Part shown: piece by piece, positions 1 to 64,000 of the stretch
How the letters are laid out: each line of letters begins with the position of its first letter
How positions within the stretch are numbered: position 1 is the stretch's first letter
Origin: Cucumis sativus
Lineage: Eukaryota > Streptophyta > Magnoliopsida > Cucurbitales > Cucurbitaceae
Direction: 5' to 3'
DNA: 64,000 nt
Assembly (NCBI RefSeq): GCF_000004075.3
Contig: NC_026658.2
Location: forward strand, 14,930,075 to 14,994,074
Position numbers and translations under genes: made by a program
Notes under the pieces: generated by a model
Databases searched by the model: none
What the model was told of the DNA's origin: nothing
Seen by the model: only the letters and a program-made list of their open reading frames with translations

Positions 1-454
1 TTTCATTATGTATAGATTGAAATTGGACTTAGTTTATTTTTTATATCTGGAAAATTTTGTAGATAAAAAATGTAACACACGCTCTCTTTTGATTCATTTT
101 TCCAACAAAAACCGATTCAAACCATTACTCTTTGGTTTTCTTCTATATACAAATAAAGTTGTCCAATTTTATAATTGAAAAACGAACCAAGCAATGAATC
201 CATGTTTTGATTTTTAGTAGCAGCACACCTATTAACTGTATATATATAAAATTCTGATGCAAAGAATTTGCAACATGAGATGGTGCTTCTTTCCGTACAA
301 TTATGGCAGACTCATTTCTTGGAAAAGCAAATCCTAGTCCAGTAGTCAGAGGTAGAGAGAAAGCAAACAAAATGCAATTATTGCTTCTTCTTTTTTTCAT
401 TTAACTTTGGTGTGTTGTGATTATATCGCTTCACCCGTAGTTTCCGAGAAATAG
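1..454. other. AT-rich flank, no gene recognised
   Basis: No supportable gene. A minus-strand frame of 85 codons (143-400) has an exon-like middle but no family I recognise and no clear splice context, so I do not call it. Confidence 0.4.
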
Positions 455-1310
455 GACGATTCAGTGAATTAAATGTATTAAATTTATGTATTGTAATTTA
501 GAATATTAATTTTATAAAATCAATTTAAGTGTACATGACGATTACGTCAAAAGATTGAAAGTAACTGTCGTATTTAAAGGAATTGTTGTAAATTATTGTA
601 TGAAAACAATCAAGATTTGGTAAATTAAATATACCAAATTTATGTATTAAATTTAGAATATAATTTTTTAAAAAAATTAATAAATTAATCGCACCTTAAA
701 AAATGTTAAAATTTTGATGTTGTATTTTAAAAAAAAATCTTTCAAATTTTTTATGAAATTTATGGATTGAAGTTAAAAAGGTGAATTTATTAAAAATAAT
801 AATAATTTTACTGGTGCATTGCGTTTCATGTAATTGACTTCAGTCTATAACTTCCTTCCTGCAAATTATTTTGTTCTTCATATATCGTTTTCATTTAAAT
901 AAAATTATGGTGCTGTATTTAGGTTAAATTAATTGTTAAATATATGTAGTTTGTGTATTTAGAATATCAATTAAAAATTAAAAATATAATTTATTCATAC
1001 TTAACGATTCAACGATAAAAAATGTTGAAAATGAACATCCTCTTAAAAAATTGTTTTACAAAAAACTAAGATAATTTAGTAAATTAAATATATATAATTT
1101 TTCTAGGGAATATGAAATTTAAAATATAATAATAGTTGATTCACCTGAAAAAGCTTACATAAAAAGGGTTGAAAATTGACATGGAATTTAGGAAAATTAA
1201 TATAGCTTGTTTTAGGAAAATATGAGAATATAATAAATTGAATATACAAATTATGTATTGAATTTAGAATAATAATTTTTGAAAAAATAATAATAAAGAA
1301 ATAATTTTCG
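455..1310. repeat. decayed tandem array, ~154-bp period
   Basis: A block of the form 'taaattaaatatac...atttagaatataatttt' followed by 'gattcaccttaaaaaatgttgaaaat' recurs near 465, 620, 925, 1078 and 1232. The spacings are about 155, 305 (two periods), 153 and 154 bases. Copies are heavily diverged. This looks like a relic of a satellite or minisatellite just downstream of the DC1 gene. Confidence 0.55.
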
Positions 1311-1517
1311 TAATCATTTCTACTTAATTCTTTCTCACACAAATATTATTATAATTATACTGCCATTTATAATAATGTGATAACGAACCTTCTCCCTATC
1401 ACATTTGTGACAAGATTGTCATAATTGATAATCCTTTTCCACATAACACTTTCTTTCCCCAAAGCCACAAAAAAAAAAAAAAAGAACAATAAAACACCAT
1501 TGGATGAAGAATTACTG

Positions 1518-2309
1518 TTAAGCACCAAAAGAACCGAAAATAAACTCAAGAATAGCACCTGCCGTTAAGTTTTGAACCACACCAAACATTCCAGCCCCCA
1601 ACATTGGTACCCAACTCGGCCGCGACGGTGGTTGTCCACCATAGTTGTTACCTCCATGAGGATAACCAACATGATGATTAGGATATCCCCAATTAGGCTG
1701 ACCTCCGCCGTAAGAAAAATAACCACCACCATAACCATGCGGATGGGGAGCCGTGGTCCACTGCGGCGCTTGGCAATAAGGTATCCCACGGGTTCCCGTC
1801 GGCGAACCGTACGGCTTGAGAATGCATTTGGGATGAATATTGACTCGACAAACGTCGCAGCCATAAACCCAGAAAGAAGAACAATCCTCTTCGCAAATAG
1901 AGCATCGGCCAGAGGAGAGCTTGCGGAAGGTGAGTTTATGGCAGCCGTCGATGAGGTGGCGGAGCTGCTCAGGGAATTGGGTGCAAAGTGGATGGACATC
2001 GAAGTCGCAGTGATTGCAGCGGTAGAACATGCCGTTGATGGATTCACGGCAGATATTGCAGCGGCGATGGTTCATTTGGTGGATCAGAGCAAGGCGGTGG
2101 GAGTGGAGAAAGGAGGATAATTCCTTGGGGGGATCGGTGCAGTACAGGTGGATGTCGACATGGCAATTAGCTTGGCATCGAAATCGGGGGCCGGAGCCGA
2201 CGGTTTTGCAGATGTGGCAAGTGTATTCTTGGTCGTCGGAATAATGGGTTAGAGGATGGTCTGGATGGAAATGGGAGATGAAATGGTGTGTGGGCACTGG
2301 TATCGCCAT
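1518..2309 (-). CDS. DC1 (Cys/His-rich C1) domain protein
   Basis: Intronless, 263 aa. Three DC1 modules follow one another: about residues 15-57 (CHIC, CxxxC, HLYC), 69-109 (CNIC, CNHCDFDVHPLC) and 124-162 (CSIC, CDVCRVNIHPKC). Each has the spaced His and Cys pairs expected to hold two zinc ions. After residue 165 the protein turns into a Gly/Tyr/Pro/His-rich stretch and ends in a hydrophobic segment of about 25 residues, which could associate with membrane. DC1 proteins are a large plant-only family, often linked to stress or hormone responses. The exact role cannot be read here. The start is the first ATG of the frame, 45 bases after a TATA-like TTTAAAT. Large open frames on the other strand in this region are shadows. 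Confidence 0.9.
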   Translation of the reverse strand: MAIPVPTHHFISHFHPDHPLTHYSDDQEYTCHICKTVGSGPRFRCQANCHVDIHLYCTDPPKELSSFLHSHRLALIHQMNHRRCNICRESINGMFYRCNHCDFDVHPLCTQFPEQLRHLIDGCHKLTFRKLSSGRCSICEEDCSSFWVYGCDVCRVNIHPKCILKPYGSPTGTRGIPYCQAPQWTTAPHPHGYGGGYFSYGGGQPNWGYPNHHVGYPHGGNNYGGQPPSRPSWVPMLGAGMFGVVQNLTAGAILEFIFGSFGA

Positions 2310-2350
2310 TGTTTATCTCAGCACTGAAGTTTTCTCCTTAAGTGGGAGTT

Positions 2351-2358
2351 AATTTAAA
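2351..2358 (-). promoter_or_regulatory. TATA-like box of the DC1 gene
   Basis: Minus-strand TTTAAATT lies about 45 bases before the ATG at 2309. The position fits a TATA element with a very short leader. Confidence 0.35.
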
Positions 2359-2361
2359 GGG

Positions 2362-3475
2362 GTGTGGTACTCTAGACTTGGGACTTGGGGAAGAAGAAAC
2401 AGTCTTGGTCTTCCTCTTTGCCATTTTGTAGTCGGGTCTACCAATAATAAAACACACGCATATCACTCACATGCAAATATCTTGAACTTTCTGACAACTT
2501 CAATACTTGGTTCTCAAAATTTTCCATTACATTTCAATATTTTCATCCAAATTTTGATATCTCAATCAAAGTTTTTTTTTTTTTTTTTTTCTCTTAACCT
2601 ACAAAATCTTTATCTTCAAAAAATAAAAGATATTTCCATTAATTTTCCCATCATTTTACTTCAAACTTGAATTGATGTGAGTTTTGTAATATTCATCACA
2701 TTTTCTTTTAAGCTATGTCTATTTGTAAAGTTAATTTCTTTTTCCTTTCTCCTTTTTATGTTGATACGTTACATTTAATGTTATATGAGTTTTCTATTCT
2801 TTGGTGTTATGTTACTTGAATGCTATATGAATTTTTTATTCTTATCGTGTTATATTATGTTAGTCCAATGCTATAATTTTCTATTTTTGTATCCACTGGA
2901 TATAAACAATATACAATTATATTATATCCAAATATTTCAGTTTCTCTAATTTATTAATTAATTTTCAATAATAATTACACAAAACTTTAACGTTGATCTT
3001 TTCTCTTCTTGTTTATACTTGCATTCTCTCTTACCTAAACATCTCACCCTCCATCTTGAATCTTTCTATTCCTCTCTTAGGATGTTTGATTGCATCTCAT
3101 ACGTTGTCTTTTTTGGGGGATAATATTGCAATTGAAGGAATAATTCAAACTTTTTTAATTAAGAATGCAATGAGATACTCATCATTTTAACCACTTGAAT
3201 TCTAATTTACGTTTATACAATCACTCCATATATATATATAACAGGATACAACTAGTCAAAATATATATATCAAGTAGTTATTTTAAATACATAACATGAC
3301 TCATTTGCAATTATTATAAGATATATTAATAAAAAAGATCTCTCTAACGGTGTTGTTGTGTATTATCATGTTATACATTGAGCCTACAAAGTCAACTAAA
3401 GACGATACATATGCCTTTTAGTTTAACAACATGCAAGAAGTGATGGTAATTCAAATTTTCGACTTTTTATTTATC
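2362..3475. other. DC1 promoter side and AT-rich spacer
   Basis: Low-complexity T-rich and AT-rich DNA, including a T run near 2570-2590. No coding region or RNA gene recognised. Confidence 0.4.
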
Positions 3476-3480
3476 GTATA

Positions 3481-3637
3481 TGTTGAGGAATATACTGAAG
3501 AATATACCTTGTTTTCTTTATTGACCAAAGTAGTTGTGTATTTATACAAGGTTAATTACCCAAATTAGACTAAGCCTAATTTATTTACATTAACATAATT
3601 ACCCAAATTAACTAAGCCTAATTTATTTACATTAATA
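3481..3637 (-). repeat. copia copy 1, 3' LTR
   Basis: Reads TATTAATG...CTCAACA in element orientation. It is the element's downstream LTR because the polyprotein ends next to it. One mismatch against the other LTR. Confidence 0.93.
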
Positions 3638-3655
3638 CCCTCCCTCAAACTCAAG
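3638..3655 (-). other. polypurine tract of copia copy 1
   Basis: In element orientation the stretch is CTTGAGTTTGAGGGAGGG, directly abutting the 3' LTR, where second-strand priming is expected. The same tract stands before the 3' LTR of copy 2. Confidence 0.8.
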
Positions 3656-6600
3656 GTGGTAGAGTAGCGATCAACTTGAGTTTGGTAAGTAAGTGACAAA
3701 ATCGATTAGATGGCAAGGCTTTGGTGAAGATATCCGCAGGTTGTTCAATAGTAGAAACAGAACGTAAGAGGAGGGTGTTGCTTAGGAGGTGGTGACGAAC
3801 AAAGTGACAGTCATTTTCAATGTGTTTTGTACGTTCATGAAACACATCATTGTGAGCAATCTGAATGGCACTACGATTGTCACAATGGAGGAGGGTAGGA
3901 CCCTGTTGAGGGACACCCATATCGGCAAGGAGCCACCGAAGCCATATAAGTTCAGCTGTAGCATCAGCCAGAGCACGATATTCAGATTCCGTACTGGAAC
4001 GAGATATAACACTTTGTTTCTTACTACGCCATGAGATGAGAGAATCACCTAAGTAAAAACAGTATCCTGTAGTGGATCGTCGATCAGTAGGATCCCCCGC
4101 CCAATCAGCATCAGAATATCCCGACAACACAAGGGAAGACTGAGATGAGAATTGAAAGACCATGTCCCAAGGTGCCTTTGACATAGCGAAGTATGCGTAG
4201 AACAGCAGTGAAATGAATTGTTCGAGGAGCAGCCATAAATTGACTGACAATATGAACAGCATATGCAATATCTGGGCGAGTTACTGTTAGGTATATAAGA
4301 CTGCCAACAAGTTGCCGATACAAGCTTGCATCGTCAAGAGGAACACCATCAAACGGAGTTAGATGGACATGAGGATCTAACGGTGTTGAAGATGTGGTGG
4401 AGTCTGTAATTCCTGAGCGTGCTATTAGATCAGATGCATATTTCGCTTGAGATAACAGATAACCATCTGAACGGTGAGAGACTTCAAGACCGAGAAAGTA
4501 ATTGAGAGATCCAAGGTCTTTCATCTCAAAATGTTGACCAAGATATTGTTGTAGGTCGGATATGGCCTGTTGATCATTACCAGTAATAATCATATCATCA
4601 ACATAAAGAAGGAGAAGAACAATACCATGAGTTGTCTGTCGTGTAAAAAGGGCATTGTCGTGAGAGCTGGAGGTAAATCCAAGTTGAGTAATGGTGGAGC
4701 TAAACGTGGCAAACCAAGCTCGTGGAGCCTGTTTTAGACCGTATAGAGCGCGACGAAGGAGACACACCTTGTTGGGAGGAGGAGAAGTTCCCTGAGGTGG
4801 CTTCATATACACTTCTTCAGATAGGTTGCCGTTAAGAAATGCATTTTTGACATCCATCTGAAAAAGAGGCCACTGTTTGGCAGCAGCAACAGCTAACAAG
4901 CTGCGAACAGATGTCATCCGGGCAACAGGGGCAAATGTTTCTTCATAGTCAATCCCATATTCTTGTGAGTATCCTTTTGCAACAAGCCGAGCTTTATAAC
5001 GTTCAATAGTTCCATCAGAGTGAGTTTTGATTTTGTAAATCCATTTGCAACCAATGGGTCTTTTACCGGGAGGTAAATCAACATAGTCCCAAGTGTGCGT
5101 CTTTTCAAGAGCCTGTAATTCTTCATCCATTGCTTTCTGCCATACTGGGTTAATACTGGCCTCTTGATAAGAGGTGGGTTCAACAAGGGAAACAATGGTA
5201 GAAAAACAATGGTAATCAGTGAGATGAGGGGGAGGTTCTCTTACCCGGGTAGAGCGACGAAGAGGAGTAGCAGGTGGCGATTCAGGAACATCATCGGAGA
5301 CAGACGGTGGATCCAGATTTGCAGTAGCAGGTGAAGATTGTGCAAGCTCAGTATCCAAGGTGGGTTCAGAGAGAGGAAAAAGGTCAACAGATGTGTTTGT
5401 AAAGAAAGATTGAGGACTAGAGAAGGAGGTGTGGAAGGAGGACAAACGAGAGAACATAGTGTGTTCCCAAAAAGTGACATGCCGAGATATCCGGAGTCGG
5501 TTGGAAAGAGGGTCCCAACAACGAAATCCTTTGTGTTCGGTGCCATAGCCAAGGAAGCAACAGAGACGGGCACGTGGTTCAAGTTTATTGTGTTCATGAG
5601 GATGTAACAGAACGAAGCAGGCACTACCAAAAACTTTGAGTTTAGAATAGTCGGGAGAAATACCATATAGTTTTTCGAACGGAGAGGTATTTTGAAGGAC
5701 AGAGGAAGGGAGACGATTGATTGTATATACTGATGTAAGGGCAGCTTCACCCCAGAATTTTTCTGGACAAGAGGCAGAAAGAAGGAGGGCACGTACTGAG
5801 TCAAGAATGTGACGATGTTTGCGCTCAGCACGTCCATTTTGTTGAGAGGTATGAGGGCAAGAGCGCTGAACAATAGTGCCCTGTTGGGAAAGAAAAGAAA
5901 GAAGGATGGAATCTTTATATTCCAAAGCATTATCAGTGCGAAGAATTTTGATGGGAGAGGAAAATTGAGTGCGAATCATGTTAGCAAACTCAATATATGT
6001 GCGAGATAATTCAGAACGATGTTTTAGAAAGTAAATCCATGTAAATCGAGAGTAGTCATCAATGAATAAAACATAGTAGCGATAACCATGAACAGTAGTA
6101 ATTGGGGCAGGACCCCAAATATCAGAATGCACTAAATCAAAAGGTTTATCACAATTAGAGATGGATTGAGAAAAAGATAAGGCAGGTTGTTTAGCAAGTT
6201 TGCAATTCAAACAATTAAAAGGAACAAATTTAGTAAGATTAGTCAAATTGTTAACAGAAATTAAATGACGAAGTTTTTCAGAGGAAGCATGACCAAGACG
6301 AAGATGCCACTGATATGTGTCAGAATCAGTGACCGAAGCAGAGATGGAAGAAGGAGATGAAATCCGAAGTGATGTGAGCTCAAACAATCTTCCCACTTTG
6401 CGACCCGTTCCAATCGTCTGTCCCGTCTGCGGATCCTGAACCTGACAACCATTGGGAGAAAATGAAACATTTAAGCCCAGATCACATAATTGACCAACAG
6501 ACACTAGATTAAAGGTCAGGTTAGGAACACAGTAAGTATGGGGAAGATGTACACTGGGAGTATCAATGGTACCAGTATGAGAGATGTTCATACAATTACC

Positions 6601-7644
6601 ATCAGCAGCATAAATAGGAGGTAAAGATTTTGTAGGGCTAGAAGTAGACATAAGAGAAGAGTCAGAGGTCATATGATTACAACAGGCAGAATCAAGAAGC
6701 CATCGATTACCTGATGAAACAGCCAGAGCGGAGGATGATGAAATTAGTTGATTCAATAAGCTCTGAAGATCACTTATCTGAATGAGGGATGAATCATCCG
6801 AGGTCGCAGCAACAACAGATGAGGAACCATGTTTGGTAAAAATTTTCTCTTTTGTGGAAGTGCTAGGAGGTCGGGGTGGTCTGGTAGGGCAGTTATCCAG
6901 AATGTGGCCATGTTTATGGCAGTACCTGCACTCTATTTTAGGACAGTTACTAAATTTGTGACCAGAGAGCTTACAATTCTTACAAAACATATTTGCGGCT
7001 CTGTTGGGAGTGTATGTGCTAGCAAGGACAACATCAGATTGTTTAGTAGAGTTGATGCCAAGACGCTTTTCTTCAAACAGAATTTCTTGAATAGCTGCAT
7101 CTAATGAGGGTAAGGGATTCCGGTGTAGTAAAGCAGCTCTAACAGATTCATATTCTGGACGTAATCCCATAAGGACTTTAATAAGGCGAAGATGATCTTT
7201 GCTGATGTTCGCTTGGTCAAGTTGAGTCCAAATGGGTTGAAGAACTGCCAAATATTCATTAACAGACTGACCAATATCTTGATTTAGATTTACAAGTGTA
7301 CTGTGCAGTTGGTAATAATGGGCTAAACCAATAGACTTGAAGCGTGTAGACAAAAAATCCCATAATATTTTAGCATCATCAAAGGCATCAAACTGTGCAT
7401 GTATAGCGGGAATAGAGGTGTTACCAAGCCAGGTGATAATTTGATGATTTTTACTGTCCCAATCTTCGAGACGTTCAATGAATGTGTTATCCCCTTCCTT
7501 TGCAGTTGGTTTGGTGATGTCGCCAGTTACAATGCGCCATAGTTTTCTTCCAATAAGAAAACTTTTCATTTGATTTGCCCATGTGATATAATTTGTACCA
7601 TCAAGTATGGTAGAAATGGGTCTAAAGATATGGTCTCTCTCCAT
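3651..7644 (-). pseudogene. copia copy 1 gag-pol polyprotein, one frameshift
   Basis: A single open frame runs from the ATG at 7644 for 1177 codons. Gag comes first, with two CX2CX4HX4C zinc knuckles. Then comes a protease with an LDSACCNHM active site, DSA where many relatives have DSG. The integrase follows, with its His/Cys zinc region and DDE-type core. The reverse transcriptase is next, with a YVDD box. Within about 4151-4160 one extra base, compared with copy 2, shifts the frame. The rest (RNase H, with DADWAGD and the TESEY region) continues in another frame to a stop at 3651. The break removes RNase H from the main product, so this copy is probably not self-sufficient unless the shift is a sequencing error. 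Confidence 0.9.
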
Positions 7645-8406
7645 TTTGATTTGAGGTTAACAATGCGGATTTTCGGCCGAGTTTTGACTGATTCGTGACT
7701 GGATTCGTCAGAGATTCGGATTGGTGACGTATTTGGCGGCTGAGATTTGCCTTGACGGAGACAAAGATTGCGCAGCAGGTCTTCACGAACGGAGAGGAAA
7801 GGAATGGGCACGGCGACGCAGATCTGGACGACTGCTGCAAGGTGACGCGTACGGCTCGCTTCACGAACCGACCGACGATTGCAGCAACGGATCTGGGCAA
7901 ATCCGGTGATAATGGCAGTAAGTTGCACGATTGCAGCGACGATTGCACGATTGAGACAGATCCGGCGACGACCTAGACGGCTCGGCTTGAGACAGATCGG
8001 AGCGGAGACGGCGAACTGCAAGGGTGAAGCACAACCTGCACTTCGCGGATGGAGACAGATCGGAGCGGAGACAAATCGGAGACAGATCGGAGCGGCGTAG
8101 ATCCACTTCGCGGCTTGAGACAGATCGGAGCGGAGACGGCGAACTGCAAGGGTGAAGCACAACCTGCACTTCGCGGATGGAGACAGATCGGAGCGGAGAC
8201 AGATCGGAGCTGCGACTAATCGGCGCGACGAGGATGACGGAGACGGTTCGAGATGTGGCGGAACAGCTGCGAGGCGCGATGAGGATGCGGGATGGAGACG
8301 ATTCGGGACGCAGCTCTTCCTGGAGGTATCGAGACGATTCGGGATGGAGGCGTTCACAGGTGGTTGGCGGCAGCGGCGGCGATTGAGATGGTGCCTGAAA
8401 ACCCTA
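7645..8406 (-). repeat. GC-rich repetitive leader of copia copy 1
   Basis: The ~760 bases between primer site and gag are far more GC-rich than the surroundings and built of repeats. A 91-bp block occurs at 7983-8073 and again, identical, at 8111-8201, with shorter 'gagacagatcggagcg' units around it. Several open frames here on both strands follow from the repeat composition and are not called as genes. Confidence 0.75.
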
Positions 8407-8418
8407 GCTCTGATACCA
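8407..8418 (-). other. primer binding site, initiator tRNA-Met
   Basis: TGGTATCAGAGC in element orientation, directly after the 5' LTR. This is the standard plant copia primer site. Confidence 0.92.
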
Positions 8419-8575
8419 TGTTGAGGAATATACTGAAGAATATACCTTGTTTTCTTTATTGACCAAAATAGTTGTGTATTTATACAAGGTTAATTACCCA
8501 AATTAGACTAAGCCTAATTTATTTACATTAACATAATTACCCAAATTAACTAAGCCTAATTTATTTACATTAATA
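8419..8575 (-). repeat. copia copy 1, 5' LTR
   Basis: 157 bp, paired with the copy at 3481-3637. Followed by the target duplication GTATA. Confidence 0.93.
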
Positions 8576-8819
8576 GTATATACCTTAATTTAGTTGAACT
8601 ATTTTTAAAACCAAAATAATCATAAATGCACATCACAATTGGTGAACTCTTTTACTTATGATGAATCAAATAAAATTTATACTATATTTGATCAATACTA
8701 ATGATACTACTTTGGGTTGATTTACACAAAAACACCCACATGAGTTTCTCAAAGTTAATTATTTAGTCAGTTACAGGATTGGTGTGCTTTGAGATTTGAA
8801 ATTGAATAAAGTTGGTGTC

Positions 8820-9330
8820 GTTTCAAATTCAACTTTCTGCAACGTTTCTCTGACATATGTCGTGAAAAGTTAAAATGTGTCATTTCGTAATTGACTTTTC
8901 ACAACGTAAGGCAGATGGACGTCGCGAAAAGTTAGAAAATAATTAAATCAAAGTTATTACTTTTCGTAGTCGTCATGCCACATGTCGCAGAAAGTTTGCT
9001 TATTAAACTTAATTTTACACTTTCCATGACGTGAAGTTCTTAAACGTCGCGGAAAGAGTCGTTTCGCGACGTGTTGTTGTGCACATCGGCAAAAGGTGAT
9101 CAATACCGACGCACCTTTCTGGTGTCGCGATTGGTCTGATTTCTTGAGTGAATCAAAATGATTCTGACGCCAGAAACAACATCGGCAAAAGGTGCATCGA
9201 TGTTGACCACCTTTTGTCGACGCAACATTGTTGGCGTCGGCGAAAAGATATTACGCAACGTATAAAAACCACACGTTGTGGAAAGTTTAAAATTAAATTT
9301 AATATCTTCACTTTTTGCAACACAAGAACC
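8820..9330. repeat. CACTA-like subterminal palindrome array
   Basis: Imperfect palindromes of the form CTTTTCgCaACGT...ACGTCGCGAAAAG follow each other near 8836, 8896, 8960 and 9020, about 62 bases apart. More TTTCGCGACG motifs run to about 9300. Dense short inverted motifs of this kind are typical of the ends of CACTA (En/Spm) DNA transposons. I see no matching CACTAC terminus on this side. Confidence 0.45.
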
Positions 9331-9484
9331 TCTCTCTCTCTCTTCTTCCCTCTACTTTCTCCATGTTTTCCTTCTTCGAATCACTCATCTCCCTCTCTGA
9401 TCCCATGTACTTTCTCTCTTTTCCTTTGTCGCGATGTGTTCGCTATGCGGAGCGACCGACCTCCATCATTGATTTAATTTTAAT

Positions 9485-11565
9485 AAATAAATAGTTTTGG
9501 AGTCGACACCAACCATATTAGGGTGTGATTGGTCACCCAAAAAAGAAAAAAAATGGTCTGCATAAATTCAGAAATTTAAGTTTGGGAGTCAGTTGTGTGT
9601 AGGGAAGGTGTTAACACCCTACAACACCCACAAAATGGTTACCCAATTTTATCTTTTAAATTAAATTATAGGGGTTCACAAAACAAAGTTTTTTATTTAG
9701 GTTTTGTTTAAATGTCTCTTGTTTATCAATTCATATCGAAGAAAATAAAACGTAAGCCTGAATTGATAATTATGGGTGGCATAGGAGCCATTAAAAAAAT
9801 GAAGTTTATTTTTGTTTTATAAGATTTTTATTCACCTTAAGAATATCAAGATACCAAAATTTGACGTTTTAATCTCCATCATAGGTGTTTAATAAGAAAT
9901 TTAATGTATCTAAGAATTAATAAATTCATAAAAAACACTACCCAGTCTCATTTAAAATATGAAATGTGTTTATTTAAAAACAATCAATTAATTAAATTTC
10001 AAACAGAAAAATTTCATATATTCATGGAATTTAAAATATAAAATCCATAAAAAAAAATATTTTCTCTCCAATTTATATTTAAATTGAAAAATGAATAATA
10101 ATAATGACAAAACATTATGAAATTTGAGAAATATTCGAAGGGTAATATGCTGAGATAAAATAAATATATAAAATAAATACAAGGATAATATAAGTAATAT
10201 GCAAAATGTACAAGATGATTAATTAACGTAGGATGCAAGATAATTAATTAATGCAGAAGGATACAAAATAATTAATTAATGCATAAAGATGTAAAATAAT
10301 TAATTAATGCATAAAGATGCAAAATAATTAATTAATACCGAAAGATCCAAAATAATTAATTAACGCAGAAAGATGCAAAATAATTAATCAGGCCAGAGTA
10401 ATGAATAATTAAACGAGGATGCCAAATGAGTGTCAAATAATAATTAACCGTAGGATGAGCATACTGATTAATTAATTAATGCAAATAATTAGAATGAGTT
10501 AGTGGCAAAAGAATTAACGATATGAGCATAATTAAAATTAAAACGGTCAAATACATGTGTCAAATGGATAATTATTAATGCAAGATAACAAATGGATACA
10601 AGCAATTAACACAGAATGTAAAATGGGTGCCTAAATAATTAAAAAAGATGCAAATAATTAAATCAACATGACACATGGATGTCAAATGGGTGTTAAATAA
10701 TAAAGCAACAATCAAAATAGCCAAATGAATGTCAAATAATTAACTCAAGATGCCAAAAATTAATTAATTAATAAGCTAGATGGAAAATGGGTATTGCCAA
10801 ATACAATATACTAATTAATTAATCATGGATAATTATTAAGTCACAAGAAAATGGATGTAAGTAATTTACACAGAATGAATATGAGATAGGTGCTAAATAA
10901 TTAAACTATGTCAAATGATTAACCTGACAACTAATTAATAAGTTATTTAAATGAATAATTAAGACATACCCAAATGGGTGCTAAATAATTAACCCACTAT
11001 CATCAATCATGAACAAAAAAAAAAAAAAAAAAAAAGAACTTACCAACATGTCTCCTCTTAAATGCAAAATGTTCTTTTTTATCCTCTTCACCTCTTTAGA
11101 TAAAAAATTTCTTTTACATGTCCCCCTTCTCTATCAAATCCTTAGAAAAAATCATCCTCTCAATTGAATCTTCTCATTCTTTTTTTATAGGGACATGTCT
11201 CATTTTTTAGATAGTGAAATGAAGTAGTTTTAGATAGTGAAATGTAGTGTAGCATAGAAACGAGAAGAATGTGGGAGAGTGGGAAAAGGTGAGAAATTGG
11301 GAGAAAGTGGGAGCGTGAAAAAGGTGATTAAGGAAAACGAAAATAGTGGGATGGTTGAGAAAAAATAGGTAGGAGAAAATTTTTTATTTTTATTTTTAAT
11401 TGTAAATATGTTTTTGTTTTTATTTTTGTTGTAAACATAAATTTAAAAATTAAGAATTAAGATTTAAAATTAAAATTTAAATTTAAATTATTTTAAAAAT
11501 ATAATAAATAAATAAATAAATAAAAATAAAAAATGCAGTACAAAATACGGTATCTATACCCTTCC
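9485..11565. repeat. old LTR-like sequence, possibly Tat/Ogre type
   Basis: The start carries GGAGTCGACACC, then a 'gtgtgattggtcaccc' and 'ggaaggtgttaacaccc' signature. The end carries ACAAAATACGGTATCTATA. From memory both motifs resemble those of long Tat/Ogre-type Ty3/gypsy LTRs. No gag or pol is present. The middle is AT-rich and repetitive (TAATTAATTAA and 'caaatgggtgctaaataatt' words). Identification is tentative. Confidence 0.3.
10213..10390. repeat. ~28-bp tandem repeat
   Basis: About six consecutive units of 'gcagaaagatgcaaaataat' plus 'taattaat', with single-base differences. Weaker copies continue to about 11000. Confidence 0.75.
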
Positions 11566-11869
11566 GTGAATCGCTCATCTTCGTCCATTTTTCTATCCAA
11601 TTTGATTATCTAAAAACGATTAATTGCTTGAAAATAGACTAATTTATTAGCAACATCAACCATATCTGACAAGAACATAAATAAATGAAAAAATTTAGTG
11701 GATTTTTTTTATTCATCTCCTCCTTGACTCTTAAATTAGAGATTGATTAGACTTCCAAGTTTAGTCTCTCGATGGATTAATCATTATAAATCATCTCTAA
11801 ATTGAATTTGTTTTTCGACATATTGGGAAGTAGAAAGAATAGAAACTTGATCAATCGTTATAAATCACG

Positions 11870-12026
11870 TTGGGAAAGCGCTTCAGCGACGTGCTGACAA
11901 TGTGCGACGACATACACTTTCCCCAACGTATCTGCCGACGTCGACATCGGGATAACCTTCCTTAACATTGTTTAGGGTTTTCGCTGAAGTGAGGCTGCGT
12001 CGGGGAACACCCTATTTCTTGTAGTG
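11870..12026. mobile_element. CACTA-like transposon right end
   Basis: ATTTCTTGTAGTG at 12014-12026 matches the usual CACTA terminus read on the minus strand (CACTACAAGAAAT). The bases before it hold GCGACG/CGTCG palindromic motifs like those at 8820-9330. No intact left terminus or transposase was found, so this is an end fragment or part of a non-autonomous copy. Confidence 0.5.
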
Positions 12027-12423
12027 TTTTTCAATGTAATTTTGCACGTCGAATTATCATAATTGAATGTTTATTTTAACTCCTTACCCATGCCTACTCC
12101 AATTGATTAGAAAAGCTAACTAATGGTCCTAAATATCAAATTAGTCAATTTAATTAGATGGGAAGCATTCTAATCAATTTAACTAGCCCCATTACGCTTA
12201 GGGACTACGCTAGGATAAATTTCTAATAAGAAAAGTCTAATTAAAAATTTAATATGGTTTTTCTAAGGTGAATAGAACAATGTTCTTTGTTGTTCTACAC
12301 AAATTACAAGTCTATCTAACCTATTGTTTCTTGGAGATTAACATACAATTATATGTTAATCTAAAGTATCGAATTTCACAATGAAGCATTGGTTATCAAT
12401 CAATAAAAAGAATGTAATTCATA

Positions 12424-12720
12424 CACTACGAGAAATTCGATCTTTAATTTCAGTAAAAATCTAACATTACATATGTTTAATGTCAGACGAGTGACCGACA
12501 TCTATGCAACTGTTATTAATGATATATGATGTCGGCCACCTTTTATGTTAGTTTTTAACTGACATTATGGTTGATTTTATTGTCGGTTTTGGTATGACAC
12601 CAGACATCAACGCATTCTTTAGTCACTTGACCAAAATGAAATAAATGATCCAACATTAAACATAAGTGTTGGTTTCATTTTTGCCATCAAATGTCCGTCA
12701 TCATATCAAATTAAAAATAT
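12424..12720. mobile_element. second CACTA-like terminus
   Basis: CACTACGAGAAATTCG at 12424-12439 looks like a left CACTA end. Behind it lie inverted motifs such as GACCGACATC and GATGTCGGCC and other TGTCGG/CCGACA words. No right end is seen before copia copy 2 begins at 13416. Confidence 0.4.
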
Positions 12721-13415
12721 TAAAAAATATACCATTTGTTGTAATTGTGTGCAAGTCTGCCAATATTTTTCTTCCACCTGTAAATGTAAAATTTAAACCT
12801 AAAGTATAATACACAACAAATGTATTTCCACAAACAACAATTCAAAACTTCCACAATATATTAAGACAACAGACAAAATCATTAGTAAACACCAAATATA
12901 CACACACATAAAATAAACAAAAAAAAAACTAAACTTCCAACAAAATTGTTTTTGTTCTATTATGCCCAAAACTTGTAGTACAAAAAAAAAAAATCATATT
13001 ACAATTCTAAATCTAGTGGAACTTACACACCATGATCATTCCAGAATAGTATATAATTAGCTTTTGAATTGAAATTATTGCCTCCAGGAGTACCTTGCTC
13101 TTGCTCTTTCGAGAATAGCATGCTTTCTCTCCTTTCCTCTCTCATTGTCGCTTTTGATGGCGATGGCAAAAACCAAACAACTCTAGAATATGAACAATCA
13201 ATCAACAATCACACTATTTGGTATAAATCGAACGCCATAAATTTGGGTCAAATGGTAACCAGGTGATGATAAAAAAAAAAGAAGAAAAAGATACTTATCT
13301 ATATGTTAATTAGGATGTTACTTATTTGTTAGAAAAAATAGTCTCTCACGCTACATTACACTACACTACATAATGGATAAGCAAACTGATTACCTAGTTT
13401 TGATTCAATCTTTAT

Positions 13416-13584
13416 TATCACCGTAATTAAAGTAATTTAGCAATAATTTAGGAATACATTATTGTAATTAGATTAATTTGATCCTTTCCTTATAGGTTGT
13501 CCAATTAAGTGTATATGTATCATTGTATTCTTGATTTTACATAACAAATAAACAAGATCTAGAAGATTCCCCATATTGTTCTCA
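13416..13584 (+). repeat. copia copy 2, 5' LTR
   Basis: Begins TATCACCG and ends TTCTCA. 169 bp, with no difference from the 3' LTR by eye. Confidence 0.95.
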
Positions 13585-13596
13585 TGGTATCAGAGC
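13585..13596 (+). other. primer binding site, initiator tRNA-Met
   Basis: TGGTATCAGAGC immediately after the 5' LTR. Confidence 0.93.
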
Positions 13597-14333
13597 CAAA
13601 ACCCTAGACTTACTGTAGTCGCCGCCGTCGCCGCCGCCGGAAAAACTCTACCGTGAAGTCCTGCCGTGAAGACGCTTCCGCGAACGCCAGATCTCCCTTC
13701 AGTCAATCTTCCTGCCGCAACCTTCTTCCACGAACGCCAGACGCAAGACCTTCCCTCGGTCCTTGCCGTGAAGCCCTGCCGTGAAGACGCTTCCGCGAAC
13801 GCCTTGCCGTGAAGACACTTCCGCGAACACCTTGCCGTGAAGCCCTGCCGTGAAGACGCTTCCGCGAACGCCAGATCTCCCCTCGGTCAATCTCCCTGCC
13901 GCAACCCTCTGCCGTGAAAACGCTTCCACGAACGCCAGGCGCCAGATCTCCCCTCGGTCCTTGCCGCAGCCTTCTGCCGTGAAGACACTTCACGACACCT
14001 TGCCGCAGCCTCCTGCCGTGAAGACAACATCTCACCGTGAAGTAGCTCACCTGCTGACGACCTCCTGCCGTGAAGAAACAACCGCGCCGCGAACTCCAGC
14101 AACCTCCTGCCAATATTCTGTGAACTGTATACTCGCCGCCGTCGCAAGCACCCTCCTGCCTTGAAGACCTCTGCTGGCGACCTCCTGCCGTGAAGAAACA
14201 ACCGCGCCGCGAACTCCAGCAACCTCCTGCCTCGAATCCCAACTGCAATTCCAGTGAAATCCCAGCCACGAACTTTAGCCTCGAATCCCAGCCGCAAATA
14301 CTCTGTGAATCTACAGCAGCTAATTATATTTAG
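13597..14333 (+). repeat. GC-rich repetitive leader of copia copy 2
   Basis: About 740 bases rich in 'ctgccgtgaagacgcttccg' and 'cgcgaacgcc' units. A 61-bp block at 14051-14111 recurs at 14171-14231 with one mismatch. It has the same architecture as the leader of copy 1 but unrelated sequence. Long antisense frames here come from the repeats. Confidence 0.75.
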
Positions 14334-17300
14334 ATGGAGAAACATGAAGTTGCTCGTCCCATTAGCACCATTCTCGATGGAACTAATTATATTACTTGGG
14401 CCCACCAAATGAGGAGTTTTTTGATAGGTCGAAAACTGTGGCGCATCGTTACTGGAGATATCACTAAACCAGTCAAACCTACTCCTCCGATGGACACCAC
14501 TGAAAATATTGATACAGACCCATCTGATGTCACTGTTCAAGAGACGACTGCAGAAACCGACAAATACATTGAACGTCTTGAGGATTGGGATAGCAAAAAC
14601 CATCAGATCATTACTTGGTTAGGTAACACCTCTATTCCAGCAATTCACACACAATTTGATGCATTTGATACGGCAAAAGAACTCTGGGATTTTCTGTCCA
14701 CACGTTTTCAGTCTATTGGACTTGCTCACTATTACCAATTGCACTCTCGACTTGTTAGTCTAAATCAGGAGGGAGGACAATCTGTGAACGAGTATCTTGC
14801 AACTCTTCAACCAATATGGACTCAGTTAGATCAGGCAAAAATCAATCCGGAGCATATTCGCCTCATCAAAGTTCTTATGGGTCTTCGCCCAGAGTATGAA
14901 TCAGTCCGTGCCGCATTGTTACATCGTAACCCTCTGCCGAGTCTTGATGCTGCCATACAAGAAATCTTATTTGAGGAAAACCGCCTTGGCATTGTTTCCT
15001 CTCTGCCATCTGATGTCGCTCTTGCAACCACCCATTCACGATCGGCTAATGAGTCTATTTTCTGCAAAAATTGCAAACTTCATGGTCATAAGTTTGCTAA
15101 TTGTCCTACTATTGAGTGCAGGTATTGCCACAAACGAGGTCATATCTTGGACAACTGTCCCACCGTCCACCCCGTCCTCCTGGTGCTCCATATAAACCCA
15201 AGTCCTCCACTAAATACAGTTCTCCACCTATTGTTGCTGCTGCTACCTCCCATCTGATATCACCACACCTCAGAATTTTCAGTTAAATGATCTTCATGAC
15301 TTACTGAAACAGGTGATCTCTTCCAACTCTACTGCTCTTGCCGTCACTCCAGGTACATCTTGGCTCCTTGATTCAGCTTGTTGCAATCATATGACTGCTG
15401 ACATTTCATTATTATCCTCACCTACTCATGTTCAATCTCTTCCCTCAATTCACTCTGCTGATGGTAATCATATGCCTATCTCTCACGTTGGTACTGTTAA
15501 CACACCCACAATAAAACTGTCAAACACCTATCATGTTCCAAAACTCACATTCAACCTAGCTTCTGTTGGCCAACTTTGTGATCTCGGACTAACTGTTATC
15601 TTTTCTTCTCATGGGTGTCAGGTTCAGGATTCTCAAACGGGGCAAGTGATTGGTACGGGACGGAAGGTGGGACGATTATTTGAGCTTACATATCTTCAGC
15701 AATCTCCTGAGTTTCCACCTATCTCTGCACCAGTCACTGATACCTCTATATATCAGTGGCACCTTCGTCTAGGTCATGCATCCTCTGATAAACTTCGTAA
15801 TTTAGTTTCTACTGGTAATTTGAATAATGTCTCAAAATTCAGTCATTTTGATTGCTTAAATTGCAAACTTGCAAAACAACCTGCTTTATCATTTCCTAAT
15901 TCCACCTCTCTATGTAATAAGCCTTTTGACCTTATTCATTCTGACATTTGGGGTCCTGCTCCTTGTACTACCGTTAATGGTTATCGATACTTTGTCTTAT
16001 TTATTGATGACTATTCTCGTTTTACTTGGATTTACTTTCTTAAACATCGCTCTTCCTTATATCAAATATATGTTGATTTTGCAAATATGATTCACACTCA
16101 ATTCTCCAGCAAAATTAAAATCTTTCGAACTGATAATGCGATGGAATATAAGGACTCTCAACTTCTTTCCTTCCTTGCCCAGCAAGGCACTCTGATTCAA
16201 CGCTCCTGTCCTCACACCTCTCAGCAAAATGGAAGAGCTGAACGCAAACATCGTCACATTCTTGACTCTGTTCGTGCTCAGCTTCTATCTGCTGCTTGTC
16301 CAGAAAAATTCTAGGGCAAGGCTGCCCTCACCTCTGTCTATGTCATCAATCGTCTTCCTTCAAAAGTCACTAAAAATGTTTCTCCCTTTGAAAGACTATA
16401 CGGTACTTCCCCTTCTTACTCCAATCTAAAAATTTTTGGTTGTGCATGTTTCGTATTATTACATCCTCATGAACATACCAAACTTGAACCACGTGCACGT
16501 CTATGTTGCTTCTTGGGTTATGGTACTGAACATAAAGGATTTCGTTGTTGGGATCCCATCTCTCAAAGATTACGTATATCTCGTCATGTCACCTTTTGGG
16601 AACATCGTATGTTTTCTAGTCTTTCTTCATTCCATGAATCTCTTTCAAGTTCTCACCCATTCTTCACCGATCCGTCTATTGACCTTTTTCCCTCACTTGA
16701 TTCAACACCTGACACTACACCTTGCATGTTACCTATACCTGAGCCCACTCAATCGGACCATATTTCTGCACTCCCGGATCTTCCATCTGCCCCTCTTGAG
16801 GAACCTGAATCTACACCAATCCGACGATCTACACGGGTAAGAGAAATTCCCTCTCATCTTAAAGATTATCATTGTTTCTCCACTATCATGTCTTTAGTTG
16901 AACCTTCCTCGTATAAGGAAGCCAGCACTAACCCATTATGGCAGCAAGCAATGAATGAAGAACTTCAAGCCTTAGAAAAGACTCATACTTGGGAGTATGT
17001 GGACTTACCTCCTGGAAAGAAACCTATTGGTTGTAAATGGATCTTTAAAATCAAAACGCACTCTGATGGGTCTATAGAACGATACAAAGCACGACTTGTA
17101 GCCAAAGGTTATTCTCAAGAATATGGCATTGATTATGAAGAAACGTTTGCTCCAGTAGCTCGAATGACGTCTGTTCGTAGTCTTTTAGCCATTGCAGCTG
17201 CAAAACAGTGGCCCCTCTTACAAATGGATGTTAAAAATGCATTTCTCAATGGAACTCTATCTGAAGAAGTCTATATGAAACCACCACCTGGTACTACCCC

Positions 17301-18468
17301 GCCACATCAGAAAGTATGTCTTCTTCGACGAGCTCTCTATGGTCTCAAACAGGCTCCCCGAGCCTGGTTTGCAACTTTTAGCTCCACTATTACTCAACTT
17401 GGGTTCACTTCCAGCCCTCATGATTCAGCCTTGTTCACCCGCCAGACACCTAATGGTATTGTACTCCTTCTTTTATATGTTGATGACATGATTATTACAG
17501 GCGATGACCCTCAAGCTATATCTGAATTGCAATGCTACCTGGGAAAGCACTTTGAGATGAAGGATTTAGGACCTCTCAGTTATTTCCTTGGCCTTGAGAT
17601 CACCTCCGTGTCTGATGGTTATTACTTATCTCAAGCTAAATATGCTTCTGACCTACTCAGTCGATCTGGTATTACTGATTCTACAACATCCTCAACACCT
17701 CTGGATCCAAATGTTCGACTTACTCCTTATGATGGTGTTCCCCTTGACGATCCTACTTTGTACCGGCAACTTGTTGGTAGCTTGATTTACTTAACTGTAA
17801 CTCGCCCTGATATTGCGTTCGCAGTTCACATAGTCAGTCAATTCATGGCCGCTCCCCGTACTATTCATTTCACTGCTGTCCTTCGGATTCTTCGCTACAT
17901 TAAAGGCACTTTGGGTCATGGTCTCCACTTCTCCTCACAGTCTTCTCTGGTTCTCTCTGGATTCTCTGATGCTGATTGGGCAGGAGATCCTACTGATAGA
18001 AGATCCACCACTGGCTATTGTTTTTATTTAGGTGATGCTCTTATCTCCTGGCGCAGCAAGAAACAATCTGTTGTTTCCCGGTCTAGCACTGAGTCTGAAT
18101 ATCGTGCTCTAGCTGATGCCACTTCAGAATTATTATGGCTTCGTTGGCTTCTTACTGATATGGGAGCCCCACAAACATCATCTACTACTCTCCATTGTGA
18201 TAACCGCAGTGCCATTCAGATTGCACACAATGATGTATTTCATGAACGAACAAAGCACATAGAGAACGATTGTCATTTTGTCCGTCATCATCTTCAAAGC
18301 AACACTCTCCATCTTCAATCTATCTCTACCATTGATCAACCTGCAGATATCTTCACCAAAGCTCTCCATTCTCCTCGTTTCACTCTGTTACTTCACAAAC
18401 TCAAGGGTGGTTTCTACTCTACCAACTTGAGTTTGAGGGAGGGTATCACCGTAATTAAAGTAATTTAG
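14334..18468 (+). pseudogene. copia copy 2 gag-pol, two frameshifts and a stop
   Basis: Gag starts at the ATG at 14334 and has two CX2CX4HX4C knuckles near 15060-15160. Compared with copy 1, one base is missing near 15166 and another near 15254. Protease (LDSACCNHM), integrase, RT (YVDD) and RNase H then follow in one frame, interrupted only by TAG at 16312-16314 where copy 1 has Trp (TGG) inside integrase. The frame ends at 18468, 25 bases inside the 3' LTR. The gag linker after GDITKP is about 23 residues longer than in copy 1. Three separate lesions in an element with identical LTRs suggest it was mobilised in trans or decayed very fast. Confidence 0.92.
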
Positions 18469-18612
18469 CAATAATTTAGGAATACATTATTGTAATTAGA
18501 TTAATTTGATCCTTTCCTTATAGGTTGTCCAATTAAGTGTATATGTATCATTGTATTCTTGATTTTACATAACAAATAAACAAGATCTAGAAGATTCCCC
18601 ATATTGTTCTCA
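18444..18612 (+). repeat. copia copy 2, 3' LTR
   Basis: Same 169 bp as the 5' LTR, followed by TTTAT. Confidence 0.95.
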
Positions 18613-18617
18613 TTTAT

Positions 18618-19858
18618 CATGGCCCCCCCTCTCTTCTCTCCTTGCTTTTCTTATATTTATATTCATCAAAATATTGAAGTCGATCTTGGCCATCAGAGAA
18701 GTTTGTCAAATGGATTGTCTCTGTCACTCAATGTCGATTTTGACTATCATGCGGATGATGATCCAAACCTGTAGAGTTGATGGATTATCCTCCTCCTTGA
18801 TCTATCGGGCTATTCCATCTCCATATTATTTAGACAAGACAGAAAAAAGGAAAAAGAAGGAAGGAGGTAGACAAAAGAAGAAGGAAAAATAATACAAAAC
18901 CAATGGTTTTCTAATATTAAAGAAGAAAGGGTTTTTGAAATTGGAATTAGAAGAAAAGGTCATGAAAGTGTAATTTTTTTTATTTTAGCTGGGTGTAATT
19001 GATGTATTATTATTGTTTCCAGAGGGTTTTTTTTTAGGGTTTTGAAGGATGACCTAAAATTGTATACTATATTACAAGATTAATATAAATTTCTCATTTT
19101 TTTAGAAATGTCCTAAATTGACTAATATTTTACATAAGTATAGGGTCCAAATGACTAATTTATCCATCTTTATTATTATTAATATATTGATGGAAGAAAT
19201 GATCAAAATTGAATTATGAAGAAGACCAAATATTGGTCGGCGCCAGAACTTTTATCTCACAATGTTCAAGGGTGATACAAATAATGATATAATGTTATTT
19301 TTAATGATTAAGTAATTCCATATTAAAAACAAATTCAATTTATATTGAATTAATAAAATACTTCTAACAAATTTAAATCTAAATCTTAATTATTAGGTAA
19401 AAAATAAGGGAGTTGTCATTTAGGTAATTAATTTAGTATAATATAAATAAAGAAATTATTTGAATTTAATTAAAAAATTATATATAATTAATAATGATCA
19501 TAAAGTTATAAATATCCTAAAAATTTAGGAAATAGTAAATAATAATTTAGGACATTTGTTATTAGATATCTTTCTTTTCAAAATGAAAATTTTAAAAGGG
19601 TTATTCTTCTAGTGGAGCGTTTCCTAAAGAAAGGTTGGCTGTGAATAATTGGGCCTCAGATTTAATTATGGGCGAAGAAAAGAAGAGGGTGAAGCCCAAG
19701 AGGTATTAGTGTTTGAACAAAAATGGAATCTCTGTTTTACAAATTCTTTTTTATTATTGGAAAGTATGCAAAACGCAGAATCTGAGTACCTCAGTATTAT
19801 GCATCTTTCCTAAGATTGCGCGGAATCGAATCATTATTCATTATCATTACTTCCACCA
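18618..19858. other. spacer and UPP promoter side
   Basis: AT-rich DNA; no gene recognised. The stretch before 19859 should contain the promoter and leader of the UPP gene, but I see no decisive TATA box. Confidence 0.4.
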
Positions 19859-22800
19859 ATGGCTTCCTGCCCCATAAATCTTCCTCACCGGTGTTCTCCC
19901 GGAACGCCGCCCCTCGGCCCCACTTCTTCCCTCCTAAACCCTAATTCTCTTCTTAAATTACTTCCTCTTTCTCCTTCTTCTCTTCTCTATTCCAATAAGG
20001 TAACCCCTATTTCCTCTCTCTTCCACTTCCCCTTTTTTGTTTTCCCCATAACTTGTCCTCTTATTTCTCTCCAATCTTTGTTTTACCACTAGCTATCCTC
20101 TTCCAGAATCCGCCACCGCAGCCTTGTTGCCATGAACAACGCTCACATGGCCACCGAGGCCAAGCCTGTTTCACAGGATAGAATGCTCGTTAGTACTTTC
20201 TCCCTTGTTCTTATCTTATTTTGTAGTCTTTCTCCCTTACAATTTGGTTAACGTATACTTTTAGATTGCTTGCTGATTTGGATCTTTTGGAAGGATTTAC
20301 ATTTTTTTTTTAATTTAGTCCATTAATTTAGTGTAATCAATGGATTAATAGGTTTATGTGCCGCCTCATCCGTTGATCAAACACTGGGTTTCAGTTTTGA
20401 GGAATGAACAAACTCCTTGCCCCATTTTTAGTGAGTACTGATGCAGTTCTTGAAGATATTTTCTTATCTTACTGTTTTGTGTATTTTTTATTGCCAATAC
20501 GCCTCGCAGGTTGGATTTTTTTCTTCTTAATGTCTGTTTTTACGGAATTCAACCATGAAGATATTAAATAAGTTCTGCTGTTGTTATGAAGCTTTTGGCA
20601 TTTGGGAGTGATTCTAAGACAACCAAAATCACTTTTGTCATTTTTAAAATTATTATTTGAAAAGTCTTTTTAATCATTCAAAATCAATTCTAATAGCATG
20701 AAAAACGTGTTTAAAAGTGTGAAATTGATTTTGATCGATTGATACTTGAAAGTTTGTTTCAAGGTGATTTTGAACATTGGCTGAAGTAATCTTAACCATT
20801 TAAAAATAAACCCTGTGCAGTGCTTAGTTGGGACTTGGAAGTTGTAAGCATCAGATTTCAGGGAATAAGTTCAAATCGTAAACATAACAAAGAGATTGCC
20901 ATTTTAGTTATTCTGGTTGTGCTGTTGTTATAATTTAATTCTGTTGGGGCACTAGGTCTGTATAGCCTCTGCTCTGTCCGCAATTCTTGAGTTAATTAAA
21001 TTATTCTTCTTTCATTTCTTTGATAAAGTTGTCGATAAATACGTTCATTGATGAGCCATGACAAAACCTCGAGAGGTGAACCTCTCAGTTGAAAAACTTT
21101 AGAATTAGGATGATAGACTTAGTTGAGTTGTGTGTTTTGAGTTGCGGAGGGCAGTTTTCTGCATAGAACTTTCTCCTTTTGCCTATGCCATCAAGAACTT
21201 GAGGAGATTTATGGTTTATTTACTGCAGAAAATGCAATGGCAGAGTTAGGGAGGCTACTTATTTATGAAGCTTCAAGGGATTGGTTGGTTAGTTCTTGTA
21301 CAACTTTTAATATTAAGTTTTAGCCTTTCTTAGTAAAGTGAAATACTGACACGTAATTGTTTTTTTTAATGAAAACAACTACTTTAATTGTTTAGTAGTT
21401 CTATTTTTCGTATGCATGTAATTATAAAGCTATTCTGTTGGAAGAATCACAAATCTTCAACTTTTATTAACGTCAGTTTTTGCTTATATTTTTAGTTCAC
21501 TTACATAGTTGTGTTTATATCCATATCAGCCTACTGTAACAGGGGAGATACAGTCACCCATGGGTGTTGCTTCAGTTGAGTTTGTTGATCCAAGAGAACC
21601 TGTGGCAGTAAGGCTTTTTTTCTACTCTCCTTCTGGCCTATTAGTTAGTGTTTATACTTACAGTTTTTTGCCACCACCCTCACCATTAAAAGGAAAGAAA
21701 ATGACTGCAATACAGTTTTGCTATTATATTTCGTTGGAATTTCTTGCATTATAACCCAGAGTTGTTCGTTTTAATTTTTCCTTTTCAGATAATTCCCATC
21801 CTTAGAGCTGGTCTAGCTCTTGCAGAATATGCATCGTCTGTATTGCCTGCAACAAAATTGTACCATCTTGGTAAGGGAAGTAAGATAATGCAGATTGCAG
21901 AGTGATGTTCTGAACAGGAATGATATTTAGTGACATTGATATGAACTCACTTTTCATCCCTTTTTAATTTCATCTTTTTCTTTCAAATTAAAGGGATAAG
22001 CAGGGACGAGGAGACTCTTCAACCAACTGTATATCTTAATAAGTAAGATTTCTATGCCACTGAAGATGCTACTCTCTTATTGGCACCTGTTTGTTGTATT
22101 TTTCTCTCGTATTTTTTCTCTTACTTTATATTGTTATCTCTGTTATATGACCCCAAGATGAAGCCGTGTAAACTTTTCCTTGCTTCACTAATAAAGCTGT
22201 AGATGAATAATGCCGTGACCTCATTAACTATGACAAGAGTCTCTATTTAACTTTTCACTACTTCATGTATATTGTTTTGACAGATTACCTGAAAATTTTC
22301 CTGAAGGTTGTAGAATCTTTGTGGTCGATCCCATGCTTGCAACTGGTTAGTATTCTACTACTTAATGGAACTCCTTTTTTCTTTTTCATTCTTCCTATAA
22401 TTTAGGTTGCTTAGTTTAGTTGATGTCTACCCCACTTATTCCACTAGATAAGTACTTGAGCAACCAAAATTTGTATTGTAAAGCTTATTGGACTGTATGG
22501 GTTGTTGCCATTCAGTCTAGTTCCATAGCTCTGAAAGCAACGTGGATTTACAGCTATGTAACCATGGGCCAGTTCGTGGTTATTTCTTCTTTGTTTTGGT
22601 TTTAATGCAAGTGCTTCAATTGATCAGAAAGTAATTCTGATATCTTTATAATTGTACTTTTCATCTTTTTTCTGTTGACCCAGTGTTCCTTGTTCCCTTG
22701 TCCTTACCTTCTGTTCGTACCTGTCAATTTACCTCACCTAGAGGCAATATTTGAGAATGCTATAGCAATCTGTTTAGGTTGTAAGTGTCGAGTTAAATAT

Positions 22801-23584
22801 TATTGTGAATCATTATTTAATATATCGGTGAATTGACAAGTTCTTTCCTTTACTTTAATATGTTTTTCTGCGGATCATCATAATTTCAGGTGGCACAATT
22901 GTGGCAGCTCTTGATCTCCTAAAGGAACGTGGAATTGGCAACAAGCAAATAAAAGTGGTACTGGAATTAGCAGCAGATCTTTTGCTTATGTCATGTTTCT
23001 AGGAACTAGTAACTATCTTAACTGTGACTGGTGTGCACACAAAGTTCCATCTGTCATGGGCTTGCACTGCAGCTGCAGTCACCAAGGAATATTGTATATC
23101 CTCGATGATGGCTATCTAAATGAATCTCACGAAATCTCACATTCAGCTTTTAGTTCTCTCATTGTGATTATCTGAACTCTGAAGTTCTGAAGTCTAACTA
23201 TTATATTGTACTATATTGGGATTGTCATATCACAGATATCTGCTGTTGCTGCCCCTCCCGCCCTTCAAAAGCTCAGCGAGAAGTTTCCAGGGTAATCGAT
23301 CACCCATCCTTCTTGATTCAATCAATCACACAAAGTCAAAAGTCTTCTATTGATCCTTTGATATGTTTTGTGATCTTGTAGGCTACATATATACACCGGC
23401 ATTATTGACCCGACAGTTAATGAAAAAGGGTTTGTTATTATTACCACTTGAATGAATCTGATGTTTGGGAGTTCAAAAGTAGGTTGAAATCCTTCTACTC
23501 GGTATTGAGGTCAACTAATTGGATCCTTGCAGGTTTATAATTCCTGGACTTGGAGATGCTGGAGATCGCAGCTTCGGGACATGA
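19859..23584 (+). CDS. UPP: uracil phosphoribosyltransferase, plastid-type
   Basis: Twelve exons with GT-AG borders and consistent phases: 19859-19999, 20093-20188, 20352-20430, 21229-21287, 21530-21607, 21789-21870, 21994-22042, 22284-22345, 22890-22957, 23236-23291, 23382-23429, 23533-23584. The sum is 870 nt, 289 aa. The enzyme joins uracil and PRPP to give UMP in pyrimidine salvage. The first ~60 residues are Ser/Leu/Pro-rich without acidic residues, fitting a plastid transit peptide. The core holds SPMGVASVEF, PILRAGLALAE, the PRPP loop VVDPMLATGGT and the C-terminal uracil-binding GLGDAGDRSFGT ending two residues before the usual stop position. Length is normal for the plant family. The plastid form is essential for early chloroplast development in Arabidopsis. 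A poly(A)-like AATAAAA lies near 23800. Confidence 0.93.
20600..20815. repeat. MITE-like inverted repeat in UPP intron 3
   Basis: Near the left side 'ccaaaatcacttttg' and near the right side 'aaggtgattttgaac' are in inverted orientation, around an AT-rich middle with further 'aaatca...tgatttt' pairs. It looks like a small non-autonomous DNA transposon relic inside the ~800-bp intron. Confidence 0.35.
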
Positions 23585-24307
23585 AATTTGTTTTGTCGAG
23601 CTTCAGTAATTCTCATCTCTTATTTTGACTTGGTAAAAATCAAGTTGATTATTAGGCGATTGTAAGATTGCGTCTAAGCATTGATAATTTTTTAAAGTTG
23701 CGTCAATGAAAGGAAGTATAGTAGAATTAGGCAAAAGCTATGTTCTCTGGATTGTGTATTGTACTTGTTCAATTCTTCGCCTTTGATATCTTACCCTATA
23801 ATAAAAGATGAGTTCAATTAATGAGTTTCTAACTGCATGTCTGGGCCCAATTGATTTTAGTTTTATTTTCCCTTTTTTCCTTTATTTTAAATAATATGGC
23901 AGTTTATTTATAATGTTTTAAATGATTCTGAAATCTACACAAAACTATTGAATTGAAGGCCGGTTTCTGAAAATTAATTTAATTTTGTGAATTCTGTTTG
24001 TCTCTTTGCCTTTGGGACTGTGATAGATTAGATTCAAGTCTTCTTTATAGGCATTCGTTAATAGAGTGTTTTGTAATTTTAACATTAGAACTCCTTGTAT
24101 GTAATATGTGGGTGGGGGTTGATTTTTTTTCAAGTTTCTTTTGTACATTTTTTCATCTTACTTAATGAAAACTTGGTTTATTAATCTAAGTACTTGTTGA
24201 TTATTACAGAGACTATTAATGGAGAGCTTAATTTGTTTACAAATAAAAGAAATAGGATCTAGTTTCTTGAACGTATTCTTTACAAATCATATGCTTCTTT
24301 GCCGTGG
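23585..24307. other. UPP 3' region and spacer
   Basis: Contains the probable UPP 3' UTR to about 23820. The rest is AT-rich spacer before a gene that converges on UPP. No further gene seen. Confidence 0.45.
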
Positions 24308-24611
24308 TCAATATCTAGTTGAACCTCCACTGCACCCCCCACCACCATCACCACCTCCGCCATCATTTGCCGTTGAAACCTGAATCACCACCGGTGTCAA
24401 CAGCTCTATCTGTGACGAAGGTGCTTGTATTCGTATTGTTCCTTTCATTAGTGACTACTATGTCAATTTGGCCCTCACCATTGAAGATGTGTCCCTGGAT
24501 TTTAATTTTGCTATTATAAGCTCTTCTCAGGATAATAATACTTAACACAACCATAGCAATAAAGACGGAAGCCGAGACAAGGGGTAAGATGATGAATGCT
24601 GGTTGAACCAT
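24308..24611 (-). pseudogene. small membrane Gly-rich protein A, tail frameshifted
   Basis: The open frame from the ATG at 24611 gives 82 aa: a short N-terminus (MVQPAFIILP), one membrane segment to about residue 27, then RR and a polar tail ending at TGA 24363. Directly beyond, in the next frame, the sequence reads NDGGGGDGGGGCSGG and ends at 24308. A one-base insertion just before the stop (AACGGC for AACGC) would explain this. The original product was therefore probably ~100 aa with the Gly-rich tail of its neighbours. It may still be expressed as a tail-less form. TATA box at 24678-24684. Function unknown. Confidence 0.6.
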
Positions 24612-24677
24612 ATTGTATTATTGTCTCTGAATTATGGAATATCTCTAGTTTAACATCAACTGTTGATTGTAATTGTA

Positions 24678-24684
24678 ATTTATA
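24678..24684 (-). promoter_or_regulatory. TATA box of protein A gene
   Basis: Minus-strand CCCTATAAATTAC, about 70 bases before the ATG. A TTGACC motif (W-box core) lies at about 24738 and another TTGAC near 24776. Confidence 0.5.
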
Positions 24685-25100
24685 GGGACGAGAAATATTG
24701 GAAATATTTGAATTGTTAAATTGAGAAGCCACATGGTTTGACCTTTCAAAAACTTGTACCTTTTGGCTACAACCTTTGACTGTGTTTTAACATTGAGCGA
24801 TTTGGGTGTTTTGCTCTGTTTTTTACATAATGAGATGAGATTAGACCCATTCCAAGTTTGTGCTTTGGAGAAAAACCTGACTTGGTTTGTAGTAATAATA
24901 TACGCGCTTATGATTATCATAATTTTGTTGGTTTGATATTCAAGAAGTTTGATTTCTACGGCTGTTTTGGTATATGGTCTTTTTGTTATTATAATGAACA
25001 ATTTTCATTCCCACTGTTATGAGAAAAAAAAAAATATTTGGTATATGGTCTTACAAAGATAACATAATGATTCTTATTTGTACTAAACGATCTTTGGAGT

Positions 25101-25691
25101 TCACCAAATAGATGATCCTCCCCCTCCAAAATCAGAAAACCCTCCACCTCCACCTCCAAAATCAGAAAACCCTCCACCTCCACCTCCACCTCCACCTCCA
25201 TCACCACCTCCACCTCCACCTCCGCCCCGATCATTAGAACTTGTTCCTCCACCTCCATAACTAAAACCTCCTCCATCCACATGAGAACTCACGCCAACTC
25301 CATGATCAGAAACCCCTCCACCTCCTCTATCACCATCACCACAATCTGTCTCATGAATACTTGCTTCACTGCCACCTCCTCCGCCGCCTCCAGTAAGGCC
25401 ACCGTTTCCATCTCCAACTTCAAGACTATTCCTGCCACTTCCGCCGTTGACTGTATCTCCTACAGTGCTAAAAGTCCAATCCCAACCCCAACCTCCATAA
25501 CTACTGCCGGAAAACATATTGCTGTCTGTTGTACTCGTATTTCCACCTTCAACATAAATTCCATTTTTATCTTTTCCCGTAGACATTACTTTCCTCTTCC
25601 GCCGAAGTAAACACAACAAAAATACAACAATATTAGACATTATAAAAACCCCAACAACAATGGGAAATATGATGTATGCTGTTCTAACCAT
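25101..25691 (-). CDS. small membrane Gly-rich protein B
   Basis: Intronless, 196 aa, the longest member of the cluster. N-terminus MVRTAYIIFPIV, one membrane segment to about residue 29 with Cys (LLCLLRRKRK) at its inner edge, then a basic stop-transfer. The long tail is Gly/Ser/Asp-rich with two FSDFGGGG units near the end. By the positive-inside rule the N-terminus lies outside and the Gly-rich tail in the cytosol. There is no cleavable-signal pattern, unlike classic cell-wall glycine-rich proteins. TATA-like TATATATTT at about 25753-25762. Plus-strand frames over it are codon-complement shadows. No family name known to me. Confidence 0.7.
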   Translation of the reverse strand: MVRTAYIIFPIVVGVFIMSNIVVFLLCLLRRKRKVMSTGKDKNGIYVEGGNTSTTDSNMFSGSSYGGWGWDWTFSTVGDTVNGGSGRNSLEVGDGNGGLTGGGGGGGSEASIHETDCGDGDRGGGGVSDHGVGVSSHVDGGGFSYGGGGTSSNDRGGGGGGGGDGGGGGGGGGGFSDFGGGGGGFSDFGGGGSSIW

Positions 25692-25752
25692 TATCGATCT
25701 CTAAGATAATATTAGAAGACTTGGGGGATGGTTGGTTGTTGAAGGAAGCTCC

Positions 25753-25762
25753 AAATATATAC
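25753..25762 (-). promoter_or_regulatory. TATA box of protein B gene
   Basis: Minus-strand GTATATATTTGG about 65 bases before the ATG. TTGACC motifs follow near 25815 and 25832. Confidence 0.45.
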
Positions 25763-25769
25763 TTCAGTA

Positions 25770-28210
25770 CTGTTTGAAAATCTTGGTTTAATTTTCTTAA
25801 TTTTGTACACAATCTTTGACCCTTCTGTTTCAGTTTTGACCTTTCTTTCTAATAAAAAAAATTGTGCTGTAAATTATAAATTTAAGTTTAATTTTCTTAA
25901 TTTTGTAGTCACATTTGTTTTTCCTTTTGTTAAATTACAAATTCAATTCTGTGTTTATTACATCCATGATTTTTTAAAAATTATAAATTTGGTCGACTTT
26001 CTATTTTTCTTTCTTAGATTTATAAATCTATTTAATACAAAATTGAAAGTGAATTGGATTACTGTGTTTGTTAATATATATTTAAATGCAGTGTGTTACT
26101 GTGTTTGTTGATTGCACCGTCAAAATTAACAATTACGTGTTAAAAGAAAATTGTATCTCTTCATATTCCATTAAATATAATCTCTGGTTAGGTTTTCAAT
26201 AATGGGAATATATATATATATAACTTCTATATTGTGAGAAAATGGAAATTCCAAATCATTAGTTGACAAAACTAAGGTTGACAGATTTGGGAATGAAAGA
26301 CTAATTCAAAAACCATTAGATAATGAGTGAGTCAACTCTAGACCACAGTCTCTCTTAATGGGTTGTTTTGGTAATCTGTTAAGTTTCTTTTTTCGATTTC
26401 CCCAAAGAATTTAGGCAGACCAAACACCCCCCCCAAATAAAAAGAGAAAAACCTCTACCTTCACCATGACTAGTGCCAACCTTCTTCATGATCTCACGTT
26501 TGGAAAAATAAAAGGATTTCTCGATATTAATATGATAAATGAGTTACTCTTGAATTTGATTCTTATCAACATATTTGTTCTTTTTGTATAGGATTTTAGA
26601 AATTTTAGAAATGGTAATATTTTGAATTATAAGGATAAATTTAAATTAGGTTGCCCAAATATTATATGCTTAATTTTTAGAATTAGCAAATCATGATAAG
26701 AGAATCAGAAAATATTTCAAAAATCCCAAACAAAGAACAAAAAAAACTTTATTGTTTGACTTTGCAATTTTACAACTGAGTTTTTGGACAAAAAATAAAA
26801 ATAAATAAAGATTTTAGTCTTTTTAAAACAACTTCCAAACATAGCGTAAGAGAAATGAGAGTTTTCCATTCTTAGGCAATTCTTTCTAAATTTTGCTGTC
26901 ATGGTCAATATAAACATAAGTTAAGTAACATAAAATTACTTTTTATAACTATAAGATTGTTTTGATATGGTCAAGTTTATTATGTCATAAATGAGAAGTT
27001 TAGAAATTTTGATTAATAATTGAATTAAATAATAATTGACTCGACCGAACAATAGATGCACGTTAGAAAAAGTAGGGCGTTATATGTTATTACATCCCTC
27101 TTTATCTATGAATTTTGATCGTTGACCCATCACCATATTATATTTTCTATGATATTGTTCTAAAGGATTGCAGTAAAGCTAAATATACTAAAATTTAATT
27201 TAAAGTTAGCAAAAAAAAAAAAAAAAAGAACATTCAAAACAAAGTGGAAAGTAAAAATAAATATTTGGATCCCTTTTGTTGTTTATATGACATTGGTTTG
27301 GGATCAATTATGTGTAAAACAATTGGTTTGAGGTTGGCTCAAGAACTGACAAAATTAAACCGACTATCACCCCTAATTCTTACCCTTAAAATCAATTTTT
27401 AAAAATTAATTATATCTCAAAATTTTCTCACATACAAATATATTTATAACTTTTATAATTTTGTAATTTACTATTTAATCTTGATATTACAATATATTTT
27501 ATATTTATGGATATTTTCAAACGCACCGAACAAAATTAAAAACTATTTACAAAATTGTTAATCAAGTTGTTGGATATAATCACACCTATATCGACTTTTA
27601 GGTCAAAATGTGAGAAAGTTTAGGGGTGTGAAAAGTGTTTGCAAACTGCAAAGAAACAATACTTGGATAATGTGATCAATTTTATACATATAACTGACTA
27701 CTAGTGAATAGGTCAATCTCCTCTGATGCTGCTGAAGATGAGTATATGTAGATTCGGGCTGTCCACTAGAAACAGCTCACCTTCCTTTCACCCACCGTTG
27801 CACAACTCTCACAACTACTTCTTTTGCAATTAATCCATTGTTGTTCAATGTAACGACAGGTTGGAGAGATCAAACTTCACACGCAGAACGACATAGTCAA
27901 TATCAACTCCTCAATCACAGTGACGTGCATAACCACATGGTTTTCTTTTTCAACCAGGGCGCCAAAAAGAAAGAAAATATCCACAAACACGGAAAAACCA
28001 CCAAAGAAAAGGAAACCAGGGCAAGACAACAACCAAAGAAGGCAAAACTCCCATATAGTGAAGAACTTACAGAAAGTTGGAGACAACATAACCCAACACG
28101 AAGGATAAAAAAGAACATTGAATATGATAAAAAATATAACAAATACTCTCCACTCATAAAGGAGAGATCGCTTCCTAACACATAACAGCCACTGTATCGA
28201 ATGAAGGCGA
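25770..28210. other. AT-rich spacer within the cluster
   Basis: No conserved coding frame seen. Contains a short TA repeat near 26210. Frames at 27838-28185 are in simple Lys-rich sequence and have no recognisable domain. Confidence 0.4.
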
Positions 28211-28438
28211 TTAGTCGCCACCCCCACACCCACCTCCACCACCCCCACCTCCATCGCCTCCACATCCCCCGCCGTCGCCAGGACCCGCACCTCCACCTCC
28301 ATAATTGGCTTCTATATCAGGACGGGGGCCTTCGGCACCTCCAGTGCTCTTTGAGCTGAGACAAGTCATGACAGTGCTAACGATAAAAATGGAAACACTA
28401 ACCACTATGACTATAATAAGTGGCGTAGGAAACGACAT
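28211..28438 (-). CDS. small membrane Gly-rich protein C
   Basis: Intronless, 75 aa. N-terminus MSFPTPLIIVIV, one membrane segment to about residue 26, Cys at its edge (TCLSSK), then a linker (EGPRPDIEAN) and a tail of almost pure Gly with Cys at three places (GGGCGGDGG, GGGCGGGD). It has the same architecture as proteins A, B, F and H. The TATA box is at 28493-28500. The upstream element CACACGTAAAC (28570-28580) recalls the ones before F and H. Longer frames at 27877-28302 on the same strand read the Gly codons out of phase and are rejected. Confidence 0.68.
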   Translation of the reverse strand: MSFPTPLIIVIVVSVSIFIVSTVMTCLSSKSTGGAEGPRPDIEANYGGGGAGPGDGGGCGGDGGGGGGGGCGGGD

Positions 28439-28492
28439 TTTTGGTATGAACTTGAAGCTTTCATTTTGTTACGAACTTTCATCCTTTTTCTT

Positions 28493-28500
28493 TTTTATAG
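28493..28500 (-). promoter_or_regulatory. TATA box of protein C gene
   Basis: Minus-strand CACTATAAAAAAG, about 57 bases before the ATG. Confidence 0.55.
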
Positions 28501-28504
28501 TGAA

Positions 28505-31500
28505 ACAAAGCGACACACAATGAGAGAGATTGGATAACTGTGGAGTTGAAATTCAAATGGTTGCATTTCACACGTAAACGGGATTGTTTTTTTTTTCAAA
28601 AAAAAAAGAAAAGAAGAAGATATATATATTCAACATATAATTTAATCATTTCGACTTATAGGAAGTCATTATTTTTAAATTTCTGACATTTGGACCTTCA
28701 GTTTTCCAAGTTTTCTAATTAAATTAATAAGTTAAGCTAAATACCTATCTAATCATCCCTCATTTTCAGTATATGTATATATTTTTTAATTTGATCTCTC
28801 ATATAATATTTTGAAATGATAATTTCGATCCTCTATGTACGAAATCTTATGAATCATGTCCTTTCGTAACTTTTCTTTTCTCTTACATGTTATGCTAATT
28901 TCTAAGAAAACTATTATTTTATCAACCTATTTAGACTGATAAACTTACAACTTGAATATATAAAGTCTGGTTGATTTATATGTCTAGCTGGTGTTCTATA
29001 ATAGTGAAACGTTGGATTATATTGTGTGAATTGCAGTATTATACAGTGGAGTTGTCCACATAATAAAACAATAACGAAAATTATAGCAAATATCCCAATA
29101 AGAAAATAAGCCAAAAATATAACACAAGTTTAAAATATTAAATGTTACTAATCAACTTGTAAAATTTGTTAGAATTTCAAATTTAACCTAACAGTGCACA
29201 TGTTTTCATCTTGATGGCAGCTAACAGCTATCAGCCTTTGTATGTTGAGTAAAGTGGAGAAATCTAAAGAATTCATATGATTGGCACTCTCATTCCATCA
29301 ATCCGCACATACCCATTTGCCACTGTTAAAACTTTAATTTTTGTTCCTTTTAATTAAATTGGCTTCATAAACCAAACACTTTCTCTTGTTTGTGGCACGC
29401 AACCCAGCATATACAACCCCATTCCTTTGTCCCCTCCTGCAACTTCGCTAGAATACCTCTTTCCCCGTCTTTACCTCCAACCAAATCGGGTTGTACACAC
29501 AAAGGAACCGCTTCTCACTATCGAAATTGGCCCTCAAGAGACCTTTCACTTTCCCTTTTCCATTTGAATGGAATAGACAACAGAAGAGATCGAGGAGGAT
29601 GGCAAAGGATGTGATGAAGATGAGGGAGGAGAGAGAACAAGAGAAAAGGGAAGAGAGAAACCACAAATATCTACAAAATGACAAATGTTTTGACAAAGGG
29701 GTTAATTGCAACAATTTAAATATGTGAAGGGTATAATTGATCAAATTCAAAGTTCGCTGTGATGGTTACCAACTCCATGGTTTATGAATGGTTATTTCAA
29801 TTTCTTCTTCTTTCTTTCTCTCTTCTTATTATTTTATCTTTGGGTAATTCATTTTTTTCTCTTTGTTGTCTCTAAACTTTTAAAAGTGTGTTTTAATTCT
29901 AAAATTTTTTAAACAAATTTTATATTGTTCATTGTAGTTAGAATTCGGTTAGCTCTTTAATGAATTAATGAATTACACTCTAGATTTATTTATTGTATTA
30001 ATTAAATTAATAAATAATAAATAATAAAAAATATTGTTAATTTACTCCATGAATCTTACATGCTAACATAAAAATATAATTAGCACATTTAAATTAAATA
30101 AATTCAGATTAAAAATTAATGTTTTATTTTTTTCTTTAAAGCTTAAATTTCTCACATCTTCTTTTGACTCCTCCACCAATTATTTATTTATCTATTTTTC
30201 ACATTAAAATCTTGAACCAAATCCAAAAAACAATATCGAGTAGAATAAAAAAAACTAAATAGAACTAATATCATCCAAAAAAAACAATATTGAGTAGAAT
30301 AAAAAAACTAAATAAGTTTGATATCATCCATGACAAGGTAAAATAAACTAAACAAATAAAAATATGTAATGTTTATTTAAAATAAGCCGTATGAAATTGT
30401 AAACAAATATCCGCACACTAAATTATAAAAGCCCAAAAAGGAAGAAGAAATAATGGAGAAGAGGATTAAAAAGCACCCCTATGAATCACAAAATATCTCA
30501 AACTTGAGGTACTAAAAAATTTATATGTTGATGAATTATTGCATCAAACATATATGAGTCGAAAAAGTGAGGTAGAATGACAATGTACCAAAATGGTTAC
30601 AAACAAAATCTAAAATCAAAATTTTAGTTTTGATACATATTTATGAAAAATTATAAAAAAAATAATTTTGAATTAATAAATAAATATTTTTATTATTTTC
30701 AAATAAGTAAACATATCTATTATTTATACTATATTTATATTAATCATTTTTTTGTGATTGGTGGATTTTTGTACGATATAATGTATTTATATTAAGTCAT
30801 GGAAATGTGGAAATATACATATATTGATAGAGATTTTAAAATATAATTTTAACTTAAAATTTTGATTTTTATTTTCAAGGCTAAGAAATTTGGTGCAAAA
30901 ATTGGATGAATGGAAATATTTTTAAATTATTTTATAAGTTTACGTGCATTTATGAAACTTTTTAATAGTTCAAACATATTTTTTAAACAAAACTTTAATG
31001 GATATTTTTGAACAATTTCCAAAAGTTTAAGGATATTTTTGAAAGTTTGAAAGTTTAGAGGTATTTTTTACGGGATATTTTTTTTGTAATTTAGCTTATT
31101 ATAAATGGTATAAACTTTTGCTAAAATAATTTGATGTTTAATGTAGGGAATATTTCTTTTATTTTATTATTAAAAAACAAAAATAAAACTATAAACAATA
31201 AATAGCAAGTTTTAGCTTTTAATTTTCTTTTTCTAATCCAAAAATAGGAAATATAAATAATTATTTTCAAAAATAGGAAATATAAATAATTATATATAAA
31301 ATAGATATTTTTAAATATAGAAAAAGATAGGAATCAAAATATTTACAAAATATATTTATATATACTATGAGTAAAATTTTGGTATATTTTGTATTTCAAA
31401 ATTATTTATTTATCTTTGTCATTTCATAAAAAATTCTACATAAAAACATATTAAGGTTTCCAAGTTCTTAACAAATAGAAAAAGGAAAAACATAAAATAA

Positions 31501-31517
31501 AAACGTTATCGAAGAGG
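28505..31517. other. AT-rich spacer within the cluster
   Basis: No gene recognised. Short frames at 29390-29750 overlap on both strands and show no domain. A duplicated 'aacaatattgagtagaataaaaaa' block occurs near 30228 and 30284. Confidence 0.4.
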
Positions 31518-31853
31518 CTAACTACCACTACGGCTGCAAGGGGATCTACAAGATTGACATTTCTGAACTTCCTCTTCCGCCATACTTTCAATCAACCGAA
31601 ATCCACCGCCAAGATTTACACAGCCCACTCTGCCAATTACTCCGCCCCGAAAGTAATTGCTTATTATTCCACCAATATGATTTCCGTCTTCATCAACCAC
31701 GACGTAAGAATTTCCGCTGCCACAGCCTCTGCCGTTCACCCGATTCACATATTGTCTCCATCGATAATATAAAGTTACAATAAAAGAAACCAAAATTACA
31801 AACACACCCACATACACCAACACTTCAAAAACTATCGGAAACACTGTGAACAT
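31518..31853 (-). CDS. small membrane protein D (RWRQYVN type)
   Basis: I start at the ATG at 31853, 111 aa; the longer frame to 31895 opens only with GTG. N-terminus MFTVFPIVFEVL, a long hydrophobic segment to about residue 28, then YYRWRQYVNRVNGRG, a mixed linker, IESMAEEEVQK and a Cys/Ser/Arg-rich end (CQSCRSPCSRSG). The N-terminal plan resembles the Gly-rich neighbours, but the tail is different, so it is a separate subfamily with locus E. No known domain recognised. A TGACGTGG element lies at about 32044-32051, roughly 190 bases upstream. Confidence 0.65.
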   Translation of the reverse strand: MFTVFPIVFEVLVYVGVFVILVSFIVTLYYRWRQYVNRVNGRGCGSGNSYVVVDEDGNHIGGIISNYFRGGVIGRVGCVNLGGGFRLIESMAEEEVQKCQSCRSPCSRSGS

Positions 31854-33459
31854 TATGCCAACGGCGTCGTGCACATCATCTCTATCAATTATCACCTCTG
31901 ATCACCTGCTGCAATATTATTATTGATTCAATTCATGTTTCTTCTTCTCTCCCTTTTTAAAACAAATGAAACGTTTTTAGATTTTAACGTTCATTTTTTT
32001 TTTTTTTGGTTTAAAAAATTACATGTATATTGTGTGATTAGTTGACGTGGGAAATTTAATGAGTTTGACTGTTTAAATATAATATATATTATTGGTGTTA
32101 CTCGGTCTAATAATTAACTAATGAGAAAAATGTTTGTTTCAACATAATTGATAATGTAATATATACAAGATGCTTGTGAGAAAATGTTGATATGGTCATC
32201 GAATTAATATAACTTTGGTAAAGTTCATGGAAGGAGAGGTTTCAAAACCACGATATGTTGTGTATTATTCATTCAAATGCTGACGTTGTTGATGCGGGAA
32301 AACAACCTAACTATTACCAGCAGAAAAATAACAGAGAAATTGATAACTAACCTGAACAAACTTCAAATCAAAGAAAACAAATCACGACGACAAATAAATT
32401 TCACCATGTACAAAATTATATAATCACATTAACAATCTCTTCTCTCCACCCTAATTACATAAGAATTCTCTCAAAGTAGTATACAGTATAAGCTACACAT
32501 TGAGCTAGTATATCAGATATCAAACCTTTATTGATAATAATGAGATGATTTATAACCAAATGCATAAGCTTTCTTCTATAATATTCTTTCTTGAACCTCA
32601 ACAATATTCTTTAATATTTTTTGTCAAATCAGTGTAAGAATCACTAAATTGATTTCGTAGAAATCGCTTCATTCTGTGAAGTTATAAAGGAGAGCACAGA
32701 AAGAAGCGGTAAGATTATCCAATTGGTATGTAGTCGAAAACCTAATACTTTGAAAGGTACACTATACATTGAATCACATTTTGGAAAATTTATTCATTTT
32801 GACATTTTCTAAAATTTTTACCTTCAATCATTTCCTAAGTTTGCTTTTCTAATAATTCTTTTTTGTTTCCTTGGTATATAATAAAATTAGATTTTAAAGT
32901 TACTTTTATACTAATTCCATTTCTTTTTTAATTTTACTTTTAATACAATGTTATTGATAACTGATTTGATTTTATATTATATATTTAACTCTTTTTAGCA
33001 AGATACTACCAGAAGAGATTAATAATTGCATTTAGACATCTCCACTACGTTGAGAGTTCTTGGCATATTCATTATATATATTATATTTAAAATTACTTTT
33101 AGTTTCTAATTTCAAATCTTTTAGTTTTGTTTATCTATTATTGTTGATGGATAATGAATGAATAAATCAAGTAACAATTTCTTTTGGCATGAGGTTACAT
33201 GGGTTTTTATTTCAACAAAAAGGAACATAAACATGTATTGATCAGTATTTTTTTTTCTTCTTATTAACAATGAACTAATTATAAAAGATAAATAAGAAAA
33301 AAAATAGTAACAAAAAATAAACAAAAAAATCTCAATGACCCTCCATATACATTTCTCAAAAATAGATTTATTCACTTGTTAATGTGTTGCATCAACTTTA
33401 TTATTCAACTTGAAAATAGATTTTTGAAGTAGGAGAGATTCAAGATTTTTATTTGATAC
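31854..33459. other. AT-rich spacer
   Basis: No gene recognised; promoter of protein D at the left edge. Confidence 0.4.
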
Positions 33460-33620
33460 GTGCTGTAATTTAGAATTCAGAAACGTATATGTCTTATTCT
33501 CATTGAGTCAAAGCAATGTTACATATTTATATAGAGAATAAACTAAACCCTAGAGACTAAGTAAAATTACAATAAAGGACATATGTATATATATATATAT
33601 CATAACACGTGCATCCTTGC
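33460..33620 (-). repeat. possible solo LTR
   Basis: Read on the minus strand it has a TATA box (CTATATAAATA), an AATAAG poly(A)-like site and an end ...TTACAGCACG, the order of elements in a short copia LTR. No partner LTR, primer site or target duplication could be shown. Confidence 0.22.
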
Positions 33621-33839
33621 AACTTGAACATAAACACAAATATATCTTGAGATACTTTGGAGATTAGAAAGAACAATGATTTGAGAGAATAAAAATGATG
33701 AGATAATGAAGTAAGTGTTAGGTGGAAAAAATGGTGAAATTTTTCTGTTTTGTAGTAGTCGAAAACGATAGTTACAAAACTTGCCATTTGAATTCTAAAA
33801 CTCTTAAATGAAAAAGGAGGTCTCGGTATCAACCGTTTA

Positions 33840-34285
33840 AAAGACACAAATTCTGCTTTGTTGTGTAAATGACTGTGGAGGTTTTATAACGAAAGCAACC
33901 CTCTTTGGAAGCGTATTATTTTGGCTAAATACAAACAATCCTTCTTGGGAGACATCCCGACAAAAGGAAAATATAGCAGTAGTAAGGCCCCTTGGGTTTC
34001 CATCTCTAAATTTACCGACCTCGCGGGACTGTGGACTAGTAGATCCAATCACTTCTCAAATTATCCCCCGAGCTCTGTTGCGCTGAATTTAAACGCTTTC
34101 GACTAGTCCTTTGTTTTGGATTTATTGTTGGGTCTATGGACTTTTCTCTAATCCTTTTTACCTCTTGTTTCTTGTAATCATTTTCCTATATTAATGAAAC
34201 AGGAATGAAGGTGCTCTAGGGGTATCCACATTTGAGACACCTGACCCATTTGTATCTCTACCTTTTTAAAAAAAAGTAAAATAGA
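33840..34285 (+). mobile_element. LINE 3' fragment
   Basis: Codes in plus for WRFYNESNPLWKRIILAKYK and then GKYSSSKAPWVSISK, the pattern of the C-terminal part of plant LINE reverse transcriptase proteins (W..V...KYG...). After a stop near 34106 follows a non-coding tail and an A-rich end. 5'-truncated, as usual for LINEs. Confidence 0.55.
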
Positions 34286-34502
34286 AAAGGGACAAAAGTG
34301 TTTAGAAAAAATTTTCCAAGGTCAATCAATCTTTTGATATGTTATAGAATATTATAAAAAGAAAAAAACAAATGAAACAACAAACAGAAATTGTCAAACA
34401 ACTTTTTATTTTCAAGATTGAAACATAAACACTTAAAAAAACATATTTTTAGTTCCAAATCTTAAGAAGTTCAGAAATGGAGAAAAATGGAAAACCAAAA
34501 AG

Positions 34503-34850
34503 TTATGAAAGGGCTCCATAACGACCACTGCAGCTGCAAGACCTACAAGATTGTCATTTCATAACTTCCTCCTCCGCCGTACTTTCAATCAACTGAAGTC
34601 CGCCACCTCTGGCCAGAAAGTTATCGGTTCCACAAATATTATGAAATCTATGATCTTGATCAACCACTATGAAAAATTTTTCGCCGCCGGAACCTCTGCC
34701 GTTCATCTGATTCACATACTGTCTCCATCGATTATACAAATTAACATTGAAAATTTTCGTACTAGAAAAAACAGCATGAGAGACAATGTGAAAGGGTAAC
34801 TTATAAAACATCTGGACAAGATTATCAACAACCACACTTCAAAACTATAG
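34503..34850 (-). pseudogene. decayed paralogue E of protein D
   Basis: Shares with D the core YNRWRQYVNQMNGRG, IVVDQD, GGGLQLIESTAEEEV and the Cys-rich end. A TGA at 34554-34556 stands where D has the first Cys of its CQSCRS motif (TGT to TGA); the rest of the end (QSCRSCSCSG) is still readable to a stop at 34503. Upstream of the core the membrane segment is broken by frameshifts, though DNA similarity to D (GAAGTGT.GGT) continues to about 34850. A clear pseudogene. Confidence 0.7.
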
Positions 34851-35090
34851 CCCAATACCAAATTTAAAGTGTTTTATATTAGAATATCTAAAACTAAACA
34901 GATGTCAACTAGTGCAATTATTGATATATCTCCCTAACTTAAAAATGTTTTTTATTTTCTATTACGTTTCAAATCCAACATTTTTTGTTTATTCCCACCA
35001 CCCCCACTTTTACAATCGTCTCCGGTGTCCCTTTTCGTTATAGGTATCTTCACATATGTTAAAAAAAATAAAACAAAAAATGAAACCGAT
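34851..35090. other. spacer before tRNA gene
   Basis: AT-rich; includes the T-run terminator region of the tRNA gene at about 35061-35080. Confidence 0.4.
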
Positions 35091-35164
35091 TGTCTGAGCC
35101 CGGGTTCGAACCGGGGACCTCTAGTGTGTGAGACTAGCGTGATAACCAACTACACCACCCAGAC
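35091..35164 (-). tRNA. tRNA-Val (CAC)
   Basis: 74 nt. Acceptor strands GTCTGGG and CTCAGAC pair with one G-U. The A box (TGGTGTAGTTGG) and B box (GGTTCGAACCC) are intact. The 5-bp anticodon stem CTAGT/ACTAG closes the 7-nt loop CTCACAC with anticodon CAC. No intron. Minus-strand T runs just downstream (35061-35080) serve as Pol III terminator. It looks functional. Confidence 0.95.
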
Positions 35165-36109
35165 ATTTTGATTATTTCCTTTATTTGTTTCAATTTCAAT
35201 GCTCTTCTCTCTTAACCTCCTATCTAGTAAATGTTAATGTAGCAAATTTTGGATTCTACTAGTGTCTATTATTAGAATATGAAATTTTGTAAATATTTTT
35301 AACACTTTGATTATTTATTATAATTTCTTTTTAATATATGTGTGTGAAAATATGAATTTTAGTTATTTATGAGTAGAAGGTATGTGTAGGGCTTACTTGA
35401 TGGGTAAGGTACTTAATAGTTATTTTAAAAATAATGTTAATATGTGGATGAAAATATGAGCTTTTCTAGTTTTCAAAGCATTAATTTTAATTATGTTTGA
35501 TCATATTTTGTATATGTTAGTTTTATTTGTGTGTTATATATTATTATTTTTAGTTAGATTTGTGTGGGTTGAATTTATTAGACTTGGAGGATTTTTGTTT
35601 TGCTTCCAACCCACTCAATTAGGTTGCAATATATGCTGGGGCCGAAGATATAAATAATTGATTTTGGGAAACTGAAACTTCCAAGTATTTGCTCTTTAAT
35701 ACTTTCCAAAGAGATACATTTTGAGAATTCCATTCCTTAGATCTTTTTTTAAAAAAAAAGTTGTGGTCATCACTCATCAGTCAACCTCATATTTGGGAGT
35801 TTTTTCTCCATTCAAATTAGATCATATTTTCTAGAATATCCATTTATAATGGATAACAATATTTTTAAAAAATTATAAATATAAAAAAGTCCATCTATTA
35901 TTAATAGATATACATAAAAGAAAAGAGAAAATAGTAAATAGTGTTGAAAACAAATTGGGAGTTATCCAAGCTCTCCAAACAATATATGCAACCGGCAATT
36001 TGTCTACCAGATTACTAACACAAATTCATTAAAATTTTATGAGATTAAAACCCCCTAATTAATTCTGTTTAATACATATATACAATCAAATGAACATCAC
36101 CAGCCAGAT
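35165..36109. other. AT-rich spacer
   Basis: No gene recognised. Confidence 0.4.
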
Positions 36110-36409
36110 CTACCCTCCGCCACCTCCCCCACCTCCGCCTCCACCTCCACCATCTCCTCCCCCACCGCCGCCTCCACCACTGCCACCTCCGCCATCATAA
36201 CCGCCACCTCCACCATCATAGCCACCACCTCCACCACCGTCTTCTCCACCATCGTCTCCTCCACCTGGGCCATCAGCGCCTCCGAAATGAGCACCATCTC
36301 CGGTAGAACTGCCACCACCAGTCCACCGGCAAAGTAAACTCAGCACCGCGAAAACTACACAAATTGAAAGAAAAACTACCGGAATAATAATAAATGCAGC
36401 ATCGACCAT
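36110..36409 (-). CDS. small membrane Gly-rich protein F
   Basis: Intronless, 99 aa. N-terminus MVDAAFIIIPVV, one membrane segment to about residue 27 ending in LLCRW, then GAHFGGADG and a Gly-rich tail with two YDGGGG units and a final run of Gly. Closest relative is protein H: both read C(R)W, then a Ser/Gly turn, then AHFGGA. No cleavable signal; predicted N-out, tail in the cytosol. The Cys next to the membrane could be S-acylated (inference). TATA box at 36485-36492. Function unknown. Confidence 0.7.
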   Translation of the reverse strand: MVDAAFIIIPVVFLSICVVFAVLSLLCRWTGGGSSTGDGAHFGGADGPGGGDDGGEDGGGGGGYDGGGGGYDGGGGSGGGGGGGGDGGGGGGGGGGGGG

Positions 36410-36484
36410 CTTTTTCTTTTTTAGAATATAGTTTCCTTTTTCCTATGAATATGTTGAAGCTTTACAAATGTTAAACTCCTTTCA

Positions 36485-36492
36485 TTTATATA
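36485..36492 (-). promoter_or_regulatory. TATA box of protein F gene
   Basis: TATATAAA on the minus strand, 76 bases before the ATG, in a 'ttatataataaat' context repeated exactly at gene H. Confidence 0.6.
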
Positions 36493-36560
36493 ATAAATCC
36501 TGCATTGAATGAAAAAAGATTGGGATATTATATTTTGAAACATAGATATTATATTTTACG

Positions 36561-36651
36561 TCTCAGTTGTTTGAATTTTACACGTAAAAGAAATCAATTT
36601 TGAAACATTCAAACCCTTTGAATATTATATTTTCTGAAAGGTTTGACCTTT
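36561..36651 (-). promoter_or_regulatory. promoter block shared with gene H
   Basis: The run from 'tcagttgtttgaattttacacgt' to 'gaaacattcaaaccctttg' matches 38384-38466 upstream of H. On the gene strand it holds TTTACGTGT (ABRE/G-box-like). TTGACC (W-box core) follows at about 36643. Confidence 0.55.
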
Positions 36652-36861
36652 AATGACTTCCTTACGAAGGTAATCATCAACCAAAAAAGTTGCCACCATC
36701 GACACTGCCCTCACCGGGATTACGGCCACCAGGTTTCTCTTGATAATTACAAAAATAACACAATATATGACTATGAACATATTGTAATGGGAGTTAGAAA
36801 TTATACTCAGAAGTAAGAGTATAATTGCCCGAACTGGAAAATCCCCCTTTGTTTTTCCCAT
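36625..36861 (-). pseudogene. decayed member G of the Gly-rich family
   Basis: A 78-codon frame begins at the ATG at 36861, but it mixes phases of the family plan. One frame carries a membrane-like stretch (MFIVIYCVIFVII). Another carries a Gly-rich tail (EKPGGRNPGEG, SVDGGNFFG) ending at TGA 36677. FLTPITICS before an in-frame TAG recalls the F start. The leader keeps TTCTAGAATATAGTT as before F. I read it as a frameshifted paralogue; the frame as given may not be translated. Confidence 0.45.
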
Positions 36862-36899
36862 GGACTTCTAGTTCTAGAATATAGTTATTTTTCGTTTTT

Positions 36900-37225
36900 T
36901 TTTTTCCTTTTTTTTTTATAGTACAAATGCATGCAGGTTGGGGATCGAATAATAAACTCCACTAGAGAGAGGAATTTTCTTTTAAGAAAATTTTTCTTCC
37001 CAAAAATGTTTCTACCTATCCCAAGTCAGGTTATTTATTTGTTTATTAACCAGAAACAAGAGAAGATGGATTAGTCGTGCCCCAGAATATTTTAACCTTG
37101 CTATATTTGTAGCACATTCGTCATCAGCCCAAAATATCATTGATGATCAAAACAAGATCAGTACAAAGGGAGAAAGGAGAGCTAGATAAATGCTCTCCCA
37201 ATTCAAGGCAGTGGTGGATATATCG

Positions 37226-37262
<37 letters not shown>

Positions 37263-37936
37263 ACCTGGTACACTAATTAGTAATTAGCATCAAGAGAAAT
37301 ATGTTCCAAAAGGGCTAGCCGGCTTAGATTTTTACTTTGACAACTTACAATTGTTGCGCTAGACGGCTTAGCTGACTCTCATACTATACTAGAAGTGAAT
37401 GTAATATTATAAGTCACAAATATACACACATTTATAGATTATGTTAATGAGTTTAAGTTTAATTTGACAACAAACAATTAATTTATATTTTATAAAGTTT
37501 GAATAAATATTTTGAATAAAAAATTTATTAAAAGAGAAATTGCATGCAAAAATCATTTGGAAAAAAATAGTTAGACATTTTGTTAATATAAGTTATGTAG
37601 AAGTTACTAGCGAATAATCTTTTAAATTTATTATTTTTACGATTTTGAGAATGTAGTAACATAATCCTATTATCATTTTTTTTATTTTCGTAAATACCTC
37701 TTATTAAAATTAAAAATGGATTATAGGAAAGAAATGTATAAGCCCCAGATTCAACCAATAACTTTCTAACACAAATTTTATTATTTGGACTTTAATAAAT
37801 ATACACAAATTTATTTGAATAAAAAGAATTACTAACACAAATTCATTCAATTGTATAGGGAGAGATTACAACCTGATTAACCGTTTAATTAAATTACATA
37901 TATACGGCCACAATTGACAGGAAAAAAAAAAGGTCA
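36900..37936. other. spacer between G and H
   Basis: AT-rich, holds the (AT)n tract; no gene recognised. Confidence 0.4.
37229..37260. repeat. (AT)n microsatellite
   Basis: About 16 uninterrupted AT units. Shorter ones occur near 42891, 49918, 49989 and 59667; a GA repeat lies at 38518-38544. Confidence 0.9.
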
Positions 37937-38200
37937 TCAACAGGCAGAGCTAGAGCCACCTCCACCTCCGGCGCCACCACCACAACCGTGTCCTCCACCT
38001 CCAGAATGGGCTACGGCCACGTGGTGAGCATGACCGCCGGCATGATGATGGAATCCTCCAGCATGGGCAGCGCCGCCGAAATGAGCATGTCCTCCGCCGC
38101 TGGAACTGGCCCCAGATGTCCAGCAAATAAAACTCAACACCGTGAACAATACAACAACGGAAACAAAAACCAATGGGACTATAACAAACGGGTCAGCCAT
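37937..38200 (-). CDS. small membrane Gly/His-rich protein H
   Basis: I choose the ATG at 38200 (87 aa) over the upstream frame start, because MADPFVIVPLV aligns with the starts of A, B and F. One membrane segment ends in FICW at about residue 28. The tail begins GHAHFGGAAHAGG and carries about a dozen His in HxH and HHH groups, then turns Gly-rich with HGCGGG and a C-terminal Cys. Such His/Cys spacing could bind metal ions (inference). It is a close paralogue of F, with a shared promoter block and TATA context. TATA box at 38326-38333. Confidence 0.7.
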   Translation of the reverse strand: MADPFVIVPLVFVSVVVLFTVLSFICWTSGASSSGGGHAHFGGAAHAGGFHHHAGGHAHHVAVAHSGGGGHGCGGGAGGGGGSSSAC

Positions 38201-38325
38201 TTTTTTTTGTAATGGTATGGAGTATGGACCCTTTTGTTTTTTAGAATATAATAATATTTTTTTTTTTTTGCTTTCCCTAAGAAGGTTTATTTTAATTTGC
38301 ATGAATATGGATTTGCTTTCGTTTA

Positions 38326-38333
38326 TTTATATA
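38326..38333 (-). promoter_or_regulatory. TATA box of protein H gene
   Basis: TATATAAA on the minus strand, 126 bases before the ATG; same neighbours as in gene F. Confidence 0.55.
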
Positions 38334-38383
38334 ATAAATGAAACGCGACGTTAGACCTTAGAAAGAGAGATTGGTAGAACGCG

Positions 38384-38466
38384 TTTCAGTTATTTGAATT
38401 TTACACGTCAATGGAATATTCATTTTGGAACATTCAACGCTTCGGATATTTTGTAAAAGTTTGAAC
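38384..38466 (-). promoter_or_regulatory. promoter block shared with gene F
   Basis: Matches 36561-36648 over about 80 bases. Holds TTGACGTGT on the gene strand, an ACGTG core at about -205. Confidence 0.55.
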
Positions 38467-38550
38467 CATACTTTTCCTGGGAGCAAAATAATAATAATAT
38501 AGATTTTTCAATAAACATGAGAGAGAGAGAGAGAGAGAGAGAGATACAAT

Positions 38551-38615
38551 GGTTGAGGCGCGTGACATTTAATTTTGGGTCCTCTAATGTATACGAGACT
38601 AAAGTGACAAATCTT
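38551..38615 (-). pseudogene. tRNA-Val-like relic 1
   Basis: Plus-strand 'cctctaatgtatacgagact' followed by 'aaagtgacaa' follows the tRNA-Val(CAC) gene at 35091 (cctctagtgtgtgagactagcgtgataa) with several changes. The T arm is degraded. Confidence 0.5.
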
Positions 38616-38904
38616 GACATTTAATTTTCTAAGAAAGTAATATGTAAAATCATTCTAAACATTTTTAAAAAATAGAGACAAAGAATAAATCTAAATAAAA
38701 ACAATCGTAGAGATGAAAGATGGTCCTTCAACTTTTCTCTAGCATAGAACATCACGTCAAATAGTATTAAACTCCATTTTGTCAACAACAGAAAAATGTA
38801 CATGCCAAAATAACTATTAATTTTATAACTATTTTTATCTTTTAATATTCTTTAGAGAATAATAAGTTGAATCGTCTAAAAAAAATAAATAGAAATATTT
38901 GACA

Positions 38905-38970
38905 GAGGCTCATATCAAGAACAAACAGTTTGTAGACTAGCATATGATAACCAACTATATTACCCTAAAA
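38905..38970 (-). pseudogene. tRNA-Val-like relic 2
   Basis: Keeps 'gactagcatatgataacc' and 'aactatattaccc' against gactagcgtgataaccaactacaccaccc of the intact gene. The other half is lost. Confidence 0.5.
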
Positions 38971-38974
38971 ACTA

Positions 38975-40150
38975 TTTTTGTCCCTAAAATTTATTCCTTT
39001 AGGATTTGTACTTTCACCCTCATACTATACAGAAATGGAGTGGGGAAAACTTCATGTTTGATCCAAGGGTTATTATAACCCTAAACTACTCCTTTTCTAG
39101 TTTCTTCTCGGTCACTATTTCTCACTCTTCCAAGAGTTATTATATATTTTACAAATTTTAATTATGTCACCATAAAAATTATCTAATGAATTTTGTCTAT
39201 ATATATCTTTAAAGATTTAGTTTAATTAAAAAATTAGATAAAAACATGCATATCATTAAAAAATTAAAAGATTGTAAGATCATTCATGAAAATTAACATG
39301 CCAATAGATATTATTTAACTATATTGACCATCAAATTAATTTTTATATTTTAAATTGAAACAAGTTTAAAGTTAAATGATATTTTTCTAGAACAAATTTA
39401 AAAGTTTGAAAAGGAAAATAACAATTTTCCAAAATTTTAAACAACGTTAATAATATCTCTATTATATTAGAATCAAAATTATTAAAATTTAAATAACCAA
39501 AACTTACCATCTTAGTAAAATATACCAAGTTTAAAAGTTTAAACATAAATTTTGAAAAACCTAAATAGTATAAATAAAAATATGTGCATTTAATTAATTA
39601 AAATAAGATTTAAACATCTGTAGTCTCGTTTTCACTTTTTTATGGCAAATTATTGTTTTTCATAAAGAAAAAAAAAAATATCATTATTTGAGTTTTTTTA
39701 GCATGTGTGTTTGTTGATCCTTTATCCGTCCAATTCTCGATACGAGCGCTAATCAGTGGGTCATGCGAGTGAAAAATCCAATTTGAAGCTAAATTTATTA
39801 AATGAACATTACTAATTAATCAGATTTGATAAAATTAGTTAAAGAGAAACGTACATTCATGTACAGTATATATGTAAAAAAGATAATAATAAAAATACAT
39901 ATTATAATAGTTTCCACCTCAAACAAAGATTATAATAACATACAATAACATGTATCCCAAACACATATTATAATAACACAAATTATAATAATTAACACTC
40001 TAAGCGCGAACTATTATAATTTCCAAACTATTACAAGTCACTCATTGTCTCAAACGCTCTTTAATTTTCTTAAAAAAATAAAAATAATAATATATTGAAT
40101 CATTCTAATTCTTTTTATAAAAAAAAAATAAAGAAAAATGAAAAAGGAAA
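38975..40150. other. AT-rich spacer
   Basis: No gene recognised. Confidence 0.4.
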
Positions 40151-40225
40151 TGTAACTTAGGGATCTCTAACATTAGGCTATTTGAGTAGTGTGATAATCA
40201 ACTAGAGTGCAGTACTACTCAAACA
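40151..40225 (-). pseudogene. tRNA-Val-like relic 3
   Basis: Keeps 'gggatctctaacatta' and 'agtgtgataatcaacta', in the right order and spacing for tRNA-Val(CAC). Acceptor stem gone. Confidence 0.5.
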
Positions 40226-40277
40226 ATTGTTATTTTATTTTGAAGTATAACAAAAACAAAACAAACCTAAATAAAAT

Positions 40278-40325
40278 GTTTGAGCTTGGATTCAGACCTA
40301 GCATGATAAGCTACACCACCCAACC
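40278..40325 (-). pseudogene. tRNA-Val-like relic 4
   Basis: Keeps both ends, 'tgtttgagcttggattcaga' and 'ctacaccaccca', but the anticodon arm is deleted. Confidence 0.5.
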
Positions 40326-40601
40326 TTTTTAGGTCAAAATCACTTCTTACAACATAATGTTGAGTTTATACAATTTTAGTTTGGAAAAGAAAAAGAAATT
40401 GGAATGCTATTGTTAGAACGAATGACATATGTTGTGTTCATATGGAAAACAGAAATTGAATCGTTTTTTCACTTGGCAGCTGGCAAAGAGAGATGGTATA
40501 CACAAAGGCACTAAAAATAGCAAAATTACAACAAAACAAACAAAACCATCTTTTCCATTTAGTGAACAAACTTTCGAGTATCTAAATGGGAAACACAAAC
40601 A

Positions 40602-40611
40602 TTTTATATAA
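40602..40611 (+). promoter_or_regulatory. TATA box of the NPF gene
   Basis: TTTATATAAAG lies about 80 bases before the ATG at 40689. Confidence 0.5.
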
Positions 40612-40688
40612 AGCTTTGAAACAAAAAAGAAGAATTTTAAGAGAGAAATAAAAGAAGAAGGAAAAAGAAAAAGAGAGGAGAAAAATTC

Positions 40689-42584
40689 ATGGAGAATGGG
40701 AATCTTCTTCATGCTTCTTTGGATGCTTCTCGGAACAAGGAAACTCGCGGAGGATGGCGAGCCGTGAGATTCATCCTTGGTAAATGTTTATTAATTATTT
40801 GAATCATAATCGATTAACCACGTTTTGTAAACTTCTTGGTAATTTTGTAGGAAATGAAACGTTTGAGAAACTTGCATCGATGAGTTTGATAGGTAATTTG
40901 GTACTGTATTTGCACACAATGTATAATTTGGACAATGTGGCTTCGGCTTATGTGTTTCAAATCTGGGGTGGTACCACCAATTTTGCTCCTCTTGCTGGGG
41001 CTTTCCTTGCCGATGCTTATTTGGGAAGGTTTTACACTCTCCTCTTTGGCTCGGTCGCCTCTCTTTTGGTACTTTTCTATCACATAGTTTTCTATTACAT
41101 GTTGTTTGTGAGTGATTTTAAAATTATTAGGTTCTAAATGTTGTGATTTACATATATATTATGATTGAATTTAGGGGATGGGAGTGCTGACCTTAGGTGC
41201 TGGGTTGCCTCAAATGAGACCCCCACCCTGCATCAGTGGTGAATCCAACTGCCCGCAGCCTCTCCCATGGCAACTCGGCTTCCTCTACCTCGGCCTTGGG
41301 CTCATCGTCATCGGAGCCGGTGGTATACGACCTTGCAACATCTCCTTCGGTGCTGACCAATTTGACACCAACACCGAAAAGGGCAGAGCCAAACTCGAAA
41401 GCTTCTTAAACTGGTGGTACTTCCTCTTCTCCATCTCCCTCGTCATAGCTCTAACCATCGTCGTATATGTCCAAACCAACATTAGTTGGACTCTTGGCTT
41501 CGGCATTCCAACCGCCTGCTTTGTCTTCTCCATCTTCATCTTCCTCTTGGGCCATCGTTATTACATCTGCAAAGCACCTCAAGGAAGTGTCTTTGCAGAC
41601 ATGGCAAAAGTCGTCGTGGCAACATGTCGAAAATGGCAAATCCCAAAAACAACTCAATTTGATCAATTACATAACCCTCCAATGAATTCTAGTAAGTTAG
41701 CACACACGAACAGGTTTTTGATATTCGACAAAGCGGCGACAGTGGTTGATTCGTCTGTGGAATTAGATGAAGAAGGGAAATCAAAGAATGAATGGAGATT
41801 ATGTAGTGTTCATCAAGTTGAGCAATTTAAATGTGTTGTTGGAATATTCCCTGTTTGGTTAGCTGGAATTCCATGCTTTATGTCAATGCAACAAATGAGT
41901 TCATTTGGGATTTTACAAGCCATTCAAATGAACAGATCTATAGGACCTCATTTCCAAATCCCACCAGCTTGGATGAGTTTAACTCCCATGATTGCTCTGT
42001 CAATTTGGATCTACATTTACGAGAAATACGTCGAACATATGAAGAAAAAAACTCAAAGCAACAAACGTTTCTCCATGAAAACAAGGATCGAAATCGGGAT
42101 CGTGATGTCGGTTTTATGTATGGTGGTGGCGGGAGTTCTGGAGAAGTTTCGGCGGGACGCAGCGGTAGAAAATAAGTCATTTATTTCACCGTTACATGTT
42201 TGGGTGCTAATACCTGAGTTTGCTCTGTCGGGATTGACAGAGGCTTTTGGGGCGATTGCGGTTATGGAGTTATTGACGACGCACTTGCCGGAGAGCTTGA
42301 GGACGGTAGCCGGAGCGATATTTTTCTTCAGTTTGTCATTGGCGAGCTACCTGAGCTCTGTTTTGACGGGGATAGTGAGAGGAGTAGAAAGAGAATGGCT
42401 TGGAGGAAATGATTTGAATAAAAATAGGCTTGATTACTTCTTCTCTGTAGTTGGTGTAATTGCAGCTTTGAATTTCTTCTATTTTAGATTCTTTGCTGTT
42501 GCTTTTTTACCAAAACCTGATGTTGATCCAAGCCATAAGGCACATCAAATGCAGTTAGAGGATGCAGAATTGGGTCGTAGATAA
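40689..42584 (+). CDS. NRT1/PTR family (NPF) transporter, subfamily 2-like
   Basis: Three exons (40689-40779, 40851-41068, 41175-42584) with GT-AG borders sum to 1719 nt, 572 aa, normal for NPF. Proton-coupled carriers of nitrate, peptides, glucosinolates or hormones in plasma or vacuole membrane. Seen here: GNETFEKL in the first helix, the ExxE(R/K) motif of proton coupling in its Lys form; NVASAYVFQIWGGTTNFAPL and GAFLADAYLGR in helices 2-3; GAGGIRPCNISFGADQFD in helix 4-5; a basic central loop; and FPVWLAGIPCFMSMQQ. About 12 membrane segments. ETFEKL and the helix 2 region are closest to the NPF2 group as I remember it (NAXT, GTR, NRT1.9 relatives). The substrate cannot be read from sequence. 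Confidence 0.93.
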
Positions 42585-42620
42585 TACATGGTATAGTTGC
42601 AAATTTACTCATTAGATTCA

Positions 42621-42834
42621 AAATAATTAAGTATATACAACATTTTTTAAATTTTGCAAATATAGCAAAATTTGTCAAATTCTATCAATGATACAAGTCT
42701 ATCACTCACCGATAGATCATGTTGTAAATATTGGTCTATCACTAATAGACCATAAGAGTCTATTAATAATAAGTTTGTTATATTTGCAATTTTTTTAAAT
42801 GTTGCTATATCCTTAATTATTATTCCTCAAATGG
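42621..42834. mobile_element. MITE with ~45-bp inverted ends
   Basis: The left end 'aaataattaagtatatacaa' continuing to 'tgcaaatatagcaaa' is the imperfect complement of the right end (...ttatatttgcaatttttt to 'atatccttaattatt'). The middle holds repeated 'gtctatcac' and 'gatag' words. ~214 bp, no coding capacity. It lies in the NPF 3' flank. Confidence 0.65.
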
Positions 42835-42884
42835 TCATCTATTACAATTACCTTAGTTTTTAGCTATGGTATGTTTATATAATA

Positions 42885-42925
<41 letters not shown>

Positions 42926-45900
42926 CATTTATTCTTTTCTATTGCACTTTTTTTCTTTAAGTTTTTCTTTTTTCTTTTTACATTTAATTGCATTCTAGGT
43001 ACTTTATCTCTTTTATCGATTCGAAGATGATTGACACGTCAACTTAAGTTGAGTCGGGTTGATAAAAATCACTAATCTTGCTAAATTAATTATATCTTCA
43101 ACCAACTCTTCTATTATATATATTGACAAGATGAGCAACCCTAATAATAAAACTAATGACTTTAGTGGCTTCCTTCAACAATAAGTGTCATCTCTCTAAT
43201 AACTAACTATGGAAATCACTTCCGTAAGCTAATTTTGACGATATATAGTTCACCTCGAACAACGATCAATGTAACGCCAACCATCAATTATGTTCATAAT
43301 CTCCAACAACAAACTTAATGGCCAAATGGGCCAAACTCCATTAGTAAAAGTATTCTAAACACACAATTGATAGTTTAATAGTTAATTTTTAAAGTAATTT
43401 GAGTACAAAAAAAAGTAATCAAAACAAACTTGTGTTTAGAAATAGGTTGGAGAAAAAATAATGCATGCGTAGCTTGTTAGCTTAATTATATGAGAAAATG
43501 ATGAATTTTAATCAATCAAAATACAGACAAGGATTAAAAATATTGATAGGTCAAACCTTCTCATCTATAACATATATCAAATGTATCAATATGTACACAT
43601 GATTGTTGCATATATATGATCAATTATGTCCAAATATCTAAGAAAAAAAGATCGTCATCGTTATATAAAGGAACGAAACATAAGCTATAGAATTTGAAAG
43701 GGTTATATCCATTTCTGATGGAACCTTTTAGGTCATTGGAAAGCTTGAGGTTTGTGCTCAGTCTAAGATATATTGGTGTAAAAGACAAAGAGAAGACGCG
43801 TTTTGAGTTTTAGATCCAAGATTGGCCCTCTCGTATATAATTTAACAGATTAAATTGTTTGCCCTTTGAGTGTTTGAAAGGGCTTGTTTTACTGATCTTT
43901 TATAAAAATATGTTCTACTATACTGTTTTATTTAATTTAATTTAATTTTCTTTTTTACTCTAATTAATGTATATATGTTTTTGAAGAAATGTTGATGATA
44001 GGTTTGGTAAATTGTCCATAACGATTAAAGAATATGTATTTAACATCTTCAAAAACTGAACAGTTTAATTTACTTTACATAAACAAGGTTTGGTTGGATT
44101 ATTATCAAAGATTCAAATACTGATCATGCTTCTTGGTCCAAGGTACGTCTTCAACCTATTGAAGCAATAACATGTAGTTGAACTTAACTATAGTAATTAA
44201 TTAAATTTCAGACTTTGAAGGAATTTAATAATAACAATTTTTTAAACTTTAATTTGATGGGAAAAAATTACAAATAACGGACAACAATGAAGTAAGTTAA
44301 TACGTTAACAATTAGGTTGAGGTGCTGATATCTCAATCTCTTTTTTTGTTTTTTTTGGAGAATGTTCAAGTCCTCTGCAATGTATGTGCAATGTATGTTG
44401 TATCTCTTTATATATATCAACCACGGGTAGTACATGTATTGCCTATGATATGTCTTCTCCAAGATACAACAACCTAACTAAAATACTATGTAGTTCAAAT
44501 CATATTACATTAAAAAGTCGAACTCAAAGCTGTATGACTAAGAACCCTCCTCTCTTTCTAAATTACTATCTAGAAGAGCTAAAACAGAAAAAGTAAAAGA
44601 GAAAATATATATAGAATGTTTGTTTCTTTATTGGTGTGGATAGAGGGAAAAGAAGAGTAGTTTTTAATAGTGAAATTTTACCAATATTTATTATACACAA
44701 TAAATACTATTTAAAAACTCATTACATTTTCTTATTTATAAAACATGATATCATTTTGAACATTTAATTTTCTCAATTAAAATCTTAAGGCTAATTGAAA
44801 TATTAAAAAGTAACAACAAACTAGAAGATGATTAAAAAGAAAGCCAAAATTGTTAAGTGGCTTCAAATTTTAAGGTTAGTTTCACTATTTCTAGTATTAA
44901 CATTGATTAAGTTATATCCCCAAATAAATAAAACAACCATATTTTTGTGACATAGAAAAATAAAAAGAAAACCTTGACCACTGTTGATAATAACTATGCA
45001 AGGCAATGTTTAATGTTATTTTTTCTCATTACTCCACGTTGATTTTTTTAAAAATTAACTTTTTAATGTAAAAATGCTTTTTGGATAGATTTAAGTTATT
45101 TGTATATATGTACCCTTGAACTTGGACTTGGCTTCTTTTTCAATATAGCTCTTCCAACCAGAAGCTAAATTAATTGTGCATGCATGATAGAAAGTTGTAA
45201 AATTGTACTGAGGGAGTAAAATTTATCAATTTAATGATGTAGTTAATGTTTTTTAAAAAAATTCTAACCTTTAAAATTGTTTAAAAAGAACTTTTTGTTA
45301 GAGTGGTTCTCTTTAACATTAATATAAAAGTAGAGTGTGCCAATTATGGTTGAAAATATGAAAGTTATTATATGTGGTCTTTTTAATATAAAATGATCCC
45401 ATTCCAAGATGCATATCACTTTCTTTCAAATTTGCTGGTTCAAAGATTTATATACTTGCTTGTTTTTTCTTGGTACAAAAATATGGTGAAAATAGAAAAA
45501 GGAACATCTAAACTCTAAAAAGATTACTATTCAAAACACTTTGATCATGGTAGTCAGTGGTGAGCATCCATCAATTTTTTTTTGAATTGATTCAATTTTT
45601 ATGTCTATCATTATATCCATAAGCTTAGGGTAGTTCATGGTTTGAATGGTTACAATTTTGAAAAGGTAGAGAAATGAAGATAGTTTTTCATTAAATTTAA
45701 ATGTACAAATCTGACAGTAATCAAAATTGTCGACGTGGACCATTCATGAGCTGACAAGTATAGGTTACTATCTGGCAACTAAAATTTAATCCCAACGGCT
45801 ATTTCAGTTCCCGCGTCAGATATATAAATATATATATTTCCACACAGACTGTATTTCTGTTTTCTTTTTTCTTCGTTAAAATTCCCACCTCTTTCCCAGA

Positions 45901-45979
45901 AAACCCCTCTCCGATCAAACCCCTTTATATAAAAAAACTCCTAAAATTCCCTCTTTCTCATCCTAATCTCCCAATCCCA
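42835..45979. other. AT-rich spacer
   Basis: (TA)n near 42891-42923. No gene recognised. The MIZ1-like promoter lies at the right edge, with TATA-like TTATATAAAA near 45924. Confidence 0.4.
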
Positions 45980-46726
45980 ATGGCCAAGATCGACGCCCTT
46001 CGTCGGTTTCTCCTCCCCTGTTTCTTTCCCCCCACCGCCGCCACCGCCGCCGCCTCCTCCGCTGTTCCCAAGAAACGTCTAAGCACCTCGCTTCGCGACG
46101 ACCTCGAAACCACCACCGCCACCCTCAATGAAGATCCAACCCATGGCCAAGATTCTCCCGCCACCACTCCCGACAGCGTCACACCCAAATTCGCTGTCTC
46201 TGCCTCCATTGTAGCCCCACCCCGTCCTTCGAAAACCATGGTCATCGGAACCATCTTCGGCCATCGGAGAGGACACGTTTGGTTCTGTGTCCAACATGAC
46301 CGTCTCCGTAACAAACCGTTTCTCCTACTCGAGTTTCCGATTCTGACTCACCAACTCGTGAATGAAATGCGATTCGGACTGGTTCGAATCGCTCTCGAGT
46401 GTAACCGGGTGGAACTGGGGTTCTGCCCACTTCGTTCGATTCCTATTTGGGCAATGTCATGTAATGGGCGAAAACTGGGGTTCGCGGCTAAGAAAAAAGC
46501 CGGTGAACCGGTCCGGTCCATGTTGAAGACAATGCAATCGACAACGGTGGGAGCCGGAGTAATGCCATCCGGTTTTGGGTCGGGTTCAGAGGAGGTTATG
46601 TACATGAGAGCTAATTATGAACACGTGGTCGGAAGTGCTGACTCGGAATCATTTCATCTTATTAACCCGGACGAGTGCCCGGGTCAAGAACTCAGTATAT
46701 TCTTGCTCAGATCTCGAAATGGGTAA
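45980..46726 (+). CDS. MIZU-KUSSEI 1-like (DUF617) protein
   Basis: Intronless, 248 aa. The first ~85 residues are Ala/Thr/Pro-rich and low in complexity. The DUF617 domain fills about 85-245: TIFGHRRGHVWFCVQ, FLLLEFPILTHQLVNEM, RIALEC, then the very conserved end VMYMRANYEHVVG, SESFHLINPDECPGQELSIFLLR. MIZ1 of Arabidopsis is needed for root hydrotropism and acts at the ER membrane; most family members are uncharacterised. Length and end are complete. Antisense frames across the GC-rich 5' half are shadows. Confidence 0.92.
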   Translation: MAKIDALRRFLLPCFFPPTAATAAASSAVPKKRLSTSLRDDLETTTATLNEDPTHGQDSPATTPDSVTPKFAVSASIVAPPRPSKTMVIGTIFGHRRGHVWFCVQHDRLRNKPFLLLEFPILTHQLVNEMRFGLVRIALECNRVELGFCPLRSIPIWAMSCNGRKLGFAAKKKAGEPVRSMLKTMQSTTVGAGVMPSGFGSGSEEVMYMRANYEHVVGSADSESFHLINPDECPGQELSIFLLRSRNG

Positions 46727-49700
46727 TTAATAACAATAGTACCTTTTAATTTATTCATCAACTTCATTTCTGTAAAATAAGATTTTTTTTTTTTTTTCCT
46801 CTTGTTTTTAGAACCCAAGAGAGGATTCTTTTTATATTTTTTTCTCTTTTAATTTTCTGATTTTTAATGTTAGGAAGATATAGATGAAAACTCTGGGTTT
46901 TCTTGTTATGGATATTCAATGTGCAAATTTTTTTTACCAAGAAAGATTTATTCTTTATGTGAATGGATAAAGATTTGTTGGTTTGGATTCATCTTGTGTG
47001 CATAATTTATCAATTATTTTATTTAATCATTTCTGATATTATTTACATAAACAAGGTCGAATTAGAAAAGATTTATTTTTCTTATTTTTTAAATCTAAAT
47101 GAAAACTGAAGAAAATGAACCAGGAAGGGGAGATTCTACCTTATTGCTTTAATAAATAATCACCGAATTTATATAATAATAATATGATATAAAGGAATCA
47201 TTTTGGGGGCTCATTATAGTAATATATATTATTAAACAAAATTCTAAAAAACACAGTCACAGCTATTATTGGAAGTAAAGCATTTAATGTTACAAATAAA
47301 TAAAAGTGTACCCAAAGTAGAATAAGTAGTTAAAACCCAACTTCGTGCATTTATTAATTAAATAAATAGTTTGATATATAATGAGAGGCAGTGTGTAGTA
47401 ATACTGTTTGTGGCACCAATCATGAATCAACCATCATGCTTTGTTCGAAATAAAATAAAAAAAATCTAGCCTGTCCAAGTCATATCAAGATTTAAAAATG
47501 TCTATTAGTAATATATTTATATTTTAGTTTTTAATTTATTTTGCATATTTTTTCATACATTTTCGATATAAAAAAATATTGAGTCATCGATCGTTTGTAT
47601 CGATGTTAAAAAAAAGACATAAATAATAAATAAGCTAAATATATTATTTATGCATGCATGTAGAACAATTGAAAAGTGAATAAAAAAGGTTAAAAAATAT
47701 CCATTGCAGATACTACATATGTATCATTGAGTCATCAAAGTGTATATCAACCATAAAATTTTATTTTTTATATTGTAAATCTTTAAGATAGTTTTGTTAT
47801 TTAACAATAAATCTCATTTTCCATTTTAGTTATAAATTTTAATACATATAAACAAATAATACACATACAGCATGACTTTCCAAAGTTGTTGTTAGTCTAA
47901 CGTAGTTGTAATTACATTTCTTATATAAAATAAAAATGGATGCATGTTAATCAATGAATAGATTAAAATAAATTTTGGTTTAATTAGAAGGGTGTGTGTA
48001 TATATATATATGGTAAAATTGCATATGATTCCAGCAAAATAATGATTAAAAGAAATCAATGGAGACCATATCTTTGTTTATAAGATTAATATTATAGGAA
48101 AAGGGATGAAGGTTGTAATTAGTAGATAAAGAAGAATATAAAGTATATATTAACTAAAAAGATGGATTAAAGCAAACACACTAATCAGTAATCACTAATG
48201 TTACCTTCCAGGAACGTGGGGAATGATTTCGTCTCTAATTTCCTTTTTTTCCTCTCTCTCTCTCTCTCTCTAAATTGGAATATATTAATATTCCATTAAA
48301 AATTGGGGGATATACTTTCCACTAAACGTAAACATCAACCTTTCCTATATAATTAATCACACTCTAAAACACTTTTTTATTTTCTACTACATATAATAAT
48401 AATCTAACCCACAACCTTAACCCTAAAATATATAACAATTTATAGATATATATCCACAATCTTCAAGTTGTGTATTAAATTAAAATCCTAAATGGATAAT
48501 TAATTATATATCAATTTAAACTTTCAAATTTCGTCATCTATGTCATGTTTTAAATTTCTCTAAACTAATATTTGTGTAAAATTTATAATATAAATCCATT
48601 TGAATTTTTAAATTTTCGTAAAAACTTTTTTATGATTATCTTAAGAAATTACTCATACATTAATTTTAAATGTATATACATTTTTTTTTTTACAAAATGG
48701 AAGATTGTCGTAGGATGTATTCAAAGAAAATTGGGTTTGAAAGTCTAAATTTATTAATTTGTTTAAATTTAAGGATTTAATTGGTACAATTATAAGTTTT
48801 ACCTATAGGGTTTTTTTCCAAATGAAATGTTAATAGTATAAATTAGTACAATTACGTAAGTTCATAATTTAAATTGATAAACCCCTAAAACTTAAGGGTA
48901 TAAATTAATATTTTCTTTTAATATCTTTTTAAGAAAGATGTAACACAAGAACTTTTAAAGAGGTTATCCAACTTAGTATTATACTCTTTTTCAAATAAGA
49001 TTAACTCCTAAGTTTTAATTGCCAGTATGATTGCATCCAATGTTACTCTATAATTATTAGTAAACAATTTTCCATTATTTTTTGTAATTGGTGAGAAAAT
49101 AACGTTGTTTAAGAAGTTCAATATATATGATATCATCTCTTTTAGACATCTTTTTCCAAACTCTAAAAGACCTGAAAGAGAACGTCAAAGAAGCTAAGTT
49201 ATGGCCAATTTTGTTCTCCATCTCTAAAGACCTAACCGAGAATGAAAGACACATTAAAAGAATCAACCGAGACCAAGTGCCTTTTTAACCCCAAAAACAA
49301 GTCATCCTCATACAATTAATTCAAAGTGACTTAAGTTCAAACTTTATAACTTTAAATGCTTACCGACTTAAACATTGAGTGATTCTAAACTTGATAAATT
49401 TGTTTTTTTATTTTCAAAATTATTTTCAAAGATTAAAAATTTGAAACCCGAGTGTAGACTTTTTTTTGTTGTTGTTGTTGTTGGATACAATTGATGTAGG
49501 AGGATTAGATTGAGTTATGTACCATTTAGGGCATTGGCCAATTTGATGTTTACTTTTAATTAACATTTTTTTTATAATTACAGAACCAAAATTTGAATTG
49601 TTATATATATAGATATATTTGTACAATATTAAATTAAAGTGGAACCATAAATATATAGCAGGTTAATTAAAATAAGTTAATTGGTGGTGAAATGGAGTTT

Positions 49701-49908
49701 AAAGTCATAATTGAAAATGGGAACTATAATAATGGAGACAAAATAATAGAGCACATTGAAATAAGACTCTTTAATTGATTAGCCAATAGAAATTAGATAT
49801 ATAGTCTTAATAGAACCTTACATTCTAATATTCTCTCTTATCTAATTAAGCATCGATGATGAGACTTAAGTACGTGTAATGCCTCCTAAATTAGTTTATT
49901 TAACTCTA

Positions 49909-49948
<40 letters not shown>

Positions 49949-52768
49949 TGGAAGGAAGCATTACACAACACAAAAGTCCTCATACCATATATATATATAT
50001 ATATACATACTATTTCATTAAACAAAATTATACATCTTAAATTGTGTTGAACTTCTTTTGTAAAATACAATAGTAATAAATAATTGATTTGTATTTAAAA
50101 AATGAATAAAAACGTTATAACAAAATGAATCCAAATATTTAAATAGAAGTCTATTATAAACTATAATATTTATAACCATTCTTATCCTATAATTAAATTT
50201 ATACCATCAAATTAATTAATGAGAAGAGAGACAAATATATCCCCTAGTAGCCCTAAATATATAGGAATTAGGATAAGATACTGGCCAAATTATGTATATA
50301 AATATTAATTTGTTTAAACTTTTAAAAAAGAGAGAGAGGAGAATAAGAGAATAATTAAAGAGATATGATGCATAAAGAAAAAGAACAAAGTAAATTGATG
50401 AACCCAAACTCCTCGGTGGGATATGAATAGATATTGCCTTTTTTATTTTTTATTTACTTTTAATGGTTCCATACACTACATCAAAATATTTATAAAAATA
50501 CAGTAAAATATCACCATTTATTGAATAAACGACGATAAACTAAGTTAAAGTATTATGGTACGTGTCTATCTACTTTATAAATAGATATAAATATTATACT
50601 ACTAAGATTTGTGTTTATATTTTTATTGATAGACATAAATAGTAGTCTATCAAATATAAATGGTGATATTTGATATTTTTAGAAGTTTTATTATTTAAAA
50701 TAATTAAATAATTTTGTACTCATATTAAAGAAAGCAATGTGATTTAGTAGGACTCTCTTTCGAGAGTATGCATGTTCCCTTCCCTCTTTCTTAATTTTGA
50801 GAGGCTATAGCCTGTGGACATTGTTTTAGTCATTCAATTGAATCAATGAACAAATCTATTCACATATTGTTTGTCATCTCATGTTACACTCCATATACAA
50901 CTAGCTTACCAACATCAATGACAATGTTGAAATATTACATCAATAACTACATCATTAAAAATATGATTTGTTAGGACATTGATTGGCTGCAGTTTAATTC
51001 ATACAATCTCATTTATTACTAAACAAAAATAAATAACCATTTAAAATGAAAATTTCTTACTATGCGGTATTTTTAATTGGGTAACTAGCTAGTGAGCTAC
51101 ATAAAGATAAATGCATACAACTAACACCAAGTAGATTCTTTTTTATCGTTGAAGTTTATCATATGGGCGTGCATATATATCACTAGCTAACACCTGTCAC
51201 GATGATCACTTACCTCGTTCATAATCTTCCGATCATTTGAACTTCAGCCAATTCATGTTCTACTAGGCACTCTGAAGCAATAAAATTGTTAGTAAATATC
51301 ATTAAATTCAAAGTCATCGGAATGTTTAGTTTGATTGGAACTCTACAAAGCTAACACTTTTAATGAACCAAACTCCTATACTGTTAATCAGGAAGAGATA
51401 ATCTGCATCCCAAGGACTAGAGAAACACATAATCAGGGGAATATGTAAGCAAAATAGCTCAAAATGAATCAAAATCAAGAGCTTTGGCCAATAATTTGTT
51501 GTCTTTTTTGTTATTGGCTTTGTTCCCTCAAACCCTCCCATGATTAATATTTTGAACTCCCTAAACCTCAGGATGCAGATTACCAGATCCTAACTCAATC
51601 ATTATACACCTCCATGAAAAAAAAAATGAAGATTTTGAGAAGAATAATAATGATGACAAAATGTGGGAAGTAGTAGAGAAGAAGAGAGAAAAGTATAAGG
51701 TCTTGTTGTATTATGATGAGAATTTATAAGGGTTTTTAAGACCATCGATTCCCCTTTAAGAATCTTTGGGGTTTAACATATATTTATTGCAATGTGTATT
51801 AAAGTGGATTCCCATGATAAGGTGGTGGCCATTGAAACAGAATGATGATTTGTTTTTGTTGTATTGCTGCCCAAAGTGAGTCATATGGGCCATTCTAATT
51901 TTCTTTACACAATCATTGTTCTTCCCTTGACTGCTTTTTCAAAAAGATCAGTATCTCTCTCATCCTTCTTTTTCCCGAAAGAATTTTGTTTACTTTCCTT
52001 TTTCTATTTAGCTTTCGCTAATCAGCATAGTTCAAATGATATAAAACTTAAACTAAAGTTTAGAGGCAGTCGAATGATCCTTTACTGACATCAAATTCGG
52101 GTGGATTACCAAAATATATTCACGTAAACAGAAAAAATGTGTCTTCTAGTCTCGTTCTCTATATCTCTCCTTGTCTCTCACTCTTTATATCTCTTGCTCG
52201 ATCTTGCTCTCTCATAGTTGATTCCTTGCATGGTTTTTCAACGTCATCTTTACCAATGAGAAGGAAAGATAAAAAGAATAAAAGGCAGGCCATAGATTGT
52301 TCTAGTACTCTAAATTTAATAACTAACTCAATATTTGAAACGTTGGATCCTCTTACTAAAGTTTATGGTCTAAATTGATATTAAATATTAGTATATGGTA
52401 TAGAAGGCAACTCCACATATTTAAAGGTATAAACTTCCCCTAATATTTCTTTAGTAGAGAAAGAGATGCTAAGTATTATACTAAGGGTATGATATTGTTG
52501 GATCTCTCCAATGAAGCAAAGATGCGACTTAGTGAGTACCTATTCTAGGAAATTAAAATGAGTGACATAGAAGCTCATTAATTTATATGGAGAACCCATA
52601 AAAATGGCTTTAATGAACATGTCTTCTACTTTTTTTCTCTTGTTTTTTTCAATGATTAAAGCAAACTAAAGAATTGCTTACGAAATTATATCCTAAATAT
52701 AGATTAGATGGTCACCATCAGCTTTTGTTTACATAGTATAAAAGACCATTTCATTATTCTATTCTCTT
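46727..52768. other. 6-kb AT-rich gene-free stretch
   Basis: Simple sequence, (TA)n tracts near 49918 and 49989, a TC repeat near 48256 and a MITE-like unit at 50485-50690. No frame longer than ~80 codons has a recognisable domain. The first ~150 bases should be the MIZ1-like 3' UTR. Confidence 0.45.
50485..50690. mobile_element. MITE-like inverted repeat
   Basis: 'aaaatatcaccattta' near 50506 is mirrored by 'taaatggtgatatttgatat' near 50658, with 'gatagacataaatagtagtc' and 'tatca' as an inner palindrome. It shares the 'tctatc/gatag' core words with the MITE at 42621. Confidence 0.5.
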
Positions 52769-53436
52769 ATGCCCATTGAAAAAGTAGCACCAAATTTGCC
52801 TCCTCTTTATCTGATTGCTTCCCTGTTCTTCCTCTGTTATGCGCTTTCCATCATTGCTCAGAAGCCAAAAGACAGGGCCTCTGTCCCTTTCTCAAAATCA
52901 TCAACCACATTCATGGTACATAAAAAACACTTGAACATAATAGCTTTAAAAATTTGTGATCGTATTTCGGCCCACCAAATTCACAAGTTGGTGTTGATTG
53001 GCATGTTTTCACCAACTTAGACAATAAGTTTGTCTAAACATATCTACACCCTAAACAGAAACTTCCTAAATGCAATAAGTTAACCATAGGATTCATAACT
53101 CTAACCCAAGCTCCAAACAACTTTAATGTATAACTATGAGTTGGATATGTTTTGAGCCAGGTAAAAGTCACTTCGAGCCAGGGGATCAGATGCTCTTCAA
53201 TACGGCTTGCTAAGTTAGCATCCAATTCACGATTAAATGCTTCATGACACCTTGAAAGAATATATCTAATTGAAGCAAGTTCTGATCGAACAGATGGAAG
53301 ATTATTGCTGTTTAAACACAAGTATTCCCCTTTCTTCTAGTTCTCTCTCTTTATTTCCATGCTAAGGATGGAACAGGTCCTCCCTTCAGATTCGTTTACA
53401 ACAATGGAGCTTCTCCACATGATAACGACAGTCCTT
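52769..53436 (+). CDS. possible two-exon small secreted peptide
   Basis: Exon 1 (52769-52917) begins MPIEKVAPNLPPLYLIASLF with a hydrophobic core typical of a signal peptide, then QKPKDRASVPF, and can end at ATG|GTACAT. Exon 2 would start after an AG at 53371 (GATGGAACAGG) and code for DGTGPPFRFVYNNG, ASPHDNDSP and a stop at 53436. Phases agree and the product would be ~73 aa. The short Pro/Asn/His-containing end recalls secreted peptide hormones but matches no family I know. A TATA box (TATAAAAG at 52737) lies only ~30 bases before the ATG, which is too close for a normal leader. Speculative. Confidence 0.3.
53040..53310 (-). pseudogene. exon-like coding fragment
   Basis: A minus-strand frame reads LPSVRSELASIRYILSRCH, EAFNRELDANLASRIEEHL and IPWLEVTFTWLKTYPTHSY with normal amino-acid balance. 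On the minus strand it is preceded by TTTAAACAG, a plausible acceptor, but no further exons are seen. It looks like one exon of a helical protein, captured or left behind. I do not recognise the source. Confidence 0.35.
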
Positions 53437-53735
53437 GAGAGAGATAGAAGGGACTAACATCAAGCACTAGATAAGAATCATAAGATCAAATTCAGTGACA
53501 TAGAAGGTTCCTTATAATGTGATAAAATAACTCAACTTCATAATTGTGCAGCACTAGTAAAGATGGTTGCATAAAAGACTAAGAAAATTGTAAATGGTAA
53601 AGATAATCTAAAATCCAAACAACATATCCAACGACCACTATTCAGTTCAAGTAATATGGAAATCATGTTGGGCCATGCACGATGAAGTTGTTCGACATCT
53701 AAATGAGACATAGAGTCTAGGATGAGGTGTTTTAT

Positions 53736-54485
53736 TTAGGAAGCCTCAGCAGCTGGTTGAGTCAAACCAGACTTCACCAACAACCTGCTAACAGACTCGG
53801 GTGAGCAAACTTGGTACTTGACCTTTCCAGCAGAGAGGAAAACCTCAGCTAATTCGAGCTTTTCAGATGTAAGACTTGTGCTGTCCATGGTTTTGCTAAG
53901 CACCTTAAGTGCAAGCTGTATGGCCTCTTCTCTAGTGATATCATCCTTGTAATCCTGTTTAAGCATTGACTGTGCTGCCTGGTTGTTGGCACCAATGGCA
54001 GCAGCCTTCCAACCACCATAGTTTCCACTTGGGTCGCTCATGTATAGTTGAAAGCCATAGTTTTTATCCCATCCTGCAAAAAGAAAAGAGACGCCAAAGG
54101 GCCGTAGACCACCAAATTGGGTGTATCCTTGCTTTGAATCGCAGAGAGATTGAACCAGTTGCTCAACAGGCATTGGCTCTTGGTACGCATAAGTGTATCG
54201 TTGGGCTTGAACCCTTGCAGTGTTGATCAATATGTTGGCATCGGACATAATTCCAGCCACAGCACATGCAACATGGTCATCAAGTTTGTACATCTTCTCA
54301 GTGGAAGTTGAGGTCTGGAGGAGTTTGGATGTAACCTTCTTTTCACCTACCAAGACAACCCCATCTGTAGATAATATTCCAATTGCAGAGCCTGCATTTC
54401 CAATTGCCTCCATTGCATATTCAACTTGGTAAAGACGGCCTTCAGGAGAGAAAATTGTCGTTCGGCTATCATATCTTCGAGACAT
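53736..54485 (-). CDS. PAC1: 20S proteasome subunit alpha type-4
   Basis: One coding exon, 249 aa, full length. The N-terminal alpha-subunit signature is complete ([20 protein letters not shown], residues 5-24), followed by [40 protein letters not shown] and [13 protein letters not shown]. Alpha subunits form the outer rings of the 20S core, gate substrate entry and carry no catalytic Thr. The match to the plant PAC (alpha-3 position, PSMA4) type is very strong; whether it is the PAC1 or PAC2 counterpart cannot be told here. Eleven bases before the ATG an AG acceptor suggests a 5' UTR intron reaching to 56387. Confidence 0.96.
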
Positions 54486-56560
54486 TTTTTGATGTACTGT
54501 TGTACAGAGGGAGAAAAAGAACAGAGTTAAGCATAGCTGTTCCAGAGGGATGATGGTTTTAATCTAATTAGCATGGACAAGGTGCTGGGAGGAAAACATG
54601 GCACGGCATGGAATGAATATGATGACACATCACATTTTCAAAAAGTTAATGCAAATTTCACAAACCACCTCTGTTCGACAATGCTTTTTACATTTGATTT
54701 GTACCCTCAAATTTTTAATAGAACAATTACACCACTATCACCACATAAGTTGAGCGAGACTCACTTGATAACCATATGGTTATAGATTTTTTTAATTTAA
54801 GCTTCTAAACACTACTTCCACACATAAGTAAGCTTATAAACACTACTTTCACACATAAGTAAGCTTATAAACACTACTTCCACACATAAGTAAGCTTATA
54901 AACACTACTTCCACCTATAAGTTTCTTGGTTTTGTTATTCATTATCTACCAATGTTTTCAAATGCCAAGCGAAGTCTTGAAAACTAAGAAAAAAATTAGT
55001 TTTACTTTTGGAATTTGACGAACAATCCAAATGTTTCTTTACGAAAGATGAAAATGATAGTAAGAAAATTAGGAGTAAATCAATGCAAATTTCAAAAACT
55101 AAAAACTAAAACCGGCATTGTTGTCTTGGCCTCAATAATTCGGCCCCTTCAGCTTGCCTTTCAATTTAAAACTGTCTACAAGCAAGCAGATGCACGCACA
55201 ATGAGTCTCCAGCTTCCTAAAATATTAGGATTCCATGCATTTAATATAATAATAAGTAGATGGAGTTAGAGGAGAAGACCAAATGAGGGGTGTAGGAAAA
55301 TCAAAATGTCTTCAAAGGAGATAAAGACAGAAAGGAAGGGAGAGGGAGAAATTATGTTAGAGAGGAAGGGCTTGAAAAAGAAAAAAGAAAATGCAAGGGG
55401 TAAACTCAGAAACAAAGAGGGATAACTTCTAAAGAGATAAATACTTAGATAGAGAAATCTTTAGTTCTCCATAATTTCCCTCTCTACATCTCTCTCTATA
55501 CTTCAATTTTCTACCACAGTTTCTCTTGCTCAACACATTTCCTTATCTTCATATCTCTAACTCACACAGTTCTTTATTTCTGAATGTCTATTTCCCTTTA
55601 CCTACACCCCTCCCTCCTCATCTCTTTCTCTCTACTTCTACGTCTCCTCTCCAGTCTCCACCACATTTTTTCTTTCTCAATTAACACATTTTGACATCCC
55701 TATGCCAACATTATGTCCTCCTCATTTTAGCCTCACATCTTACCAAAGCATGAAACCATAGCACTTTCTAAAGATCAAGAACTATCTGGGCACATGGACA
55801 TGCTGTGCTGACAAGTAGAACTTTGTAATCAACAGTCGTAATAAAACAGACCAATTTCTTCACCAATGAAAATTAGATGGTGTAGTTGCTCGAGGTGAAA
55901 ACTTATTGGCGCAATTGTAGCAAACCCCAATGAACAGGTAATTTATTCGATTTTTTCAAAATAAAAAAGAAGTGTATACCACTTCTCTGGTTTGTTTCAT
56001 GTGTCCCCAATGAGATGCAATACAGCTGAGCTAACCATATCTTGATCTCTTCATCTATTTTGAGGTGTTTTTATAGTAAACATTATTCAGTAGTTTCTTC
56101 TTCTAACCTAACTACGGAATAAAGTCAAAAGAGAGGAAATGAAGGATAACCAATTTATAGGATAAGAAAAATAGAAACCCCAGACCTAATGTACCATTAC
56201 CAGTAATTAAAACTTTCGACAGCCTTTGAACTGGGCATGATCGGAAGGAATGGATCGGAAATTAAATATCTAAAAATATAAAGAGTAAAAGAAAGCTTGG
56301 AATCGAAACAATAAAACCGACTCACTAATTAAAAATCGAAAATCAGTAGTAAAACAGTCGACGGACTTAGAGATGAGAAATGAATACCTGAGGGGTAGAA
56401 TCAAAGAGAAAAGAGGTGATTTCGTGGGAATGGTAGAAGTAATGGAAGAAATGGTGATGATTTAAGAGATGTGAACCTTCATTTACAGAGTAGGTTTCCT
56501 TTTTCTCCAAGCCAAGTTTTTCCCCTTGCGAATGAAGTTGACGATGAACCAAAGTTTGGA
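54486..56560 (-). other. probable 5' UTR exons and intron of PAC
   Basis: A minus-strand donor CAG|GTATTC at 56388/56387 and an acceptor AACAG|TAC at 54497/54496 would splice a leader exon (56388 to about 56560, CT-rich) to 11 bases before the ATG. The intron would be ~1.9 kb. Long leader introns are common in plant proteasome genes. Supported by splice sites only. Confidence 0.45.
54802..54923. repeat. 31-bp tandem repeat, four copies
   Basis: Unit 'cttataaacactacttcc' plus 'acacataagtaag' at 54802, 54833, 54864 and 54895, the last cut short. One or two changes per unit. It lies in the inferred PAC leader intron. Confidence 0.9.
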
Positions 56561-56949
56561 TTTTCTTTTTTTAATTGAAATTGAGGTTTATTTTTAAATA
56601 GGGTAAAATAAACTTAAATATTTATAAAATATAACCAAATATTGCATTCTATTACCAAATATAATAAAGTTGATTTTCATAAATATAACAAAACAACCAA
56701 ATATTTAAGGCTAGGGTAACAAAAATGAAAAACGCATTAAGCTTATAAAATATTTTCACTAATTCTATATTTTTTTTTCATATTTAGAACTATTCATCTA
56801 TATTATTTCTTCTTATATGGAATTTATTTCTTCTTCTATGAAATTTATTCATCTTCTCTTCTAGATTTTCTTTTGCTTTCATTTATCTTCCTTTTATTTC
56901 TTTCTTCATCGTCTCTTTCTTTCTTCCAGCTCCTCTCTTCTAGAATATT

Positions 56950-57245
56950 AAGATCGTTTAAATATCACTTTGATATGATCTAAAATGCTACTTACCTAGT
57001 CAACACGATTGTTTAGCATCGTCACAAAATCATTTAAATTTGAAATATTTTTTCCATGGTCTAAAAATAACTACATGATCATGTAGATATGATCTGAACG
57101 TCCGCTTATCATAGTTAACATAGTTGTTTAACATGGTCAACACGATCATTTAAATTTTAAGCTCTTTTTTTATCATTTAAAAAAAAAAGTATATCATCGT
57201 GTAGATATGATTTAAATGATCGATTATCATAGTCAACTATTCTGA
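56950..57245. repeat. ~120-bp degenerate tandem repeat
   Basis: 'gatatgatct', 'atagtcaacacgattgttta' and 'cacgatcatttaaattt' recur with a ~120-base period in about two and a half units. Confidence 0.55.
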
Positions 57246-58722
57246 AACAATGAGCCAAACTCCCCACCAGTACATGGGCCTAAAGAAAGGGCGGAACCAT
57301 CAGAAGAAGAAATTGTTAGGAGCAACAAATGTCTATTGGCAAAAGATTATGATCTAAAGTCTTGGGCTTACAAATTGTCATTGTTTTGACAATATTGTCA
57401 TTGATCGCCTTACCATCTAAAGTCGACACCCCATAAATCCAACAAACATAGGTTGTCGACATAGAGGAACATTGTTGCATATGGTAAGAGGATGAGTAGG
57501 AGAGGAGAGGCCCGCAACCATTCCCCATATATAAGACCACACTCATAACAAAAATCTGGTGACCTAGCTCTAATAATAAATTTCACATCAACATTGGTCG
57601 AGACAAATTTCGTCACTCAAATTTGTGTCAAATAATAAACCGAGTCACACACCAAGAATTAGCCTTAGTGGCAAGTTCGAATCGATCGTAGAAAGCACAT
57701 ACAATATTAAACAAATTGAAATTGTGCAAGAAACAACGGCAAAGAAGGAAAGTAACTAAGAAGATCCTATGTTAAAAGACTCTAGTTTGGGTTACGACGA
57801 TTTCTCCCTTATCCAAAGAATTCATTCATTGAACTATCATTACTTAGCAATATGTAATCTTTACCTAACTAATTGTTCTAACCCAAGATGATTTAGCATG
57901 CAACATTGAATTTCCCAAAAAGCATTAAATTCTAGAGATCCTCAAGTGAAATGTCTAATTTCTCAACATTTAATTGACATTCAATAAGTTCAATCCTAGG
58001 TTGATTAGAATCACTTCACATCAAAATCAAAATAGATTTGCATGATAACCTAACCTACTCCTCACTAATTCTTATCTAATTGTCTCAAGTCAAAGAATTC
58101 AGTGTAAGCATAACCAATTCCCAATGTCCAACTTATAATAAAATATCAAAACATTCAGAACTCAACCAAAGATTACAATACAGCTAAGTTTAAGTTCACA
58201 TAAATTATAATGAACAAAGGGAGAATGTAAAAACTCAAGCTAGAAACGAGTACATAGCCTCTCATCCTCACCATCATTGGTCAGATTGAAAACAGCATCA
58301 AAAAGTAAAGAAAATTGGGGAAAAAACTGGTGTAAAATGGTTGGAAAACAAGTTATGTCACTGCTGGCGGCTAAAGTACATATTTATAATAATGCCATGA
58401 TGTCTTCATGCGCAGGATGAAAGTTCGGAGCACCACAATGCCCAAGGGCAGCGCCACGACACTAGGGTATTTTCCAAAGACAGTAACTCTCTACCTTACA
58501 ACGCCACGCGAGGCTCCGTGAGGCGTCCCAAAGCTACAAGGCAAAAAGCCTTTTGCACTTCCCAACGCTTCAGTTTACTCTGGTTTGTCTTGGTTGAGTC
58601 GTATGACTCTGTAATGGCCCAAATTAGTTCCAAAATGACATCAATCTCAAATTATACCACGAATTGCTCAAAATCTATTACACAAATCAAGTAATATCAT
58701 AAAATCACGTATGGAAATCGAA
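57246..58722. other. repeat-like DNA with a GC-richer island
   Basis: 58380-58620 is clearly richer in GC ('gcgccacgac', 'aggctccgtgaggcg'). The rest has the feel of old retroelement non-coding DNA, but no LTR pair, primer site or domain was found. Confidence 0.3.
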
Positions 58723-59230
58723 TTAAGCGAAAATGAATAGCGATATTTCATACGCTATCAAAACCTCGTTAAGGCTACCAACCTGAATGCAAACACCTTG
58801 ACAAAGAGGTTTAGTTATATCGATGGCAATATGTACCTGCAATACAGGCCCAATCCGTTGTCTCTCATCGTCACCCTCAATTTCGAAAACAGTTTCCACT
58901 TGAGATATGAGTAATCTCGCCATCGTGGTGTTCATACAGCCAATTGGAACATTTTTAATTGCACCCAAAACGGCGAAGATGAAAATATGAGATCGGACAA
59001 TTGATCATTTTCAGGAGGTGCCGTTAAGACCAAGAACGTGAAGCAAGAATGAGGTTCTTCTCTAATTTGGTGTCGGCGTGAACTTTCCAAACAGCCTTCA
59101 TGTCAAACAGAAAACCCTCAAAACTAGCTCACCGGCTAAAAATGAGTTTTCCTAATGAAACCGTCTAGCGTCGAGAGGTTAAACTATCTCTCTCAATTTT
59201 TACCACTCGAGTTTCATCGGTTGTTATAGT
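58723..59230 (-). pseudogene. DUF4283/zf-CCHC_4 retroelement remnant
   Basis: Pieces of the LINE-associated DUF4283 pattern are readable on the minus strand: LIFSR...FEGFLFDMKAVWKV, then PFWVQLK, NVPIGCMNTTMARLL, and GPVLQVHIAIDITKPLCQG (the KPLxRG block). Frameshifts and stops separate them. This is the ORF1-type domain seen in many plant LINEs and 'At4g02000-like' proteins. Non-functional. Confidence 0.6.
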
Positions 59231-59778
59231 GATATCCATCCAAACTTCAAACAAAGGCAACTAGACCATAGTCATTTATTGATTTTTCAGTTAGATATAG
59301 TTTTTAAATTAAGTTAGTAATCATTTATCCAAAACAAATAAAGTATTCAAACAAAGTTAATTGTCAATAAATGTTAGAAATATTAGAATAAACTAAAATT
59401 TGTATTGAGGTGTAAATAAATCGGGTTGAATTAGGATACATTTTCAACCAAACTCATATTTTTTAGTTTGTTGAATTGACAACTTGAATTATATTCTCAA
59501 CTCTTAACATATAGGTTGGATTGTCCGATTGTATTTTTTTTTTCATTCCTAAAGTTTATAAAGTTTAAAAGCATTCAACATTATTATTAAATAGACATCC
59601 AAAAACTGAAACATCATCGATTCAAATTTTCGAACATGTCCAAACCTAATCTATAAATATTAAATAAATAAATATATATATATATATATATATATAATAC
59701 AAATATATATATTATTAATTTGAGTATGTGTTTGACTGAATTTTTCAACCCAACCAAGACCCAACCCAATTCAAACTC
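59231..59778. other. AT-rich spacer
   Basis: Contains a (TA)n tract near 59667-59697; no gene recognised. Confidence 0.4.
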
Positions 59779-60110
59779 TTACCAACCTGAAGATCAGACT
59801 AAACAAAAGCTTTGAATACCAACCTGAAGATCAGACTAAACAAAAGCTTTGAAATTCGGAATTACACACTAGGATCTTCAAATGCTTGAATTCAAATCTC
59901 CAATATCGAAATTCAAATACTCATATAGACTAAACAAAAGCTTCAAATACTCGTATAGACTAAACAAAAGCTTTGAAATTTGGAAGTACATGAATAGACC
60001 GAGTTAAATTTTAAAGCAATTAAAGATATATATATATATACAAGGATCTTCAAATGCTTGAATTCAAATCTCTAATATCGAAATTCAAATACTCATCTAG
60101 TCCTGAATAA
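59779..60110. repeat. local direct repeats downstream of carrier gene
   Basis: 'aacctgaagatcagactaaa' + 'caaaagctttgaa' occurs twice in tandem near 59785 and 59821, with shorter 'actaaacaaaagctt' copies at about 59929 and 59959. The ~55-base block from 'ggatcttcaaatgcttgaa' to 'caaatactcat' is present at about 59871 and 60043 with one or two changes. Confidence 0.8.
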
Positions 60111-60447
60111 AGGTGATGTATAACAAGAAATAGATCTGAGAGATTCCACGGGCAACTCGAAGATATTAACAGCAGACACAATTCTATGCAGCTCTTCAAG
60201 CTTTAAATGGTATTCGGAATGGCATTGGGTTAAACTTTTCCTGTACAAGATAAAATACGAGTAATATCCTGGCAGTAACAAGCAGAAAATTTACTGCCCC
60301 AAAATTTCTCATGGATAAAAAGGAAAAAAGAATCGAGGCTCTAGGATATTCTTGTCACCAGTAACCTATGTCTACGACTACTAGCTGGAAATAATACAGT
60401 GACTCAAAATAAGCACTTGAATGGAAGAATCGAACATTCATGAGCAG

Positions 60448-63119
60448 CTATGAATGGGAGGAAATTTGTGATAGAACTGTTTTTAGAGTCTCGTAAGTCA
60501 TGAAGACAATGCCTACGCTTGGGACGACCTTGTAGTACTCCGGTAGAATCCCTCGGTACAAACCTTTAAAACCTTCTGTCTTCACAATGTGTTTAAATGT
60601 TCCGTACAGGCCAGTGTTATAAATACGAGCCTGACCGGCAGCACCTTCCAATTGCTTTCTTCGTCTCACAAGATCCAAAGGGAATGTTACTGGAATAAAT
60701 TGTGAAATACAATTAAAGTGTGAAGAAAGACAAATAGGCCTACTAGTAATTCTTTTAATAAAACAAAATAGCAATCGTGTTAAGCACATCAGTTAAACAG
60801 TTTGTGTAGAGTAGACCGTACTGTTGCAAACAAAAATGATGAACTGGAAACAAAAACATTCTTCAGTTTGATTCAAATTGTAAATTCATCTCAAAATTTT
60901 GATACGATACTAAATCAGCAATGAGAAGGAATAAGTCAAAGTTCATGAAGCCACAATTACCTGTTGATGATGCTATGCCTGAAAGACTACCGCAAGCAAG
61001 ACTGACCATAACAGGGGAGTCGTTAGGCCTGGAGTCAAATTGAATGACCATTTCATCATGCCAAAACACATAAATATAGAACCCAAAAGAACATAACCTC
61101 TATATATAACCTAACCTAACCTAACCACAAAGTTCTTACCTTCGAGATTGCCAGAATGATCTCAAGCTTTCATACACTGAAAAACTGATGGCTATGCTTG
61201 GTCCAACACCCTGTATCACACACAGATTCATTAGGTCCTTGTGTCAAATGGATGAGCAAATATGTAGGAATTTGTAAAACTAGCAAAATGCATACCAACA
61301 AGGTTGCTCCAAGCCCTTTATACATGCCTAAGAAACCTTCTTCTCGGCAAATGGTATGGAATGCGTGCCCAATGCCTCTGTAATAAATTGTATTTGTCTG
61401 TGGAAATTAAATAAGAGTTACTAAAGAGAAGGAAAAAAAGAGGTAACACGTGGTTAGAAACTATAACTACAACAAATTTTGCTAAGTAATAGCCTCTTTA
61501 TTTTGTATATAAACGAACATCTCAAAAAGAAATTAGAAAGTTAAGAAATATTGTTCCCTCAACGATAGGCAAAAGCCAAACTAATAGAAAAGTCAAACAA
61601 ACCAGAAAACAAATCACACCCCCAAAACGACTTGGCTACCCCACTCCCTTCATTAAAGAGAGAATTTATATAGGTTCTGTTGATGTGAGCGACAGAGGCC
61701 TCCTACAGTTTCTTTGGTTAAAAGGATTAATAGAACCTATGAAAAGTAAAAATCTCGCCTTCAACAGACTTTAGGAAATATTTTAATTCAGGCTCTTGGT
61801 TGATGTGATTTCTTTACTTTTCTTTTACTGACTAATAACCTGACAAATAACTGGATGTTTTTATTTGTATAACTGCAGCTGATGATTCTCCCCAACCTCA
61901 GCCACAACAAACATACACACAAAGAAAGAAATAAGAGAAAAATATCTTTTAGGTCTCTAGGTTTCGAAATGGACCAAATGGTACATATTTAGACCTCAAG
62001 TTATGAGTTTGGCTTCAATTCAAATTTTACAATTTTACACTGAGATTGTGTTTTATTTCAATTTGGTCCAGAGGAATTTGTTCCACAACTAGAAACATTG
62101 GCAACAACAACATTAGCAAAAGTTTACCTGTGCTGCTAGTCTGGTTCTAACAAGGTCCAGTGGGTATGTAACAGAGGCAGATGTTATTCCAGCCAAACCA
62201 CCACCAAAAAAATGCACAAGAAGATCTGCGCTGGCATTGGCCTGGTATCTTTCCCTAACAAATGAGTGCAGAAACTGCAAATAGGAGGGAAAAAGACAAG
62301 AGATGGTTATAAAATATTATTTGAATGCTCCCTGCCACTATTTACCAACAAAATTACTTAAACAATATCATAGATTCCATTGCTTACCTTCTTGTATTGT
62401 TCATAAGCATAGAAATTGACAGAAGAATAAGGTAGTCGGTGAACTATTGTGACCAGATTGCCTTTCCAAAATGCCCGGAATCCCTCTTCATTGATGATAC
62501 GCGAAGCTTCACGCCAAATGCTGGCTTTCTTCATCGCAGCAATATCAGAGTGCATCCCTTGCACCTGGTAAAGTTGGTTCCAACACAATTAATTAAAAGT
62601 CAGCGCAAGAGAAGCAGGGTAACCAATCAAAAGAAACCCAGCATTCACACAATGGTGTAACCAAGGCTAGTTAAGCCAAGACAAGATTTGAACACCTAAT
62701 CATTCCTCACCCTCATCCCTCTATATTAACGTAACCAGAAGCAAAACATACGCAATAAAAGAAAAAGAAAAAGAAAAAGAAAAAGAATCCAGGTCAACCC
62801 ATAATTGAGATTAAAAATTAAAAAGCTTATGGAAATCGAGATAAAAAAGCGGGTAAAGAAGAAAGAAAGAAAGAACCTGAAAGAGGATAGTAAGGCGAGC
62901 AAGAGGGGCGGTACATGTCTTGCTAAAGGCACCGGCAATACCACCGGCTAGAAGCTGCTGGAGCGTGCCAATCTGGGGTTGCTGGTGCTGGTTCAAGGAG
63001 GGTTTGTTCTGGCCTTGTTGGTGAAAATATTTCCTGGCCCCGCCGTCGTGAGCGTGAGCAGAATTAAGAGGCTGCTGTCCTCCTTCGACCACAACACCAA
63101 CTCGAGCTTCCATATTCAT
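60448..63119 (-). CDS. mitochondrial carrier family protein
   Basis: Seven exons on the minus strand: 63119-62877, 62564-62388, 62274-62128, 61397-61296, 61210-61140, 61028-60961, 60689-60448. The sum is 1050 nt, 349 aa, all GT-AG and in phase. I start at the ATG at 63119; further upstream the frame has no ATG before a stop. The first ~50 residues are Gln/His-rich. Three carrier repeats follow, each with its signature: APLARLTILFQ (degenerate), TYPLDLVRTRL and TFPLDLVRRRK, with the GFRAFWKGN, GFLGMYKGLG and GFKGLYRGILP loops. Six membrane helices in the inner mitochondrial membrane. The closest plant relatives I know are the At3g53940 type, near adenine nucleotide and CoA carriers; the substrate is not fixed by sequence. 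Confidence 0.93.
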
Positions 63120-64000
63120 TTGCTGTTGTTCTTTCAAAAGCGTCCTGGAAGCTGGGAGAACAATGGGTGTGATCTTGATCTCACATCCGTTTTAAAGAGA
63201 ATGGAAATCAACAAAAGAAAAAGAGGAGGAATGTGAAATAGAGAAAAACCCTAGAAGAAGGAAACCTAAGAAGAACAGGGAGTTGTGGAATACGGAAATA
63301 TTGACCTGATGGGTTTATTGGTGGTTTTACAAATAACACACTTTCCTTCCAATCAATTTCGGCCGACTTTTCTTTTTTCTTTTCTCTTTCTCTTTCTCTT
63401 TTTAAACAAAACTTTTATAAATAAATAAAATATGGTTAAATATTTCACTTTCTATCCCCAAACTTTACTACAATTAACCATTTTGTCCCTAAACCCTAAA
63501 CCCTCCAATATATGAATTAAAAATTGGTTATTTCATTTAAATGAAGTAAAAAGTTAATTCTTCACTTTAATTTAAAAACAAAATAACAAATGAGTTGGGT
63601 TGATTTTATATTTATTAGAGAAAGAAAAAAATTATCAAATGAGCAAAGATATCAACCTTACTTCCAAATTCCAAAGCAATGTTTGATAAATGATGGACTT
63701 GATAGACAAACTTCAGTCCCAGTAGATTTGGGCTCGATTTAACCAAATTTGAAAATCCATCAACCTTAGCTCTATGATGGGTTGGGTTTGATAAATAAAA
63801 TGGACTTAAACCTACTTTTAAACTTGGTTGAAATTTAATTTAAAAATATTGCGCAAATAAGTAAATAACTTACTACTTCATTTTACAAATCTCATTAACA
63901 ATTCATTCGCATGCATGATCATAAGATAGAATAAGACACATGTATCACGAGTACTTTTTAAGTTGCCAAACTCGCCCGTCTTCTCAAACAAACAAATTCA
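63120..64000. other. carrier promoter side and flank
   Basis: CT-rich stretch near 63375-63405 and AT-rich DNA. No further gene recognised up to the window end. Confidence 0.4.

Follow-up and report, generated by a model that had tools for sequence, protein, structure and literature searches.

The window analysed here (64,000 bases of Cucumis sativus, C4:14930075-14994074) carries eight loci, A to H, and the claim of the initial annotation that all of them are on the minus strand was borne out, with minus-strand ORFs found at 8 of the 8 places. At five of them (A, B, C, F and H) the ORF is short and runs in a single frame. The ORF of A (24363..24611, minus strand) encodes 82 residues and begins with a hydrophobic segment (residues 4-28), followed by RRAYNSKIK and a tail that in this frame is not Gly-rich. 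Its frame stops at 24363, and a Gly-rich stretch lies 3' of it (24308..24366, minus strand) in a different frame; because that stretch sits outside the frame of A, it suggests a former Gly-rich tail, putatively lost through a frameshift. B (25101..25691, minus strand; 196 residues) has a hydrophobic segment, RRKRK and a long Gly/Ser/Asp-rich tail, and C (28211..28438, minus strand; 75 residues) a hydrophobic segment and a Gly/Cys tail. In F (36110..36409, minus strand; 99 residues) the segment is followed by a tail mainly of Gly and Asp, and in H (37937..38200, minus strand; 87 residues, with the start taken as the ATG homologous to that of F) by a Gly/His/Cys tail, in which 11 His and 2 Cys lie beyond residue 37.

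Two further loci form a pair of their own: D (31518..31853, minus strand; 111 residues), with a hydrophobic segment, RWRQYVNR and a tail ending in CQSCRSPCSRSGS, whose membership in the family is uncertain, and E (34437..34793, minus strand; borders approximate, as the union of merged DNA and protein matches), a degenerate relative of D that lacks the hydrophobic segment and has a TGA in the region common to both. The ORF at G reaches its hydrophobicity maximum at residue 30. A tRNA-Val (cac) gene also lies within the cluster, between E and F (35090-35165, minus strand). No plus-strand gene had been noted between the loci; a Pfam scan of 10 of the 13 plus-strand frames of at least 80 codons in or overlapping the interval gave no convincing match (best E 0.046).

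Six of the proteins (A, B, C, D, F and H) are strongly hydrophobic near the N-terminus: over 19 residues the Kyte-Doolittle maximum is 2.71-3.09, in a stretch that by this measure starts at residue 5-11. None of the six has a second such segment past residue 35 (highest 1.01). The remaining features ascribed to A, B, C, F and H in common hold for most of them. The start motif is lacking in C; the Pro within the segment is present in A, B, F and H, and in C stands ahead of the segment; the Gly-rich tail is found in B, C, F and H (34, 33, 49 and 26% Gly in frame), with that of A in another frame (9% in its own). There are thus four genes with Gly-rich tails and one without; the in-frame Gly content of D, E and G is 14, 9 and 4%. 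A Cys near the end of the segment occurs, as had been noted, in B, C, F and H with A excepted; D has none there. After the segment there are at most two Cys in B, C and H, and none in A and F. Tails vary between members in both length and residue class.

Relatedness of the loci

Protein comparisons used the first 35-38 residues and took three forms: alignments of 35 residues against 1000 shuffles, comparison with a control set of 22 unrelated N-termini, also hydrophobic, drawn from the window and 200 kb of flanking DNA, and leave-one-out profiles. None of the 1000 shuffles reached the scores of F-H (z = 13.2), A-F (8.5), D-E (8.0), A-H (7.3) or A-B (5.3), and very few those of B-D (1/1000, z = 4.3), C-F (2/1000, 4.1), C-H (2/1000, 3.8) and B-F (3/1000, 4.1). 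Pairs at or near chance were A-D (88/1000), B-C (203/1000), B-H (249/1000) and most pairs with G or E. No hydrophobic control (0/22) reached F-H, A-F, A-H, A-B, C-F, C-H, B-F or B-D; between 1 and 11 of the 22 reached A-C, A-D, B-C, B-H, C-D, D-F and D-H. Leave-one-out profiles recovered F (E = 9.8e-11), A (3.6e-7), H (1.2e-6) and B (1.2e-3, with the best background at 0.0099); neither C nor D ranked within the top 15 of 1449 frames. Resemblance beyond hydrophobicity alone is clearest for F-H, then A-F, A-H, A-B and C-H. These computations show that A, B, F and H descend from one ancestor; C is also a member, on support that is good but less uniform.

Of the single eight-locus family first envisaged, these five stand. 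D is at most a possible distant relative and E and G were dropped. For D as a full member the B-D score (1/1000) is set against the failure of the profile to find it, and we left the matter there: perhaps a far relative. E had been described as a tiny membrane protein, and we rejected it as a gene because its membrane segment is degenerate (hydrophobicity maximum only 0.90) and a TGA stands in place of a Cys codon of D. At the DNA level the two match from about codon 23 of D, and as proteins from residue 9, with one internal TGA; positions 31687-31785 of D and 34654-34752 of E are 80% identical in DNA, and E has no hydrophobic segment. From this identity in spite of the lost segment it would follow that the 5' part of E decayed faster or was replaced. 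D and E are, on these matches, a separate pair in which E is the degenerate relative. G was rejected as a member on its protein pairs (251-755/1000 shuffles, with C-G at 21/1000) and on coding DNA that was not convincing (31-177/200 shuffles against six loci, B at 3/200 being the exception). The leader of G does match that of H (2/200 shuffles; a 39-base blastn match), in A/T-rich low-complexity DNA, for which reason a decayed copy is possible at best.

At the DNA level, blastn aligned F and H in the promoter, the coding N-terminus and the 3' flank; the upstream match covers 70 bases at 80% identity (0/200 shuffles). Dinucleotide shuffles of coding DNA never reached F-H, A-B or C-H (0/200 each) and were indistinguishable from C-F (102/200) and A-F (36/200). 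Upstream of A and B, alignments with the other loci scored at, or close to, the level of shuffled DNA (the lowest count, A against H, was 10/200). An upstream match between D and H (0/200) is, we guess, low-complexity DNA, and Gly-rich DNA repeats alone produce blastn matches between loci. Homology of F and H runs into non-coding flanks on both sides of the gene, and by this measure the two are true tandem duplicates.

The genome (226,625,048 bases in 88 contigs) was searched with proteins A, B, C, D, F and H and with a blend of them, and only cluster members were returned at convincing E values. Computation thus shows that single-protein searches find no apparent relatives outside the cluster, with the proviso that far relatives escape such searches, as F and H did when A, B and C served as queries. 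A profile run over the 200 kb flanks added no gene to the family; the highest-ranking other match had E 0.17. We rejected two weak matches on contig C5: at the first (E 1.59) the ORFs inspected by eye had no resemblance to the family, and the second (E 1.79), a hydrophobic run followed by Gly, was taken as chance because it lies antisense to a longer frame of 159 residues with an Asn run. PDB searches with D and H returned nothing at E 1, and matches to NCBIfam, a prokaryote library, were all far under cut-off.

Membrane orientation and known glycine-rich proteins

The number of Lys and Arg before and after the hydrophobic segment is 0 and 4 in A, 1 and 5 in B, 0 and 4 in D, 0 and 1 in F, and 0 and 2 (with three acids) in C; H has none on either side. 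By the positive-inside rule this favors a cytosolic tail strongly in A, B and D, and weakly in F and C; common descent makes that orientation likely in F, H and C as well. The cytosolic tail proposed earlier is thus well supported by flanking charge for A, B and D, faintly for C and F, and finds no support in H itself. Our preferred reading, which we put at about an even chance, is that A, B, C, F and H make up an old and small tandem family whose products cross the membrane once and have disordered, probably cytosolic tails. The uncharged N-terminus would be translocated and the hydrophobic segment kept as an uncleaved anchor, N-terminus outside and C-terminus inside, with the disordered Gly-rich tail on the cytosolic side. 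The membrane-edge Cys of B, C, F and H might be S-acylated. The anchor would be the constrained part, for placement in the membrane and perhaps for helix pairing. The tail would be an arm under looser constraint, flexible or sticky; through the Asp of F, the His and Cys of H or the Cys of C it could bind metal or partners, and metal binding by the 11 His and 2 Cys of H is a guess.

Alternatively, F, H and C would lose their hydrophobic N-terminus as a signal peptide and release the tail to the apoplast or wall, like classical glycine-rich proteins (GRPs) of plants. By a loose definition a GRP has at least 20% Gly, as given in part of PMC11772090; B, C, F and H (26-49%) come within it, and A, D, E and G do not. 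The plant GRP superfamily has five classes. AtGRP3, of class II, combines a putative signal peptide with a Cys-rich C-terminus, according to part of PMC4777284. The cluster proteins are like plant GRPs in being small, Gly-rich and from a plant, with Cys in the tails of C and H; they are unlike AtGRP3, as there portrayed, in having no Cys-rich C-terminal domain and in that we judge an uncleaved anchor the likelier. None of the eight proteins exceeded the 30-bit cut-off of the Pfam GRP family (PF07172), and C alone matched it, weakly (residues 7-73, E 1.7e-5, 25.8 bits), the other seven having no match; the genome has two matches over the cut-off, both on contig C7. Besides this match and the Gly content, a secreted product is favored by the absence of a positive stop-transfer flank in H and by the small residues TSGASS after its segment, by eye a possible cleavage site. 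It is opposed by uncharged runs that are long for a signal peptide (24 residues in F, 29 in C), by the lack of any positive residue ahead of the run in A, C, F and H, and by the strongly basic C-flanks of the relatives A and B, typical of anchors; in A and B themselves the charge pattern argues against a class II signal peptide. We consider secretion somewhat unlikely.

Among small membrane proteins of plants, the PCM proteins are very small and partly in tandem (PCM1-3, PCM4-6), and PCM1-5 of the eight localize to the plasma membrane (PMC8049917, in part); the CYSTM family has a Cys-rich, tail-anchored membrane domain (PMC10217909, in part). Like the PCMs as so described, the cluster proteins are small, membrane-bound by prediction and in tandem. 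Unlike CYSTM and PCM proteins, as far as those accounts go, they have the segment at the N-terminus and at most two Cys, and none of the eight matched CYSTM in Pfam at E 1; a search of the whole genome with that model gave no match anywhere and is uninformative. A name for such a family was absent from the literature searched, a body of work that most subscription papers fall outside.

This is a real but ordinary kind of plant gene cluster, small and local, of moderate interest because its Gly-rich tails probably face the cytosol. If the orientation is true, the Gly-rich part sits across the membrane from where the customary role in the wall would need it, and the array, in which the anchor is conserved and each copy has a tail of another residue class, offers a compact test case for the evolution of low-complexity tails; if it is false, they are one more small GRP array in a crop genome.

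Promoters, selection and age

The element ACGTGTAAAATTCAA occurs 176 bases before the ATG of F (36571..36585, minus strand), within the stretch homologous to H, and 208 bases before that of H (38394..38408, minus strand); a similar element, ACGTGTGAAATGCAA, lies 137 bases before that of C (28561..28575, minus strand) and is suggestive only. Computation shows the promoters of F and H to be homologous, to judge by their alignment. We tempered the idea of a promoter common to C and F/H: the single upstream element of C resembles theirs, and its whole upstream alignment does not convincingly do so (12/200 shuffles with F, 63/200 with H). The pattern ACGTGTRAAATKCAA is found at 9 places in the genome vs. 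6 for its reversed control; three of the nine are the cluster sites used to write the pattern, and the remaining six equal the control count, so that the genome-wide number lends no independent support. Around these six, inspection by eye found no family-like, Met-started ORF of at least 45 residues within 1.5 kb. TATA-like boxes precede the ATG by 61-83 bases in A, B, C and F, and in H the distance is 131-133; since they are also present before the rejected E (67 bases) and G (59 bases), they do not discriminate members. In responses to ABA and stress, bZIP factors often bind elements with an ACGT core, and the one before F and H, with its counterpart before C, hints at control of this type.

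Over 44 codons of F-H, dS was 0.88 and dN 0.23; the resulting dN/dS of 0.27 indicates purifying selection on the N-terminal anchor region of these two genes. A ratio near 1 for this pair had been named beforehand as evidence against the initial annotation, and none was seen. The corresponding pN/pS was 0.39 (bootstrap 0.20-0.68). For A-F it was 0.50 (0.31-0.87), with dS saturated, and the intervals of the other pairs extended to 1: A-H (0.43-1.02), A-B (0.35-1.42), C-F (0.50-1.15), C-H (0.52-1.75) and D-E (0.49-1.03). Constraint was computed for the anchor of F-H; the tails differ. Local duplication, one half of the earlier proposal of a locally expanding family, is upheld by the shared promoter, coding sequence and 3' flank of F and H, by the coding-DNA similarity of A-B and C-H, and by the position of all convincing genome-wide matches within this cluster. 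Expansion as a present process is not, because even this closest pair is already at dS ~0.9; the cluster pairs are old by this gauge, and recent expansion is unsupported.

A, with its tail out of frame, and E, with a degenerate segment and a stop, seem to have decayed. Together with the lack of a recognisable family gene at G and the copia elements in the same window, they could be taken as signs that most members of an old tandem array are relics that no longer work as genes. The dN/dS of F-H and its upper pN/pS bound of 0.68 speak against this, as do the intact frames of B, C, F and H and the conserved promoter DNA of F and H, and we think such wholesale decay quite improbable. Most improbable is that there is no family at all, only short hydrophobic ORFs beside GGN repeats, alike by composition: repeat-driven blastn matches, the profile's failure with C and D and several pairs at chance would fit, but N-termini (A, B, F, H, C-F and C-H, with B-H excepted) that beat both shuffles and the 22 controls, and F-H homology in promoter and 3' flank, contradict it in the case of A, F and H and for the most part in that of B and C. 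It stands for G and partly for D.

The membrane-anchored family that we prefer can be taken further, to a lineage-restricted family in which a conserved working anchor would hold a freely evolving cytosolic Gly-rich arm, decorated with Asp, His or Cys, at the inner membrane face, with F and H at least under a common ACGT-type promoter: a membrane-tethered counterpart of wall GRPs outside the described classes. We offer this only as speculation and hold it unlikely in full, in part because common promoter control of C is weaker.

Surroundings of the cluster

Pfam matches elsewhere in the window identified a C1-domain protein (1.5-2.3 kb), two oppositely oriented copia-type retroelements, a POT-family transporter (41-42.6 kb), a DUF617 protein (45.8-46.7 kb), a proteasome subunit (53.7-54.6 kb) and a mitochondrial carrier exon (60.5 kb). 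The first copia element (4114-7656, minus strand) has an uninterrupted frame of 1181 codons, and adjoins a tandem array of ~63-base units and shorter 16-base units (7989-8227). The second (14334-18465, plus strand) is split over several frames, the first of which (14334-15254) was assigned by eye, and has a GC-rich 28/41-base tandem array upstream (13761-13869). A 31-base tandem repeat in four copies (54798-54922) lies directly upstream of the proteasome subunit gene.
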